Of a stretch of DNA of 64,000 nucleotides, positions 1 to 64,000 are shown in pieces. Origin of the DNA: Periconia sp. R9002 (lineage: Eukaryota; Ascomycota; Dothideomycetes; Pleosporales; Periconiaceae). The stretch's first letter is position 1. Every line of letters starts with the position of its first letter. Under the pieces are notes generated by a model. That model had not been told where the DNA came from. It did not search any database and worked only from the letters and a program-made list of their open reading frames with translations. The stretch lies in assembly GCA_023627715.1 (NCBI GenBank), contig JAMAHW010000066.1, forward strand, positions 62,001 to 126,000, given 5' to 3'. A program made the translations under genes and the position numbers.

Positions 1-1
1 T

Positions 2-250
2 CAATGGGCTAATGACGGAGAGTTCGAATTCGACACTGAAGCTGGCATCTACGTTGGTGGTCAGCGATGCGGACTCGGGTTCTCGGGTCCTACGGCATTC
101 CAGACAATTACTGGAACGGCAAAGACGACCGACACATCTGGTGTTCGCGTTAATATGTACTACCAGGTGGACTCGACTGCTAGGTTCTATTTGGATAACG
201 TGTCCGTCATTGCGACGTTGTATGGTGACGATTGTCCATCGGCTATTTAA
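2..250 (+). CDS. 3' end of a secreted beta-sandwich (CBM-like) protein, truncated by window edge
   Basis: The reading frame is open from base 2 to a TAA at 248-250 and gives the last 82 residues of a protein whose start lies outside the window. The peptide is rich in Gly, Thr and Ser and ends with a YLDNVSV-like strand close to the C-terminus. That pattern is common at the end of galactose-binding-like jelly-roll modules (CBM4/9-type) in secreted fungal proteins. A Cys near the start of the visible part and another five residues from the end could form a disulfide. Enzyme identity cannot be told from this fragment. Confidence 0.6.
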   Translation, partial: QWANDGEFEFDTEAGIYVGGQRCGLGFSGPTAFQTITGTAKTTDTSGVRVNMYYQVDSTARFYLDNVSVIATLYGDDCPSAI

Positions 251-632
251 TCATTCAAAGAAGCCTGATGAAGCTATGTCTCGTCCTCAGAGCTTGTTGC
301 TAAATGAAAATCAAAAGAGAACCCATTTGCGTATCATCCCGCGGTCGGATACTAAGCGTGAAAAATACCATGAGGTAGTAATGAAGTTTTGGAATGTACT
401 TGGACTAATCATCTTGGTGATTCTTCGATGCCCACCATGAAGATGTGGCCTATGGCGAATAAATTTTTCAAAAGAAAGGACGTTAGGCAACAAGCTCTGT
501 ATTATCCTGAGCTCTGGCAAATCCATTTCATAAATTGAACAGTGACTACAGGTCACAGTTTGACACCCATGATTCTCCTACGACAAAGACTGTTAGACGG
601 GGCTCCATACGATATCATGTAACATCCCAGCC
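251..632. other. convergent intergenic region
   Basis: This 382-base stretch lies between the stop codons of two convergent genes and presumably carries both 3' UTRs. The short overlapping ORFs here show no recognisable domain. Confidence 0.5.
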
Positions 633-2358
633 TCAACCAGAAGTAGCCACGGCTCTCTTCCTATCTTTCTTATGAATCAAAACCCACGTAGTTAAAATTG
701 AACTAATCCCCAGCACAAGAATAGACAGATTAATCGCATACGAAGTCTTGTATCTCGGACCGAAAACAGTACTAAACACATGGGGTCCAACGATGCCACT
801 ATTTTCCACCGTCAACCAATTTATCCCCAAATCAAAATCGAAAGGGAAAGTTTGTGGAGAAACTGACCTAAACTGCGCACATGCATTCGTCACACCGATG
901 CCGATGCCCGATGCGACCGTTCCCTCGAGCGCGCGGATTCGCTCCGCCCAAATGACAGGGTACGCACACCCGGCGCATGCGACTGCGACGATGAGGCAGA
1001 GATAGCGGACTACTGGGTTGTCGACTGTGAGGAGGAGGATGTAGCATATTATTGTCGTTGATTCCACTGCGTTAGTCAGTAATTTTCCTCCCATTTTACC
1101 TTAAGAGAAGACTTACGGCCTACGGCTGTTGTCCAGGGTCTGATCCACTTGCGCTGCAAAATGAAGCCTAAACTGTTCAACAGGAGGAACGCGCTCACAT
1201 AGGGAGGCTATTTGGAATTTTAGTAGGGTCTTTGAATGGAAAAATCGAGGATTGATTGACTTACGATGTTCATGAGCTGGCTTTTGGCTGTTGTTGTAAA
1301 GCCAAGTTGGTAGATGACAGTGGGTAGTGCAAATCCGACCCCGAATCCTCCGATTCCATGGCAGATCCAGTATCTGTGACATTTAACAGTCAATAAATAT
1401 TTGAAAAAGAAGATGAAACTATGTGTAGCTGGTATACTCACAAACTAAACGTGTACAACGTTGGATCCTTACCCAACTTCTTCAAACTCCCCCAATCCCA
1501 CCCTTTGCCAGCCTTCGGTGCCGCTGTATCATTTAATCTATCCCTCCAAAAGATTCGCTCCTCTTCATTAAGATACTTCGTCGAATCCGGATAATCCGGA
1601 AGCCAAAATGCCACAAAAGCAAGCACGATTGCTGGCAGTCCCTCGAGCAGAAATAACCACCTCCACCCACTCAGCCCCCCAAGTTGATCCATGAACGAGA
1701 TGGCGTACGCCAACAACCCGCTAAGAGCCGAAGAAAGTTGCCCGACGGAGTAGAAAAACGCGATACGTCGTGGCATTTCAGACGGCTTGTACCAGAAAGC
1801 GTAGTGGTACAATACGCTAGGAAAAAAGCCCGCTTCAGCCATCCCAATCGCAAAACGTACACCCATCATGCTTTTAAAATCTACGGCCGCGGCACTGCAA
1901 CATGCGCTAATCCCCCACGACAAGATCAAAATGAACATCCATCTCGAGGGGCGGAAGAGTTTCAGCAGGATGGTGTTGGTGGGCTCGAAGATGAGGTACG
2001 AGTAAGAGAAGATAGAGAGGGTCCAGGCCCATTGCGAGGGTGTGAAATGGAGTTGTTTCTTTATTCCCGTGCCGTTTTCGAGATTGATGATAGCAGCGTT
2101 GGAGTAGTTTGCGCTGTCGATTACGCGGAAAATGTAGACGAGGGAGTAAAAGCCGACGAGCCAGAGGTCTATTTTAAGGGTGAGGCGTTTTTCGAAGGAT
2201 GGGTCAAGAGAAGTGGCGGTGGTGGTGGCGGCGGATGATTCAGCGTCTTCTTTTGGGGCCGCGGTGATGGGCGATTCTTCATCGCTTTTTGTAGTAATGG
2301 CAGGTATTTCGCTAGCGAGGTAGTTGAGTTTTTCGATGGGGTCTTTGGAGTCGTTCAT
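633..2358 (-). CDS. MFS transporter, allantoate permease (Dal5-like, anion:cation symporter) family
   Basis: The four-exon model is 2358-1442, 1373-1265, 1207-1117 and 1066-633, and it gives 516 residues. The introns (68, 57 and 50 nt) begin GTGAG or GTAAG and end CAG or TAG, and the frame is kept through all junctions. The N-terminal ~75 residues are soluble and Ala/Thr/Glu-rich, followed by about 12 hydrophobic segments. The segment after TM1 carries the SANYSNA.I and GIKKQL-type sequence typical of fungal Dal5-like permeases, and the WRW..LLEGLPA stretch and the PDYPDSTKYL loop before the central cytosolic region are also family hallmarks. An ATG at 2358 was chosen because the frame further upstream offers only an unlikely hydrophobic extension. 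It likely takes up an organic anion such as a vitamin, allantoate or sugar acid at the plasma membrane. It is divergent from a 2OG-Fe(II) oxygenase gene, so the two may share regulation. The substrate is unknown. Confidence 0.88.
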
Positions 2359-3133
2359 TTTGATGGAGATAGTTGGGCGTAGGACTACTGGGACTTGGAA
2401 TGGCTTTCGCGCGCTTGAAATATGATAGCCTTGATGCCAGTCCAAGAACTTTGAATGAATCAAAATCTCTCCGTTGATACGAAGAAAAAGCAATAGCACA
2501 CAGGTTCTTCTTTAACAAACAAGTTCACGTAACTTGCTAGAGTTTGTTTCGCGACATGAAGTCTAAAATGACGTAAATGAAACTTATTTAAAAGTCAATC
2601 CTAAATGTAATGGGATTAACTCCAAGCCAATTCAAGATCAGCCCGAAGTCCAAGATATGTCCGTTATCAAGACAACAGACCATTCACAGCGTAAACGAAT
2701 ATCAAGGGTGCAGTCACGTCAACATCCAGAACCTATTTGCATCTAAACGTTTCCGGCAAAGATAACGGTATTCTCCTAAGAACCGTTGCCGAGGATGCCG
2801 CGAATGCTTGTAGCATAGTCAATAGGGCTCAGTACCACCCCGCATTCTCACCTGTTCTCGATATCAGTTTGAGTGAATAGCGTGGGTGTTACTCGAGATG
2901 GTTGTTGTAGGCGAAGCACGCAATATGCTCGAAGCATGATGCTCTGAGGGGAAGGAGTCCAATCACACCAGGTCCCCGCGCGCCCAGCGCCGACATACAG
3001 TCGGAGAACTCACAAAGTCTATGTAATATAAAAAGGTGTTTTACAACAAGATTATTTTGTTTATGATTGCGGTGCATCAGGCAATTCAAATTTGATTGAG
3101 AATTCTTGTGGCTTTCATAAATTCTACTTCATT
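2359..3133. promoter_or_regulatory. shared divergent promoter region (MFS / 2OG oxygenase)
   Basis: This 775-base region separates two divergent start codons. It has no coding sequence I can support. A TATA-like stretch (TATAAAA) lies near 3027, roughly 105 bases upstream of the oxygenase ATG. Confidence 0.45.
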
Positions 3134-4483
3134 ATGGCTCCGGGTTTAGTGGATCCAAGTCCGTCAACATCAGACAAGCTTCCTATAGAATCCTGGACGC
3201 GCCCAAAACAGACAACAGAAGTCCTCGATTACGCACCATTAGCGACGATTGATCTCTCGCGCTTCGATGAGCCCGGCGGCAAGCAGGAACTAGCAAAGGC
3301 TCTCTACGATGCTGTTCGTCTGCCCCAATCTCATTGTACTGTGCAAGCACAGACAAAAGCTGACGGATTGCGCTTGAAACAATCGTACAGCTCACTAAAG
3401 TGGGTTTCTGGATAGTAATAAACAGCGGGATCGATGATGAACGCGTGTTGCGACAATTCAGCATCGGAAACACGTTTTTTAAGCAGTCGCTTGAGGAGAA
3501 GCGGAGGTTTCCGTGTAACTTCGCAGAAGGCGAGTATTTTGGGTATCGCGAGAACTCGAGGTGGATCGGCGACACTGGAGTAAAGGAGAACATTGAAATG
3601 GTTCGTGAGGGTTTTACATCACTTCTGAATTCACTTAATCTCACCTCAACATGACTAATTTTAACTGCTAACAAAACCGTGACGTGTAGCTCAACATCCA
3701 CAAAGACATCCCAGCCTGGAAAGACGTCGGCAAACACCGGATCGTCGAAGAAAACTGGGACGAAATCAGAAGCTTCCATCGTGAGCTATGGGAGAAAGTA
3801 ATCCGAAAACTCTACGTGCTTATGTCCATCATCCTGGAACTCCCGGAAAACTATCTCGCGGATGCACATGCGTATGATCAAGTCTCGGACGATCATCTCC
3901 GATATATGATATACAATGTGCGCAGCCAGGAAGAGTGGGACAAGGCGCAGGCGTACTCAAAAGGTGGACATACCGATTTTGGAAGTTTGACTTTGCTTTT
4001 CTCGCAGAATGTTGCGGGGTTGCAGATTCGGACGCCAGAAGGGGAGTGGAAGTGGGTGAAGCCTGTTGACGGAGGGATTACATGCAACGCTGCGGATACC
4101 CTAACCTTCCTTACTAACGGTGCGTTGAATTCTGAACTATACTCTAATTGTTCGTAGTGCTGATGTCATTGAAAGGGTTTGTTAAATCTACCATTCACAG
4201 GGTGGTAACTCCTCCTAAGGATCAAATCAACACAGCCCGCCTTGGATTGCTGTACTTCAGCCGCCCGGGTGACGATACACCTATGAGGACGGTGCCATCG
4301 CCTTTGCTAGACCGTCTTGGGCTTATTCCCGAGGATCACAAGGATCTAACGAAGCAAGTACCCACGGGTACAGAATACGTGCGCGCGAGAGTAAAGGATG
4401 TGCATCATAAGACAGTGCTCGACAAGAGAGAGGGAACGTCGTTTGAATACAAGGGTTTGGCTGTGCAGAACCACTATAAATGA
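3134..4483 (+). CDS. 2-oxoglutarate/Fe(II)-dependent dioxygenase, isopenicillin-N-synthase-like
   Basis: The exons are 3134-3313, 3391-3600, 3690-4119 and 4176-4483, giving 375 residues. The last two introns are well defined; the first junction is uncertain because several donors are possible, and GTTCGT is used here. The N-terminal DIOX_N-like region contains IDLSRFD, and GFWIVINSGI follows exon junction 1. The double-stranded beta-helix core supplies the iron ligands His224 and Asp226 in GGHTDFGSLTLL and His281 in STIHRVV. The 2OG-binding Arg is probably the one in TARLGLLYFS. Such soluble enzymes hydroxylate, desaturate or cyclise small molecules, often in secondary metabolism or flavonoid/hormone modification. 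The substrate cannot be predicted. The divergent MFS permease could bring in or export the same compound (inference). Confidence 0.88.
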
Positions 4484-4564
4484 TCTTGCATACTTCGTAG
4501 GTAGTGTTACCTAGAATGAAAATAAATGAAACGAATGAATTGCCTCTCCCTGTGACGATCACAT

Positions 4565-7500
4565 CTACGCCTTATCCACCTTCATAGCCACAAGACTCAT
4601 GATAGCAACACATACAGCCATCAGATACGCACTCACCCCGAAAGCGCCTTGAACATCCATCTTGAAACAACTCCACGACACGCCGAAAACCAAGCTCGAT
4701 GCTAGGAAGAGGAAAACTATAACCACTGTAATGATATCCCTGTCCCAGTCTTCTTCGTAGTATATTCCCCAGCCATCTGCAGGTTTCCCTACCGCTCCGT
4801 GCAATTCACCTGTTGTGCGCTTCGGAAGCTGGTCGAGTATCCAGGTATCGTTCTCATTTATGCACGTAGGGTCTTTGAAGAGATGCGAAAGATAGTGTGG
4901 GTCGATAGGTGGCCAAACAGATGGTGGTCCAGGAATGCAGCGGTACTCTGCACTCGGCGACGGCTCAACACGCGATGGCGGCGGTATGCATTCGCATGGC
5001 TGGGGGTTGGCGCAGCATGGGTCATGGGCACGCAGCTCCACGCTGCCACCCATTGGAAGGCGGAACTTGGTGAAGTATATGCCCCTTACTGTCTTCAGGG
5101 AAAGCAAATTTTTGAACCGGCCGCGGTGGGTGCGAAATTGTTTATTGATAAAGCAGAAGAGCTGGCGGTCCGTATTGAATGTCTCGATCCGGTCTTGGGC
5201 TAAAGATTTGCGAAAGCGGCCGGCGTGCATACAAGAAAGGAGATGGAGCATCTGTCTTTGCCGTACATTATGGCTGGGCGTGGAGCAAGATGAGGTAGTA
5301 GTAGGTGTGTGCTGAGGTAAAGTGCATGGTTTGGATTGCTTGTTGAATGAGCCTACGAGGCTCGTTAAGCCGTTGCGAAACCACAAACCGGGGTGCTGGC
5401 CCGTGGATTGAGGGGGAGTTTTTTCTTGTTCAGATGTAACTGAGATAACGTTTGCCTTTGTTGATTGCTGCATTCGATTTATCATGTTTGCGATACCATC
5501 TGTCTTATGCTCCACGAAGTCCCCCACGAAACGCTCTCCACAACCCTATCATCGTTATCATCGTTTATCTTGCCTCAGATTTGGAGATTTGAGATCACTT
5601 ACACATTGCCATCTAACTCTGACCTTGCCGGCGTCTAATGGAGGCTCAAAATAACCCGTTGCAATCAGAAAAGCGTAAAAGCGAGTGATAGGATCTCCGA
5701 TAAAGTCTTTAACGAAACCCCAAGCATTTGTAGGCATTAAAGGCTCGACAGTTGGTCTCACAGTAAGCTCACTATCTGTCCGAGATGGAATACTTTCGCC
5801 AATTGATACATTCTCGTCGTTGATGGAAATTTGCGGTTCGGTCGTTTTCGAAATGTAGGTAGACTTTGGCACGGCAAAACTCTTAACTTGAGCTTGTAAT
5901 GTGCGAAATGCCTCGCTGCCGACTAGAAATTCCCGGAAGATGACTAGATCCTCAAACGCCGTATCATCAACAGGTGATGATTGTTCTTCATCGTCCTCCG
6001 AGCTTTCGTAGTTAATTTCTACCGTCTTTACTTGAGGTTTGACGGGGCCATTGTATAATTGCACAATGGACTGTGCGAGAAATCGAGCCTTCAATGATAC
6101 CAAACGCGAAGCTAAGTATTCTAACCTGTCTTTTGCTTCGCCTTCTAAAAGCTCTGCATAGTGCTTGAAGAGTCGCCTAAGGTTTCGTTGCAGTTTGTCC
6201 GGGCCAATACTAGTGTCGTCGATGGCGCGTTTGTAAAGCGGCACAAGAACGGGATCCTCTTGAAAAATGGTGACAAGCTCCTTAGTTGCAGTGGCGATCT
6301 GATGTGCGGAATAGCCACTGCCTCTCGATATGTCAGTCGCCGAAGAAGCTAAAGATTCTACGGAGAGCACAGAGGCTGCGTAACTGGAAATTTCGGAATC
6401 CGTCTCGTCACTTCTAGAATCCATAACGTTGTCAATATCTCGCCTTTCATGGGCTAAGAGCAGACGCCTCTTGTTCTGTTCTTCAAGAAGTAGAAGTTGT
6501 GATTGAAAGTCCTTGATACCATTTGCAGGTGCTTGAAGATCAGACACAGCCCCTTGGGTAAGTAGCGTTTGTTCTTTATGCTTGCCAGGGGCCTGGTTTT
6601 CAATATCCGCTATCGTTGAGACCAATTCTGCCCTATGATTTTGATAGTTGAGATTATTGCTTGAAGGACCGCCGTTTGGCATGTCACCTTGAACTATACT
6701 GGGAGACACTTCTGTCATCTGCGAGCTCTGCAGGCTACTCAGGAACTGTGACTCTAACATATTCTTATAATGTAGAGCACTCTGCCCTGCAGGTATACCA
6801 ATTGTTTGGATTGTCATACGTGCTTGCTGTAGGGCCATTTGCTGGAGGGTGTTTCCTTCAGGGGACATGTCTTTCTGCTCTGCTATTTGCATCTGAGGCA
6901 TGACCTGTTCAATTTCAGAGTGGTCCTTTTCAGACCGACGGTTGACTTGTAATCGCATAGGACCAAATGGCGGACTGGAATGAGATCTCGCATCTGCTCG
7001 CCTTCGGCTAAAAGAATCATTGTTTCTTGGAGAGCCTTGTTCACTCTCCGCTCGTTGATTGATTATCGGATTTTCAGAGCCAACCTCTTGGGATATCCGA
7101 CGAGTAGGTAGTTCCGACTGCCCCATACCCCAGGGAGACTCCTCAAAATCTTCAAGCTCGTCAAGCGTAAAAGCATCGTCGGAAGGAATTGAAGGCGGAC
7201 CTTTTGAACGCGAAATCTCGCCTTCTACTGGCTCCTCAATTTCAATGATATTGTTTGAGTTTGCGAATCCACGATCCTCGAAAATAAGTGGAGGGCGATC
7301 TGCTGAACCACGTGATTTTCTGCGTAGACGACGAGCTGTAGAATCATGATCATCGAGGGGATTGTTTTCAGAGCAGCTTGAGTCGCTATCGATGCTCTGA
7401 TGGAGGCGCTTAGAGGTGCCTGTGATCCCACGCTTCTTTTTTCTCTGGTAGATGCGCTCGCGCTCGCGCTCCTCATCATCATTTGGAAGATACGAAAACG

Positions 7501-10500
7501 TGGATCTACACGGATTAGTACTGAATTCTCTGCTAATCAGTATCATCTCACCTCATCACAAGTTTATGCACTTCTCTGTCTTTATGATTACGTCTGATAT
7601 GCTGTTTGAAGCTGTCCAGGTCATCCCAGGCTTTGTCTTTACTTCGACAGTGTTCAGATGCACACCGGTAAAAATGTGTGCTTTCCTGGCTAGCTTTTGT
7701 GGTAAAAACAGGTGTCTCAGGATCTTTCTGTGGCCGCTTGCGAGGCGGCTGTTGAGGCGGCTGTTGATCAGGCGGGTTGGATTCGTAGACAAAAGTATCT
7801 TCAGAATCAGATGAATCAGCATCAGCAACCGCTGCAGCCACCTTCTGCTCAAAAACATCCGCTTTGAATGATGCGTGGATTTTCGGAGATTTTCTACGCT
7901 TCATCATCTTCTGTCTTACACCTTCTCCGATAGCATTCTCTTGCTCAGTCTCTTGGCCCCTCGACGGTGAGCTTGCAATGGAAGGTTCAGTTAAATATGA
8001 TGCTAAGCTGTCTGTCTCCTCATCTCTAGTGGTAATTGTCCTTGCAAGTTCATCTTCACTCGCTTCCGAAGATAACATTTCGGCATTATCTCCTGACAAT
8101 GACTTTGGGCCTAAAGTAGGCGCCCCAAACGCATTATTCCATTGACTGGAACACTAATTAGCCAAGCTTAAGAAATAATAGTCAAACAGAATTTCCTTAC
8201 TTGAATATTCGCTGTGGGTTCCATGGGACTGACTCTTCCACATGCATGCCTATAGATTGCTGGTTTTCGCGTTGATCCGACCCTGTCGGAACAGGAGACT
8301 TAGGTAGAGCAAGATGTGGCTTGCCGTAGTGCTCAGAGATCTTCGAGCTTCGCTGGCGTTCTTCATCCTGTAATGTTTGCAGAGAATCTGTGCTAGCGGC
8401 TCTCATGTCTTGTATTGTTTCTTCTTCCTCTGCATCCAGTAATGTTGGAGGTGAAGACAATAGGTCAGAGAGATATTGATTGTTCTCACGTGTTTCCGTG
8501 CTTGGACCCCCTGTCGTGGAATTAGATTCGATTGGTGGTACCTCTTCTGTATCTTCCGAAAGCCTAGATCCATCCTCAATCTTCGGTGTAAAGGGACTCG
8601 GCAGCATGTTGGATCCCCTGCCAAAACCCCACTCGGGATAAAAGCTCGATGGCGAAGGAAGAAGACCGTTTTCATCAAATAGGCCCCCGTAAGATTCGTT
8701 GCTCGTAGGGGAATCGTACCATTCCCAGTCACCTTTTTCATCAGAGCCGCTCCTAACCGTCTTTGGGGGGAATTGAGAAATTCTTTGGCTAATTCCGGTA
8801 TCCACAAGATCGATATGCCCGACTCTTTTCAACTTAGGCTCGTTCAATGAGCTTTCAGAGCCTGGTTTCGCTTGAATATGAGGAGTTCTGCCTTCAGGGT
8901 TCGACTCTGAAATCTGAGGGTCACTAGGAAACCTAGCAATAACCGCATCGATAGCAGCGGAGCCAGGTTCGATTGTCTCATTCATCTCTTCAGCGGCCAC
9001 TACAGCAGCATGTTTTTTACTGGTTCGACCAGAATTAGCGACTTTGTGTATCACTGAGTGACGTATGACATCACTACGAAGCCTAAAGCGTTTCGTGCAG
9101 CCGATGAAAGTGCATGCATAGGGTCTATCGCCGTGGGTTCGGATATGTCGACTCTGATGCTCCAAAAGGTGGAAGGCCATATCACAAAACGGACACTTGT
9201 AGGGGCGAAGAATATCGTCGTGAGCATCGTCCTGATCGGCAGGTGTGTTCTTTAGGAGAGTGGTCAAGAGGCTTACTGGTTTACTGGAAGGGGTACTCGG
9301 AGCGGAGGGTGAAGACTCTTTGTCCTCCTCGTCGCCCAGAATGAAAAACCATTTCTTTTTACGGCGTGGAGTGTCATCTACGCGGGGCGGAGAACCTCCG
9401 GAGTCATCGGTTTTTCTTTTATCATCATGTAGAAACTGAACATGTTCTTTCAAGTCATCCCACTTTTCCATGCCAGTGAAAAGAGTTTTACTAGAGACTT
9501 TGTTTCCGTCGTAGTTGGTTAACGATATCCCACGCTCCGGACTCGTCGGGCTCATAGTTTTTTGCGCTCTTGAAGGGATATCAGGCTCCATTTTTGTTTT
9601 TGGATATACACAAACTGCTGATGAGGCGCAGGCGTTGCAGTAGGGAAGGGTTCGATCGCAAGTCCCATTCTTCGATACACAGTTTTCACAGTCGTATCGA
9701 GAAACATGTTGCTCTTTCTTCGAAGCGGTGGTTGACTCGGGGATTGTTGATTGGGAGGCGAGATTTAAGAGTTTGTTTCCTGGGACAAAGCCATGTACTT
9801 GTCGGTAATGGCGCCTGAATTCGGAGGGAGTAACTTGCTCTGGACAGTCTAGAACAGGGCACATGGCAACTTCTGTTTCATCGGTATGTTTTCTCTCTAT
9901 GTGATTGTATTGAGCTTCTCGAATTATAAAGGCTTGAACACAAAATGGGCATTTGTACGGTCTTCGAGGAATCCTCTGAGGTTCTACTTGAGTTGGGACA
10001 GCCGCCTTGCTTTGCTGTGGTGACGATGCTATCGAGCTGCCAAGCCCTCTAGAAGGCTCTCGTTCAATATTACCATCAAAAAGATTATTCGGTGGCATCT
10101 GGCCTCGTTTTTCTGGTTGCCATTGTAGGTCATGTTCGATATATGTATCACGACGATAAAGTCTAGGGTCTCCATCCAATTCCTCGGGGATATTTGGTTG
10201 CTTCTCCCAGCCCCTGTTTCTCCCAGGACGCTCAATCTTCAAGGTCGAACCCCTAGTGAAATCTCTCTGTGTATGCTCGTCCTGCGGGCTAGGAGCCTCA
10301 GGGTTTGTGGTAGAATGGGACTGATGAATCTCCAGGGCTTTGTTTCGTGAAGCCTCGCCCTTGTCAGTAGGCTCAGTTTGATCTTCCCTAGACATCCCGG
10401 CAGCGCTCAAACTTTTACCCAAAACTCCTTCCGCAGCTTCTTCAGCTTTCGCAGCAGCTCTCTTCATTCTCACCTGCTCTCGTGGATCGTCAAATTGATG

Positions 10501-10716
10501 TTGAGGGAAAGGCTCGTCGGCGTGCTCCCATATATTGTCAAATGAACGTTCAATGCGAGCTCTCCTGTTTTCGCGCTCCGGATGATGTAAGTCCATACTC
10601 ATGATCGGGTTGTCGAGACGCTGAATCTTGTCTTCCTTCGCCTCGTCACTGAAGCCATCCATCCTAGAAGGAACCGATGGACGGCAAACGTAAGAATGAG
10701 CTGGCGCCTTCGGCAT
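4565..10716 (-). CDS. giant C2H2 zinc-finger protein with CreA-like fingers and C-terminal membrane segments
   Basis: The exons are 10716-8201, 8145-7552, 7505-5603 and 5545-4565, which give 1997 residues. Introns start GTAAGG, GTGAGA and GTAAGT. Two C2H2-like units lie at about 254-306, then a Cys-rich C6-like cluster (CENC...C..TLPYC..C) at about 342-370, and a pair of fingers at about 505-560 whose residues closely follow the CreA/Mig1 pattern ([24 protein letters not shown], then CTF.GCTKRF). A further degenerate C2H2 (CASEHC...H..RNH) lies near 1020. The middle is disordered and charged. Near 1670 there is a WQCGCGERF Cys motif seen in large fungal proteins of this type. Two hydrophobic segments close the protein (around 1930-1990). 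The two halves meet convincingly at splice junctions, but a fusion of two adjacent genes cannot be excluded without transcripts. It ends 81 bases from the convergent oxygenase gene. Function is unknown; DNA binding plus membrane anchoring is inferred. Confidence 0.78.
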
Positions 10717-11562
10717 GTTGTAAACATACGCTTTCAAGAAGAAAGAAAACCCGTAGTCTCAAACAAGTCCTCTGTAAAGAGATCCGGTGATTTGTATGTA
10801 TAAGACACTGGATAAATGCGCGGCGAGGCAGACAAGCGAGCGGGGCTATAAGCTTCGTAAGGCAGAAAAAAAGCTGCAGGTCAGCACAGCCTCAGCCTCG
10901 TCACTTACGCATTGCAGGGGACTCCGATCTGACTGGTGGGGTAATGAAGTACAGGAAAAAGGAAAATATGTTGTTTCGGTAGTTTTAGTGCGTTGTAGTC
11001 AGTGCGTGGGGAAAAGAAGAGGTGGGGAGAATGGGAAAGGGAGGAAGTGTCAAAAGAACGAGGTGGTGGGAAGAGTGAGCGGTGCAGGGAGATTGAATGC
11101 AACTTTCTGCTAAGGCTTCTTCTTCATTCGTGTTTGGTTTTCTGACTTCTGATTACTATTTATAAGTAAGATTTACGTTGTTTGCAGGTTTCTATCCTTC
11201 TCGTAGATAATTGCGGTGAAAATAATTACGTCCTCTTGCATACATTAACGCCTTCCATACCTAGTCTATGGTGCGGTCGCGTAGATGACGAATGAAATAA
11301 TATGCTCAGTAAGGTCGCTAATAAAAAAAACGTCAACGATGTTGGGTATATCGGGTCGCCCGAAGGGGTGCGTCTAGAGAAGGGAGGGAGCGAGTTATAT
11401 GAGATGATGTCGGGAGTAAAGAAAATGACCTGAACATGAAGTGTCGTTGTGAGAAAGAGGACTTTTGAGTGTCAGTACTTGAATGGTGGCAGAATAAATG
11501 AGAACAAAAGGAGTGGTGAGACACCGAGGAAATCTGGAAAGAGAGTAAAAAATGGGGATCCC
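10717..11562. other. intergenic region between tandem minus-strand genes
   Basis: The 846 bases hold the promoter and leader of the zinc-finger gene and the 3' UTR of the DUF8004-like gene. Purine-rich tracts on the + strand (pyrimidine-rich in the sense of the genes), such as around 10990-11060, are typical of fungal promoters. No gene is supported. Confidence 0.4.
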
Positions 11563-14500
11563 TCAGCGACGCCAAAAACTTCTCCTCCTGAACATCTTGA
11601 AGGACTTGTCGTTGTCTTTGATAGTTGGGGTCGATTTGACAGCCTCAACAGAAACAGTAGGCTGTTGGGAATTCTTGGTGGTCTTGTATGGTACAGTCTT
11701 GAGTGGAGTGGCGGTACGAGGATAAAGGATCGAAATCTTCTCCATGGATGCAGAGCTTGATTTGGTCTTCAGAGGTCTAGTTCCAGTCAATCGTTCCAAA
11801 GTGTCCTCGTTCTGCATAGTCTGCCTCACTTTAGAGGAAGGACCGTCGGAGAACATCTTTGAATCCCCCATGGTTCCTTGGCTAGGACTATATGGTAGGT
11901 GCTCAGAACTGCCAGCACGCAAAGGTGACATAGCCCCAACAACAGCACTGACGCGGAGACATTCTGCGGTAATTGAATTGAGAGAGTCTGCAGATAGTGA
12001 ACGTAGAGGTTTGTCCCTGTTCGCAGGTTTGACAAGCGACGAAGTTCTCATGATGGGAGAGGGCGGCCCGGAGAGAGCTACACCAATTGCTGGATATGCG
12101 CTAGAATCATGACTTAAGTTATACTGTAACTCGGTAGATGCTGGTTCGTCCGATTCAAACCCGAATGAAAACTCTCCATATGTGATTGGTATCGCCGGTG
12201 AAGCGGAATCCAGTTTCTGTGGGGATGGGCTAAAATTCCTAGGCGGTGATTTGCTGACACCAGAGGGAATCTTGTTATCTTGATCATCTCCACTGCATTT
12301 AGTCGGTGTTAGGGATGACAATGCACTCGCATCTGACTGGCTGTAGACGCTCGATGTTGATGAAGCGCTCGCCCCATCACTCCACAGTTGACTGTCATTC
12401 GAGGTTGTGCTGTTTGACGAGCTTGACAAAGAATGCACGATAGCCGAAGATGGGTTACTGGGCGCGCCACCTGTCTGATTGATGCCTGGTCGGCATCCCT
12501 GGGTGGCCATATTGCAATTGATTTCCAAGTTTCGCGAGCGCTTCGTGTCCCATAAACTATCATCGAGAGCAGTCGCTACAGGGGTAGAAAAATTGGAAGG
12601 GGTACTCGTCGATTCCCTCTTCAATGATGCATGAGATGTTGATAGGAGAGGAAGACTTGTGCTTGTCTCGTTTAGCCCATTACCATATCCATGCACCATT
12701 ATGTCGTGATGCGCAGGCGTTTTGAGCTGAATACTATTCCTTGAACTGGAGAATGACAAGCGCCTGCGAGAACTGGCGGAAGTGTTGCGCACAAGCTGCG
12801 AGATTTTCAAAGGGGCAGGTATCTCCACTGACAATCGCCGGCTAGGAGGGTCCATGTTTGTGTGAGTGAAGTATTGCTCTCTGTGACAATCGGGCTGGAT
12901 ATCAACCAATGATTCGGCCACCTGGTCCTCTGGTGCAGAAAAACGCGTGCTAATAGTTCCTGGGATATTGGCAGAAATACTCGTAGGTGATGTCAAAGCC
13001 TTCATTCCAAGTTGCCAAGGAGATTGCTCTACGACGAGGCAACATAACGGATACTTCGGGCGTTCGGTATCACGCACTTCTTTCGGAGCGCGAAGTGCAG
13101 AAACGAGGTACTGGAGTGTGCCATAAATCAAGATCCACCTGACCTTACGTGCATCCGACATGGAAACCTTGTCTTCTTGGCAATTATGTGCCCACTGTCG
13201 TTCGAAGCGCTGGTATTCCTGAACTATGGAACTGCTCGTGACGGTAATGTTGTCCCTGTTAGTCGCTGCGGTAAGAGCCGCATGTGTTGCCATGTAGCGA
13301 TCTGATTTGTTTTGTTTGGGCCCACGACTCAATGACCTGAAAGATCTTTGAGACTCTATGCGACTCTTAGAACTCGACTCCCTGGGCAACAAAGGAAGCG
13401 GATGAGGTAGGGACGGAAACTTATGGCGACTATCGAAAGACTCGAGATTCTGCAAGACACATATGCCTCCGCTAGCTGGCTTCTGCGAGGAGAGATCGAC
13501 GGATGACTCTGGATCCACAAGATAATCGTATAGATTTCTGAAGTCGTTATACATGGACCTAAACATGACTTTTGGAAAAGTCAAGCCTTTGGGAGGAGGC
13601 CAGTAGCCGAATTTCTCAATGTAGAAACCTTGGAGGAAAGACCGGAAACGATCCATGTGTGCTCGAGCGCCATCGGTCAGGCCCAAATTTGTCGAAGAAA
13701 CATCCTCTGCGAGAAATTCACGGACAGCAGCCGTGGCTCGACCGAGGTTAATATCCATTTCCAGATATGCTCGTACGATTAATGCTTTGGTCAAAGAAGA
13801 AATCGACTGAGTTCGTGTTAGCATATATTTCACAATAGGGCTCGGTTGCTTACCATATATTCGGAGCTCAAGGGCAAAATCTCATTCATACCAACGCAAT
13901 GCGCAAATGCATCGATCCATAGACTGCGCAACTTGTAGTGTTCCGCATAGTACAGCATTGCAAGCGCGTGATCGGGGCAATCCACTAGATCGCGATATCC
14001 CTGGCGTTCGATATATGTGAGAAAGTCCTTGCGGTCATCACCATTCGAAAAGAATACATCGATTCTCTCTTCCAGATCTACCAGTGCTTGTCCGAGATGC
14101 TTGCCAACAAGTGGTTTGCGAAGTACGAAGGCAAAGAAATTCCGGGTTGTCAAGTGCCACTCAAAAGCTTCTTCTTTGGTGGCCGATGCTGGAGCAGGTA
14201 TGAATAGCTCTACTTTGTGAGTAGCCGGGATTTTGATATCGAGAGATTCGATTACCCTCGTTGAGCTGTGGGCACTAGAACCGGGAGTGTCCGTAATGTG
14301 TGCGAAACAAAAGTTGAACATGGCATGACATCGATGTCTAGCCAGGGCCTTGAGTGGGACGCGGAACGATGCGCCTCTACGTGATTGGCCCCGCGCGTAG
14401 AGATGAACAAAACAGTCGCCGTCTTCACTCCATAGCTCAGGGTCCTGCTGGTAGTTTAGTGAAATTCTACAAAACCCATTCTCAAATTACACTTACGCGA

Positions 14501-14928
14501 CGAAGGCCGTCCCACTCACTCGCGTTCCGCGTTTTGCCTTCCCATCTTTGTACTCTGGTGGAGCGGAGCGGCGTTCTCGAGGGTGCAGAGCAGCTAAGTG
14601 GGCGTCGACTCATTCTCTTCTGGGAAGAAATTCCTACAGATTGGCTTCGGATTGCTCTCGGTCTATCGTCAACGTTCAAAGACTCCGGGGCAGCGACTTT
14701 GGGTTGTACAAAACTCTGGATTCGTTGTTTGCCTGTCCGACCACTATCCCACGATGGGACCGGAGTATGATCCGAAGCTTTTTCGGCTGTTGAGTTGGCC
14801 TTTGTAGTGATGGGCTTCGCGTGGTCAGAAGGGACGGCGCATTGGTTTTGTAGTGAAGCTCTGCGGACAGGGCCTGGAAAAGAAGATCGAGACCTGCTCG
14901 TCCATAAATCGGGCCGCGGCGATGCCAT
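11563..14928 (-). CDS. DUF8004-like fungal protein, Ser-rich
   Basis: The exons are 14928-14497, 14447-13854 and 13806-11563, which give 1089 residues. Introns are 47-49 nt with GTAAGT/GTAAGC donors and a CTAAC branch. The N-terminal ~140 residues are basic and disordered. Exon 2 begins with PELW..DGDCFVHLY.....RRG.SFRVPL, the opening of the fungus-specific domain I recall as DUF8004, and the conserved block runs to about residue 400. It includes helices such as FEWHLTTRNFFAFVLRKPLVGKHLG and a tract ending GYWPPPKGLTFP. The C-terminal half is long, Ser/Thr-rich and probably phosphorylated. The function of the family is unknown. No signal peptide or membrane segment is visible, so a cytosolic or nuclear protein is expected. 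The ATG at 14928 is the first in frame; the upstream open stretch has no ATG. Confidence 0.75.
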
Positions 14929-17535
14929 ATTGCCTCCCAAAATAAGGATTGGGGAATCTGAAGGCAAAGACCGATTTAGCGAATGGATGGAAAAAGCATT
15001 GGCTGTTTGGAGTATGGGGTTTCGTATTGAGAAAGCCACAAGCCATCTTCGCCGTCCGGGCGCAGTTTAAGAGTATTCATATATGTTGGTGACCTCAGCT
15101 CTGATTGCTAGAACCGTAGTTCCACACGCGGGCTCTCGGGTGTCCGCAGTTAGCGTATGAAGCTGCATATGGTGGCTGCGGCTAAGGACCGTCTGGACGA
15201 CGCCCACGCTAGGCTGGACCATGCACCATTTTGGTGGCGTTGAGGGTCACGACCAGGGGATTGCGATTGGGAGGGGCTGGTGGTATTTCAGCCAGCAATT
15301 GTGAGGTCTTGCGTGGCTCTCTGCTTTCGGTCTGCAGCCTCACAGCTGCCGCCAGACAAGATTTGATTGGCCAACCTTTTGAAGACAGAAGTCCGTAGAT
15401 GTTTGACTGGTTAGCCAACTGATGACATCTATGCATCTTTTTACTGTGCTTTAGACCGAGTCTCAAAGTCTATGGCAATGACGTTTAGATAATGGACGGC
15501 TTTTAGAAGGTTGAAGCAACATGTGCGTAGATAAAAGTATGAAGAACTCAATGACTGGTTCCGTAGGGAGGCTGGAAGGATCGATGGATGTCCTTCCAGA
15601 AGAAGGTTGTATGCCTTATCGCGCCAAGTGTGTTCTGTTTCCAGTCCATACACAAGAGATCGGTGAGGAGGAAAGATCTGCTTTTACGAAGCACTGTGCA
15701 CGAAACATGATCCACGGGCAGGGTTCACTCGGGGGCCGCGTTCTCGGAATCGACTCATCATTTGTTGAAAGCACTGTTCCACGCGCTCTATCATCTGGTC
15801 AACACGTGCCACATGAAAAGCACTTACATGTCGGTAGCCAGACGTGGTGTTGTCGTCCTGAATGCGAGGTGACGAGGCGTCCTCTATCGAAGCCGACCAA
15901 TCACAAGGCGTGTCGGCGAATTGAATCGCCGTCTCAACACTATGTACCAACTCCGGATCTCCCCAAGACCGAGTACCCTCACCACTTCCACTCCGGAGAC
16001 GTTCCCGATGGTAGTACCCCACCAGACACCTCTTCTGTATGTAGACCATGGAAACCTGCACATGGCAACCTTTGTGAAAAGATCGATCGATCCTCGCCAG
16101 TTCTCTCGGCTTGTGGGCTTGTGCTCCTATTCCCAGTTTTCTTGTGCAGCATTCGCCCAAAACCTCCACGAATCATCCACAATCGTTCACTCGGAGAAAA
16201 GATATCGTAATGCCGAATATATGCATTCCCTGCAGATTCGAGGTAAAAAGCGACGCGTCATGATAGACACGTCCTCACCTAAGACACCGCATGGTTGAAA
16301 AATGCATTCTCGGGAGGATCGAAGATGGATTTGGTACTCTCCCAGTCTTCCCTTTTCCGACAGCTAAATGCCTTCGGTCCGGCACTGATTCCCACATGGC
16401 AGAACATCTTTCTTGGAATTCACCAACCAAGGAATCTAAAGCCAACCTCTTGCGTGCTTATCTTGTCGGCTTGGCCGCATTTTCGACTACAGCGCATGAA
16501 TTTCCCATGCTCCGCTGCACGGCTTTGAGGAAAGCCATCGCGCCGGCCGTGCTATATGATTTTTGTGCATCTCCTAACTTCCGTTACTAGAATTTTTCAA
16601 TCGCGTTGACTTTCTTGTCTCGCCTGATCATGCGGACCCAAGTGCGTGATAGACACAAATCAATGCCGATGAACAGCCCTTGGATGGGACATACACACAT
16701 TTCAACAGTGATGCTCTTTATACCATTGAAGATGTCAAGCGTTCTTTACTTGCGCGCCTTTCACTTGCGTAACTTACAAAGCCAAGACCGCGACCCGTTC
16801 GTCGCCCAATTTCTTCACCTGAAAAAGTCAACATGATATTATAAAACAGGCCGGAGCTCTCCAATTTACACGTGCTCTCAACGGACCAGCAAGGATTCAT
16901 TCGTACCTACAATCCCGTAAACGAACCTGCATACATCTATCTCTCCATATGAACGGTCCGGTCTGGTCACCTACATAGGACTACGATAGTCAGTCTCATA
17001 TAACGTCCTTGGCACTCCTTTTTTTCGAGATTTTTCAGTATCAAAAGTGGTCCGCCTTTTCTAGTTTCTTACTTTTCGATCTTGTCTTTGTTGAGGTAGA
17101 ACTCCTCCTAATTGTTCATCTATAAAAAGAACATCCATCTCTACCCATGGTATGACATCAACATAACAAACCCACCTCCAACACCCCAAAACCCCCACAT
17201 TAACGCTCCACCCCAGACCTCACCGTCACCAACAACGACCAAGCCCCTCCCCCAACCTCCCAATGATTCCAAATTCACTTCGGCCTTTCAAACCCCCACC
17301 CACCGCACATACCTACGACCCACCTGACGCTAACACTTCCTCAAACCCTCTTGACCTCTTGGCCAACATGAAAACCTTTCCCCTTTCCTACCAAGCCAAA
17401 CCAAAGGAGAAAAAACAACTAAAGCTCAAAAAAAAAGAAAAAGAAAACACGCATAAATGCAAATTAACGTTCATTCCTGCATCCACTCATTCATTCCATA
17501 GCATATCTACATACACGAGTAAACCAACTCCACTC
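14929..17535. other. 2.6-kb intergenic region without a supported gene
   Basis: The interval contains several medium ORFs on both strands, the longest 229 codons at 15521-16210 (+), but none has a recognisable domain or consistent exon continuation. From about 17110 to 17700 the + strand is extremely C/T- and A-rich, matching the 3' UTR side of the minus-strand redox gene. A decayed or lineage-specific gene around 15.5-16.6 kb cannot be ruled out. Confidence 0.4.
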
Positions 17536-18400
17536 TCACCGACAGTCCTCACAAACAGTCCCATCCGGATTCCTCTTGACCTCCTTATCCTCACCTTCTT
17601 TCCCCTCCTCCTTAATCCCCTCAACCTCCTTCACTCCTCCATCCATCTTCTCCTCATCCTTCTTCTTCTTCCCCCCAACATCCGAATGTCCCAAATCGCG
17701 ACTCGGATCGATGTGATCCCTGACACGCTGTTTAAGGACTTTGGTTTCTACATACTCACACACACACATTAGTTACTTTCCCAGATATACACCACAGAAG
17801 AAAAGAGGGAGGGGGGAATAAACGTACCAGGAAACCCACCCTCCGTTTTCCGATCCCAAAGAAGTGTTTTCTTTACCGTAATGTCTTGTTGTTCAGTTGA
17901 AGGTGGAACGTACGTCTACATGCACCAAAAGAATCAACATTAAACTATGCATATAGACATCAATAGCATACTGCTGCAACCGACGAGGGGAAACGAGGAA
18001 AAGGATGGAACGTACCAGCTCAACCCTAAACACTCCGCCAGTCGCAGGCACCAAAGCGACTTCGCCGATCTGCGTGCTGAATGTGGAGAGGAGTTCCTGT
18101 GCGAACTATACAAAGATTAGTTATTGATCGTTTGTTTCTGTAATTGAGCCAAAGATTTGGCAATGCGTGCGTAAGAAGAGCGAGGGATTTTCCGAGGGTT
18201 AAACGAAGAACATGTACATGGGAGATGCAAACAATCGATGATGATAGTGCAAAAGTTGAAGGGAGAAAGGAAGGACGACTTACGTATGCAGCCCGTAGCA
18301 TCCAGCGGCATTGCGTGCAGTACGTTATTGCTACGCGGGGGAGGGCCATGGAGTCAGTGTGTTGTGTGGTAGTGGCGGCCATGGTAGTGGAAGAAGCCAT
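17536..18400 (-). CDS. SelT/SelW/SelH-family (Rdx) thioredoxin-fold redox protein
   Basis: The four exons are 18400-18284, 18105-18016, 17915-17828 and 17747-17536, giving 168 residues. All junctions are GTAAG or GTACG to TAG and stay in frame. The family signature is PRV.I.YCTQCRWMLRAAY with a redox Cys28-x-x-Cys31 motif, followed by ELLSTF...IGEVALVP..GGVF.V and LWDRKTEGGFPE.K.LKQ..RD.I.P...LGHSD. In animals the second position of this motif is often selenocysteine; here both positions are Cys, as normal for fungi. The C-terminal tail is highly charged (Lys/Glu/Asp-rich). Such proteins have a thioredoxin-like fold and are thought to act in redox control, but fungal roles are poorly defined. 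Met18 is an alternative start that would remove a Thr-rich leader. Confidence 0.9.
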
Positions 18401-18951
18401 TGGATGGCTTTTGGGGAACTTTTGAATGTGCTTGAAACGTGAGCTATGATTGCTGGGAGGCTCGGGATGGGTCGGATATTGGAAGTAGTTATGGTAGCGA
18501 TTCAACTTCTTGTAGTTATTCGAGTACTTGATGGATGATAGGCTACAAGGCGTTATCGATAAGCACTTTTGCTAGTCTAAAAGTTACGTCAACGAAGGCA
18601 TGGGGTTTGCTGTGCTGTAGGTAACGAGGGCGCCGTAGAGAAGCACATCACATTGCAAAGGAGAGCTCATTTTTTGAAGTTTTCATCAATTCATGTATTC
18701 CTTTCAGGTCTCTAAACCCAAAAGCGCTGGTGAGATCTACCTAGAGTACATTCCGCACCCAGAGAGAGGATATTTGATCGAGGTCATCATCCTCCCACCA
18801 TTCTTTCCGACGCCAGCATTAGATAGATACTGTATCCACATGCATGCAAGAAAAGGAAAAGAGAGAGAAAAAAGAGCCGTAACACATTAACAAGGGAAAT
18901 GGGGAATCAAAACGCCGAACAAACTTTTCGAAACCATGTGATGCCGGGCGT
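18401..18951. other. intergenic region (redox gene promoter / HSP90 3' flank)
   Basis: The 551 bases contain the promoter of the redox-protein gene and the 3' UTR of the HSP90 gene, both on the minus strand. No coding sequence is supported. Confidence 0.4.
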
Positions 18952-21051
18952 TTAGTCAACCTCCTCCATAGCGCTCTCGCCAGCAGCGGCAGCGGCGGGC
19001 TCGTCAGACTTGGACTCCTGCTCGGTCTCGACCTCCTCGTCGACGTTCAAGCCGAGAGAGACGAGCTTGTGGATGCGCTCAGCGTACTGAACGGGCTCGT
19101 CAATGGTGAAACCGGAGACGAGGAGCGAAGTCTCAAAGAGCAAGAGAGTGATGGACTTGACAGTGCGGTCCTCCTCACCATCAGCCTCAACCTTGCGCTT
19201 GAGCTCCTTGATGATGGGAGACTTGGGCGAGATCTCGAAGGTCTTCTTGGAAGACATGTAAGAAGACATGGAGGTGTCACGGAGAGCCTGGGCCTTCATG
19301 ATACGCTCCATGTTGGCGGACCAACCGAACTGGCCAGTACGAATGGCGCAAGGGGAGCCGATCAGCTTGTGGGAGACGACGACCTTCTCAACCTTGTCAC
19401 CAAGGACGTTCTTGAGGCTCTTAGCCAAGCCCTCGTACTCCTTCTCCTCAGCCTCACGCTGAGCCTTCTCCTCGTCAGTCTCCTCAAGCTCAAAGTCCTT
19501 GGTGATGTCGACAAGCTTCTTGCCATCGAACTCCTTGAGCTGAGTCATGGCGTACTCATCAATGGGGTCAACAAGGAAGAGAACCTCGAAGCCCTTCTCC
19601 TTAAGGGAGTCGAGGAAGGGAGACTTCTGCACGGCCTTGAGGGACTCACCAGTGATGTAGTACATCTGCTTCTGGTGCTCAGGCATGCGGGTGATGTAGT
19701 CGGTGAGAGAGGTGGTCTCATCGCCAGACTTGGTGGAGTGGAATCGCAGAAGCTTAGCAAGGGCCTGGCGGTTCTGGGAGTCCTCGTGGATACCGAGCTT
19801 GATGTTCTTGCTGAAGGCAGAGTAGAACTTGTCGAACTGCTCACGGTCCTCGGCAATCTCGTTGAAGAGTTCAAGGGTCTTCTTGACAATGTTCTTGCGG
19901 ATGACCTTCATGATCTTGTTCTGCTGGAGAGTCTCACGAGACAAGTTGAGAGGGAGATCCTCAGAGTCGACAACACCCTTGATGAAGGACAACCACTCGG
20001 GGATGAGGTCGGTGGCGTCATCAGTGATGAAGACGCGGCGGACGTAGAGCTTGATGTTGTTCTTGGTCTTCTTAGTCTCGAAGAGGTCGAAGGGAGCACG
20101 CTTGGGAACGAAGAGGATGGCACGGAACTCGAGCTGACCCTCAACGGAGAAGTGCTTGACACCAAGGTGGTCTTCCCAGTCGTTGGACAAGGACTTGTAG
20201 AAGGCACCGTACTCCTCGGCGGTGATGTCCTGAGGATTCCGGGTCCAGATGGGCTTGGTCTTGTTGAGCTCCTCCTCCTCAATCTTGGACTCCTTGACCT
20301 TCTTGGTCTTCTTCTTTTTTTCCTCCTCGTCGTCTTCGACCTCCTCGATCTTGGGCTTCTTGTCGTCACCCTCGGTGGCCTCCTCAGCCTCGTCATCCTC
20401 GACCTCCTTCTCGGTCTCCTTGAGAACGTGAAGGTAGATGGGGTAGGAGATGAACTCGGAGTGCTTCTTGACGACCTCCTTGATCTTGCTCTCGTTTAAG
20501 TAGTCCATCTGCTCATCCTTGAGGTGGAGGATGATCTTGGTACCACGGCCGATCTGCTCGCCCTCGGTATCCTCGGTGATCTTGAAGGTACCACCAGCGC
20601 TCGACTCCCAGATGTATTGCTCATCATCGTTGTGTTTTGAGACGACAGACACACGGTCAGCGACGAGGTAGGCAGAGTAGAAACCGACACCGAATTGACC
20701 AATCATGGAAATATCGGCACCAGCGGAGAGAGCCTCCATGAATTGCTTGGTACCTGACCGGGCAATGGTACCGAGGTTGTTGATGAGGTCGGCCTTGGTC
20801 ATACCAATACCAGTGTCTTGGATGGTAAGGGTCTTTGCCTCTTTGTTGGGGATGATGTCGATGCGGAGATCCTTGCCGCTGTCGAGCTTGCTAGGGTCTG
20901 AGAGAGCCTCATATCGGATCTTATCGAGAGCGTCTGAGGCGTTGGAGATGAGTTCTCGGAGGAAGATCTCTTTGTTTGAGTAGACGGTGTTGATGATGAG
21001 GCCGAGCAGCTGAGAGATCTCAGCCTGGAACTCGAAAGTCTCGGCAGACAT
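18952..21051 (-). CDS. hsp90: HSP90 molecular chaperone (cytosolic)
   Basis: This is an uninterrupted 699-residue coding sequence, the expected length for cytosolic HSP90. The N-terminal GHKL ATPase domain shows [40 protein letters not shown], and G..GVGFYS (residues ~1-215). It is followed by a charged linker rich in Glu and Lys (about 215-270), the middle client-binding domain, and a C-terminal dimerisation domain ending in MEEVD, the docking site for TPR co-chaperones. The ATG at 21051 starts the conserved [12 protein letters not shown]. Codon use is strongly biased to C/G in third positions, marking high expression, and this bias produces a long empty antisense frame. The gene has a leader intron and heat-shock elements upstream (separate entries). 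The protein acts in the cytosol and nucleus to mature kinases, transcription factors and calcineurin. Confidence 0.98.
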
Positions 21052-21081
21052 GATGGCGGCGGAAGGGAATACGGGATGAAG

Positions 21082-21237
21082 CTGCAAGAGGGTTGATTAG
21101 ATACGAGTGCTTTTCCAAGACAGACGGTAGAGTAGTGTGGCGAGGGTGGAGGCAGAAAATGCTGGGGGAGATTGTGCGGTGTAGCTAGTGTTTGTTGCCT
21201 CTGGAGGGCGAAAGCAGAAAGGCGGGGAGCTACTTAC
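21082..21237 (-). other. intron in the HSP90 5' leader
   Basis: On the minus strand a GTAAGT donor at 21237 and a pyrimidine-rich CTCTTGCAG acceptor ending at 21082 bound 156 bases just upstream of the HSP90 ATG. An intron in this position fits the leader structure of many filamentous fungal hsp90 genes. It is predicted only from signals. Confidence 0.7.
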
Positions 21238-21405
21238 GAATCAGAAGAGGAAGTGGTAGCTCTGTCGCTTTAGTAGAGACTGGGTATAAGTAATTGCTGA
21301 GACGCAGCAAAAAGATCTGCAAGCGGAAATTTGGTTGAGAGCAATTGAGTGATGAGGAGAGCAGTTGCTGCGCAGCAAATGTCTTCTTTTATATGCAGCC
21401 TGGGA

Positions 21406-21418
21406 GAAACTTCGAGAA
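21406..21418 (-). promoter_or_regulatory. heat-shock element (three alternating units)
   Basis: The sequence GAA-ac-TTC-ga-GAA is three perfectly alternating, correctly spaced heat-shock-factor units. It lies about 355 bases upstream of the HSP90 ATG, which supports Hsf1 control. Confidence 0.85.
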
Positions 21419-21589
21419 GAGCGAAGACGACCGAAACACAACGAAAGAGCTGAGCCGCTAACCGTTGTCGGCTAGCCGGGGCCTCGCGCTTGCAGTCCAC
21501 CAATATCTTCCCCACTAGTCGGTGACGGCAGAACATGCTAACCATCTCACCGGCACCATCAGACTCTCCTTCTCACCTGTTCGACTGTC

Positions 21590-21597
21590 TTCTAGAA
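21590..21597 (-). promoter_or_regulatory. second heat-shock half-element pair
   Basis: TTC-ta-GAA gives two correctly spaced inverted units about 540 bases upstream of the HSP90 ATG. GAA/TTC runs just beyond it (21607-21620) are not in perfect phase. It is probably a weaker Hsf1 site. Confidence 0.5.
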
Positions 21598-21599
21598 TT

Positions 21600-22885
21600 A
21601 CCCTCGAAGAGAATCTCTTCTCGCATCATGGCTTCTTGCTCTCTCTGAGACCTCCGTAGCTATGTATCAATGGAGCTTCAACTCACCCAGCACAGACCAC
21701 TAACCCCGCGCAACTACCCCAGCTGCAGCCTCACCTTGTCACCTCTTACCTTCCACCTCTCACCTCTGTCTGCCTTGCCGTTGCAGCCTACGCACTGCCT
21801 CGCTGCTTCCCAGCCGCCTTCACCGTCCCCACGTCGATTTTACACACACAAACGCTCAATTTGATTCCAGAGGACACAACGAAGAAGACAGCGGGGCGGT
21901 ACACAGAAGGCTGACGGCAATCAAAGCCGCGGGGCAAACACCGCACAGACATCAGTTATGCTTGCCTAGTCCATGTATAAAAGCAAACGGCCTGTACGCC
22001 GTACCAATCCCTGGCCCACGCATGAAGAGCAAAGTGCAAGTAAGATGAATTGCATCAACATAGAGGTAGAAGTCTATGCATTGTACAAGACGGGATCTGT
22101 CAGAGTTCGATAGTGTAGGTGTAAATGAATTCGTGGAACTGGTGCTTTTGCGTTGTATCCAGCTTGTTGCTCGTGCATGTGAGCTTAATGCATGTATATT
22201 GGCATGTAGAGATATTCCTTTTTTCAGCGCTAACTACCATCATTAGTTTTTCCAATTCACTCATCTACTAATTCCGCGCATCGTCGAATTATATCGTTTT
22301 CTACTCTTTTCACCACAGACTCCACCAAGTCTGGACCTTTCTCACCCACGTGCATGGTCAACATGCCGGTAATCACCTACATATAACCCCAGTGTGCATG
22401 CTACAGTAGATCAATCTACAAACATCCGATGCCGAAGCCATGTATGCACCCCACAATCTACTTTGAAGAATTGGGTCCAAGTCATCGTGTGCGTTTTACC
22501 AGGGCACCTAGGCTATCTTACTATTTTCGGCTCGATAGCATCTAAATACATTACTATTTTATGAATAGTATATACACATACATCTAGCATGACCAACTCA
22601 ACTCACCATCACAGCTTTCATTCGCTAGATATACTGTCATGTAATACCCAGATTGCCTAGTCAGTCTCGGAGCATACCTGTCGGACATGGCCATAGATGC
22701 CCACGCGCTGCGATATTAATGAAGAGACAAGATCAATAGCAAAAAGCTTATCCTTCCGCGCTGAAAATCACATATCGCAAGCAAGCATCCAGATCCCGAT
22801 CCCAGACTAGATATTTAAGAAGACGCCGAGAACCCAAGCCCCTTCGTCACTGACTCCGCAAAGCCCAAATCCAACAAACGCCATT
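21600..22885. other. intergenic region between divergent HSP90 and AA9 genes
   Basis: The distal part of the 1.8-kb region between the two divergent start codons contains no supportable gene. It should hold the regulatory sequences of the AA9 gene. Confidence 0.4.
22811..22818 (+). promoter_or_regulatory. TATA-like element of the AA9 gene
   Basis: ATATTTAA lies 68 bases upstream of the AA9 ATG, a suitable distance for a TATA box with a short leader. Confidence 0.45.
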
Positions 22886-23887
22886 ATGAAGACATTCCTG
22901 ATTGCCTCTGCTCTGGCAATTCAACAGGCTACCAGCCACGCCATCTTCCAAGACCTCTGGGTCAACGGCGTCGACAAAACAGACACCTGCGTCCGCATGC
23001 CCTCGAGCAACTCGCCCGTCCAGAGCGTAACCAGCAACGCCATCCGATGCAATGCCAACACGCGTGGTGTATCCGGGAAATGCGCAGTCCAAGCCGGCGA
23101 CACCGTCACTGTTGAAATGCACCAGGTAATCAACCCCTTATCCTCCTTCGTTTCTCTCTTTGCCTTCCTCATCGTTTTATACGCCCGTAACACATCCTAA
23201 AACACTGCACAACAGCAACCCGGCGACCGTAGCTGCAAGAACGACGCTATCGGCGGCGCGCACTACGGCCCGGTCATCGTTTACATGAGCAAGGTCGCCG
23301 ACGCTTCAACGGCCGACGGCTCGTCCGGTTGGTTCAAGATCTACGAGGATGGTTGGAAGGCTGCGAGTAAGGGGGCCGGAGACAATGATTTCTGGGGCGT
23401 CAAGGATATGAACGCTTGCTGTGGGAAGGTGGATGTGAAGATCCCGACACAATTGGCGGCGGGCGATTATTTGCTGCGGGCTGAGGTATGTTCCTAAATC
23501 CGTCTTTTTTTTTCCGAGAGAAGAGGTTGGACTGATTACTCGAAAAGGTCATCGCACTCCATACAGCTGGCCAAGCCAACGGAGCCCAATTCTACATGAG
23601 CTGCTGTAAGTCATCTCCTTTCTTTCATTTCTCAAAATACACTGACACCACGCCACCTAGACCAACTCACCGTCTCCGGTACCGGCACCTTGGTCCCCTC
23701 CTCCCTCGTACAATTTCCGGGCGCGTACAAGGCTTCAGATCCCGGTATCAAGATCGATATTCACTCCGCGGTTAAGAGTTACACGGTTCCTGGTCCGGCA
23801 GTGATTCCGGAGGGACAGACAGTTGTTCCAGGGGGTACGGTCTGTAAGAAGGCGATGAGGATTAGGGGGATCAGTGAGTATTTTTAA
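22886..23887 (+). CDS. lytic polysaccharide monooxygenase, AA9 family (secreted)
   Basis: The exons are 22886-23125, 23216-23485, 23548-23605 and 23661-23887, which give 264 residues. A signal peptide (MKTFLIASALAIQQATS) is followed by His18, which becomes the N-terminal copper ligand of the mature enzyme. The second histidine-brace residue is His96 in GGAHYGPVIVYM. The axial tyrosine and its partners are visible in ALHTAG...GAQFYMSCYQ (His175, Gln184, Tyr186). No CBM1 is present. These secreted copper enzymes cleave cellulose or hemicellulose oxidatively with O2 or H2O2. The 3' end is slightly uncertain: a GTGAGT donor at 23872 could splice to a downstream acceptor and change the last few residues. 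It faces the GH105 gene tail to tail. Confidence 0.92.
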
Positions 23888-24208
23888 GGGGTGATGCGGG
23901 TTTATAGGACTGATTAGTAGGCATAACTGTGGTTGGAGGTTTAACGGCGTATTGATGTATACTAGGTATTCTTGTACGTGCGTTCGTTCTCCGCTGCGGA
24001 GTATCGTTTCATGTACAGATGCTAGAACCGAAATTGAGTATCGCACTCTACCAGCTATAGTGATGATTTGTTCAAGTCGAGCTATGATCCAAGGTAACAT
24101 TTCTAGCAATTTTATTAATTCCTAAAAACCATGATGAGCCGGATTTATCAAGCATCTGCCCTCAATAATTCTAGTAATCCACGTACCATATTACACCTCC
24201 CTCAGTCT
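23888..24208. other. convergent intergenic region (AA9 / GH105)
   Basis: 321 bases lie between the two stop codons. The region is AT-rich and has no gene; it should carry both 3' UTRs. Confidence 0.4.
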
Positions 24209-25345
24209 CTAGATAAATGTCCTCAAAAATTCGCCCAACGCCATGATAGCCATCGCCTGTCCATACGGCATACTCGTCCGCTTGATATCCTTGTAATGCT
24301 GCAAATCATGCCCCATAGCCGTTCCAAAACTAACATCCAACAACTCCCCCTCTTTATTAATCCTTTCCAGCACAGCTTTAATCGCCTTCACCGCACTATC
24401 CACATACTCATCACCAACAATATACCTCTTCCGCACCGCCTTCAACATACCATACGCAAAACCCGCCGTCGCCGACGCTTCTTCATAACTACCTTCGCTC
24501 TCAGGAACATCGAGCAACGTGCGCCACATGCCATTCTCCGCCTGCAGCTTCACCAACGCCTTACACTGCGCCTCGAGCACGCCGAGCAAAAACATCCTCA
24601 ACGGATCCCCCTCCTGCATATCCAACAGCTCGACAAAATCCGGAATCGCAATCGTCAACCACGAATTCCCCCTCGCCCACCTCGCCTTGGCGAAATTATG
24701 CCCCACGCTCCCGTCCCCTCGATCCTCCCACTTCCAGCCGTGGTAGAACAGCCCCGTGGACGTGTCGAATAGGTACTGGCAATGCAGCATGAACTGTCTC
24801 CGCGCCTCGTCCACGTACCTCGGTCGCCCGAGCACCAAACCGATCTTGGCGAGGGGCAGCGCGCTCATCATGAGCGTGTCATCCCACAACTCGTCCTTGT
24901 TGAATGAATTGTACGTCTCGTGCTGGAAGCCGCCGAATTTGGTCCGGGGTAGGCCGTTCATGAGCCACTCGGCCCACGTGTCAAGCCAGGGGATGTAGGT
25001 GCGGTTCCCCGTATCTTCGTACAGGTACGCGAGGGTCAGGAAGGGGCTCATGGTGTTAATGTTCTTGGTGGTGCCTTTCGCGAGTTGTTTTGTGAACCAG
25101 CCGAGCATGATGTCTTTGGTTTGTGTGGACCCTGTGAGGGTGTAGTAGTGCCAGAGCCCGTAGAGCCCGATGCCGTGCGTCCATTCCCACCCGTCCCAGC
25201 CTTTGGTGTCGATGATGCGTCCGTCAGAGAGCTTGAGGAGGAATTCACCGGTTGTGTCGGAGATGTTGATTAGGTTGTTGGTGAGGAGGTCGATGGCGGT
25301 GTGGATGGTTGTGGATTTTAGGGAGTGGATGGTTAGAGTGGACAT
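24209..25345 (-). CDS. unsaturated rhamnogalacturonyl hydrolase, GH105 (YteR/RhiN-like)
   Basis: The single exon encodes 378 residues, the usual length of a compact GH105 enzyme. Family hallmarks are W.WTHGIGLYGLW near residue 55, GGFQHET...NKDELWDDTLMM around 137-160 with the catalytic Asp in the WDD pair (155/156), a YHGWKW.D stretch, H.FAKARWARGNSW, and Y.EASATAGFAYGML. It removes the terminal unsaturated galacturonic acid from rhamnogalacturonan oligosaccharides made by pectate or rhamnogalacturonan lyases. No signal peptide is present, so the enzyme should act inside the cell after uptake of the oligosaccharides. A sugar/anion permease gene is divergent from it across a 1-kb promoter, which suggests a small pectin-oligosaccharide catabolic pair. 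Confidence 0.93.
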   Translation of the reverse strand: MSTLTIHSLKSTTIHTAIDLLTNNLINISDTTGEFLLKLSDGRIIDTKGWDGWEWTHGIGLYGLWHYYTLTGSTQTKDIMLGWFTKQLAKGTTKNINTMSPFLTLAYLYEDTGNRTYIPWLDTWAEWLMNGLPRTKFGGFQHETYNSFNKDELWDDTLMMSALPLAKIGLVLGRPRYVDEARRQFMLHCQYLFDTSTGLFYHGWKWEDRGDGSVGHNFAKARWARGNSWLTIAIPDFVELLDMQEGDPLRMFLLGVLEAQCKALVKLQAENGMWRTLLDVPESEGSYEEASATAGFAYGMLKAVRKRYIVGDEYVDSAVKAIKAVLERINKEGELLDVSFGTAMGHDLQHYKDIKRTSMPYGQAMAIMALGEFLRTFI

Positions 25346-26366
25346 TTTGGGCGGGGTAGATGGTGTTTGTATGCTGCTGTTTTTATGGTTTGTGTGTTTT
25401 TGGATGGATCTCGTATTACGACTGTTGTTTTGGTGCAGTCATGTATTCGCCCTCCATTTACGAGAATGAAGAACCAGCAAAGTATCTCGGTTTTTGAATC
25501 TGGGGAAGTGGTTACACTCGGTCAAACTGACATTGAATTCTTAGTATAGTCTCGCTCGTGACTATGCCGATGCGTGTCCCACTTTACCCCGGCTCACAGT
25601 GGAGCTGGGCCTACAACTTGGTGTTTGTGGGGATTTCTCATACAACCTTCCACTCATTTCATGTCCGAACGCCTACAGAAATCGAGAAATCAGATAAATA
25701 TAGCGCAAGAACTGCATAGCTTCGTCCTTGAATGTACCGAAGCTAACAATACAGATACACCGCCAAACCTAGTCTACAAAGCAGTCCTACTAATCCGCCA
25801 AGAAGCAGAGTTGCCTAAAGAGCCACCGGAAAAATATTCCCACCAGCCATCGCAAGTGTACATGCAACGCCCAACAAGCTTTCGACAAACGCTGCTTGGT
25901 CTGCGCCGCACCGTTCTTTCGGCACGCATTCCACCGAGCCGTTGCCGAGGCGCTGATTGGCTCAGCAGATGGAAGGGTCAACTCCCACACGCCCTGTATC
26001 GACCACCCCGCCTCCGCATTTCCCAAGCGAACATGGGGTAATTCGGGGCTAGGAACCTGATGTTGGCATGATCTTGTCGGTGGTTGGATGGGGATGGTGA
26101 CGAGCTGCAAAACGGGCCAGTCAGACGACGGCTTTCAGGCCCGAAGCGACATTGTTCATGGTTACGTTGGAAGTCATGCTATTTTTCCGACTTGGAGGTA
26201 CTTAGGATCGCTGAGCTCCAGTTTCTCGGGTGAGATTTTGCTGTTGTTGAGAGCTCTGGTGGGGATATCTTTTATCGTCTGTCTGTCGCAACATTCATCT
26301 CTCCACGCTTCTTTGAACCAACGAACCTATCTGTTTTAAAACGCCAATTCGTACCCCTCGGCAAAG
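25346..26366. promoter_or_regulatory. shared divergent promoter region (GH105 / MFS)
   Basis: This 1.02-kb region lies between two divergent start codons. Short ORFs on both strands show no domain. It probably holds common control sites of the permease and hydrolase; no specific site was identified. Confidence 0.45.
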
Positions 26367-28210
26367 ATGGGTCAGAAAAGTGAAGAGGCAGCTCATGCCT
26401 CACCAGAGATTATCCACGACTCTGCCAGCAAAGATGCGGGGAAGCGTGACATTGGCCAGGTCGAGCGCGTGGTTTCTGGCGTCGATGAGAAGGGTGACTA
26501 CATGAACTACGATCGTGTCGACGACGAGGTGGCCAAGTACGTGAATGCTACGGCGGTCGAGATTTCAGAGGAGGAAAATAAAAGGTTGAAGAAGATGATT
26601 GACCGGAGGGTATTGCCTATCATGGTGTTTACGTACTTTTTGCAAGCGCTGGATAAAGGGACCATGTCTTTCGCATCCATCATGGGCATTCGGAAGGATA
26701 TTCCTGTTTTGAAAGACAACAGTAAAGTACGTTTACCTTTTGTTCTCTATTTTCGAATAAATGCTCGAAGCATGATTTGCTAACATGAGATAGTTCGCCT
26801 GGCTCACGACATGTATCTACATTGCGGTTCTCATCGTCGAATTCCCAACCAACGTCATCATCCAGCGCGTCCCAATCGCAAAATACCTAGGTCTCAACAT
26901 CATGCTTTGGTCCATCACCCTCGCGCTCCACTCTGTATGTTTCAGCTTCCCCAGCCTAGTCGCGGTCCGCACCATGCTCGGTATCTTCGAAGCGGTTTGC
27001 CAGCCCACGTTTCTGATCTTGAGCTCCATGTGGTACAAGAGAGAAGAGCAGACCAAGATCGTCACGTGGTGGTACATGATGAACGGCATGCAGCAGATCG
27101 TGGGTGGTTTGTTGGCGTACTGCTTCAGCTTGATCAAGAGCCCGCCGTCGCCTATCCGGGCGTGGCAGGCTATCTTCATGACGTATGGAATGGCGTCTTT
27201 CTTCTGGGGTGTTTTCGTTATCATTTGGCTCCCTGGTACACATCCTCCCCTTTCTCTACAATCGTATACACCTTACTAACCCAACCTCCTAATCTCCAGA
27301 CAGCCCCATGCGCGCCAAATGCTTCACCGAAGCCGACAAAAAGCTCATGGTCGAACGCGTGCGATCCAACCAAACCGGGCTCCAAAACAAAAAATTCCGC
27401 GCGTACCAGGTCAAAGAAGCCCTCCTAGACCCGCAGTCGTGGTGCTACTGCCTCGTAGCCATCTGCACAACACTACCAACGAGCGGCCTCGGCGGTTTCG
27501 CAAACATCATCATCAACGGCTTCAAATTCACAGTCCTACAAACACAACTCCTAGCCATGGTACTAGGCGTCGTCATCATCGGCACCCTCCTCTCCTCCAC
27601 GGCTCTCGTCTCCAAAACAAACCAAACCCTCCTTGTCATGCTCGTCTACGTGATCCCGTAATGTTTCCCCCCTCCCCCTCCTAAACCCCCAACCAAACTA
27701 ACACAAACCCCCAGCTCCTTCGTCGGCACCATCGTCCTCATGACCGTAAAACTCTCCTCAAAAGCAACCCAAGCCGGCCTCCTCATCTCCTACTACATGG
27801 TCCTCTCCTTCTGGGCCGCGCAAACCCTCTCCATGGCGCTCCTCTCGCGCAACGTAGCGGGCCAAACAAAGAAAGCCACCGTCGTCGCCATGAACTTCGT
27901 CGCGTGGTGCGTCGGCAACGCCATCGGTCCGCAGGTCTTCCTCACGCGCGACGCGCCGCGGTACTTTATCGCGTTTTCCACGCACATGGGGTGCTATGTG
28001 CTGTTGGTTTTTGTGATTGTGTTCCTGAGGTGGAATTTGACGTCGAGGAATCGGAAGAGGGAGGCGTTGGCGGCGGCGGCGAGGGGGGGTGAGGGTGAGG
28101 GCGAGGAGAAGGGGAAGGGGAAGGGAGGGGAGGTTAGGGATGAGGCGCTTGTGCATGCGTTTGAGGATTTGACGGATGGGGAGAATTTGAATTTTAGGTA
28201 TATGTATTGA
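26367..28210 (+). CDS. MFS transporter, allantoate permease (Dal5-like) family
   Basis: The exons are 26367-26726, 26794-27235, 27300-27657 and 27715-28210, giving 551 residues. Introns are 57-67 nt with GTACG, GTACA and GTAAT donors and all keep frame. A soluble ~80-residue N-terminus precedes about 12 membrane segments. The first is RRVLPIMVFTYFLQALDKGTMSFASIMGI, the characteristic TM1 sequence of this permease family, followed by FAWLTT..Y.AVLI.EFP.N...QR.P. The PDSPMRA.....DKKLMVERVR loop before the central cytosolic segment is also typical. The C-terminal tail is rich in Gly, Glu and Lys. The family carries anionic substrates with protons across the plasma membrane. Its position head to head with GH105 suggests uptake of uronic-acid-containing pectin oligosaccharides (inference). 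Confidence 0.9.
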
Positions 28211-28391
28211 GAGGGATGGGGTTGATGGCGGGGTTAGGGGGTTTGAGGTTAGTGGGAGAAAGGGGGGTAATATATGTATGTGCATGTTCATTCCTATGTG
28301 ACTGATGTCTACATATGTGTGTTCGAGAAATAACCAATATCCCAAGATACTTCAACGTCTTCCAATCCACCAACCCATTTCGCGATCTAAA

Positions 28392-29258
28392 CTAATCATC
28401 ACAAGCAAGCGTTTTACTCTCCACCGCCTTCCCATCCGCCTCAAACCCCCTAACCGCATCCTTCCAATTCCCCACAGACTCCTTCCCAAGCGGCAACCTC
28501 AGCACCTTCCTCTCCTCACCCCCCTCGCCAACCACCGTCGGCCTCAACACCTCCTCCACAATCGCCCTCGCCGTCTTCTCGGGACTCAACGAAAACTTCG
28601 GCTCAGGGTTATTCACAAACTGCATGACCCACTCCGCGGGCGTCCCTTTATACGCATCCGGCAGCGTGACCATCTGCGTCGAGAGCTTATCCGGATTGGC
28701 GAACCTCGTATCCATGCCTCCCGGCTGCGGGAGGAGGATGCGGATGTTGAAAGGTGCGAGCTCGGCCGCGAGGGCCGTGGATAGGCCTTCGACGGCCCAT
28801 TTGGTGGAGCCGTAGAAGCTGATTCCCGGCGGTGGGTTCCAGAAGGCGGATGAGGAGATGTTGACGATGGTGCTGGGGGTAGGGGAGACACGCATGGAAG
28901 GGAGGACGGCTTGGATGGCGCGCACGAGGCCGAAGAAGTTGGTTTCGTATTGCTTGCGGATGAGGTCGAGAGGGGTGTTTTCGACGGCGCCGCCGATGGC
29001 GAAGGCGGCGTTGTTGATGAGAACGTCGATGGCGCCGTGTTTGGAGGTTATGGTTGAGAGTTGGGTTTCGAAGGTTGGGGAGGTTACGTCGAGGGGTTCC
29101 CAGGCGGCGTTGGGGTGTGAGGTGATTTCTTGGACGGCCTCGGGGGAGGAGGATGGGTTGCGCGAGGTTGCGGTTAGCTTTTGGTCTGGGAGGGAGGCGA
29201 TGATTCGGGCGAGGTGGAGGCCTAGGCCTGAGGAGCAGCCTGTGATGAGCCAATGCAT
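28392..29258 (-). CDS. short-chain dehydrogenase/reductase (classical SDR)
   Basis: The single exon encodes 288 residues. The Rossmann nucleotide-binding motif TGCSSGLG is at 6-13, the structural INNAA motif is at 81-85, and the catalytic residues are Ser135-137 region, Tyr149 and Lys153 in YGSTK. Arg33 after the second strand (ATSRN) points to NADP(H). Fungal proteins of this subgroup reduce ketones or aldehydes of unknown identity in the cytosol. The gene lies 181 bases from the convergent end of the MFS gene. No signal peptide is present. Confidence 0.92.
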   Translation of the reverse strand: MHWLITGCSSGLGLHLARIIASLPDQKLTATSRNPSSSPEAVQEITSHPNAAWEPLDVTSPTFETQLSTITSKHGAIDVLINNAAFAIGGAVENTPLDLIRKQYETNFFGLVRAIQAVLPSMRVSPTPSTIVNISSSAFWNPPPGISFYGSTKWAVEGLSTALAAELAPFNIRILLPQPGGMDTRFANPDKLSTQMVTLPDAYKGTPAEWVMQFVNNPEPKFSLSPEKTARAIVEEVLRPTVVGEGGEERKVLRLPLGKESVGNWKDAVRGFEADGKAVESKTLACDD

Positions 29259-29917
29259 GGTGTTTGTTGGTGGTGAAGATGGGGTTGGCGTCTTTGGAAT
29301 TGGAGTTGGAGTTTTTGTGTGTCGAAAATGTCATGAAGACGTGATTTAATATACTTGATAAATCTCATAGATTATTCCATGTCTTTTCCTCCGTGAATAC
29401 ATTTCGGAAGGTATTTGTTCCATTATAGGCTAGTGTTTAGTGATCCGGTGGTGGAGCTACGTTTTAGAAGATGCATGTTCGCCCGATACCGTAGTAGTGT
29501 TCACTAAAACGGTGAAGACGTTCTACCGCATCCCGATGGAAAGGTATGCGACGTCGAGGTACACTGTCGGGGATTCCGAAGTTCCGAAGTATGCAGTCTC
29601 GTATATTTCTTTTCACGACTGAAAGAGGACAGCCATGTTCTGATTTGGGTTTAGCTGATCAGCCCCCGCATGGCAGGATGTTCACAGCCTCGTTCATCTG
29701 GCAAGAACTGTTCGAATAACGGCGGAACTCACATTCATCCACTCACAGATTCGAGCTTTTGTCCCGGAACGCGGAATCCACTTATGGAAATTCAGAGTTT
29801 CTTGAGCCTGATTGATGCTAGCTTGGTTGAACTGTCGTAGTTCGCGTGGCTGGCCGTGAGTGGCTGCCTGAGATCAGGAGCCTAGCTGATCGGTTGAACA
29901 ACCCAATACACCCCAAT
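29259..29917. other. divergent intergenic region (SDR / kinase gene)
   Basis: 659 bases lie between divergent starts. A 60-codon ORF at 29440-29622 has no recognisable feature. The frame upstream of the kinase ATG stays open for some 70 bases but contains no ATG, so an upstream exon for the kinase gene is possible. Confidence 0.4.
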
Positions 29918-32128
29918 ATGGACGCAACCCTAGTGAACGATGGCAATGAATGGCCAGGGTCTCTCGCGGATTCTAGTGAGGGCACCTATCTGAGGAACCT
30001 GTTGCCTCGTCTTCAGATTACCGACGAGTCGTCACCTTCCAAGCCGGATAACTACAGGATATCGCCAGCTACTCCCGAATCGGCCGGGGTATCCCCATCA
30101 ATACTTGTATCCTTAGTATCAGAGAAAGACTCAACGCCTATCGAGAGCGTGTTGAAGGACTGGTCCGGAAGAGGAAGCCATGTGGATTTTCTCTCAACCG
30201 AAACTGTCCCTTTGACGCAAGGTCGATTCCTCGGGCATGGATCCATGGGAGGTGTCTATGAGACGACTGTGAAAGGTCACGTGTTCGCCTGGAAAAGGAT
30301 TTACTGCAGACGAAAAATAGGGGATAGGGAGAGGAAGGAGATCCAGATATTGACGAAGATTTCGCACAAACATATCATCAAATTTGCCGGGTCCTATACG
30401 CACGGAAAATTCCTGGGCGTTCTTCTCTACCCCGTGGCAGTATGTGATCTTGCTACGCTCTTCGAAGATTTGGAAGCGGGTTGGGGTGGGACGGCCGATG
30501 CCACACAGCGGGATAGACTTACAACCTTTGGTATCCGCAGCCATGAGGATTCGGAATACAGGGTATCAAGCTTTCTCTACCCCAAGATAGGGTGCATCGT
30601 TCGGGCTGTTGAGTATCTCCATGAACGGAAGATTCGGCACAAGGACCTGAAACCCTCCAACATATTGTTATCACCAGATGGACTATGGTTAGTGGTACCC
30701 ATTACATCGAGTCGCTTGTCATCAAGCCAACGCGTGGTGTGCCATATTGAGACTCTGATAGTGTACCGACGCTCCCTTGTTTAACTCTAACTAACTGTAT
30801 ACCAACCATATAGGTTAACGGATTTTGGTACCGCGACAGATTTCTCACTACAGTCGGTCAGCACGTCAGATAACTGGGAACGTGGGACGCCAAAGTACTT
30901 TGCTCCAGAGGTTGCGAAATACAAGCCAAGTGGACGGGCCGCAGACATCTTCTCACTGGGCTGTGTTATGCTAGAAATATGGACGATATGCGCATACCAA
31001 GGTCTAGAAATCCTTCGGAAGAACCGTACCGAGCTGGACAAATCGTTCCAGGCGAATATACCGCAGATGTTAAACTGGTTACGCATCGCTTCCCCAGGGA
31101 TAGCCATCTCTGGCCACATTTTGGGATCAATCATCAACAACATGCTCGAGGAGGTCCCTAACAATAGGCCGTCCATAAGTCAAGTGTCCACAATCCTGAC
31201 CTCGATTGACATGGGTCGAAGAGATGTCCACTTGTTTGGAGACTGTTGCAGAAATGAGTTCATTTCCATGGAAGACCACAAGGAGAAGCTAGCGGAGCAA
31301 GAGGCGCGCAGTGATGAGACGATTAGGCAGCTGAGAAAAGAGCTGGCTCTCGCGCAGACTACCAACGCATCTTATGCCAAATATCACAACGACGTGAAGG
31401 AGTTGTTGAAGGAGATGCTAACTGATTCTGGGCCGCCCCAGGAAGAGTTTGACGGGTTCGAAACGACCGAGCTGGAAAGGATCAAAAATGAGATAATAGA
31501 TCTCCGAAAGAAGACTGTCACTCTCACCGATAATGAACAAAATTATCCGCCCTGTCCTACAGCGGTCTCTACTTTGATCGATACCTTAAACCAACAAAAA
31601 GAACTAAGAGCGACGTACCAACTTGGGGAAAGATGGTACTCTTGTCCGATATGCCAAATTTCCCGCAGATCGATCGATTACTTAACCAGACACATAAATA
31701 GGGAACATCCACCCCAAGATCGAAAACAATACCCTTCCTGTCCGATATGCTCCGAGTTCTTTCCCTCGATCGCCGACATAAGCCAACACCTGAACCTGGA
31801 ACATCCAGCCATGGACCGAATTTGCTGGGACAATTACTTGGCGTGCCCATATTGTCCCTACTATACACTGGAGTCTGAATCGGCACGAATCAATCATTGG
31901 TGGCAGGCGCATTCTGATGACATTGAATGGTATGCCTTCATGTCGCAGACCAGGCTAGGCCCTACATATCGCTGCTTTCCAGTACACGATTCTCGTGCAC
32001 GGGAGTTTGTATGTGTGGTGTGTACAATGGAGTTTGAAGACGAAGATTCTTTGGGGATCCATCAAGGGTACCACTCGGAGGATAGACAAGAGGGGGTGGG
32101 TACCTGGGTACCTAGAGGTTGGAGTTGA
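29918..32128 (+). CDS. Ser/Thr protein kinase with coiled coil and C-terminal C2H2-like zinc fingers
   Basis: The exons are 29918-30687 and 30814-32128, with a 126-base intron, and give 694 residues. The kinase domain spans about 100-410: Gly-rich loop LGHGSMGG at 105-112, Lys126 in FAWKRI, catalytic HKDLKPSN at 241-248, DFG at 260-262, and a P+1-type sequence ending GTPKYFAPEV. A charged helical stretch (about 430-510, EKLAEQEARSDETIRQLRKEL) looks like a coiled coil. The last 160 residues hold at least three Cys/His units of C2H2 type (CPIC...H..REH, CPIC...H...EH, CPYC...H...H) and a final CVVC...H...H unit. All catalytic residues are present, so activity is expected. This kinase-plus-fingers layout is found in fungal accessory gene families of unknown function. 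The start could extend upstream. Confidence 0.85.
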
Positions 32129-33762
32129 CGTTTGGATATCGGGCCTCGACCTACCAATCATAGTTGATAACGATAATTCTCCCTCCATCAGCCAATCAAA
32201 CAGCACCGTGGAGGTTCTCATTCGCCAAGACTACAAAACCATCCGAGACTCTTGCACACGATTGGCCGACGCAGGAAATAACCAATGGAGCATTCTCCCG
32301 ATGCAAACCCATCAAACCTCGGATCTGAAACAGCAAACGACGTCGCTTTGGGAATGTGGGCCGTCCTTTCTGTCCGCGCGGTACATGGACAATCTCCCTC
32401 TTCCGTTGTTCATTGATTCGATTCTATGGATATTTTTTTTTTCTTTTGGGCGGCTGGCTGGGTTTGATGACACACGGGGGCGATGAAACGGCGGGCCAGC
32501 CCCAGACGGGACTAAGATGATGGAATGCAGTGATCGGCACGGCCAAAACGGCCTAGGCGCTTGACCCTGCGTCCAATCTCCAGACCCCTTTGCTGTGCAT
32601 ATCTGGCCGCGGTTTTTTCGTTTGTTCGACTTGGACGCGCGTGGAGAGACGAGAGTCAGACAGACATGTGGTGGTGGTGGAGCTAAGATATTATGTGCGT
32701 GTAACCATGCACGCGCGCGGTGCTACGCCATGTGGGCTATCGAGTAATTCGTCGAATGAGTCCATCTGATTGCAGGCCGAGGCGTCTGTGAGGCAAGTCA
32801 GGGAGTCCATCCTATAAAACCATGTAACTAAGAAGAGACTCGAGGGAATTGTGAAGAGGATGTTTGACTTCACAATGTCTCACTCGTCGGGCTGCGCATG
32901 ATTGCATCGCGGGCTCGTGTACCCGGCGCGTCCTATGTAGAGTACTATATACATCAATATGAACGAGTATTGAGGGCTGCGGTGCGACTGTGCTGTTTTG
33001 TGTAGATGGAGTGAGGTTGGCACGATTGGGCCAAGGCTAACGGAACATTGAAGATTGGGAACTCTGCAAGTGGGCGGGCGCATGTACAGTACGTGCCATC
33101 CCAGTCGCTTCTGGTGAGGCCCCCTGAGCTCTTTGGGGTTCCTCGCGCCGTTCGCATCAGACGCCCAATTGTTGCTGGGCCTCCGCCTGCCAACCAAAAA
33201 GAAACAAAGATTCTGTACTGTACGCGCAAACCTACCATCTCTACCTCTTTTCGTCATTCTTGCCCTGAAAGTTTGCTTTGCTGCCCTGCCTGCCCCCGTA
33301 TTGGTCGCCGGCCGCTCTTGCTACTTCAACTTGCGCCTCATCTCCACCTCCACCTCCACCACCACCACACCCACCACACCCACCACAACACCCACCATTT
33401 GCTCGTTGCGTCGTCGTCCGTTTGCACACCTACCCAGGTATCTACCGAGCTATACAATACACTGTACCGCCACCACTGCCACCACACCCACTACCGCGTC
33501 CTCGCTCATTGGCAAGCAACCAGCAATCAAGGCGATCAGCAGCCCGCTATTCCTGCTATAGCACCCTATAATACCCCGGCGCGCTACGTCTGCAATTGTA
33601 CGTCCAATCTCAATCTTAATTTCGGCTTGCACCTGGAGCGCGTGGCTTCCATCTCGACGACTGACCTTCCTAGTATCAGCTATCCCCTTCAATTACCCGC
33701 GCGCCATCTCCTGTACCTATCTGTCGCCCACCTTGATAACGTGACGCCATTGCTCACCCACC
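32129..33762. other. intergenic region and septin leader
   Basis: 1.6 kb separate the kinase stop from the septin ATG. The last ~700 bases are pyrimidine- and CA-rich and probably contain the promoter and a long septin 5' UTR. Open frames that run through this C-rich leader into the septin gene are out of frame with it. Confidence 0.45.
33345..33396. repeat. CAC-rich low-complexity tract in the septin leader
   Basis: An irregular run of CCAC, CCACA and CACC units lies about 370 bases upstream of the septin ATG. Confidence 0.6.
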
Positions 33763-35630
33763 ATGGCCGTTACTTCTTCCTCACCTGCCCCCAAGGAAGA
33801 TTCTCCAGACCCCTCTGCGCTGCCCAACATCGCCCAACCCCCCGCCGACCAAGCTTCAGGACCCCGTCGCACCAGCTTTGGTTTCTTGCGCCGCAAAAGC
33901 TCCAGCGAAACTCGAGGCGCGCACAGGAGCGCGAGCGGCTCCAAGATGAGCAAGAAACAAAAGGCATTGGCGCAGGAGGAGGCCCTGCGGAAACAGAGGG
34001 AAGCAGCAATGCTCCCCAAGTCTCCTCCCCGTCTGCCCACACATTCGCCGCTACCCCAAATTGACCATTTCGGCGGCGAAGACTCGAGACCCGACTCTGT
34101 CGCCATCATTTCCAACAAAATCGGCGGCAGCCCAGGCCACAACTTCAGCAGACCTTCGGGGGAGCACAGCAGGCCTCCCGCGCCGACGGCTACTACCGCC
34201 AACGTGCCCGTCCCGCCCATGCCCTCGTACATGGACTACGACCCGTACCCCAGGGCCGAGAGCATGACCCACCGCGGCCGTTACAGCTACGCGAGCAGTG
34301 CCATGAGCACTGTCAATAGCCCTCGTCGCGTGCGAAGGAGGAAGGACCCGACTCCCTTCAAGTATGTGTTACCGTACCTTGCATGACCCCGCTACCACTA
34401 ACACACCGTCCGTTCAGCATCCTGGTCATTGGTACCAAGGGTTCAGGTAAATCTTCTTTCATCGAATTCCTGCGAAAAGCCCTTGCTCTCGACGGCAAGA
34501 AGCGACCCCACACTCCCTCTCCACCGGTGACGGCTGTCTCGCCCGATTCTCCCTTCACCTCGGAGTACCTCGAAACCGAAGTCGACGGCGAACGTGTGGG
34601 CGTCACTCTGTGGGATTCGCAGGGGCTGGAGAAGAACATTGTAGATTTCCAGCTACCCGTCATATCCGCCTTTGTGGAATCCAAATTCGAGGATACATTT
34701 GGTGAGGAGCAGAAGGTGATACGCGCTCCCGGTGTTCGTGACACTCACATCCACTGCGTCTTCATGATCCTGGACCCTGCGCGCCTGGACGCCAATGTCC
34801 TCGAGTCGAAGAAGAGGCAAAACAGAACCGGCAACCAAGCTCACAGTGGTTTGACCGATGAGCTGGATCTGGCAGTGCTCCGAGAGTTACAGAGCAAAAC
34901 ATGTGTCATTCCCATCATCAGCAAGGCCGATACCATCACCACAGCGCACATGCGCCACCTCAAGAAAATGGTGTGGGATACGCTCAAGGGCGCCAAGTTG
35001 GATCCGTTGGAAGCTCTTCACCTGGAGGAGTTCGAGGATGAAGAGGAGGACGAGGATGAGGATGGATTCGACGAACGTGAAGAAGATGCCTACTTACACT
35101 CGGACGCGGAGGGTAAATCCGACGCCTTGACTAAGAACCAGGCTCGATCGTCTTCCGATGCCGGATCTCGCGCCTCCTCGACACGATCTGGATCCCAATC
35201 CCCGCCTACGTCTCCCCCGAGTGCGAAGAAAGGCCATGTACGCAAACCCTCCGCCATGTCCGCGTCCATCGCAAGCGAGAGTGCCGAGAACCCATTCCTA
35301 CCTCTCAGCATCATCTCTCCAGACCCTTACGAGCCCGACGTCATTGGTCGCAAATTCCCGTGGGGATTCGCCGATCCGTACAATGCTGAACACTGTGATT
35401 TTGTTAGACTGAGGGAGAGTGTATTCAGCGAGTGGCGCGCGGAATTGCGCGAGGCGAGCCGAGATACATGGTACGAAGGGTGGAGAACGCAGCGCCTACA
35501 AAAGGTCCCGACGAAGAGGAGGCTTGGCACTTCGGACGGTCTTGCGAAGCAGCAATTGACGGTTCCCACAGCCAATGGCCGCGCACAGAGTGCAGGGTAC
35601 TCTCGCGCGCACCAGAGCATGCCCTATTAA
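33763..35630 (+). CDS. aspE: septin, AspE-type (group 5, filamentous-fungus-specific)
   Basis: The exons are 33763-34361 and 34418-35630, which give 603 residues. A ~200-residue basic, Ser/Pro-rich N-terminal extension precedes the GTPase core. G1 is GTKGSGKSS at about 205, a G3-like DSQG follows (LWDSQGLEKN), and G4 is SKAD. The septin sequence R.PGVRDTHIHCVFMILDP is diagnostic. Between G4 and the septin-unique element there is a long acidic and Ser-rich insertion (DEEEDEDEDGFDEREED onward). The core resumes with PFAD-like KFPWGFADPYNAEHCDF..LR..VF..W. This combination of long extension, internal insertion and missing C-terminal coiled coil matches AspE rather than the Cdc3/10/11/12 classes. 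AspE affects septation and conidiation in Aspergillus. Confidence 0.88.
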
Positions 35631-36215
35631 TCTCAACTTATGGAGAATCGGTGACAATTGAGTGCGCAATGTCGTCTGCATTTCCGGAATAGCAAGGCGT
35701 TGAGGGACGCTATTTGTTTACCCGACCCAATGGGTCTATGTGCGGCATTGCGACATGTCCCAAAAATGACGGGCATCATCAATTCACGCAGAGTTTCTAT
35801 GCTCCTCCTTACCATAATTTCCCTCTCGCCCCTTTTTTCTTGTCCCTTTTGTCAAAACCCTCCCCCCACCCAAAAACCAACCTCACTCTAGGTATCTTGT
35901 TTGTGCTTAGGTATCTATTGAATCTTTTTCCCCTTGTTCATTTTGTTTTTTGCTACTTTTTCTTCTCCAAAGGATGCGCATACCCCCTTCCCCGTTTTTA
36001 TTTCTGTGTTCTGTTTTTACTTTCGATTCGATGTGGTCAGGCTGGAGCGGAGGGAGTGTATAAATACGATCCCCCCTGAGCGAGCAAGCGCGTGCGTAAA
36101 ATACTCGCCCTAGGAAAAAGGAAAGAGGGGAGGAGATGTTTTGGCATTGACCTGGCTGGCTAGTTGGCTGCAGTTTTTTACTTTTCATGGTGGATGGGGA
36201 TGTTTAGCTTTCGGC

Positions 36216-36241
36216 TGTGTGTGTGTGTGTGTGTGTGTGTG
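36216..36241. repeat. (TG)13 microsatellite
   Basis: Thirteen uninterrupted TG dinucleotides are visible. Confidence 0.95.
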
Positions 36242-36436
36242 AGGTTGGTGGATTAAAGGGTTTTATTTGTTGCGTGGAGAGGTGGACGAATGGATGGATA
36301 GCGTGTGAAGGCCAACCAACAACCGATAGAACAGGGGAGATGTTCTTTTTTTCTTTCTCCCTTACCTTGTGAGAGTTACATGGTGGAAGAGAGAGAAAGC
36401 CCCTGGTGGATTGATCGTAGTTGGTGTGTTTTTTTT

Positions 36437-36650
36437 TCTCTCCGTGTGTGTGTGAATGTAGATATCACGTTTTTTTTTTTGTCAAAACAACAAAGATTTC
36501 CTCCTACCGTTTACTCACCACCACCTTTTTGCTTTCTCCCGTTGTCGAGAGGAGTGTATGTACATTTATGTCAATGTATTTCATCCCTACCATACATACA
36601 ACAACTTCGAAATTTGCCGAGTCTCACTCACCCCAGACCTTCTTCCCCTG
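36437..36650 (+). repeat. dispersed repeat, copy A
   Basis: This stretch aligns by eye with 54785-54975. Shared blocks in order are GTGAATGTAGATATCACGT, CAAAACAACAA, TTTCCTCC, a TTTTTG..CTCCC..TTGTCGAGA block, GTGTA, CATTGTATT-like and GAGTCTCACT. Differences are mainly C/T changes and small indels in homopolymers. Confidence 0.75.
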
Positions 36651-36874
36651 TTTTCTGTTTTACATAGGTTTATGTAAGAAGGGGCTACATGTTTTCAAGT
36701 TACACACCTACACACCTAAACAACAACAAGAAAACTAGATATCCCCTACCTACCCATCCACCTATCTCCCCCCAACCTTTTTGACTTTGTCCTCCCCCCG
36801 GATCACATGTACTTAAGTTGAGTTAAGTTTAGTTAAATCCAACGTAACCTCTAAGCACTTTAACAGTAAACTGT

Positions 36875-36904
36875 GATGTATGTATGTATGTATGTATGTA
36901 TGTA
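36875..36904. repeat. (ATGT)n microsatellite
   Basis: About seven tandem ATGT units, followed by degenerate copies to about 36940. Confidence 0.95.
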
Positions 36905-37250
36905 GGTAGGTATGTATCTGCGTATGTACGTATGTACGTAGTGATCGATTGATTTTTTTGGGTTTTGGTTGCTGGTGGGTGTCTACTTGGGTTTTGATTT
37001 GGTTTGGGTTGGGTTGAGGGTGAGTGAGGGAGTGAGGGGGTGTGAGTCTGTTTAGATGGGGAGAAGGGGTGGGGGTGAAGTGTGTAATACTAGAGGGGGT
37101 GAAGGGGGTAAAAAGGTGGGTTGGAGGGTTGGGTGGGATGTATAGGATAGTGGAGAGAGGGAGGGGGAGAGAGGAAGAGAGAGGTGGGTGGGATGTTTGG
37201 GATGGAAGAATGAAGACTTATTAGTCGCAGATAGGTATGTAATGCATATA

Positions 37251-38744
37251 TCAGGATGCTATAGGAGTCGTGAAGTCGTTCTCTATCTCTTCTATAAAAT
37301 TCCTGGACTTCTCTGTTCCGGCTATAATAACCTCGTCATCATTCGAAATCGTAAGTTCGAGCTCTAGGTCATCAACCTCCACGGCAAAATCCATATCCAA
37401 ATCTTCTGGCGTTGGATCGGATGAGATGGCGTAGGAAGACTTCATCCAGCCAAGACTTCCCCGGAAACCGTATCGAGGTAAAATATTACTAGCGTCGCCT
37501 GTGAGAGATGCCAACCCCACCTTCGCTTTGCTGCTAGGTCCAGGGTTGAATTGAAACTCAAACAGGGGATTTAGGTCTTCATGGTAGATGGGGTTTGTTT
37601 TGGGGATATGCCACATCACTCGCGCAGTGAAGATTTCTGTTCTAGTGGTAGTGGCTAAAGTATCCGGGTGCTCATTTTCGCGCATCCCGTCGAAGCGGAA
37701 GAACATATTTTCGACCGACCAGTCGCCTTCTGGCCACACTTCGTAGCTGAATTCCGTCGACTTGAAATCGACGAGAAGGAATCCTGCGATTCGGTCTGTT
37801 CCAAAACCTTCGGGAATGCGGATATGATTCCGGACGTACAGGAGGCGATCCTCAATGTTGGAGTTGAGTATCTCATCTGGGACGTGAATGATGTTCCCGA
37901 GATTCGTTCGAGCATATTGATCGCCTCTTAGACAAATCGTCTCGATGGCAAATTGAGCTTTTTCTCTGGGGACACGACCGAGAAGACCTAGGACTTCTGG
38001 CCTCTCATATGTCACAAAACAGGGAAGAGACAATCTTAGACCTCGGTTGGTAACGGAATATGGCTCTGCTCCTGTGCAAGGAAGAGGAAGAATATTTCCT
38101 GAATCCTTGAACTCCCTAGCTGATCTTGCTGGAAGCCCTTGGAAGCTTGACCGTGAAGGATGATTGGCTACCCATAGAAAGATACTCTGGTCGTCTGATG
38201 TACTGATGATCTCTTCCGGGAGTCTTATGAATGCATTCGTGCCTTCTCCAAAGAGTAAAGGTATGTTGACGTCAAATATCCCCATCAGACAATAAGCTTC
38301 ATCTTCCACCCTTGTCGTGGTTCTCTTGGATGCCCAAGACATTCTTTCCGCTACGCTTCTCCTTCGGATTTCACATCTTTTAAGTATGTCTCGACTGATT
38401 CCTGTGATTCTTGCCAGAGTATTCGCGCAGCTTTGTTTGTTACCCAAATATTTCCAATCCTGCGAATAGAAGAGTACGTCATAAGGAGCAATTAGTTCTT
38501 ACAGCGTCCAACCACGTGTGAACCACCTACTGGCCCCAACAACGTTTTCCCAGCTATTTATCAATGTCTCTACTTCACCCGTAGGGCTCAAAAAATCATG
38601 GCGTGGGTCAAGTGCTTGTCAACCTTTAGACGCCTGTGGTAGGACGTCTTCCAAGTAGACATAGCATCTTTGCGCCCGAGAGTACCATCTGAACATGGAG
38701 TTAATAGCGTCGCTGAGCTCAGCACTGCTGCTTTTATCAATGCA
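37251..38744 (-). pseudogene. HET-domain (heterokaryon incompatibility) gene, 3' part, with two stops
   Basis: A single minus-strand frame reads from a CIDKSSSAELSDAINSMF block at about 38744 to a TGA at 37251. It carries the second half of the HET domain (YVYLEDV, SRWFTRGWTL, ELIAP, the ERMSWAS..TTRVEDEAYCLMGIFDVNIPLLFGEG signature) and a long C-terminal region. Two in-frame stops break it: a TGA at 38620-38622 after the LEDVLPQASKG stretch and a TAA at 38500-38502 exactly where family members have Gln in GWTLQELIAP. A change of CAA to TAA is what RIP or plain C deamination yields. The first half of the HET domain is missing here; a fragment matching it lies 3.4 kb upstream on the same strand. 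HET proteins trigger cell death on non-self fusion. The rest of the frame (399 codons) is intact, so decay is recent or a shorter protein might still be made. Confidence 0.85.
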
Positions 38745-39068
38745 AACTCATACCGCACCTGCGACGACACGGAATTTGTCTAACGATTTACGCAACGTGG
38801 AATTTTCTACAGCATTAGATTTCCAAGCGAACAGGAATAGGTGTCGACTCTGTTCGTATCCAATGATATTTTATCTGAAGTGACATCCATATACGAGACG
38901 AAAATTCTTGCCATGCCGCGGCTGACTTTTTATTAACTATCATCCAGAGAGTTGAGGTCGTAGAGAGGTATGCTTGTGTCTCCCTCATGATTTGATGTCA
39001 GCCTGACGGCACGCATACAAGTAGCTTGAAACAAAATTCTGCCGCAAACAAAACAAGCATTCGATTGT

Positions 39069-41386
39069 CTACTTTGCACTGATAAAATACTGCGTCCACC
39101 TCGGGACCTGGAAGGCATGGGCATCCAGATACAACAGATTTATGAAGCACTCGACAATGAGATAAGTCCTCGCGGCCAGGTAGCAGGCCCCCGTTATCAC
39201 GATGTACATCAGACCGAAGGCCCGCAAGACCTTTATTTCGGTGCGGATGAGTATTTCCCATTCCTTCTTTGGTCGCCTGGGCCTGGGCCTGGGCCCCTCC
39301 TCGCCTAGTCTCCTGCTCCACTCTCGGACTACTTTCGTCACGGAGCCCACGATTTGGTCAAGGTAGATGTTCTGCATGTGGAGCGTGATCATGGGAGCGG
39401 CGCCTATGATTGCGAACCCAGATATCTTCCAGAGGATCTCTTCGGTGGAGGTTTTGAAGGGAGCGTACCACGCCAGCTGGTGGATGCTGCCGTAGAAGAA
39501 GCCCGAGGCCCAGAAGGCGATCCAGAATGGGATGTGTCTTTTGCTGAACCGCTGGAGGTCTAAGTGTCTGGTGGGCCAATTTTCGGCTCGGTCGACCAGA
39601 AAGTCCGGTAGGGAGAGGAGGTCGAATCTACAGTCCGAGTCATCCTTGCGAAGATTTATGAAACCCTCTTCGGCGAGTCCATTCTCCAAAACTGCGATGG
39701 AAGCATACTTCCATCGCAGTAAGTCGGCATTGCTCAAGAGAATATATGACATATCCTGTGCGGGTTCATCGTCCCCTGGAACTACTGCTGCTCGCTCGTT
39801 AGCTTGGTCTTCTGCCGGTTCCTCTACAGCTTCGTCCGCAACTGGTTGCACGTTTTCTTGCACTATTTCGTCTCCATCTCCTTCGTTAGGTTCTTGTGGT
39901 TCTTGTGGTTCGTCATCTTCCTTGTCGTCGCGCGCGCCAAACCAATCGAATCTGCGTCGAGGTATTGGCGGTTCAAAGCAAAATCCAAATAGAGTCTGTC
40001 CTCTGTAGAGAATGAAATAAGCAGCGATGATTGCAGCACCTGGAGCCTCGCCAACCTCGTTTAGCGGCGGTGTTAGCACCCTGAATCGGAGACGAACGGC
40101 ATCCAGATTTCCATGGTCTTGCCTCGCAGCATCGCTATCGAACCTAACGCGGTGTTCTCGGCTACGTTCTGGTTGGTGTTGAAATAAATCTAATTCCCTA
40201 GGAGCTCGATTGCATTTGGTACCCATCGAAAAAAGAGCCACTAATTCGCGGGATTTCATCAGAGGAACAATAGTAGGTTCCTGGACATCCAAAGGTTTTG
40301 ACCACCAAAATGCATATATCATCAAGGCACAGATACAGTGAGCGAAAGTATTTAACTCGAGGAGCGATATCGTATACCCTGTCGCCATACGGAAGATGGT
40401 GGTGATAAGAAAGCGACCGGCCTGGATACATAGAACAAATTTCTTGAAGCCGTCGGCTTTACTTTTGTCAACGATATCCTCCTCGCTCAAATCCGGAATA
40501 CTATTGGGTTGACACCTGGCTAACAGGGTGAGTCCAGAGACTGTAATGGTTTGCCGGACTGGACTGCCCCGCAGGAAGTTTGGTTCAAGATCCTCGATCG
40601 AGAATGCGAATCCTCCCATGATCGCATAAAGACTGTGAGTGTTCGTCCATTTTTGATGTCTTTTCTTTTTCCCATTCAATCCAGTATCGTCGGAATCGTC
40701 TGCATTTTCGACATCATTATCTTGGGCGACGGGGACTGGTTCGTCTCCCTTCAAATGATACATCTGCGGCCATCAGTCACGTTATCTTACGAGAACCAAT
40801 CACCAAAGTAATACTCCCTGGCATACCTTGATAATATAATCCCGGCGGGTATTGATATCAGAAGACATCGGGCTAAGATGGGATGGGAGAGGTGAGAAAT
40901 ACAGATAAATCGTGCTCGGCAACCTCACGAATGCCCTGCAACCTCCCCCAAAGCTACTCCATAGTTCATTAATAGCCTTGATCTTCCCTTGTAGAAATGA
41001 GGATGGTAAGTTTTGGCCGAGCGCAATCCTCATATCCAACGTGAGCTTCGTTGCGGCTCGATTCTGCGCCCAGGCTGTGAACGCAAGCTACGCGAGAGTC
41101 AGTTCCATTTAGGGGTTGTACGCTGTCGTTCTCGAACTCGTACCATCTCAGGCGCTAAAAGCCCCAGAATGAGCCATCCCAATTTTCGGAGACGCTGCGT
41201 GGTTGTGCCCGTATATTCGGGCAAGTTAAGATGCATGGCCGTCCAGACGCAGAGCAACATGGTGATGATACAACTCGACAAAATCGACCAAGTCCCCCGC
41301 ACCGTTGGCTCGGGCTGCCAGCCGAGCGGCTGAAACCCGCCCGTTTGGTTGCGGAAGAGGTTGTACACAGTAACGTTGGTACCCAT
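39069..41386 (-). CDS. fungal multi-pass membrane protein of unknown function
   Basis: The exons are 41386-41144, 41087-40827 and 40763-39069, giving 732 residues. Introns start GTACG and GTATG and end TAG and CAG. The protein has the layout of a large uncharacterised Pezizomycotina family: an N-terminal luminal stretch, then RGTWSILSSCI.TMLLCVWTAMHLNLP, LGWLILGLLAPEM, AFTAWAQNRAATKL, WTNTHSLYAIMGGFAF, ISLLELNTFAHCICALMIYAFWWSKPLDV.EPT, and C-terminal segments HIPFWIAFWASGFFYGSIHQLAWYAPF, ILWKISGFAIIGAAP and FGLMYIVITGACYLAARTYLIVECFINL. A Glu/Asp/Pro-rich loop (EPQEPNEGDGDE region) sits before the last block. The exon-2 segment after LGQN is longer than I expect for the family and may hide an intron. 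The function is unknown. It lies between two HET gene pieces. Confidence 0.8.
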
Positions 41387-41889
41387 GGTCGCAATAGAGA
41401 ATCGGCGCGGACGAGGTTGATCGCGTGCGAAACCACGAGATCATAACGAAGGCTAGAAATACGGCAAAAGACAGCAGTCTGCTGACAGCTTGAAAGCTAT
41501 ATATAGAATTCCGTGTGGCTTGCATGCCGATCTGCATTTTGCGACAAAAATATTCCACTTCGCCTTTCAGCTCCGGTTGGGGAAACGCTGGGGGGAATGG
41601 GTAGGAAAAAGCAAGTTTGCCAAGCAAAAACTCGCCAAGAGGGAACCGCTGGGGAGAGGGACTCGCTGGGAAGAGCCTTGCTAGGGAGAGAGACTTTTCG
41701 TGGAGAGAGTTGATAGGGAGAGCCTCTGAGGCGCTCCCAGTTTGGGGCCCTCTAAATGCCCACACCGCCAACTGTTCGTGTCAAGCCTGGCTTCGCCACG
41801 ATAACGTAAACAACAGATCAAGGATTCTCAGATGAAAAGGTATAGTAAGGAAATATTGATATGGTTGTATTGAAAAGCCATGTACATTT
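41387..41889. other. upstream region of the membrane-protein gene
   Basis: About 500 bases without a supported gene. Purine-rich repeats of GGGAGAG type occur at 41580-41720. Confidence 0.4.
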
Positions 41890-41909
41890 CGCCGCCATTT
41901 TCGGCGGCG
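41890..41909 (+). other. GC-rich hairpin, copy 1
   Basis: CGCCGCC and GGCGGCG form a perfect 7-bp stem with a 6-base loop. It lies 30 bases beyond the end of the HET fragment. A matching hairpin with a compensated terminal base pair is found at 55109-55128 beside another HET fragment. Confidence 0.7.
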
Positions 41910-41939
41910 TATGCCACCCTTTCCGTAGGGCGTTGTCGT

Positions 41940-42187
41940 CAGCAGTGAATCCGTATAGTGCAACACGTGTTAATCCCACAGTAAGAAAATCTATCCTTCA
42001 ATATTTGCCTGGCGCAGAAATCAATCTTCTTGAACCAATGTTTCTTCTTCAGATCAGGAGAGTTGCAAGAGACGTCAGCGAAAAGGACCTCCTCTTTGTT
42101 CCACACGTGGGATAGTACAGTGTACTTGAGAGTTTCGATATTCATGTGCTCTTCTAATTCGAACGTCCTTACGTTGAGTAATCGCAT
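41940..42187 (-). pseudogene. HET-domain N-terminal fragment (copy 1)
   Basis: An ATG at 42187 opens an 81-codon frame starting MRLLNVRTFELEE and including YTVLSHVW and KKIDFCARQ.LKD.FSYC.INTCC, which is the first part of a HET domain including the usual start. The frame ends shortly after the TCC block, where HET genes often have an intron. The normally conserved Trp before I(D/N)TCC is Gly, and Asp is Asn, consistent with decay. The expected continuation (CIDKSSSAEL) is found 3.2 kb away at 38744 and, as a separate copy, at about 43196. Confidence 0.8.
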
Positions 42188-42610
42188 CGCATCGGGGGGA
42201 CATTGAGTTGGCGAGCAGAATTAGTTCAGTGTTAAACTGGTGAAACGGGGGTTGTTGGTAAACAATGGGGGAGAGATAATGCTGGATGAGGGGTTTTTGA
42301 CTCCCTGGACGTTTACATAGCTGAACATCAATCTGCTTTTAGAATGCAGGGTAGACTGCTGCCTAATCTCGAAATATTTAGCACGTAAGATTGTGCTGTT
42401 CATAAAGACTGCCTAGTATATGCGCTTTTTTTTAATAAACTATCAGGAAGGGTTCTACCTTAACAAAAATAAGATCTAAAAGTAAGAAACTAAAAAAGGT
42501 GGACTACCTTTTAATACTTAAACGTCTCTAAAAAGCAATTCAAGGGCGTTATATAAGACTGGCGGTCGTGGTCCTAGGTGACTAGACTGGTCCATCCATA
42601 GTAGATAAGT

Positions 42611-42959
42611 ATAACTTCTTACTTCTTACTTCCAGTTACCTGTATGCACGTCCCAGCCACGGACGTTACCTTGAGATCCCTACCAATGTTAATACCGTGA
42701 CTGATTTCACCAATTAATTGCGAAGAAGAGGACACTTGAACAGTCTGTGTAGTTAGTAGAAGGCAGGAGTCGCGGAAGCTAGACGGCGGATAGTTAATAG
42801 ATTTGTTGAGAAGAGCTGAAACACTAATATTTAATAGTTACCTATGAGTACGTCTCTAGCTAAGGACGTTACCTGAGATTCAAAACCATTGTTGATACCG
42901 TGACTGGTTACACTAATAATTGCGAAGAAGAAAACACTTTTAATAACTTCTTACTTCTT
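42611..42959. repeat. degenerate direct duplication flanked by 17-bp direct repeats
   Basis: Two ~105-base units (42634-42737 and 42835-42939) share GGACGTTACC, ACCGTGACTG and AATTGCGAAGAAGA in the same order and spacing. The pair is bracketed by identical 17-mers ATAACTTCTTACTTCTT at 42611-42627 and 42943-42959. It is probably a remnant of a repeated element mutated by RIP. Confidence 0.65.
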
Positions 42960-43140
42960 CGGTGGGGTTGAGTCGGGGTAGCTTGTGGCTGGCTGCCCCA
43001 ATATTTGCCTCGCCGATACGTTTTTACACTTTGGTCACCTTCTTTCGTTGATGCAACGTCCCCTCGAGATCTGGTCCTAAAAAAACTGCAAGCGCCTCCT
43101 ATGTCGACATCAAGCCCTAAAAGCGTTGCCGCTTGTCATC

Positions 43141-43235
43141 TGAACATGGAGTTGATAGCCTCGCTGAGTTCAGCACTACTGCTTTTATCAATGCAAACTC
43201 AACCTATACTTGCGACAACATCGACTTTGTTAAAC
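43141..43235 (-). pseudogene. HET-domain middle fragment
   Basis: The minus strand encodes CIDKSSSAELSEAINSMFR followed directly by a stop. The bases match the corresponding part of the pseudogene at 38695-38790, including about 40 bases of presumed intron upstream of the Cys codon. It is an isolated second copy of the HET exon-2 start. Confidence 0.8.
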
Positions 43236-43690
43236 TGCCTACACGACCTGTAATCTTTACTGCTTAGCTTATTTTTTAGAGTTCTAGAGTGATACCTTCC
43301 TCATCAGGCGCAAAAGCACCTTCCGCTTACAGGCATACCCCTCAACTTCTCCTCTACACCCTAGCTTACTCATAGCACCTAATCTACCCGCACTTGAATC
43401 TCGCAAATATGTACCTAGGTAAGATGCTAAGGCTGTGAAAGCGATTCTAACATAACGTCAGCTCACCGGTGAGTATCTTCGCATGCGCTGATTCCTCGCA
43501 CCCAATGGTCACACCGTCGAACCTCAATAATAAGGGAAGTGGTAGGCCACTGATTAGCAATACGGCTCTAGATAAAAACTGGACAGTAGCTCTAAGTTTT
43601 CATGCCCAAGATTAGCTAATTAGCCTTTATTTTAGCCACTATCGCCGATTCTAGTCAGCGCACCCCTTTCGTCGAGGCTTCAAGTACTTA

Positions 43691-43855
43691 CAGGGTATTG
43701 ACACATCGGGACGCCGCATGTCGGGAGGTTCAGCTAAACTATGTTTTTATACAAATTAGATATTAGACCTTTCTCCTCCGTTTGATACAATTAGTTAATT
43801 ATTAGTGAGTACACTAACCTCCCGATATGCAGCATCCCGATGTGTCAATGTACTG
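43691..43855. mobile_element. MITE with 40-bp terminal inverted repeats and TA flanks
   Basis: The left end CAGGGTATTGACACATCGGG continues for 40 bases and is mirrored, with a few C/T differences, by the last 40 bases ending CCCGATGTGTCAATGTACTG. The element is 165 bases long, has an AT-rich centre without coding capacity, and is bordered on both sides by TA (43689-43690 and 43856-43857). TA target duplication and CAG...CTG ends point to a Tc1/mariner (Fot1/pogo-type) non-autonomous element. Confidence 0.85.
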
Positions 43856-43928
43856 TAGGTGCTAATTGTTGTCTAAGTGATGTTTAGTATAGCTGGCGTT
43901 AGCCAGATCATGAGGACATGGGCGGCAC

Positions 43929-44222
43929 ATGAGCTGCAGGGTGTCCCTAGAATTTCCGGCATTCATGAGCTGCCTTATTCAACAAGTGAACAAGGGCATT
44001 TGTTTCAGTGTTTCTTTGAAGGGTTACATCGTTGGTGGAAAAGGGACTATTCATTTTGATGGTGCGGAGTTAAACTTCAATGTTGATCATGAGGCCTCAT
44101 TGATTTTGACGCCGGTCGCTGGCGCTGAGACAATAGCTGTTGACAAAAGCAAGGGAGTGCTTCAGGGGCGCATTTCAGTGAACCTTAAAGGACGCATGGA
44201 TTCCCATTGCCCAGCTTTTTGA
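43929..44222 (+). CDS. orphan ORF of unknown function, possibly a gene remnant
   Basis: A 97-codon frame ends 21 bases before the GH5 start. Its second half (GTIHFDGAELNFNVDHEASLILTP...GRISVNLKGRM) has the alternating pattern of beta strands and looks protein-like, but I do not recognise the family. The first half overlaps another open frame. It may be the tail of a decayed gene. Confidence 0.3.
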   Translation: MSCRVSLEFPAFMSCLIQQVNKGICFSVSLKGYIVGGKGTIHFDGAELNFNVDHEASLILTPVAGAETIAVDKSKGVLQGRISVNLKGRMDSHCPAF

Positions 44223-44243
44223 AGGACGGTTTCTTTTTGCAAC

Positions 44244-45620
44244 ATGTGGAGCACTACCGTTTTGTCAACGGTGCTGATCGCCAGCGTTCACGCATGGGTG
44301 CCGGCGGACCGCGACCTTGCCGCTTTCAACCGGACTTACGATGTGAACGGCAAACGCAGCCTCCCTACTACCAAGATCCGTGGCGTCAATCTTGGTGGTT
44401 GGTTGGTCTCTGAGCCCTGGATGATGTCGAATGAATGGAATACGATAGGGTGCAGTTCAAGCCAGTGCTCCGAGTTCGACTGTGTGAACTTCTTAGGACA
44501 ATCAACGGCCGATCAGCGCTTCAACGACCACTACGCAAGATGGATTACCCCGACTGATATTCAGAAAATGCACGATGCGGGCCTGAACACGATTCGGATT
44601 CCGATTGGGTACTGGAGTTTCCGGGATATTGTGGACAGTAGCGAGCATTTTCCCAACATGGATCTGAAGTATCTTGATGCGGTTATCCAGAAGGCGGCCG
44701 ATCTGGGTATGTTCGTTGTTATGGATCTGCACGGTGCCCCTGGGGCGCAGAAAGCAGGAGATGCATTTACGGGACAGGTAAGCCTAACAAAAAGCCGGGA
44801 TACATGGGAACTTGCTAACACCAGTCAGTGCCTTCCAACCGCGTACCTGCCAGGCTTCTTCACGCAATATAATTATGACCGCGCCAAGCGCTGGCTTGAC
44901 TGGATGACTCGACGTATCCACACCACGCCCGCGTACCAAGCCGCCGTTGGCATAATAGAAGTTGTCAACGAGCCTCAAACTAGTCGCGATCAGGGTGGCA
45001 TGCCGCAACAGGAAAAGGATACCTTGACACAAACCTACTACCCGCAAGCCCTGGCCGCAGTGCGAGCCGCAGAAGCCTCGCTCAATATCCCAGCCAGCCA
45101 ACAACTGCATGTCCAGTTCATGGACCAGCTCTGGGGCGCTGGTAACCCGAAATCAAATCTCCCGGGCGATAGCCGAACCGTTTTCGACGACCACAACTAC
45201 GTTGGCGGCGCAGTCTCGGCCAACAGCCACCCTAACGATCCCCAGAACGTCAAGCAAGCTGACTACATGTGGTATACCTGTTATACCGACAACCGCCAGA
45301 CAGACGGAGACAGTCCAAAGATCGTTCAAGAGTTTAGTTTGACGGTGTCCGGAGACGTCGAGAACAACAGTGAGTTTAACTGGCAGACCACAGCGAACCA
45401 ACCCTTTTACAAGCAGTGGTGGATTGCACAGCAGCGCCTGTATGAGCAGACTAACGGATGGATCTTTTGGTCGTGGAAGACTGAGTTGAATAATCCGAGG
45501 TGGGATTATAGTTATCTTGTTTACCTTGGGTGGGTGGGGACGAGTGCAGCCGCGTTGGATGCGAGTAGGCAGCAAGATGTATGCTTGAGTTATTTTGGCA
45601 AGTCCGACGGGAGAAATTGA
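44244..45620 (+). CDS. exo-beta-1,3-glucanase, GH5 subfamily 9 (secreted)
   Basis: The exons are 44244-44777 and 44829-45620, which give 441 residues. The 51-base intron (GTAAGC, GCTAAC branch, CAG acceptor) is a multiple of three without stops, so it can also be read through; removal restores the usual spacing between FTGQ and the LPGFF..YNYDRA block. A signal peptide (MWSTTVLSTVLIASVHA) is present. GH5_9 motifs are IRGVNLGGWLV.EPW, IRIPIGYW, MDLHGAPGAQ, the acid/base Glu226 in VVNEPQ, DDHNY, and the nucleophile Glu346 in IVQEFS, followed by GWIFWSWKTE. The enzyme releases glucose from beta-1,3-glucan and acts on fungal wall or storage glucan outside the cell. Confidence 0.93.
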   Translation: MWSTTVLSTVLIASVHAWVPADRDLAAFNRTYDVNGKRSLPTTKIRGVNLGGWLVSEPWMMSNEWNTIGCSSSQCSEFDCVNFLGQSTADQRFNDHYARWITPTDIQKMHDAGLNTIRIPIGYWSFRDIVDSSEHFPNMDLKYLDAVIQKAADLGMFVVMDLHGAPGAQKAGDAFTGQVSLTKSRDTWELANTSQCLPTAYLPGFFTQYNYDRAKRWLDWMTRRIHTTPAYQAAVGIIEVVNEPQTSRDQGGMPQQEKDTLTQTYYPQALAAVRAAEASLNIPASQQLHVQFMDQLWGAGNPKSNLPGDSRTVFDDHNYVGGAVSANSHPNDPQNVKQADYMWYTCYTDNRQTDGDSPKIVQEFSLTVSGDVENNSEFNWQTTANQPFYKQWWIAQQRLYEQTNGWIFWSWKTELNNPRWDYSYLVYLGWVGTSAAALDASRQQDVCLSYFGKSDGRN

Positions 45621-46865
45621 TAGTCTGGACGACAGACTTCGTTAGCTAGCGAATTTCCTAACTTGATCTAGAGCCTGGTGCTACATACGCAGAATAATTT
45701 AGGCGTTTAGTCTTGAACTCATCTGGGTGATACTGTTCAAGAAACGACGAATGATGGTCTGAGCTCGCTAGTCCATGAAGGATGGACTCTTCAATCTTCC
45801 CTCCGGCGTCCTCTCTACTAGAGCTATCCTTGCTAGAACGGCCCGCATCATCACCATCTTCCCCACCGGTTTTACCATTATCAGGGTTGTCATTGCCCAT
45901 GTTATTACCATTGCCAGTGCATCCGCCACCATTATTTGGTGGTCCCTATTGTCGAGCTTGTTGGACAAGTTGCAAGTAGTGGATATGAAACTCTTCACTG
46001 CCCTTGACCTTGGTTTGATGAAGAATGGTGCCAGGTGCAATAGGCGTGTTGACTAAGCGCAGATGCCCAAGGTAGTTAAATGGTGACTTCTAGCTCTCTA
46101 TCAGCGGCCATCTTACACGTCCTTCTCCGCTCACCGTCCGACTTGAAAAACGTGGTTTTCGAGAGAGGATTAGAATCCGTATCTCGTCAGAGAAACAAAT
46201 TATTTGTTCTGACAGATTCCAAAGCTTATCCAGCTGTGAGCTTAGTCGATACAAACCGCCTGCCATTATAGATCCTCTTGCGTGGTTCTGGAACAGTCGA
46301 ATATGCAATGTCCCTACCAGCTGTTTCTGCATTTCGAGATTCACCACACGGGTAGACTGGGGACAGAGATCTACTTTGCGTCTTTGTTCAGTCCCGATTC
46401 TGGCGAATGTTTTTAAACGTTTGTAGGAACTTGTCGCTTGCGATTAGTCAGTGTTTATACGCTGAAACTTCCATCTGGTGGCTTAGGCTTTATTGTTGAT
46501 ATTTGTGCAAACGCCTGAAGGTGACAATGAGTAGTTTAGTAATTTCCCTGCGATTGTGGATGTTGCATTATCTTGCCATTGAGAAACAAGGAATACGTCC
46601 GACGGGAATACTAGCTTGAACCATAGTTGATAGCGGTGCAAATTAGTAGCAACTAGAGCAGCAAATCTAGTGTAGATCGATTGCATTTGTGCAGAGTGCA
46701 TGCTTGCAACCTATCACCTATTGGCTTCGCCAGGTGAATGAAATGAGTAGTGTTGTCTGATAATTGATCAATCGAATATCAAATTATGTCGGCAGAGCTG
46801 TTGGCCTGGGCTTCCGTAAAGGTGTTTAAGCGTGTGGTACAAGGTATTGTGCCTCGGCTATCAGA
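45621..46865. other. intergenic region with gene-fragment-like frames
   Basis: No intact gene is supported. Weak minus-strand coding-like stretches occur at 45658-46053 and about 46090-46350 (see next entry). The rest is AT-rich. Confidence 0.4.
45658..46053 (-). pseudogene. possible decayed gene fragment
   Basis: One minus-strand frame reads a protein-like segment (PGTILHQTKVKGSEEFHIHYLQLVQQARQ), meets a TAG, then continues with a Gly/Asn-rich and acidic stretch to a stop at 45658. The TAG could come from CAG by a C-to-T change, as in the HET relics nearby. The family is not recognised. Confidence 0.25.
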
Positions 46866-48176
46866 TTATGACGTAAACACTCTCTTCCAACGACGCCCAC
46901 TGACCTCTCCGTCGTTGTACCACACACCGTCGACCTCATACGACACGTCTTCAATCCTGGCCCGGCTTGGGGAATCCATTCCAAACAGTGCATACAGCGT
47001 ATCTGCCACTTCAGCTTCCCAATCTAGCCAGCGTCCATTCTCCTTGAGCAGCATGTCGATCCTCACCAACACCTTCCAGCAGAAGCTCAAGTACTTCTTC
47101 AGTTCCTCGGCATTCGCAACATGCAGAGGATCGTTGGGATAAAGCGTCCTTCCCACTGCCTCGTACCCAGCTTTTCCCAAGATATCCAGTGCGAGCTCAG
47201 CCGGAATCCCTTTCTTTCCAAGTAGTCCGTAAACTGCGGCGACGTCGGTTTTCGTCGGCACATGCACGCCTTTGAAATCATCCTCGACGATATCCTCAAG
47301 GCTCTGTGTGCCAATGTTTTTTTCCTGCCACCCTTTAAATCCAGGTTTGAAATACTCGTATCGGAACATGCCGCGCGGTATGCCGAAGAATTCACGATGC
47401 GGATACGTGTGTACTTCGTAGTGGCCCACCGCATACGGCACCGCCGTACAGTAGAGCACCATCTGCTGATACGCCGCCGTCAATCTGTAATCATACTGCT
47501 CTGATTCAAGCGTTGCTCGGTGCTCCCGAGTCTGCCTTTCCATATACGCTGCCCGGCTGGCTGCATCGTATAGTTCTGGCTTGAGGAAGAAGACGTTGAG
47601 ACAGATGTACGCCCGGAGCATCGACTCCTTGAGCTTGCTGAGTCCAAATCCGTGCGAATTAGCATACATGTTCTCGTCCCACAGTTTCCAGAAGTAGCAT
47701 TTCGGGTGCACGGCGAGCCGAAGGAGCGCATCCATTTCGCCGTAGAGGATCATCGTTTTCGTCTGCTCGCACAGGTCGAACAGCCCATCATGCATGTCGC
47801 CTTCGGGTGCAGACGTCTCGTCGATGAACCACTTCGCAGAGCGATCGTACGAAGAGAGTTCTAGGCTTTGGCCCCTGTTGTTGGTCCTGTATTGCCGGAC
47901 TGTCCTTGCCATTTTCTTCTCTGCGGCGTCAGAGACCATGATTTCTTCCTTTTCGGGAGCTGTAGGGTTTGCATCGTATTTCTTGCGCTCTATGACCGAG
48001 TAGTCTGAGAGCGCTTTGCAGAAGCCACGGACGAAGTATTGTAGCTCCTTTGGCTGGCCGGGCCTTTTGCTGCGCAGGTAGAGGTTCGTTCTGCCGTGGC
48101 TGCGCGGGTTCATGTATACATATTTGAAGTTGTCGGCAAGGGTTTGCCAGGGGATGGAATGCGCCTGATGCGCCAT
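46866..48176 (-). CDS. uncharacterised fungal protein, 436 residues
   Basis: A single uninterrupted exon runs from ATG at 48176 to the stop at 46866. The protein is mixed alpha/beta in composition and rich in aromatic residues, without signal peptide, membrane segment or recognisable enzyme motif. Its second half has a stretch (VYGLLGKKGIPAELALDILGKAGYEAVGR..YPNDPLH) that I associate with C-terminal regions of other uncharacterised Pezizomycotina proteins. It has normal codon use and no stops in contrast to the decayed DNA around it, so it is probably functional. The role is unknown. Confidence 0.72.
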   Translation of the reverse strand: MAHQAHSIPWQTLADNFKYVYMNPRSHGRTNLYLRSKRPGQPKELQYFVRGFCKALSDYSVIERKKYDANPTAPEKEEIMVSDAAEKKMARTVRQYRTNNRGQSLELSSYDRSAKWFIDETSAPEGDMHDGLFDLCEQTKTMILYGEMDALLRLAVHPKCYFWKLWDENMYANSHGFGLSKLKESMLRAYICLNVFFLKPELYDAASRAAYMERQTREHRATLESEQYDYRLTAAYQQMVLYCTAVPYAVGHYEVHTYPHREFFGIPRGMFRYEYFKPGFKGWQEKNIGTQSLEDIVEDDFKGVHVPTKTDVAAVYGLLGKKGIPAELALDILGKAGYEAVGRTLYPNDPLHVANAEELKKYLSFCWKVLVRIDMLLKENGRWLDWEAEVADTLYALFGMDSPSRARIEDVSYEVDGVWYNDGEVSGRRWKRVFTS

Positions 48177-50001
48177 GGATTGAGCGATGCAAAGTGTAAT
48201 GCTCTAAACAAAAAAATTAGCGGATGGAGATGTAGAGAAACGGTTGTGGGAGGTGAAGAGTCATTATTGTATATGTACTCGATACTACTTTGGGGTAGTT
48301 TAGGCTGCGCTTAACCGTTCGTGTCACTACTCAGGTCTACTCAGTACTAGCATTTCGCTCACTAAGCTCCCGAACTTCTATCGCCGTATCACTAATGCCG
48401 CTCTAGTCATGCGAGTCTTTGCCTTCATCCATTCTTGCAATGCCCAATCTAACCTGATTTTGCCCGCCACCGATAGGGGACTTGCTTCTTTAGGCCTACG
48501 CTTCGTCTCTATCCGTACTGCGTACCATCGTTCTATGCTCGGGCATCGAGTTTCCAAAAGTTCTTGTACTACTAATGTCAAATTTCCGTTTCAAGAAATC
48601 ATAGTATTTGACGTCACCAGTAGCATTCTGCGCTGATAATGATTGTGCTGCCGCAAACCTCCTTATCCATCAGCTACCAGAACGAGGCTGAGGATCATCA
48701 GAACGATATTCAATCGTGTATGTAGTATTTTGCTTCATGTTGCTTTGGTGTGTGTTGCTTTGGTCAACGTGTGTTGCGGCCTTGGAATGTGACAAAAAGT
48801 ATCCGGGATAGTAGATTCAAAGCAAGGGTTCGGAATAGCGATTAGCGATGGAAATTCAAGGCGAAAACAGTTATCTTGTGTAAATTTGAATATCAGTAAA
48901 CTGTCGACAGAGCGCTTTTTATATAGTGAAATTGTTGCTTTCGGGTTTCCAATCTCTTCTAATGATATCATGACTCAAACAATGATAAATAACGGAATCA
49001 GTGCCGACAGATGTGCCAAATTTTTAATTTTAAGTTGTGGAACAGCTACGAATATATACCACGCATCATTTTGGAGCCCTGGCCTGGATATCATGATACG
49101 GTACATCACACACTTCTGCAATTGTTAAGACGCTCCTCTCAGCCATCGTTAAGGCGCAATACGCAACAACTCTCACCTCGAGGGCTGCGTCGCAAACTAT
49201 CTACCAGCCCTGGCCAATCAGCTGCTCGAGGAGGGTCTTGAAAGCTACCTGGCGTAGCTGAGTTTCGTTGCATAGCTGGGTGGGGTTACTGAGGCAGCTG
49301 GCGACCCAGCTGGGGCCCTACCAAGCGATCCGAATCGTCTCGATTTACGCCTCTAGGAGACGCAATTTGATCAGTAAGCTCTCTGAGGTTGTGCGCCGTC
49401 CTCAGCAGGTCACCTAATATAACCAATATAGCCAGCCTACCCACAAGCGTACGCTCCATCCAGGTCACGTATGCCGCGAGAGAGCTCTCCCAGCTTTAGA
49501 AGAGGGTTCAGAACGTCTCCGTCTCTCTTACAAGCGAGGCTTTCTTAGGTAAGGCGCGACGCTTGTAAGGATCTTATAAGCAGTAACAAGGATGTAATAT
49601 TTGGTAGAATACGTCTCCGGAGATAGATTTCCACCGAACGCTCCATTGATTTCCATCCAGAATTGCTTACTCACCGAAAAAAATCGCATTCCAGGAGAGA
49701 ATTTGGGCTATTCTGGGCTCTACCAAACAGGCCCTTAGAACTTTATTTCGGGCGGGGCGAAGTCCGGAGCAAGGGCAAGTGACTTCCTCTATTACCCTAT
49801 TCGGATATCGCTGGTCAGCCACACAACTGGCATGATGCTTAGTGATACGGAACCACAGCTTCTCTGATAGTATTGTCCTATCCCTTCCAATCAGCCGTTT
49901 TGTCAAACTAAATAGAAATGACAGAGCTTCCCTCTGTGAACAAAGATTTCGCTACTCAACGCATTCCCTTTCGAAGATTTCCTTAATCCTTCCGTTTCAA
50001 A
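48177..50001. other. 1.8-kb region with decayed coding-like DNA
   Basis: No intact gene is supported. The + strand at about 49270-49560 reads like a helical protein interrupted by stops (LRQLATQLGPYQAIRIVSIY, RNLISKLSEVVRR, then shorter pieces), suggesting an old gene relic of unknown family. The remainder is AT-rich. Confidence 0.4.
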
Positions 50002-51077
50002 ATGCAGCTCAAGGCCTTTTGCCTAGCTTTTGCACCAGCCGTTCTTTCAGCTACTATACCAGACCCGATCAGAGCCCGTCAATTTGCCCACAGTATTGAC
50101 AGGCCGTCGGACCTGCAAGGGATCAATTGGTTCTATGCAGAAGCAGAGTGTGATTACCGTCAACAGGCTACGCTTTTCAGAGGTCTCAAAGATGTCATTC
50201 AATTAGCCTATGCAGCTCTTCCTGCTCCAGGAGGAATTGGCGATAATCCAATATTCAAGGATTTTTGGGGATACGGATATAATACGGTACGGTTACCAAT
50301 CTCGACTTTCTCCTTCTTGCGATATTGGAAGCTAATATATGACTTTCATTCAGGGACCGCTCCAGAACAGGTTCAATACAATTTTTAACAACTTGGAAAG
50401 AGCCGGCCGATTCCCTTCCTATGGTAACGGGGGAGAAGGAGAAATAAACCAGTTGAACGTACGATGCAAAGACTACAATCGTCAGTGTAGTTCGAGAGTG
50501 TACGAAGCGACAGCATCCCAGAGACTTTTAGCATTCAAGGCTGACCAAATGTGCAAATAGGATGGCCTATGTTAGAGGGAACAATATGGTGTTATGTCCA
50601 GACTTTTGGTCTTTTGCATTCCCACATCTCACGGATCGCGTCAAGGGCAAGCCAACCCGAGCACTAGATGAGCTGATGACCATCGAGCACATTCTTCTTC
50701 ACGAACTCATGCATGTGGACAACGCCGGATTCCCAGAGCATATCTCTGATATTCAAACCATCTTAGTGGGTGAAAGCGATAATGCAGAAATACCCGGTGG
50801 GATAACTCCTGTAGTCGTGTACGGTGTCCAACGCTGTAAAAAGTTAGCGAAGAAGTACGGGGAGGAGAGACCAAATTTGCAGACATTGAAGAATGCGGAT
50901 AATTACGCTTGGTTTTCTTCAGCGTATTACTTCAGCAAGGCGTGGAGCATAACCGTCAACGAACCAGAAAGCTACGTTGAAGGCAGTGTCACAGGCAATC
51001 CATATGCGCCACCAAACAGCGGTTTTAAATATGCAGATGACGATTTTAGCGAGGCAGAGTGGACAGCAGGTCCGTAG
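50002..51077 (+). CDS. secreted zinc metalloprotease, M35 (deuterolysin)-like
   Basis: The exons are 50002-50286, 50354-50499 and 50561-51077, which give 315 residues. Introns start GTACGG and GTACGA and end CAG and TAG. A signal peptide (MQLKAFCLAFAPAVLSA) is clear. The zinc motif HELMH lies at 191-195 and is preceded by the extended strand V.CPDFW typical of fungal M35-like proteins. Downstream, YGV..C..LA and NADNYAWFSSAYYF correspond to the region that supplies the third ligand in aspzincins, although a GTxDxxYG motif is not obvious, so it belongs to the divergent M35-like branch. Cys pairs suggest disulfides. It likely degrades extracellular protein, or could act as a secreted effector-like peptidase (inference). 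Confidence 0.82.
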
Positions 51078-51528
51078 AGACTTTTCAAGAATGTGAGCAG
51101 TAAATAGAAAAAGCATTATATTTAATCTTAAAGGTTTAGCACTGCATGCTCTATTTTTTTAGAGAATTAAACTCTCTAGGCCGTCGTTTGCACCTCGACT
51201 TTCAAACAGCATTCAACGTGTATATTAGACTCACATGCTTCGGAAGCAGAGTGAATATTGTATGCATATATGGGTTAAATTAAAATCGGTAGCCGTCAAC
51301 TTTTAAAACGAGTTCGTTGCGCGTGGTTCGCGTTTGAGAAGGCAAGAGTCGCGTGACTGCTTTGTGAGCGGCAATTCAGTCGAATCTAGCTAGCACAATT
51401 GTAAATTATGTCGTTACACAAGATTTGGAGGAATTTCGGATGAGGTCTTCTGCAGGTTAAAGGGCTGTCTATTTATACCACTTGGATGTAAAAGGAGGCC
51501 GGGTAGAACATGTATAGATGATAATAAC
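51078..51528. other. convergent intergenic region
   Basis: 451 AT-rich bases lie between the protease and monooxygenase stop codons. No gene is visible. Confidence 0.4.
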
Positions 51529-52996
51529 CTATACAAGCACCGAATCCTCTAAAGAATCGATTGTTTCCTTCCACGTCTTTGCGATATCATTCTGATATAT
51601 CCAAGACATGTCCTTCCCCCCACCGTCAATAATCTTATTCCTTACTCTCTGATCATAAGTCGGATTACCCAAATCCACCAGATTCTTCGCCCGCCGCGCA
51701 GCCTCGGAAGCAAGATGCTCATACATTCTGGCATAATAGGGTAGGCGAATGGCGTTGAACAAAGGTAACGCACGACTCAGGTCATTCTGATAGTAAGACA
51801 GCGCTTGAGCTAAGATCCACCCATCTTCCATGGCGAAACCGGCACCCGACCCAAATGCTCCGGAGAGGGCATGCGAAGAGTCACCAACGAGCACTACTTT
51901 ATCCCATGCTACTAGAGTTTCCAGTTCTGGGCCAGCAAATGCGGCGAATTCGCGCCAGTTGCCTTCTGGAACTCGTCGTAGAGCCTATAAGGTCAGTGGG
52001 CTTGGAATCGCTTTGGAGAGCTGGGTACTTGCTTCTTGGATTTCTGGTAAATACTCCTGGGTGGATGTCAGTGGCCACGTCTTGAAATTGAGCGATGTCA
52101 TACCGTGAAATGCGAATCAACATGTGCATTTGTCACGGGTACGCCCCAGCTGACCTTGCTTGCACTGTGGGTAGCAGGATCATGCCACGCTCTACTAGCA
52201 ATCTCCCAAAGACCTTCTCCTACCAGTGAAAAATACACGTGAGTAGTCGGCGTGTGCCACCAACCCGTCACTCCGAATCGTGGATCCAGATCTTTGACGT
52301 CGTCCCAGGGAAGAAGAGTTCGCCATATGGTTGTCCCCGTGAACTTCAATTCATAATTAGGCCATGCTGCATCTCTCACAACCTGCACAGGACCTTGTTA
52401 GTTTGTTTAGTCTGCGGACACTCCAATTTCACACACCGAACGAATGCCATCGGCGCCGACGACTAGATCGGCAATGACCAAAGTTCCATCTTTGAAACGC
52501 AGCTCTACGCCTTCTTCTCCTTTATCCACGACATGGACTAGCTTTTTAGACAGTTGTATTACCCCAGGCTTAACATGCGCCAGTAAAGAGGACTGCAACT
52601 TCGTTCTCTGTGTCCGAATCGGAGTCCTCCCTTTTCCACTCGTCCCTTTGATTCCCCGTCTTCTGGACAATTCCTCGCCCGATCGTCCGTTCCTACATGA
52701 AAAACAAGGACTCAATTCAAAATTCAAGGCACTGATGGAACCACTCACATATTCAACACCTCCAACGTCTCGTGCCCGGTGTTCACGGTATCAGCAACTC
52801 CCAGGAGGTCCAAGACATTCCAAGAGTTTGGGCCGATGCTTATTCCTGCTCCAACTTCCCGTAGTTCACGCGCCTGTTCGTATAGTGTGACTTCAGTGTT
52901 GGAGTTGCGTGATAGGGCGATTGCAGTGGCCAGACCACCTGGACCTCCGCCAATGATCGCTACGCGTAGGTGACGGGCGGGGTTGCCGACAGTCAT
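51529..52996 (-). CDS. FAD-dependent monooxygenase, salicylate hydroxylase-like
   Basis: The exons are 52996-52749, 52692-52437, 52382-52104, 52056-52033 and 51984-51529, giving 420 residues. The FAD-binding GxGxxG motif is GGGPGG near residue 16. GADGIRS is the DG motif, and VGDSSHALSGAFGSGAGFAMEDG is the GD motif with the second FAD contact. The family is group A aromatic hydroxylases (UbiH/COQ6 and salicylate/kynurenine type), which insert one oxygen using NAD(P)H. The fourth exon is only 24 bases, and the following intron begins GCAAGT, a recognised GC-AG donor; this restores the conserved HFTEY...ALRRVPEGNWREFAAFAGP region. Some residues between the FAD motif and exon 2 appear shorter than usual for the family. 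The substrate is unknown. Confidence 0.85.
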
Positions 52997-53369
52997 GTTG
53001 CATACTTTGGGTTTTCTAAAAAATGTAGAAAATACTAGTCAATCTGATTGAATTCGTTACCCACCGCAGTTATAACAGGCTGTCTATGTACAATATCTAA
53101 CGTGGGGTGAGAACGCAGCTTGCATATTCGTCATTGGCCTCATAGATGACGTGCGAGGGAACTCCCGCGAGAGATAACAAATGACGCCAGAAACATAGGT
53201 GATAAGACTGGGGAGTTTATAAGCACATTGAAAATACGATGGGTCGATTTTGATGATTTCTCAGGGAGACCGAGGGATGTTACTACTTCAGTAAAGTGGC
53301 GCAATGACACATAGAAGAATATCGATTTTTTTTTGAGAATATCAACACCATTAAAAGCGGATTTGCGCA
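52997..53369. other. intergenic region upstream of the monooxygenase
   Basis: 373 bases contain the monooxygenase promoter. No gene is supported. Confidence 0.35.
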
Positions 53370-54068
53370 GAGGGGAGATTGCTAAATTGGGCCTGCGATT
53401 CTTGATACAAAGGAAATCAACCGGATGCCTCCAGATAAGATTATATCCACCCACAATTTTGCCGCAGGATCTCCTTCATACCTGAGCAAGGCGACCAAAA
53501 AATTCAGGTTTGGAGAGACAATCGCAATCAGCCCACCAAACATTGTCAACTATATTCAATCTTCTATCCCCTCAGCTCGAAATATAGTTTTGTAGGCCAT
53601 GGTATCATCAATGACCTTCAGGCTTTACAGGCTCTCGATTTCGAGTATCCAGTGCTCCTCTCGAGCGTTTGAGATACCTTTTACATCGCTAATGAGGTGT
53701 TTGAGGATTGGGCCGGGTCTCTTAACGATTTACTCCTTGCTTTAGGAATTTCCTTCAGCAGGCTTCATTGTGCAGGCAATGACGCTAATTTTACACTAAG
53801 AGCTCTACTTCTTCTGACTGCTTGCGGGTTTTCTAAGCAGCAAGGAGAGCAAGAAGAGGATCGCGACACGCTTGTTTACCTGAGGCAAATTTTAGCCTCT
53901 CCAATACCACGTTGGGTCGATCCAGAGGTACAAACTATGCAAAACAGGGAAAGGAGGCGTGCAAAAAGTCGGAAGCACCAATCAAAGACGTGGAGCAAGG
54001 AAAAACAAGAAGAAATCCGTGCAGCTCGACAGCTTAAGAAAAAGCAGAACATTACGAAAGCTGGATAA
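53370..54068 (+). pseudogene. Gfd2/YDR514C-like RNase H-fold exonuclease, decayed
   Basis: The pieces follow the order of this DEDDh-like domain: LGLRFLDTKEIN near 53380, KKFRFGET..ISPPN, SARNIVL, then GHGIINDLQALQALDF from about 53597, DTFYIANEVF, and SLNDLLLALGI.FSRLHCAGNDANFTLRALLLL to about 53825, ending with a basic helical tail. A one-base loss near 53590 shifts the frame and a TGA at 53669-53671 interrupts it (likely CGA to TGA). No start codon is visible, so the 5' part is also lost. The intact family probably degrades or binds RNA; QIP-type relatives act in RNA silencing. The gene is broken. Confidence 0.7.
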
Positions 54069-54784
54069 TTGAGCAATTAGCCCTCCCTCTTGTCGCAAGA
54101 GGCGGTGCCACCTGCCTTATTTCTCCAAGGCTTAGACGATTAGAACGCCATCCATAATAGCACATCGATATTTCCGTGCATAGAATTGAAACAACAGGCC
54201 AGGCCTTCAGGCTTCCACTAAGCAATTCTGAATTCGCCGCACATATCACGGAATACCTGTACACCGCCTGCACTGGAGAAACCTCATATCGATATTAAAT
54301 ATCCCTTTGGTCGGGTCCTTCGCACTCGTACTGCCCCAAGCTTTCTGAAAATCAAAGTTGATTTGTTACACTCTCGAAAGTCAAAATACAGACTTCCTAC
54401 CGCAGCGCTGTACCTGACTGCAATATCGAGCCTTTATACTCGAATAGTTGCAATTACTCCGTTCCAACCTCTCTAAGCATCCGTTCCCTTATATCCGAAA
54501 ACTATCCGCTCAACATTTGTTTTCAAAATGCAGGAGTCGACGCGTCCGAAGTCTCCTTCGGCCAGCATGGCCACTAGATCAGGACGTGATCGTCCATGCA
54601 CATTACAGAAAAACCAAGAAAATTAGCATCCGTCTCTACACCCGTTCTAACTCTCCTGCATGATCTGATACTTAGGAAGTGCAGTTTGGATTTGAAGTGG
54701 CTGGCTGTACCAAGATCAAAAGGTCAGTTGGATAGAAAAAGTGCCAAAAAAGGATGCGTCAGATGCGGGGATCAATGGTAGTTT
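54069..54784. other. intergenic decayed region
   Basis: About 716 bases without a supported gene lie between the exonuclease relic and the dispersed repeat copy. Confidence 0.4.
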
Positions 54785-54975
54785 GCGTGAATGTAGATAT
54801 CACGTCTTTTTCTCCCCCCCCCCCTTCTCTCTCAAAAAACAACAAGAACGAGAAACATTTCCTCCGCTTACCTTTTTGGCTCCCTTCTTGTCGAGAAAGA
54901 GTGTACAGTTAATTATGCCATTGTATTCCGTCACTACACACAAAGACTTCGACTTTTCCGAGTCTCACTACTTCA
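54785..54975 (+). repeat. dispersed repeat, copy B, joined to a HET fragment
   Basis: This stretch aligns with 36437-36650 in the same orientation (see copy A). It starts in the GTGAATGTAGATATCACGT block and ends just after GAGTCTCACTACTTC, where the sequence switches to HET-domain coding DNA. Confidence 0.75.
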
Positions 54976-55085
54976 ACCGATATAGGTTCAAGAAGGCCGA
55001 TTTATGTGCCCGGCAAACGTTGAAGGATGGATTTTCTTACTGTTGGATTGATACTTGTTGCACTAGACAGAACCACCACCGGTAA
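54915..55085 (+). pseudogene. HET-domain N-terminal fragment (copy 2)
   Basis: The 56-codon frame starts in the repeat copy and from about 54985 encodes KKADLCARQTLKDGFSYCWIDTCC, a well-preserved HET segment. It ends soon after the TCC block, as in copy 1 at 41940-42187. The bases after the block also match copy 1 for some 80 positions, up to and including a GC-rich hairpin. It looks like a truncated HET gene captured behind foreign DNA. Confidence 0.8.
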
Positions 55086-55108
55086 CGCCCTTCGAAAAAG
55101 GTGGCATA

Positions 55109-55128
55109 TGCCGCCGAAAGTGGCGGCA
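55109..55128 (+). other. GC-rich hairpin, copy 2
   Basis: TGCCGCC and GGCGGCA form a perfect 7-bp stem around a GAAAGT loop. Compared with copy 1 at 41890-41909 the outer pair is T-A instead of C-G, so the pairing is preserved although the bases differ. Confidence 0.7.
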
Positions 55129-55140
55129 GAATGTTATTTG

Positions 55141-55672
55141 ATAAGTAACAAATAATATACAGCGGAGGAGCGAAGTTAGAGCCTATAGGTAGCTCTGATT
55201 TAATACTAACTTGCACGTTTTTTATGCGTACGACCCAATGCGTCCTCACCCTGTACATAACTTTTTAATACAAAAGTAGAAATTACTTTTTTCATGTGAC
55301 AATCCTTGTTCTGCACCCCCGAGATCAGCGGCCCCCTCGGCCAAGCAGTGGCTGAGTGAGACTGAGCTCGCCCATTTCATGTTTCACTCTATTCCGTTGG
55401 CGAGACTAAGGTGGCTAAGCCTTGAGCAGCACTCTCTCGTATCCAGGGTGATCAATGCGTTTGGTTGATCTGCCACTTCATCGGATTGGACGCCATGAAA
55501 TGGGACGGGATTCACCTCGCAGCGTGGCGGGGTAGTCGGAAACCCGTATCCAGCCTCAAGCCTGACGAGGGATAGAATATGCGCAATTTATTATGAGCTA
55601 TGCCGTTTCAAACTGAGTTGAACTTTACATGTTCGAAAATCGCATTATTCTCTGCCAAAGTGATCCACAACC
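55141..55672. other. upstream region of the deaminase-kinase gene
   Basis: 532 bases without a gene; it should contain the promoter of the next gene. Confidence 0.4.
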
Positions 55673-58600
55673 ATGAGTAAAGATAAAGAGAGCTACACCC
55701 TTGACATTCCAAAAGCGCAAGCCCAGCAAATCTGGAGCCGGTCTGATTTGGGACTCCAGAGGGAGAAGTTTTATGCTGCCTTTTATGCAATCCAGATTTC
55801 ACAAGTGCAGCAGCAAGCAGGTTTGGCATCGAACAGTAATAAAGCGAGTAGGAACTAACGGCTTTGTTAGAAATAAAAGTGGATATTGAGAGAAGCGCAG
55901 AAAATCTGTTTCTTGATCGTCTCGCATTGCTCTTCGCTCGGATCAAAAGCGACAGAACCAAGACACCAGCAAATGTCACCGCCACATGTCTCGTGCGGTA
56001 CGACTCACGCTGGGATGTCTATATCGCGAAGAACGATGGTCCCCAGAGTGGTAATGAAACATCCCCAGAAGATGAAAAGTCATTTGCGAAACAACTTCAA
56101 GACTGGATACGCACGGAGGCCATTAATGAACCATTGAACGAGGAAGAAGAAGAAGAAGATGATGATGATGTTGATGATGATGAGGAGGAGAATGAAACTT
56201 TGGTCAATGGGGCAGATCGACCTATGTTCATACAGATGGCCAACTTTTGGAAAGACCGCATGTCCTTTTACATTGGAGAGACCAAAACTGTTTGGAGGCA
56301 GATAGCAAGCAGTAGAACCAAAGTCGAAGACTACTTTCGACTACGTGATAAGAAGTTTACCAAGGAACGATTCCATCGGGATTGGGACAGAGCGGCCGAG
56401 CTTGCAAACTTTTTGCAAAAAACATGTCCCAATGCAGCCATGACCAAAAAATTTCTTCGTACATTCTACGAGTTTTGGAAACGAAGTGGGGGAGAAGATT
56501 GGCATAAACCACTGCCTTCAGAGCCAGAAGAGGCACGAAAGTTTCGCAAATGCATTAGGTACATGGAAATGCTCGGCATGCCAATGTCGGCGTGGAATGC
56601 GTGTGTGCGATTCCGAAAGTTGTCCGACTACAAGCCCGTCCACCTCATTCCAATTGAGAAGCCCGTTTTCGACGAGTCACGGCTTGATAAGGAGAGTATC
56701 GCTCAAATCTTGAAATGGTGGAAGACGAAGAACAGTCTCATCGACGTCCGCAAACCGCTTGAAGGCGTAGAAAATATGGGTGTCAAACCAGAACTATTCT
56801 TTCATTGTGAGTTGCAAATACTCACACTACTGACGAAGTTGCAGTCCAGAGGGGCTCACTATTTCATCGGCTGCAGCAAACTGTCCTGCGAGTCGTGTTG
56901 GTTGATTCTGAAGAAAGATGAGCAGTTCACTACGCGCGGCTCTCACCATAAAGTATCCGCAAATTGTGCCTTTCCGTTTCCGAGAGATTTCGAAAGCATT
57001 GGAAGGAGCATCAGGCACATGCAGTCAAGTTGGAAGAAAGCAATCTTTTCAAACTCGATCAGTATAAGCCATTTACCGCTGGACGACACCGATCAAGCCC
57101 ACACCCAGTGGAACATGGCAGCTGAGGTAATCCATCAGCTCAATTGCGCATTTCAGTGGACTAACTTGTGATAAGGAATCCGCGGTCAACCTAGTCGAAA
57201 GCCTGAATTTGGCATACCATGCTTTGGATACTAGTCCGTACAAAATCGATAGACACATCAAGCCTAGCAAGGGATCGTTTGCAAGTGTGTACTCAGCATG
57301 GAAAAGCAACACAGACAACGCGGTGCCTCAGACCCAGACTTCTTATGCGTTGAAGGTGATGATTATAACATCTTCAAAGAAGAGCGAAATGGTGAAAAGG
57401 GAGATAGAGCTTCTGCAGCGGCTTAAAATACTTCCACATCGCAATGTGTTGCAGTTCGAAGAGGCATTCTACCAGGAAAACCCGCGTACTATTGTCCTTG
57501 CAACCCAACCATTTGTGCCGTTGTCGCTGGAAAAATTCTTCAGCAAGACACTGGATTACCGCCGCGAGCACTGGTATAGGCCTCTTGAGCTTGAGCCATG
57601 GCAAGGAGTCATGAAGCAATGCGTCGAGGGGCTCGAATTCCTGCATGGACAAGAGCCGCAGATCCTCCACCTCGATTTGAAACCACACAATATACTACTA
57701 CAAGAAATCGTCAACGCAAACCGAAGAGTAGAAATTCGTCCCATCATTGCAGATTTCGGGATTAGTACAGAGCTGCCGGTTCGGGATGCGACGCAACGAC
57801 CGGGAACGCATGAATACATGTCGCCCGAGTTGCTCGATGACGAAAAATCTCTGCCAACCACAGAGTCAGACGTATGGGCTCTTGGTTGTTGCTTCGCGCA
57901 GATTTTTGTACTTTTTCGCTACGGCGAGAGGGCGCTGGCTGATCTCCTTGGGAAGATTCGCAATCAAGACCAGCCAGGATTCTCCAAAAACCTGGAAAAA
58001 GTGAAGTCGATGCTAGAACAGCCTGACAACCGAAACCACTCCAGCGGCATGCTCGAAATCTTTGCCGGATTTCGAGAATTGATTTCCAGCATGCTAGAGA
58101 TTCAACCGGTGCACCGAAAAACGTGCAGGTTCATACTGGCAGATTTGCAAGAGATTGAGGCTCACATGGAAGTCATGAAGCTTAACATTCCGAGAATAAT
58201 CATATGCCAGCAAGTTGGTGGATTGGTCTTCACCAGAAGCATCAATGGCCAAAACCTGCCTAACATTGAGCGACTTGTTGTGGGCTTAAGCATGATTCGG
58301 AATACGAACCTGGTGAACATGGTCTACAGTGGGGTTTGGCGTATATTGGGAATTTGGCTTGCACCATCGGCACCACGCCTGGTATACTTAGTTTTATCCA
58401 AGGACGACAAATTTATCCGAAAGGAGGACAACTTTCCAAGAATGATGAGTCGACCGTCTCCAAGACTCAAAGCCATTCACGGATCGGCTAATGGCGCGAT
58501 ACAAGAGTTAAACAACACTTACAATGTCTCACTAACGCAGGTATTTTGGACTGCCAGCAGGCAATTTTATGCAGACATATCAACATTGTCCAAAGCGTGG

Positions 58601-58774
58601 AAGCAAGAAGGCCGCTCAGACAAGAATACAGTTCGAGAATGCGGTTTCTTAGTCAAGTATGAATTTAACCTGTTTGCCCTGGTCATTATTTCTTGTTGGG
58701 TAGTGTCCATTTTTTATTTCCTCTTTCAAACTATTGGGGAAACAAAATGGTTCTCTTCTTTGGACATTTGGTGA
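55673..58774 (+). CDS. OTT_1508-like deaminase / Ser-Thr protein kinase / transmembrane fusion protein
   Basis: The exons are 55673-55820, 55871-57126 and 57176-58774, giving 1000 residues. Introns are 50 and 49 nt with CTAAC branches. Residues 140-160 form an acidic tract. At 359-420 lies a cytidine-deaminase-type zinc site: H361-C-E363 (HxE) and S-C389-E-S-C392 (CxxC) inside the YFIGCSKLSC signature, followed by TRGSHHKVSANC, which matches the fungal OTT_1508-like deaminase family. Residues ~490-790 are a full kinase domain: Gly loop near 501, Lys528 in YALKVM, HLDLKPHN with Asp635, DFG at 661, and PGTHEYMSPELL. A hydrophobic helix (FNLFALVIISCWVVSIFYFLF) near 965-989 ends the protein. Catalytic residues of both domains are intact. 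The join rests on the second intron (GTAATC to GATAAG); if it is not spliced, two genes would be read. A nucleotide or RNA-modifying effector controlled by a membrane-bound kinase is inferred. Confidence 0.78.
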
Positions 58775-59444
58775 AATTTTATCATCAATGATACGCATGT
58801 AGTTAAAACTACCACACCTCTCCTGTCCAGGAGTGCAGTGATGATAGAATGACACTGTAAATGGAACTTTCAATGTTGGTCGAAATTCATATCCACTCAG
58901 TGTCTGCCAGACCCTACTTGTCGGTGGTCATCGAAAGTAGTTTCGAAGCAGCGAGCTCAGCAATTAGAAAAAGAACGGTAGTTCATACTCTCTATACGGT
59001 ACTTGAAAATTCTCCCAATCTCCCTGCTCGCGCAAATTATATTCTCCTCTGCGAATAGTCAAAACCTTTCTGCAGACACTCGCTGCATTCTCGTATTGAT
59101 GCGTCTCAGCCGTACAATGCTCCTGTTCTCCACCTACCAGACGCTGCTATTTTCCGGATTATATGATCCTGTCTTGGACATCAATTGATACTGACACAGG
59201 CCTTTGTTACATTGATATCATTGACCCTTGATGTCGAAATAGGAACGTGGCTTACATACGCGAACTGCCAAACTCCATAGTAATTGGACACCATTATTCG
59301 TGCAGCGTACGTAAGAAAAAAAAGGCGTGGGTTGTAGACTTCAGCTCAGATTTGTTCCCTTGTTCCCCCCCTCACCACGTCAAGCTACTTCCGCACTCCG
59401 TCCCTTGAGTAATCGACAAGACTTTGGTGCCTCCGGTGGAATTT
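58775..59444. other. intergenic region between two tandem + strand genes
   Basis: 670 bases; no gene is supported. It probably holds the promoter of the ankyrin/CorA-like gene. Confidence 0.4.
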
Positions 59445-62070
59445 ATGCAATCTTCTGCCAGAAAATGGGATATCTGGGACGATTATGGTCTTCGCCTTAC
59501 GGAGGCTGTAGAACACGCATTAGAAACGGGGGCTACCGGAGTCGATTTGCTAAACGCTCTCAGTATCGGAAGCGCGGAAAATTTCAATCCAGGCGACTCA
59601 TTCGATCTCGTATGGGACGTGATGCAGCTTTCGCGACCTGAAACAGACGTTTTTACTTATGTATTCTCCCGCATGAACCGCTTGCTTGGACAACTTAAAG
59701 AAAACCTCGGGTTTAATCTCAATCTCAATGGGTTAAATAAACACGGAGTTCCATTGGTATATGTCGCGGTCAAAAAGTGGAAAATCTACGCGTTAGAATT
59801 ACTGCTTATGCATGGCGCAGATCCAGACGTGGAGTCGACAGCACGAGTGAAATATGGAACTCTCGAACGATTTGCGGCGACTGAGGAGTATACAGGGGAG
59901 AGGTCCAAGGTCGGCGATCGCGAAACTATGGAAGCAATGTTGGATGCGAGTCGCATTCATGAGCGCATTCCAGATGACTATTTCGCAGTCACCTGCCTCC
60001 AAAGGACCAAAAGCAGCAACCATGTGATACTAGAGAGCAATATGAGCGCCTTCAAGCTACCTTGGGCCTCCGAAGACATAGGTAACTCTCGTGCCGCCTG
60101 GATTCATGTTGCAAGCAATAATGTAAGACCAATCGAGGTCAATTGTGCTTCAAGGGGTTGCTAATAACACTACAGGCAGCTTTTATATGTGTAAGCCCAG
60201 AGCATGATGTGAAGCTCCAGCAACTGAGTTTTACAGGCATTGGCTGCAACGCTGAGGAGATACCATGAGTCGATGTTGAACATGTCTGAACAAATGATTA
60301 ACATCTTTGAACATCCGACAGTAACCGCAAATCAACCGTTCCTCAACTATCTCAATCCTGGATACGAATGTCTAAGGTCTGGTTTCCCCACGAAAGGTAT
60401 CGTTGTGATTGTAGTACGTCTCCGCTGTCAGTAACTCCAGAATCGGGCACTAAAGATACAGGTTCCATATTTTGCTATGCAGACGATGGCAGAGTGGGAA
60501 ACAGCGAGGAAAAAATACCAGGATGCGTTTGAAGCCTTGTGGCCGGAAATCTTGCAAGGCGACGAGAGTAAACCACCTCGAAAGACCTACGCCACCCGTA
60601 CCCTCGACGAAGCGCACTACCCCGGGGTTGATTCCGAACTTACCATGCGAAACAACAAGGACCAGGTCATCCAAAACCAGATCAGGGGGGAGATTGCTAA
60701 AGGGTACAGGAAATCTCCGTTGCTTCCTATCTTAACTGTTCCCCAACTCTGGATCTGGCGAGCTGAGAACACCTTGGTCACGGCATGCCCAGTCACTGGC
60801 CCGTCTTACGTTTTTGAGAGATCGACGGAGAATCCAAGGCGCATGTTCCCGCAAATCGACGGCAGCGCAGCTCTAGATCACCACATAGCGCGCATACTTC
60901 TCGATGTCATTGGCAGATTGGGAGAGAAGTATACCGACCCTGAGCTGGGCGTATCGTTCCCACCCGTATTCGATATTTTTGAAGCACGGCTCCTCACCAT
61001 TACAGGTGAAGTTCAAGACTACCTGAAACCCAACCCAAAAGCTTCAACGGATCAGCTGTTACAGATCGATATCGAGAGGGAGAAGTACTTCATCCATTCT
61101 GTCGCTGATCTCCAAAGTGAACTGGGCATGATCGAGGAGATGATAAGACAGCAAACGAGTGTGGTGACGGCGTTTGAACAGGGAAAAATGAAGGAACTCG
61201 ACGACAAAGAAGAGGATGCCAGGCGAGACATCAGTGCGTACCAAAAGGAGAGGTTGCAAACAGGCAATGTTCAATCGTTTCGTGATGTTCAATCGTTTCG
61301 TGATAGCTACAAACACCGGCTACCCTATGATATCGATGATGACATTGCGTCATTCTTCTGGACCACGTGGGATGACTATCATGACGACGAGCTGGCTATC
61401 CTTGACAAGATAGCACGCTGCACTCAAAACGAAAGAGAACTTTCTCGCCCCGTGTTCCGCCGCATACACATCCGGCTCGAAGCATACAAGACGCGGATCG
61501 CGAAGATCAACAAGGATGCGAATAGGGTGTCGAAAACCATCGACGACATGCTCAATCTTCGGCGGACATACGCAAGCGTCCGACTAGCCGAGAGCAGCAT
61601 CAGCGAGGCGCGTCAAAGCGTCTTCGTCGGCCTCGTCGCAATCGGCTTCGCGGTGGTAACAATCATCTTCACGCCGCTAAGCTTCGTCACGAGTCTTCTG
61701 GCGTTGCCGCTGTACGACCCTGCATCGCACCCCGAGTTGGGCCACCCAAGCTACATCAATAAGATACTTAGTTAAGTGTTTCAGCCATTGACGATGATGA
61801 TCTTGTACTGACTGACGATTTGTTGAAGTCTCGACGGAAGTGGGGACTTTGATCTTCACATTCGTCTGCGTTGGGTTGGCGTATTTAGCGTTGAAGACTT
61901 CGAGGAACAATCACCAGCACCTATCATCCTCGCCGAAGTCGGATGGATCACGAAGCAGCAGGGACCAGGAACATGAACAACTTGCAGCCCGCGGCGGCTA
62001 CAAGGGATTGCGGGGCTTCATGGGTCGGAAGCTGGGAAAGAATCGGACACGAGAAGACGACCTTGAGTGA
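59445..62070 (+). CDS. ankyrin-like / CorA-like magnesium-transporter-family membrane protein
   Basis: The modelled exons are 59445-60122, 60176-60190, 60237-60413, 60462-61770 and 61829-62070, which give 806 residues. The 15-base exon is tentative; skipping it leaves the frame intact. The N-terminal part has at least one ankyrin-like unit (GVPLVYVAVKKWKIYALELLLMHGADPDVES). The middle shows the fungal CorA-like pattern: PWAS...SRAAWIHV, then PILTVPQLWIWRAENTLVT, a long helical stalk with the KTIDDMLNLRRTYASVRLAESS region, and two membrane helices at about 677-705 (FVGLVAIGFAVVTIIFTPLSFVTSLLALP) and 732-751. The GMN motif of true CorA channels is not seen. Such proteins are often multicopy in Pezizomycotina near HET or NLR genes; transport is unproven. 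It follows the deaminase-kinase gene on the same strand. Confidence 0.82.
61269..61304 (+). repeat. 18-bp in-frame tandem duplication
   Basis: GTTCAATCGTTTCGTGAT occurs twice in a row without a mismatch, adding a second VQSFRD to the stalk of the CorA-like protein. Perfect identity implies a recent event. Confidence 0.95.
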
Positions 62071-63089
62071 AAAATAGTCGCTACAACCAGGGCGAACACC
62101 CAAGGCGCCAACACCTGGTCGCAAGTATCGACGTGAGGAATGACGAAACTATCTCCAGAAGATGGTTGATACAACTTCGCAATCGCACACACGAAGGATT
62201 TAGTACGCATCTCTTGCATTGCCGTCCGAGTTCACCAAAGCTTTTTGCGTTGGAAGATTGATGGGTTCAAAGGGTATTGCATCAGGGCCACGCGTTTTCT
62301 TTGACAGAGTGTATGAATACGATAACAGGTGAGTTTCTTACTTGTTTATATATTTGTTTGTCTATTTTCTTGGTTTCTGGTGTATGTAGCGGTTGTTTTG
62401 GCGTCGTTCCCTCCACTCTCTATGGAAGGGTGGTTTAGGTAGGATGTGTACTAGTATAGTATGTATGTGTGTGATTATCCAACCCTGAGGAATAGACAAA
62501 ACATTGCCATCTAGACTTTCGACTAGGGAATCTACACAGGCAGTCAAGAAGAAAAAGCTTCTCGACTCGAGTGAACTAAGAGTTCTAGGTGGTATTCAAC
62601 CGTTTCCTCCTCATGCTCACTTGTCTGTACATCCAACCCACTGCAAGAAAACCCCCCAGAAAAATAAAAGCCAAAAAAAGAGAAACCATCTGGGTATCCA
62701 TCCATCCGTCTGCGTCAGGTAAAACGAAGAAGAGAAAGAAAAAAAAAGAAGTCCGTGCGAGGTACACACTTCCTCTCCTCTCCTTATGCAAAAGAGAAGA
62801 AAAAAAGTATGGGGGTATATCCAAACCATGCAAAAAAACCCATGCATTTCCGCGCAGGAAAATCCAGAAAAAAAAGAATAGGTATAAAAAGAAGAAGGGG
62901 AAAACGCCTTCAATGTGGTGTTAAACAAGAAAGAAAGACAATGATGGAAGTGGTGATGGTGTGAATGCAAAAAAACATGAAAAGGAGGATATTACAAATA
63001 AAAAGGGGGGTATTGACACCTGCGCTATGCAAAAAAGACTCCAGTGCAGTGTCGACAAAATGCCAAAGTAAGTATGAGAAAACACGGTC
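62071..63089. other. convergent intergenic region
   Basis: 1.02 kb between the CorA-like stop and the stop of the last gene. The part from 62660 to 62960 is extremely A-rich on the + strand (T-rich for the minus-strand gene 3' UTR). No gene is supported. Confidence 0.45.
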
Positions 63090-64000
63090 TCAACAAGTCC
63101 TATTCACCTGTCCATTCCCACGGATCCTCGTTTCAAAAGATTTATGCCCAACCTCCATGAGCAGGGCCGTCAGTGCGCTGTTGTAGACAGCCATGGCGCT
63201 CGTAGAGTGAATCAAGTACGACTGGTCCGCGTTCTCCGGCCATTCTTCCTGGGGTATGCGGCCGGGAAGTGCCTGCTCGTTGCGCTTCTCCCAGTCCTTG
63301 CGCCACATTTCGTACTGGAGGTCCCATCGCTTCTCCACGCGCCTCCTGCGCATCTTCATGACGGAATCCAAGTGGTCTTGTTCCTGGTTGTGGTGGTACG
63401 CCTCCTGGCTCAGCTGGTGGTGCATTTCCTTGTCGAGCTGTTCCAGTTGCAGTTTTTGTTTTTCGAGTTTGTTCCGCATGTCGCGGTCTTGCTTGGCGCG
63501 GAGCACGTTGATCTGGCTGGCGTGTTTGTCCGGGAGTTTTTGCTGCAGGACGCGCTGGCGGTCTAGTTTTTTCAGGTCTTCGGCTGTGACTTCGCGGGTT
63601 AGGGTGGGGTCGGCGGAATTGGTTCCTGAGCAGTATGCGGTCATGTGTTTGAGTGCCGTGGCCACGTTTTGCGTTTCTTGTGCTTGGGATTTCCAAAGTT
63701 CGTGTTCCATGTTGAGTTGAAATTCTTCCAGACGTTCGAGCTCGATGGGGTGCTAAAGAATACTGTAAGCATGATTCACTATATGAGTACCGCAATGCCA
63801 CTAACTTGTTGCTTCTTGTTGTGTCTGTCGGTTTCGAACTGCGCCTCAATACCCTTGAGAATACAGTGCTGATGGACAGCCAGCGCTTTCCACTGGTTTG
63901 CTTCGAATGATGCTATCCGCTCATACTGTTCACGTTGTTCCTTTCTGAGATTTCTGAAGTCCGCACACTCCATAGGATCGATGCTGATAGATTTCTCCTC
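63090..64000 (-). CDS. fungal coiled-coil protein, C-terminal part (5' end outside the window)
   Basis: Two exons are visible, 64000-63806 and 63752-63090, giving the last 285 residues. The 53-base intron starts GTTAGT and ends TTTAG. The peptide is almost entirely helical and charged (FRNLRKEQREQYERIASFEANQWKALAVH, ERLEEFQLNMEHELWKSQAQETQNVATALKHMTAYCSG, LEKQKLQLEQLDKEM), as in a long coiled coil, followed by RRRVEKRWDLQYEMWRKDWE. I have seen similar C-terminal tails in uncharacterised Pezizomycotina proteins, but the N-terminal domain that would define the family is outside the window. Confidence 0.75.

Follow-up and report, generated by a model that had tools for sequence, protein, structure and literature searches.

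Fungal OTT_1508-like deaminases (OLD) have been described in Neurospora crassa, where they reportedly carry out adenosine-to-inosine (A-to-I) mRNA editing in the antiviral OLD-ZAO system (Honda et al. 2025, via the review PMC12754623). In this system OLD, whose motif is HXEXnCXXC, corrects a premature UAG codon in the neighbouring zinc-finger gene zao and sets off an antiviral response (PMC12754623). In Fusarium, the related gene CHE1 codes for a protein with three C2H2 fingers according to passages of PMC11169179. The generality of the OLD findings is doubted in passages of PMC13327615, where bacterial OTT and fungal OLD proteins are held to be functionally different.

The gene presented here lies on the forward strand at 55673-58774 of a 64,000-nucleotide stretch, called the window (contig C66, 62001-126000, of a 42.9 Mb fungal assembly), to which all coordinates refer unless a contig is named. 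Its predicted protein has in common with OLD an HXEXnCXXC OTT_1508 deaminase; whereas OLD adjoins the C2H2 gene ZAO, in the window protein the deaminase is instead fused to a kinase, with a hydrophobic helix. The C2H2 pattern was sought in six frames over the window and 20 kb on from it, a scan that misses fingers split by introns; the closest motif is at 32012, some 23 kb upstream, and none was found in about 25 kb downstream. A looser pattern allowing a final Cys gave one reverse-strand match near the gene, in a 66-residue ORF (53879-54076), which was judged to be a chance match. As the scan turned up no zinc-finger neighbour like ZAO, the gene was not assigned to an OLD-ZAO pair; the deaminase family is common to both, and perhaps the chemistry too.

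In IRE1, one membrane protein combines a kinase with an enzyme that acts on RNA, an RNase, and the window protein resembles IRE1 in this respect, by analogy and not by kinship. IRE1 kinases were the top PDB sequence matches of exon 3, but the match is partial, covering 128 kinase residues with scores similar to the ones for GSK3, PLK2 and CDK2, and kinship was rejected as the match is of the same order as those of other kinases. Moreover, the domain order differs, the deaminase preceding the kinase and the helix being C-terminal; Pfam listed no KEN RNase domain at E 1 or better, and no luminal sensor was seen. The similarity to MAD6, from bacterial methylation-associated defence, is confined to the kinase domain (PADLOC 1.2e-36), and the window kinase has an NCBIfam equivalog score of 49 against a cut-off of 460. 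On the NCBIfam and PADLOC scores, the matches to the MAD6 and PD-T4-6 kinases were judged generic.

Gene model and predicted domains

Translation of the spliced gene reproduced the 1000 residues of the earlier note with the landmark residues in the same places, and its coordinates and gene model are correct. That note named one intron; a second one is present. Exon 1 (55673-55820) encodes residues 1-49 and the first base of codon 50, and intron 1 (55821-55870; 50 nt, GT...CTAAC...AG) is supported because its excision leaves exon 1 in gapless alignment to the start of the closest relative, P0001. Exon 2 (55871-57126; residues 50-468) holds the deaminase module, as judged by translation and Pfam. 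Intron 2 (57127-57175; 49 nt, phase 0, GT...CTAAC...AG) lies at the deaminase-kinase junction, and exon 3 (57176-58774) encodes a linker, the kinase, the C-terminal region and the stop. A scan of the interval 45000-64000 found no repeats of at least 40 bases.

The OTT_1508-like deaminase core (56800-56970) was recovered by Pfam in the spliced protein as PF14441 over residues 360-416 (2.7e-10, 40.5 bits, against a gathering cut-off of 27 bits) and by a genome-wide six-frame search at 45.4 bits, so that the deaminase homology proposed for residues 355-420 is borne out by profile. The zinc site consists of H361-C-E363 (HCE at 361) and C389-E-S-C392, with IGCSKLSC at 382-389 and SCESC at 388-392. 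All 28 sequences of alignment A3, the window included, match PF14441, and the zinc ligands H, C and C and the catalytic Glu are invariant in them. As these residues are invariant, catalysis rather than binding alone is suggested. The deaminase is probably catalytically competent. In the AlphaFold2 model of exon 2, a beta hairpin is predicted at residues 86-103 (55978-56031; model strands 36-42 and 47-53), which is well conserved in alignment A5, and a helical insert is predicted at residues 163-298 (56209-56616; model helices 113-248), between the hairpin and the catalytic helix. Foldseek gave no match below E 0.001 for the predicted deaminase model. A PDB profile search with A3 was not informative on the deaminase, since the alignment brought in kinase columns from the fused relatives; the best 60 of 235 matches were all kinases.

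The protein kinase domain (residues 500-789; 57269-58138) matches PF00069 (1.4e-32, 113.6 bits) and retains the catalytic Lys528, the HxD Asp635 and the DFG Asp661, in agreement with the intact Ser/Thr kinase read earlier. The exon-3 model gave a best Foldseek match at 7.8e-12, with JAK2 ranking first and STK17B among the top five chains, all pointing to a kinase fold. Among the relatives and the window protein, HxD and DF are present in all 11 sequences that reach them; the catalytic Lys is sure in 10 of these, the record of P0008 being without the N-lobe. Between the kinase and the hydrophobic helix, residues 808-965 (58193-58666) are predicted with moderate confidence to form a mixed alpha/beta region (AlphaFold2, exon-3 model). 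The helix that the earlier note had placed in the membrane coincides with a hydropathy peak at residues 967-985 (58670-58726; Kyte-Doolittle 2.59 over 19 residues; helix 499-520 of the exon-3 model) and is probably membrane-spanning; the number of C-terminal helices varies. The combination of deaminase, kinase and probable membrane segment in one chain is well supported, and both active sites are kept in relatives.

Proposed function and competing readings

We read the protein, with a probability of about 0.5, as a membrane-tethered, kinase-regulated deaminase of the OLD type that probably has RNA as its substrate and serves a response to stress or to nonself. The C-terminal helix would hold it on the cytosolic face of a membrane, and a signal might lead either to clustering and autophosphorylation or to phosphorylation of the deaminase module, by which the deaminase would be switched on. 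The deaminase would then act on RNA, most likely converting adenosine to inosine like its OLD relatives, in the setting of a stress, antiviral or nonself response. An economical reading would give the helix the part of placement, the kinase that of switch and the deaminase that of effector. Cases in which a kinase controls a nucleic-acid deaminase are known, with the two enzymes on different proteins. Taken part by part, action of the deaminase on RNA appears evenly balanced, control of the deaminase by the kinase is plausible at slightly less than even odds, and a defence-type role is tentative. The earlier note spoke of an enzyme that edits or damages nucleotides or RNA; we favour the editing of RNA over damage because the review describes OLD as A-to-I mRNA editors (PMC12754623). 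A more specific version seems rather unlikely: a membrane-tethered, kinase-licensed A-to-I RNA editor that would sense a membrane signal and edit transcripts or viral RNA, with an IRE1-like logic in which a deaminase takes the place of the RNase, and that would add a mode of control to the Ame1 cofactor and the OLD-ZAO pair.

Public databases already contain the architecture, with both Pfam domains, in entries that are either unnamed or named as kinases. No description of a fungal deaminase-kinase fusion was found among the titles and abstract openings of the open-access papers listed, and the word "kinase" does not appear in PMC13327615. One chain in which both active sites are kept across three ascomycete classes makes the on-switch of fungal RNA editing directly testable; the deaminase family, which has only lately been tied to fungal antiviral defence, also gains a branch that bears a kinase.

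The roles might also be reversed, the deaminase fold being a sensor whose zinc module binds nucleotide or RNA and the kinase being the effector that passes the signal on. The constancy of HxD and DF in 11/11 kinases would suit such an arrangement, as would the large predicted helical insert of the deaminase module, which could be regulatory. The invariance of the zinc ligands and catalytic Glu in 28/28 sequences argues against it, however, and we consider this reversal unlikely.

Quite unlikely is a toxin-like deaminase, restrained by the kinase part, whose damage to nucleic acids or to pools of nucleotides would serve incompatibility or cell death. The deaminase superfamily has reportedly been linked to bacterial toxins by Iyer in 2011. 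Passages of PMC3482391, which do not name OTT_1508, make this link, few database genomes carry the fusion, and overexpression of edited zao, the target of OLD, is harmful to Neurospora (PMC12754623). Nevertheless, those fungal relatives that have been characterised edit mRNA selectively (PMC12754623), and Pfam matched neither HET nor any other domain related to cell death in the scanned ORFs of the window.

The deaminase-kinase junction and the origin of the fusion

The locus might hold not one gene but two adjoining ones, one for an OTT_1508 deaminase and the other for a membrane kinase, merged by the gene model, and in metagenome records each half does have an ORF to itself, for instance P0002 for the kinase and P0023 for the deaminase. 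The alignment search (best 120 of 121 matches) returned metagenome ORFs that end just past the deaminase. However, V-S or V-C stands directly at the junction in 13 of the 13 records that continue past it, as would result from translation of GTAAGT- or GTATGT-type donors, whereas V-[SC] occupies 447 of 98,011 positions (0.46%) over all fetched proteins; since the relatives' records are protein and not DNA, we infer the splice donors from these residues. The 13 records are P0006, P0021-P0027 and P0029-P0033. Those left out were P0034, which ends early, P0008, where the record jumps over the junction, and P0001, P0005, P0007 and P0016, which are annotated as spliced and in which no insert was seen. 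The V-[SC] keeps an almost constant distance from the active site; it lies 24-30 residues from the CW motif in 12 records and 37 residues from it in P0032. The public annotation of P0006, one of the 13, seems to retain the junction intron. The kinase ORF P0028 begins through LTCDK-ES, the same as the end of the window's unspliced intron, and in P0027 a single ORF leaves the deaminase and continues as far as the beginning of the kinase, which also argues against two genes. P0002 and P0023 are each from a 12,436-base JGI contig, probably the same one.

In the frame of exon 3 of the window, the first Met lies two residues past the catalytic Lys and none precedes it, so that a kinase-only gene would lose its ATP lysine unless it were spliced from upstream. 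Donor-like junction codons in 13/13 records and the lack of a Met ahead of the catalytic Lys thus lead us to favour strongly one spliced gene, and the splicing of 57127-57175 proposed in the earlier note is supported by the same codons. Single-protein annotation in six named genomes and the agreement between deaminase and kinase trees (below) likewise speak against separate genes. Given the donor-like codons at the junction, the lack of a start codon for the kinase and both trees, we reject this alternative as very unlikely, and the fused protein, as far as sequences can tell, is almost certainly real.

Relatives were searched in about 5.8 billion proteins. The best, P0001 from the lichen fungus Pseudocyphellaria aurata, has 49% identity over 96% of the query. 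The survey for the same domain order that had been proposed found PF14441 followed by a kinase in six named ascomycete genomes, namely in P0001, P0005-P0007 (three Nemania), P0008 (Neocucurbitaria cava) and P0016 (Fusarium albosuccineum), the last found by a search with a Nemania protein. The carriers span three classes, Lecanoromycetes, Sordariomycetes and Dothideomycetes.

A maximum-likelihood tree was built from 41 deaminase modules, those of 29 of the 136 fetched proteins, of the window and of 11 of 12 paralogs of its own genome; not included were the C203 copy (in-frame stop, short piece), P0076, P0028 and those records that hold a kinase alone. The kinase-fused proteins, those ending at the donor-like codons and P0034, whose record has no kinase as it stops before the junction, form one clade of 20 (93/87), or of 19 rows when P0032 is removed (96/93). 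Ten HCE-type proteins classed under another C-terminus fall outside this clade, two of which (P0039 and P0040) end too soon for the C-terminus to be told. The kinase tree holds 33 kinases: the window, 10 fetched fusion-type kinases (P0002, P0003, P0004 and P0028 being kinase-only records), and as outgroups 16 of 18 chosen outside kinases and 6 of 11 kinase loci of the own genome, the rest lacking the cutting motif. The 11 fusion-type kinases, those four included, group in a single clade (100/99), divided into Neocucurbitaria, Fusarium and Nemania (99/94) on one side and the window, Pseudocyphellaria and metagenome relatives (89/89) on the other. The deaminase tree has the same two sub-groups, and the branching of the two trees agrees. 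With some branches long and the outgroup kinases drawn from the same searches, the trees fit a single origin of the fusion well and do not prove it. A chance or decayed fusion without function is hardly credible: it could appeal to the weakest score (45.4 bits) of the genome's 13 PF14441 places and to the varying number of C-terminal helices, but the exons are long and open, both active sites are intact and kept across three classes, and a lower score fits a divergent HCE subfamily.

These 13 places comprise the one in the window and 12 others (L022-L033), which likewise match PF14441 above cut-off. The paralogs differ in having HAE in 12 of 12 where the window has HCE, and the 11 placed in the deaminase tree stand together on a branch of their own (100/99). 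The 45 kinase-like matches listed in the genome, which fall short of a full kinase census, are all more than 39 kb away from the other 12 places. The flanks of these 12 places, of about 2 to 5 kb, contain no C2H2 array; the looser C2H2 pattern gave two matches there, one in a cysteine-rich ORF and one inside a deaminase ORF. The pairs L022/L027 and L026/L028 resemble near-copies, and an in-frame stop interrupts the C203 copy. Eight of the HCE-type OTT_1508 proteins (P0009-P0012 and P0035-P0038) share with the window protein the N-terminal deaminase module, HCE and CxxC; unlike it, they have a C-terminal region without a kinase and stand outside the fusion clade. By eye, this non-kinase C-terminus bears RGD[ILMV][YW] near its end in these eight, with no precomputed Pfam domain, and it is perhaps a second undescribed type of fusion.

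Genomic setting

The setting described in the earlier note, an accessory region full of HET relics, was not confirmed: no HET match was found in 31 distinct ORFs of the window by Pfam scans at E 1e-3 and one at E 5. In a genome-wide HET search (150 of 260 candidates scored), the sole match on this contig among those listed is C66:35229-35744, outside the window. The stretch GFSYCWIDTCC at 55020-55070 (+) resembles a HET-domain motif, but a Pfam scan of the ORF around it gave no HET domain. At 53673-54068 (+), a fragment is similar to the C-terminal end of PF21762, which is DEDDh exonuclease-like (27.8 bits, cut-off 27).

The window holds another unusual kinase fusion at 29831-32125 (+), with PF00069 over two ORFs and C2H2 fingers behind the kinase (31643-32012), among them the motif at 32012; the stop between the two ORFs resembles part of a small intron. 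Finally, an ORF of 446 aa at 60435-61775 (+) has a hydrophobic C-terminus and is very weakly CorA-like (E 0.29).
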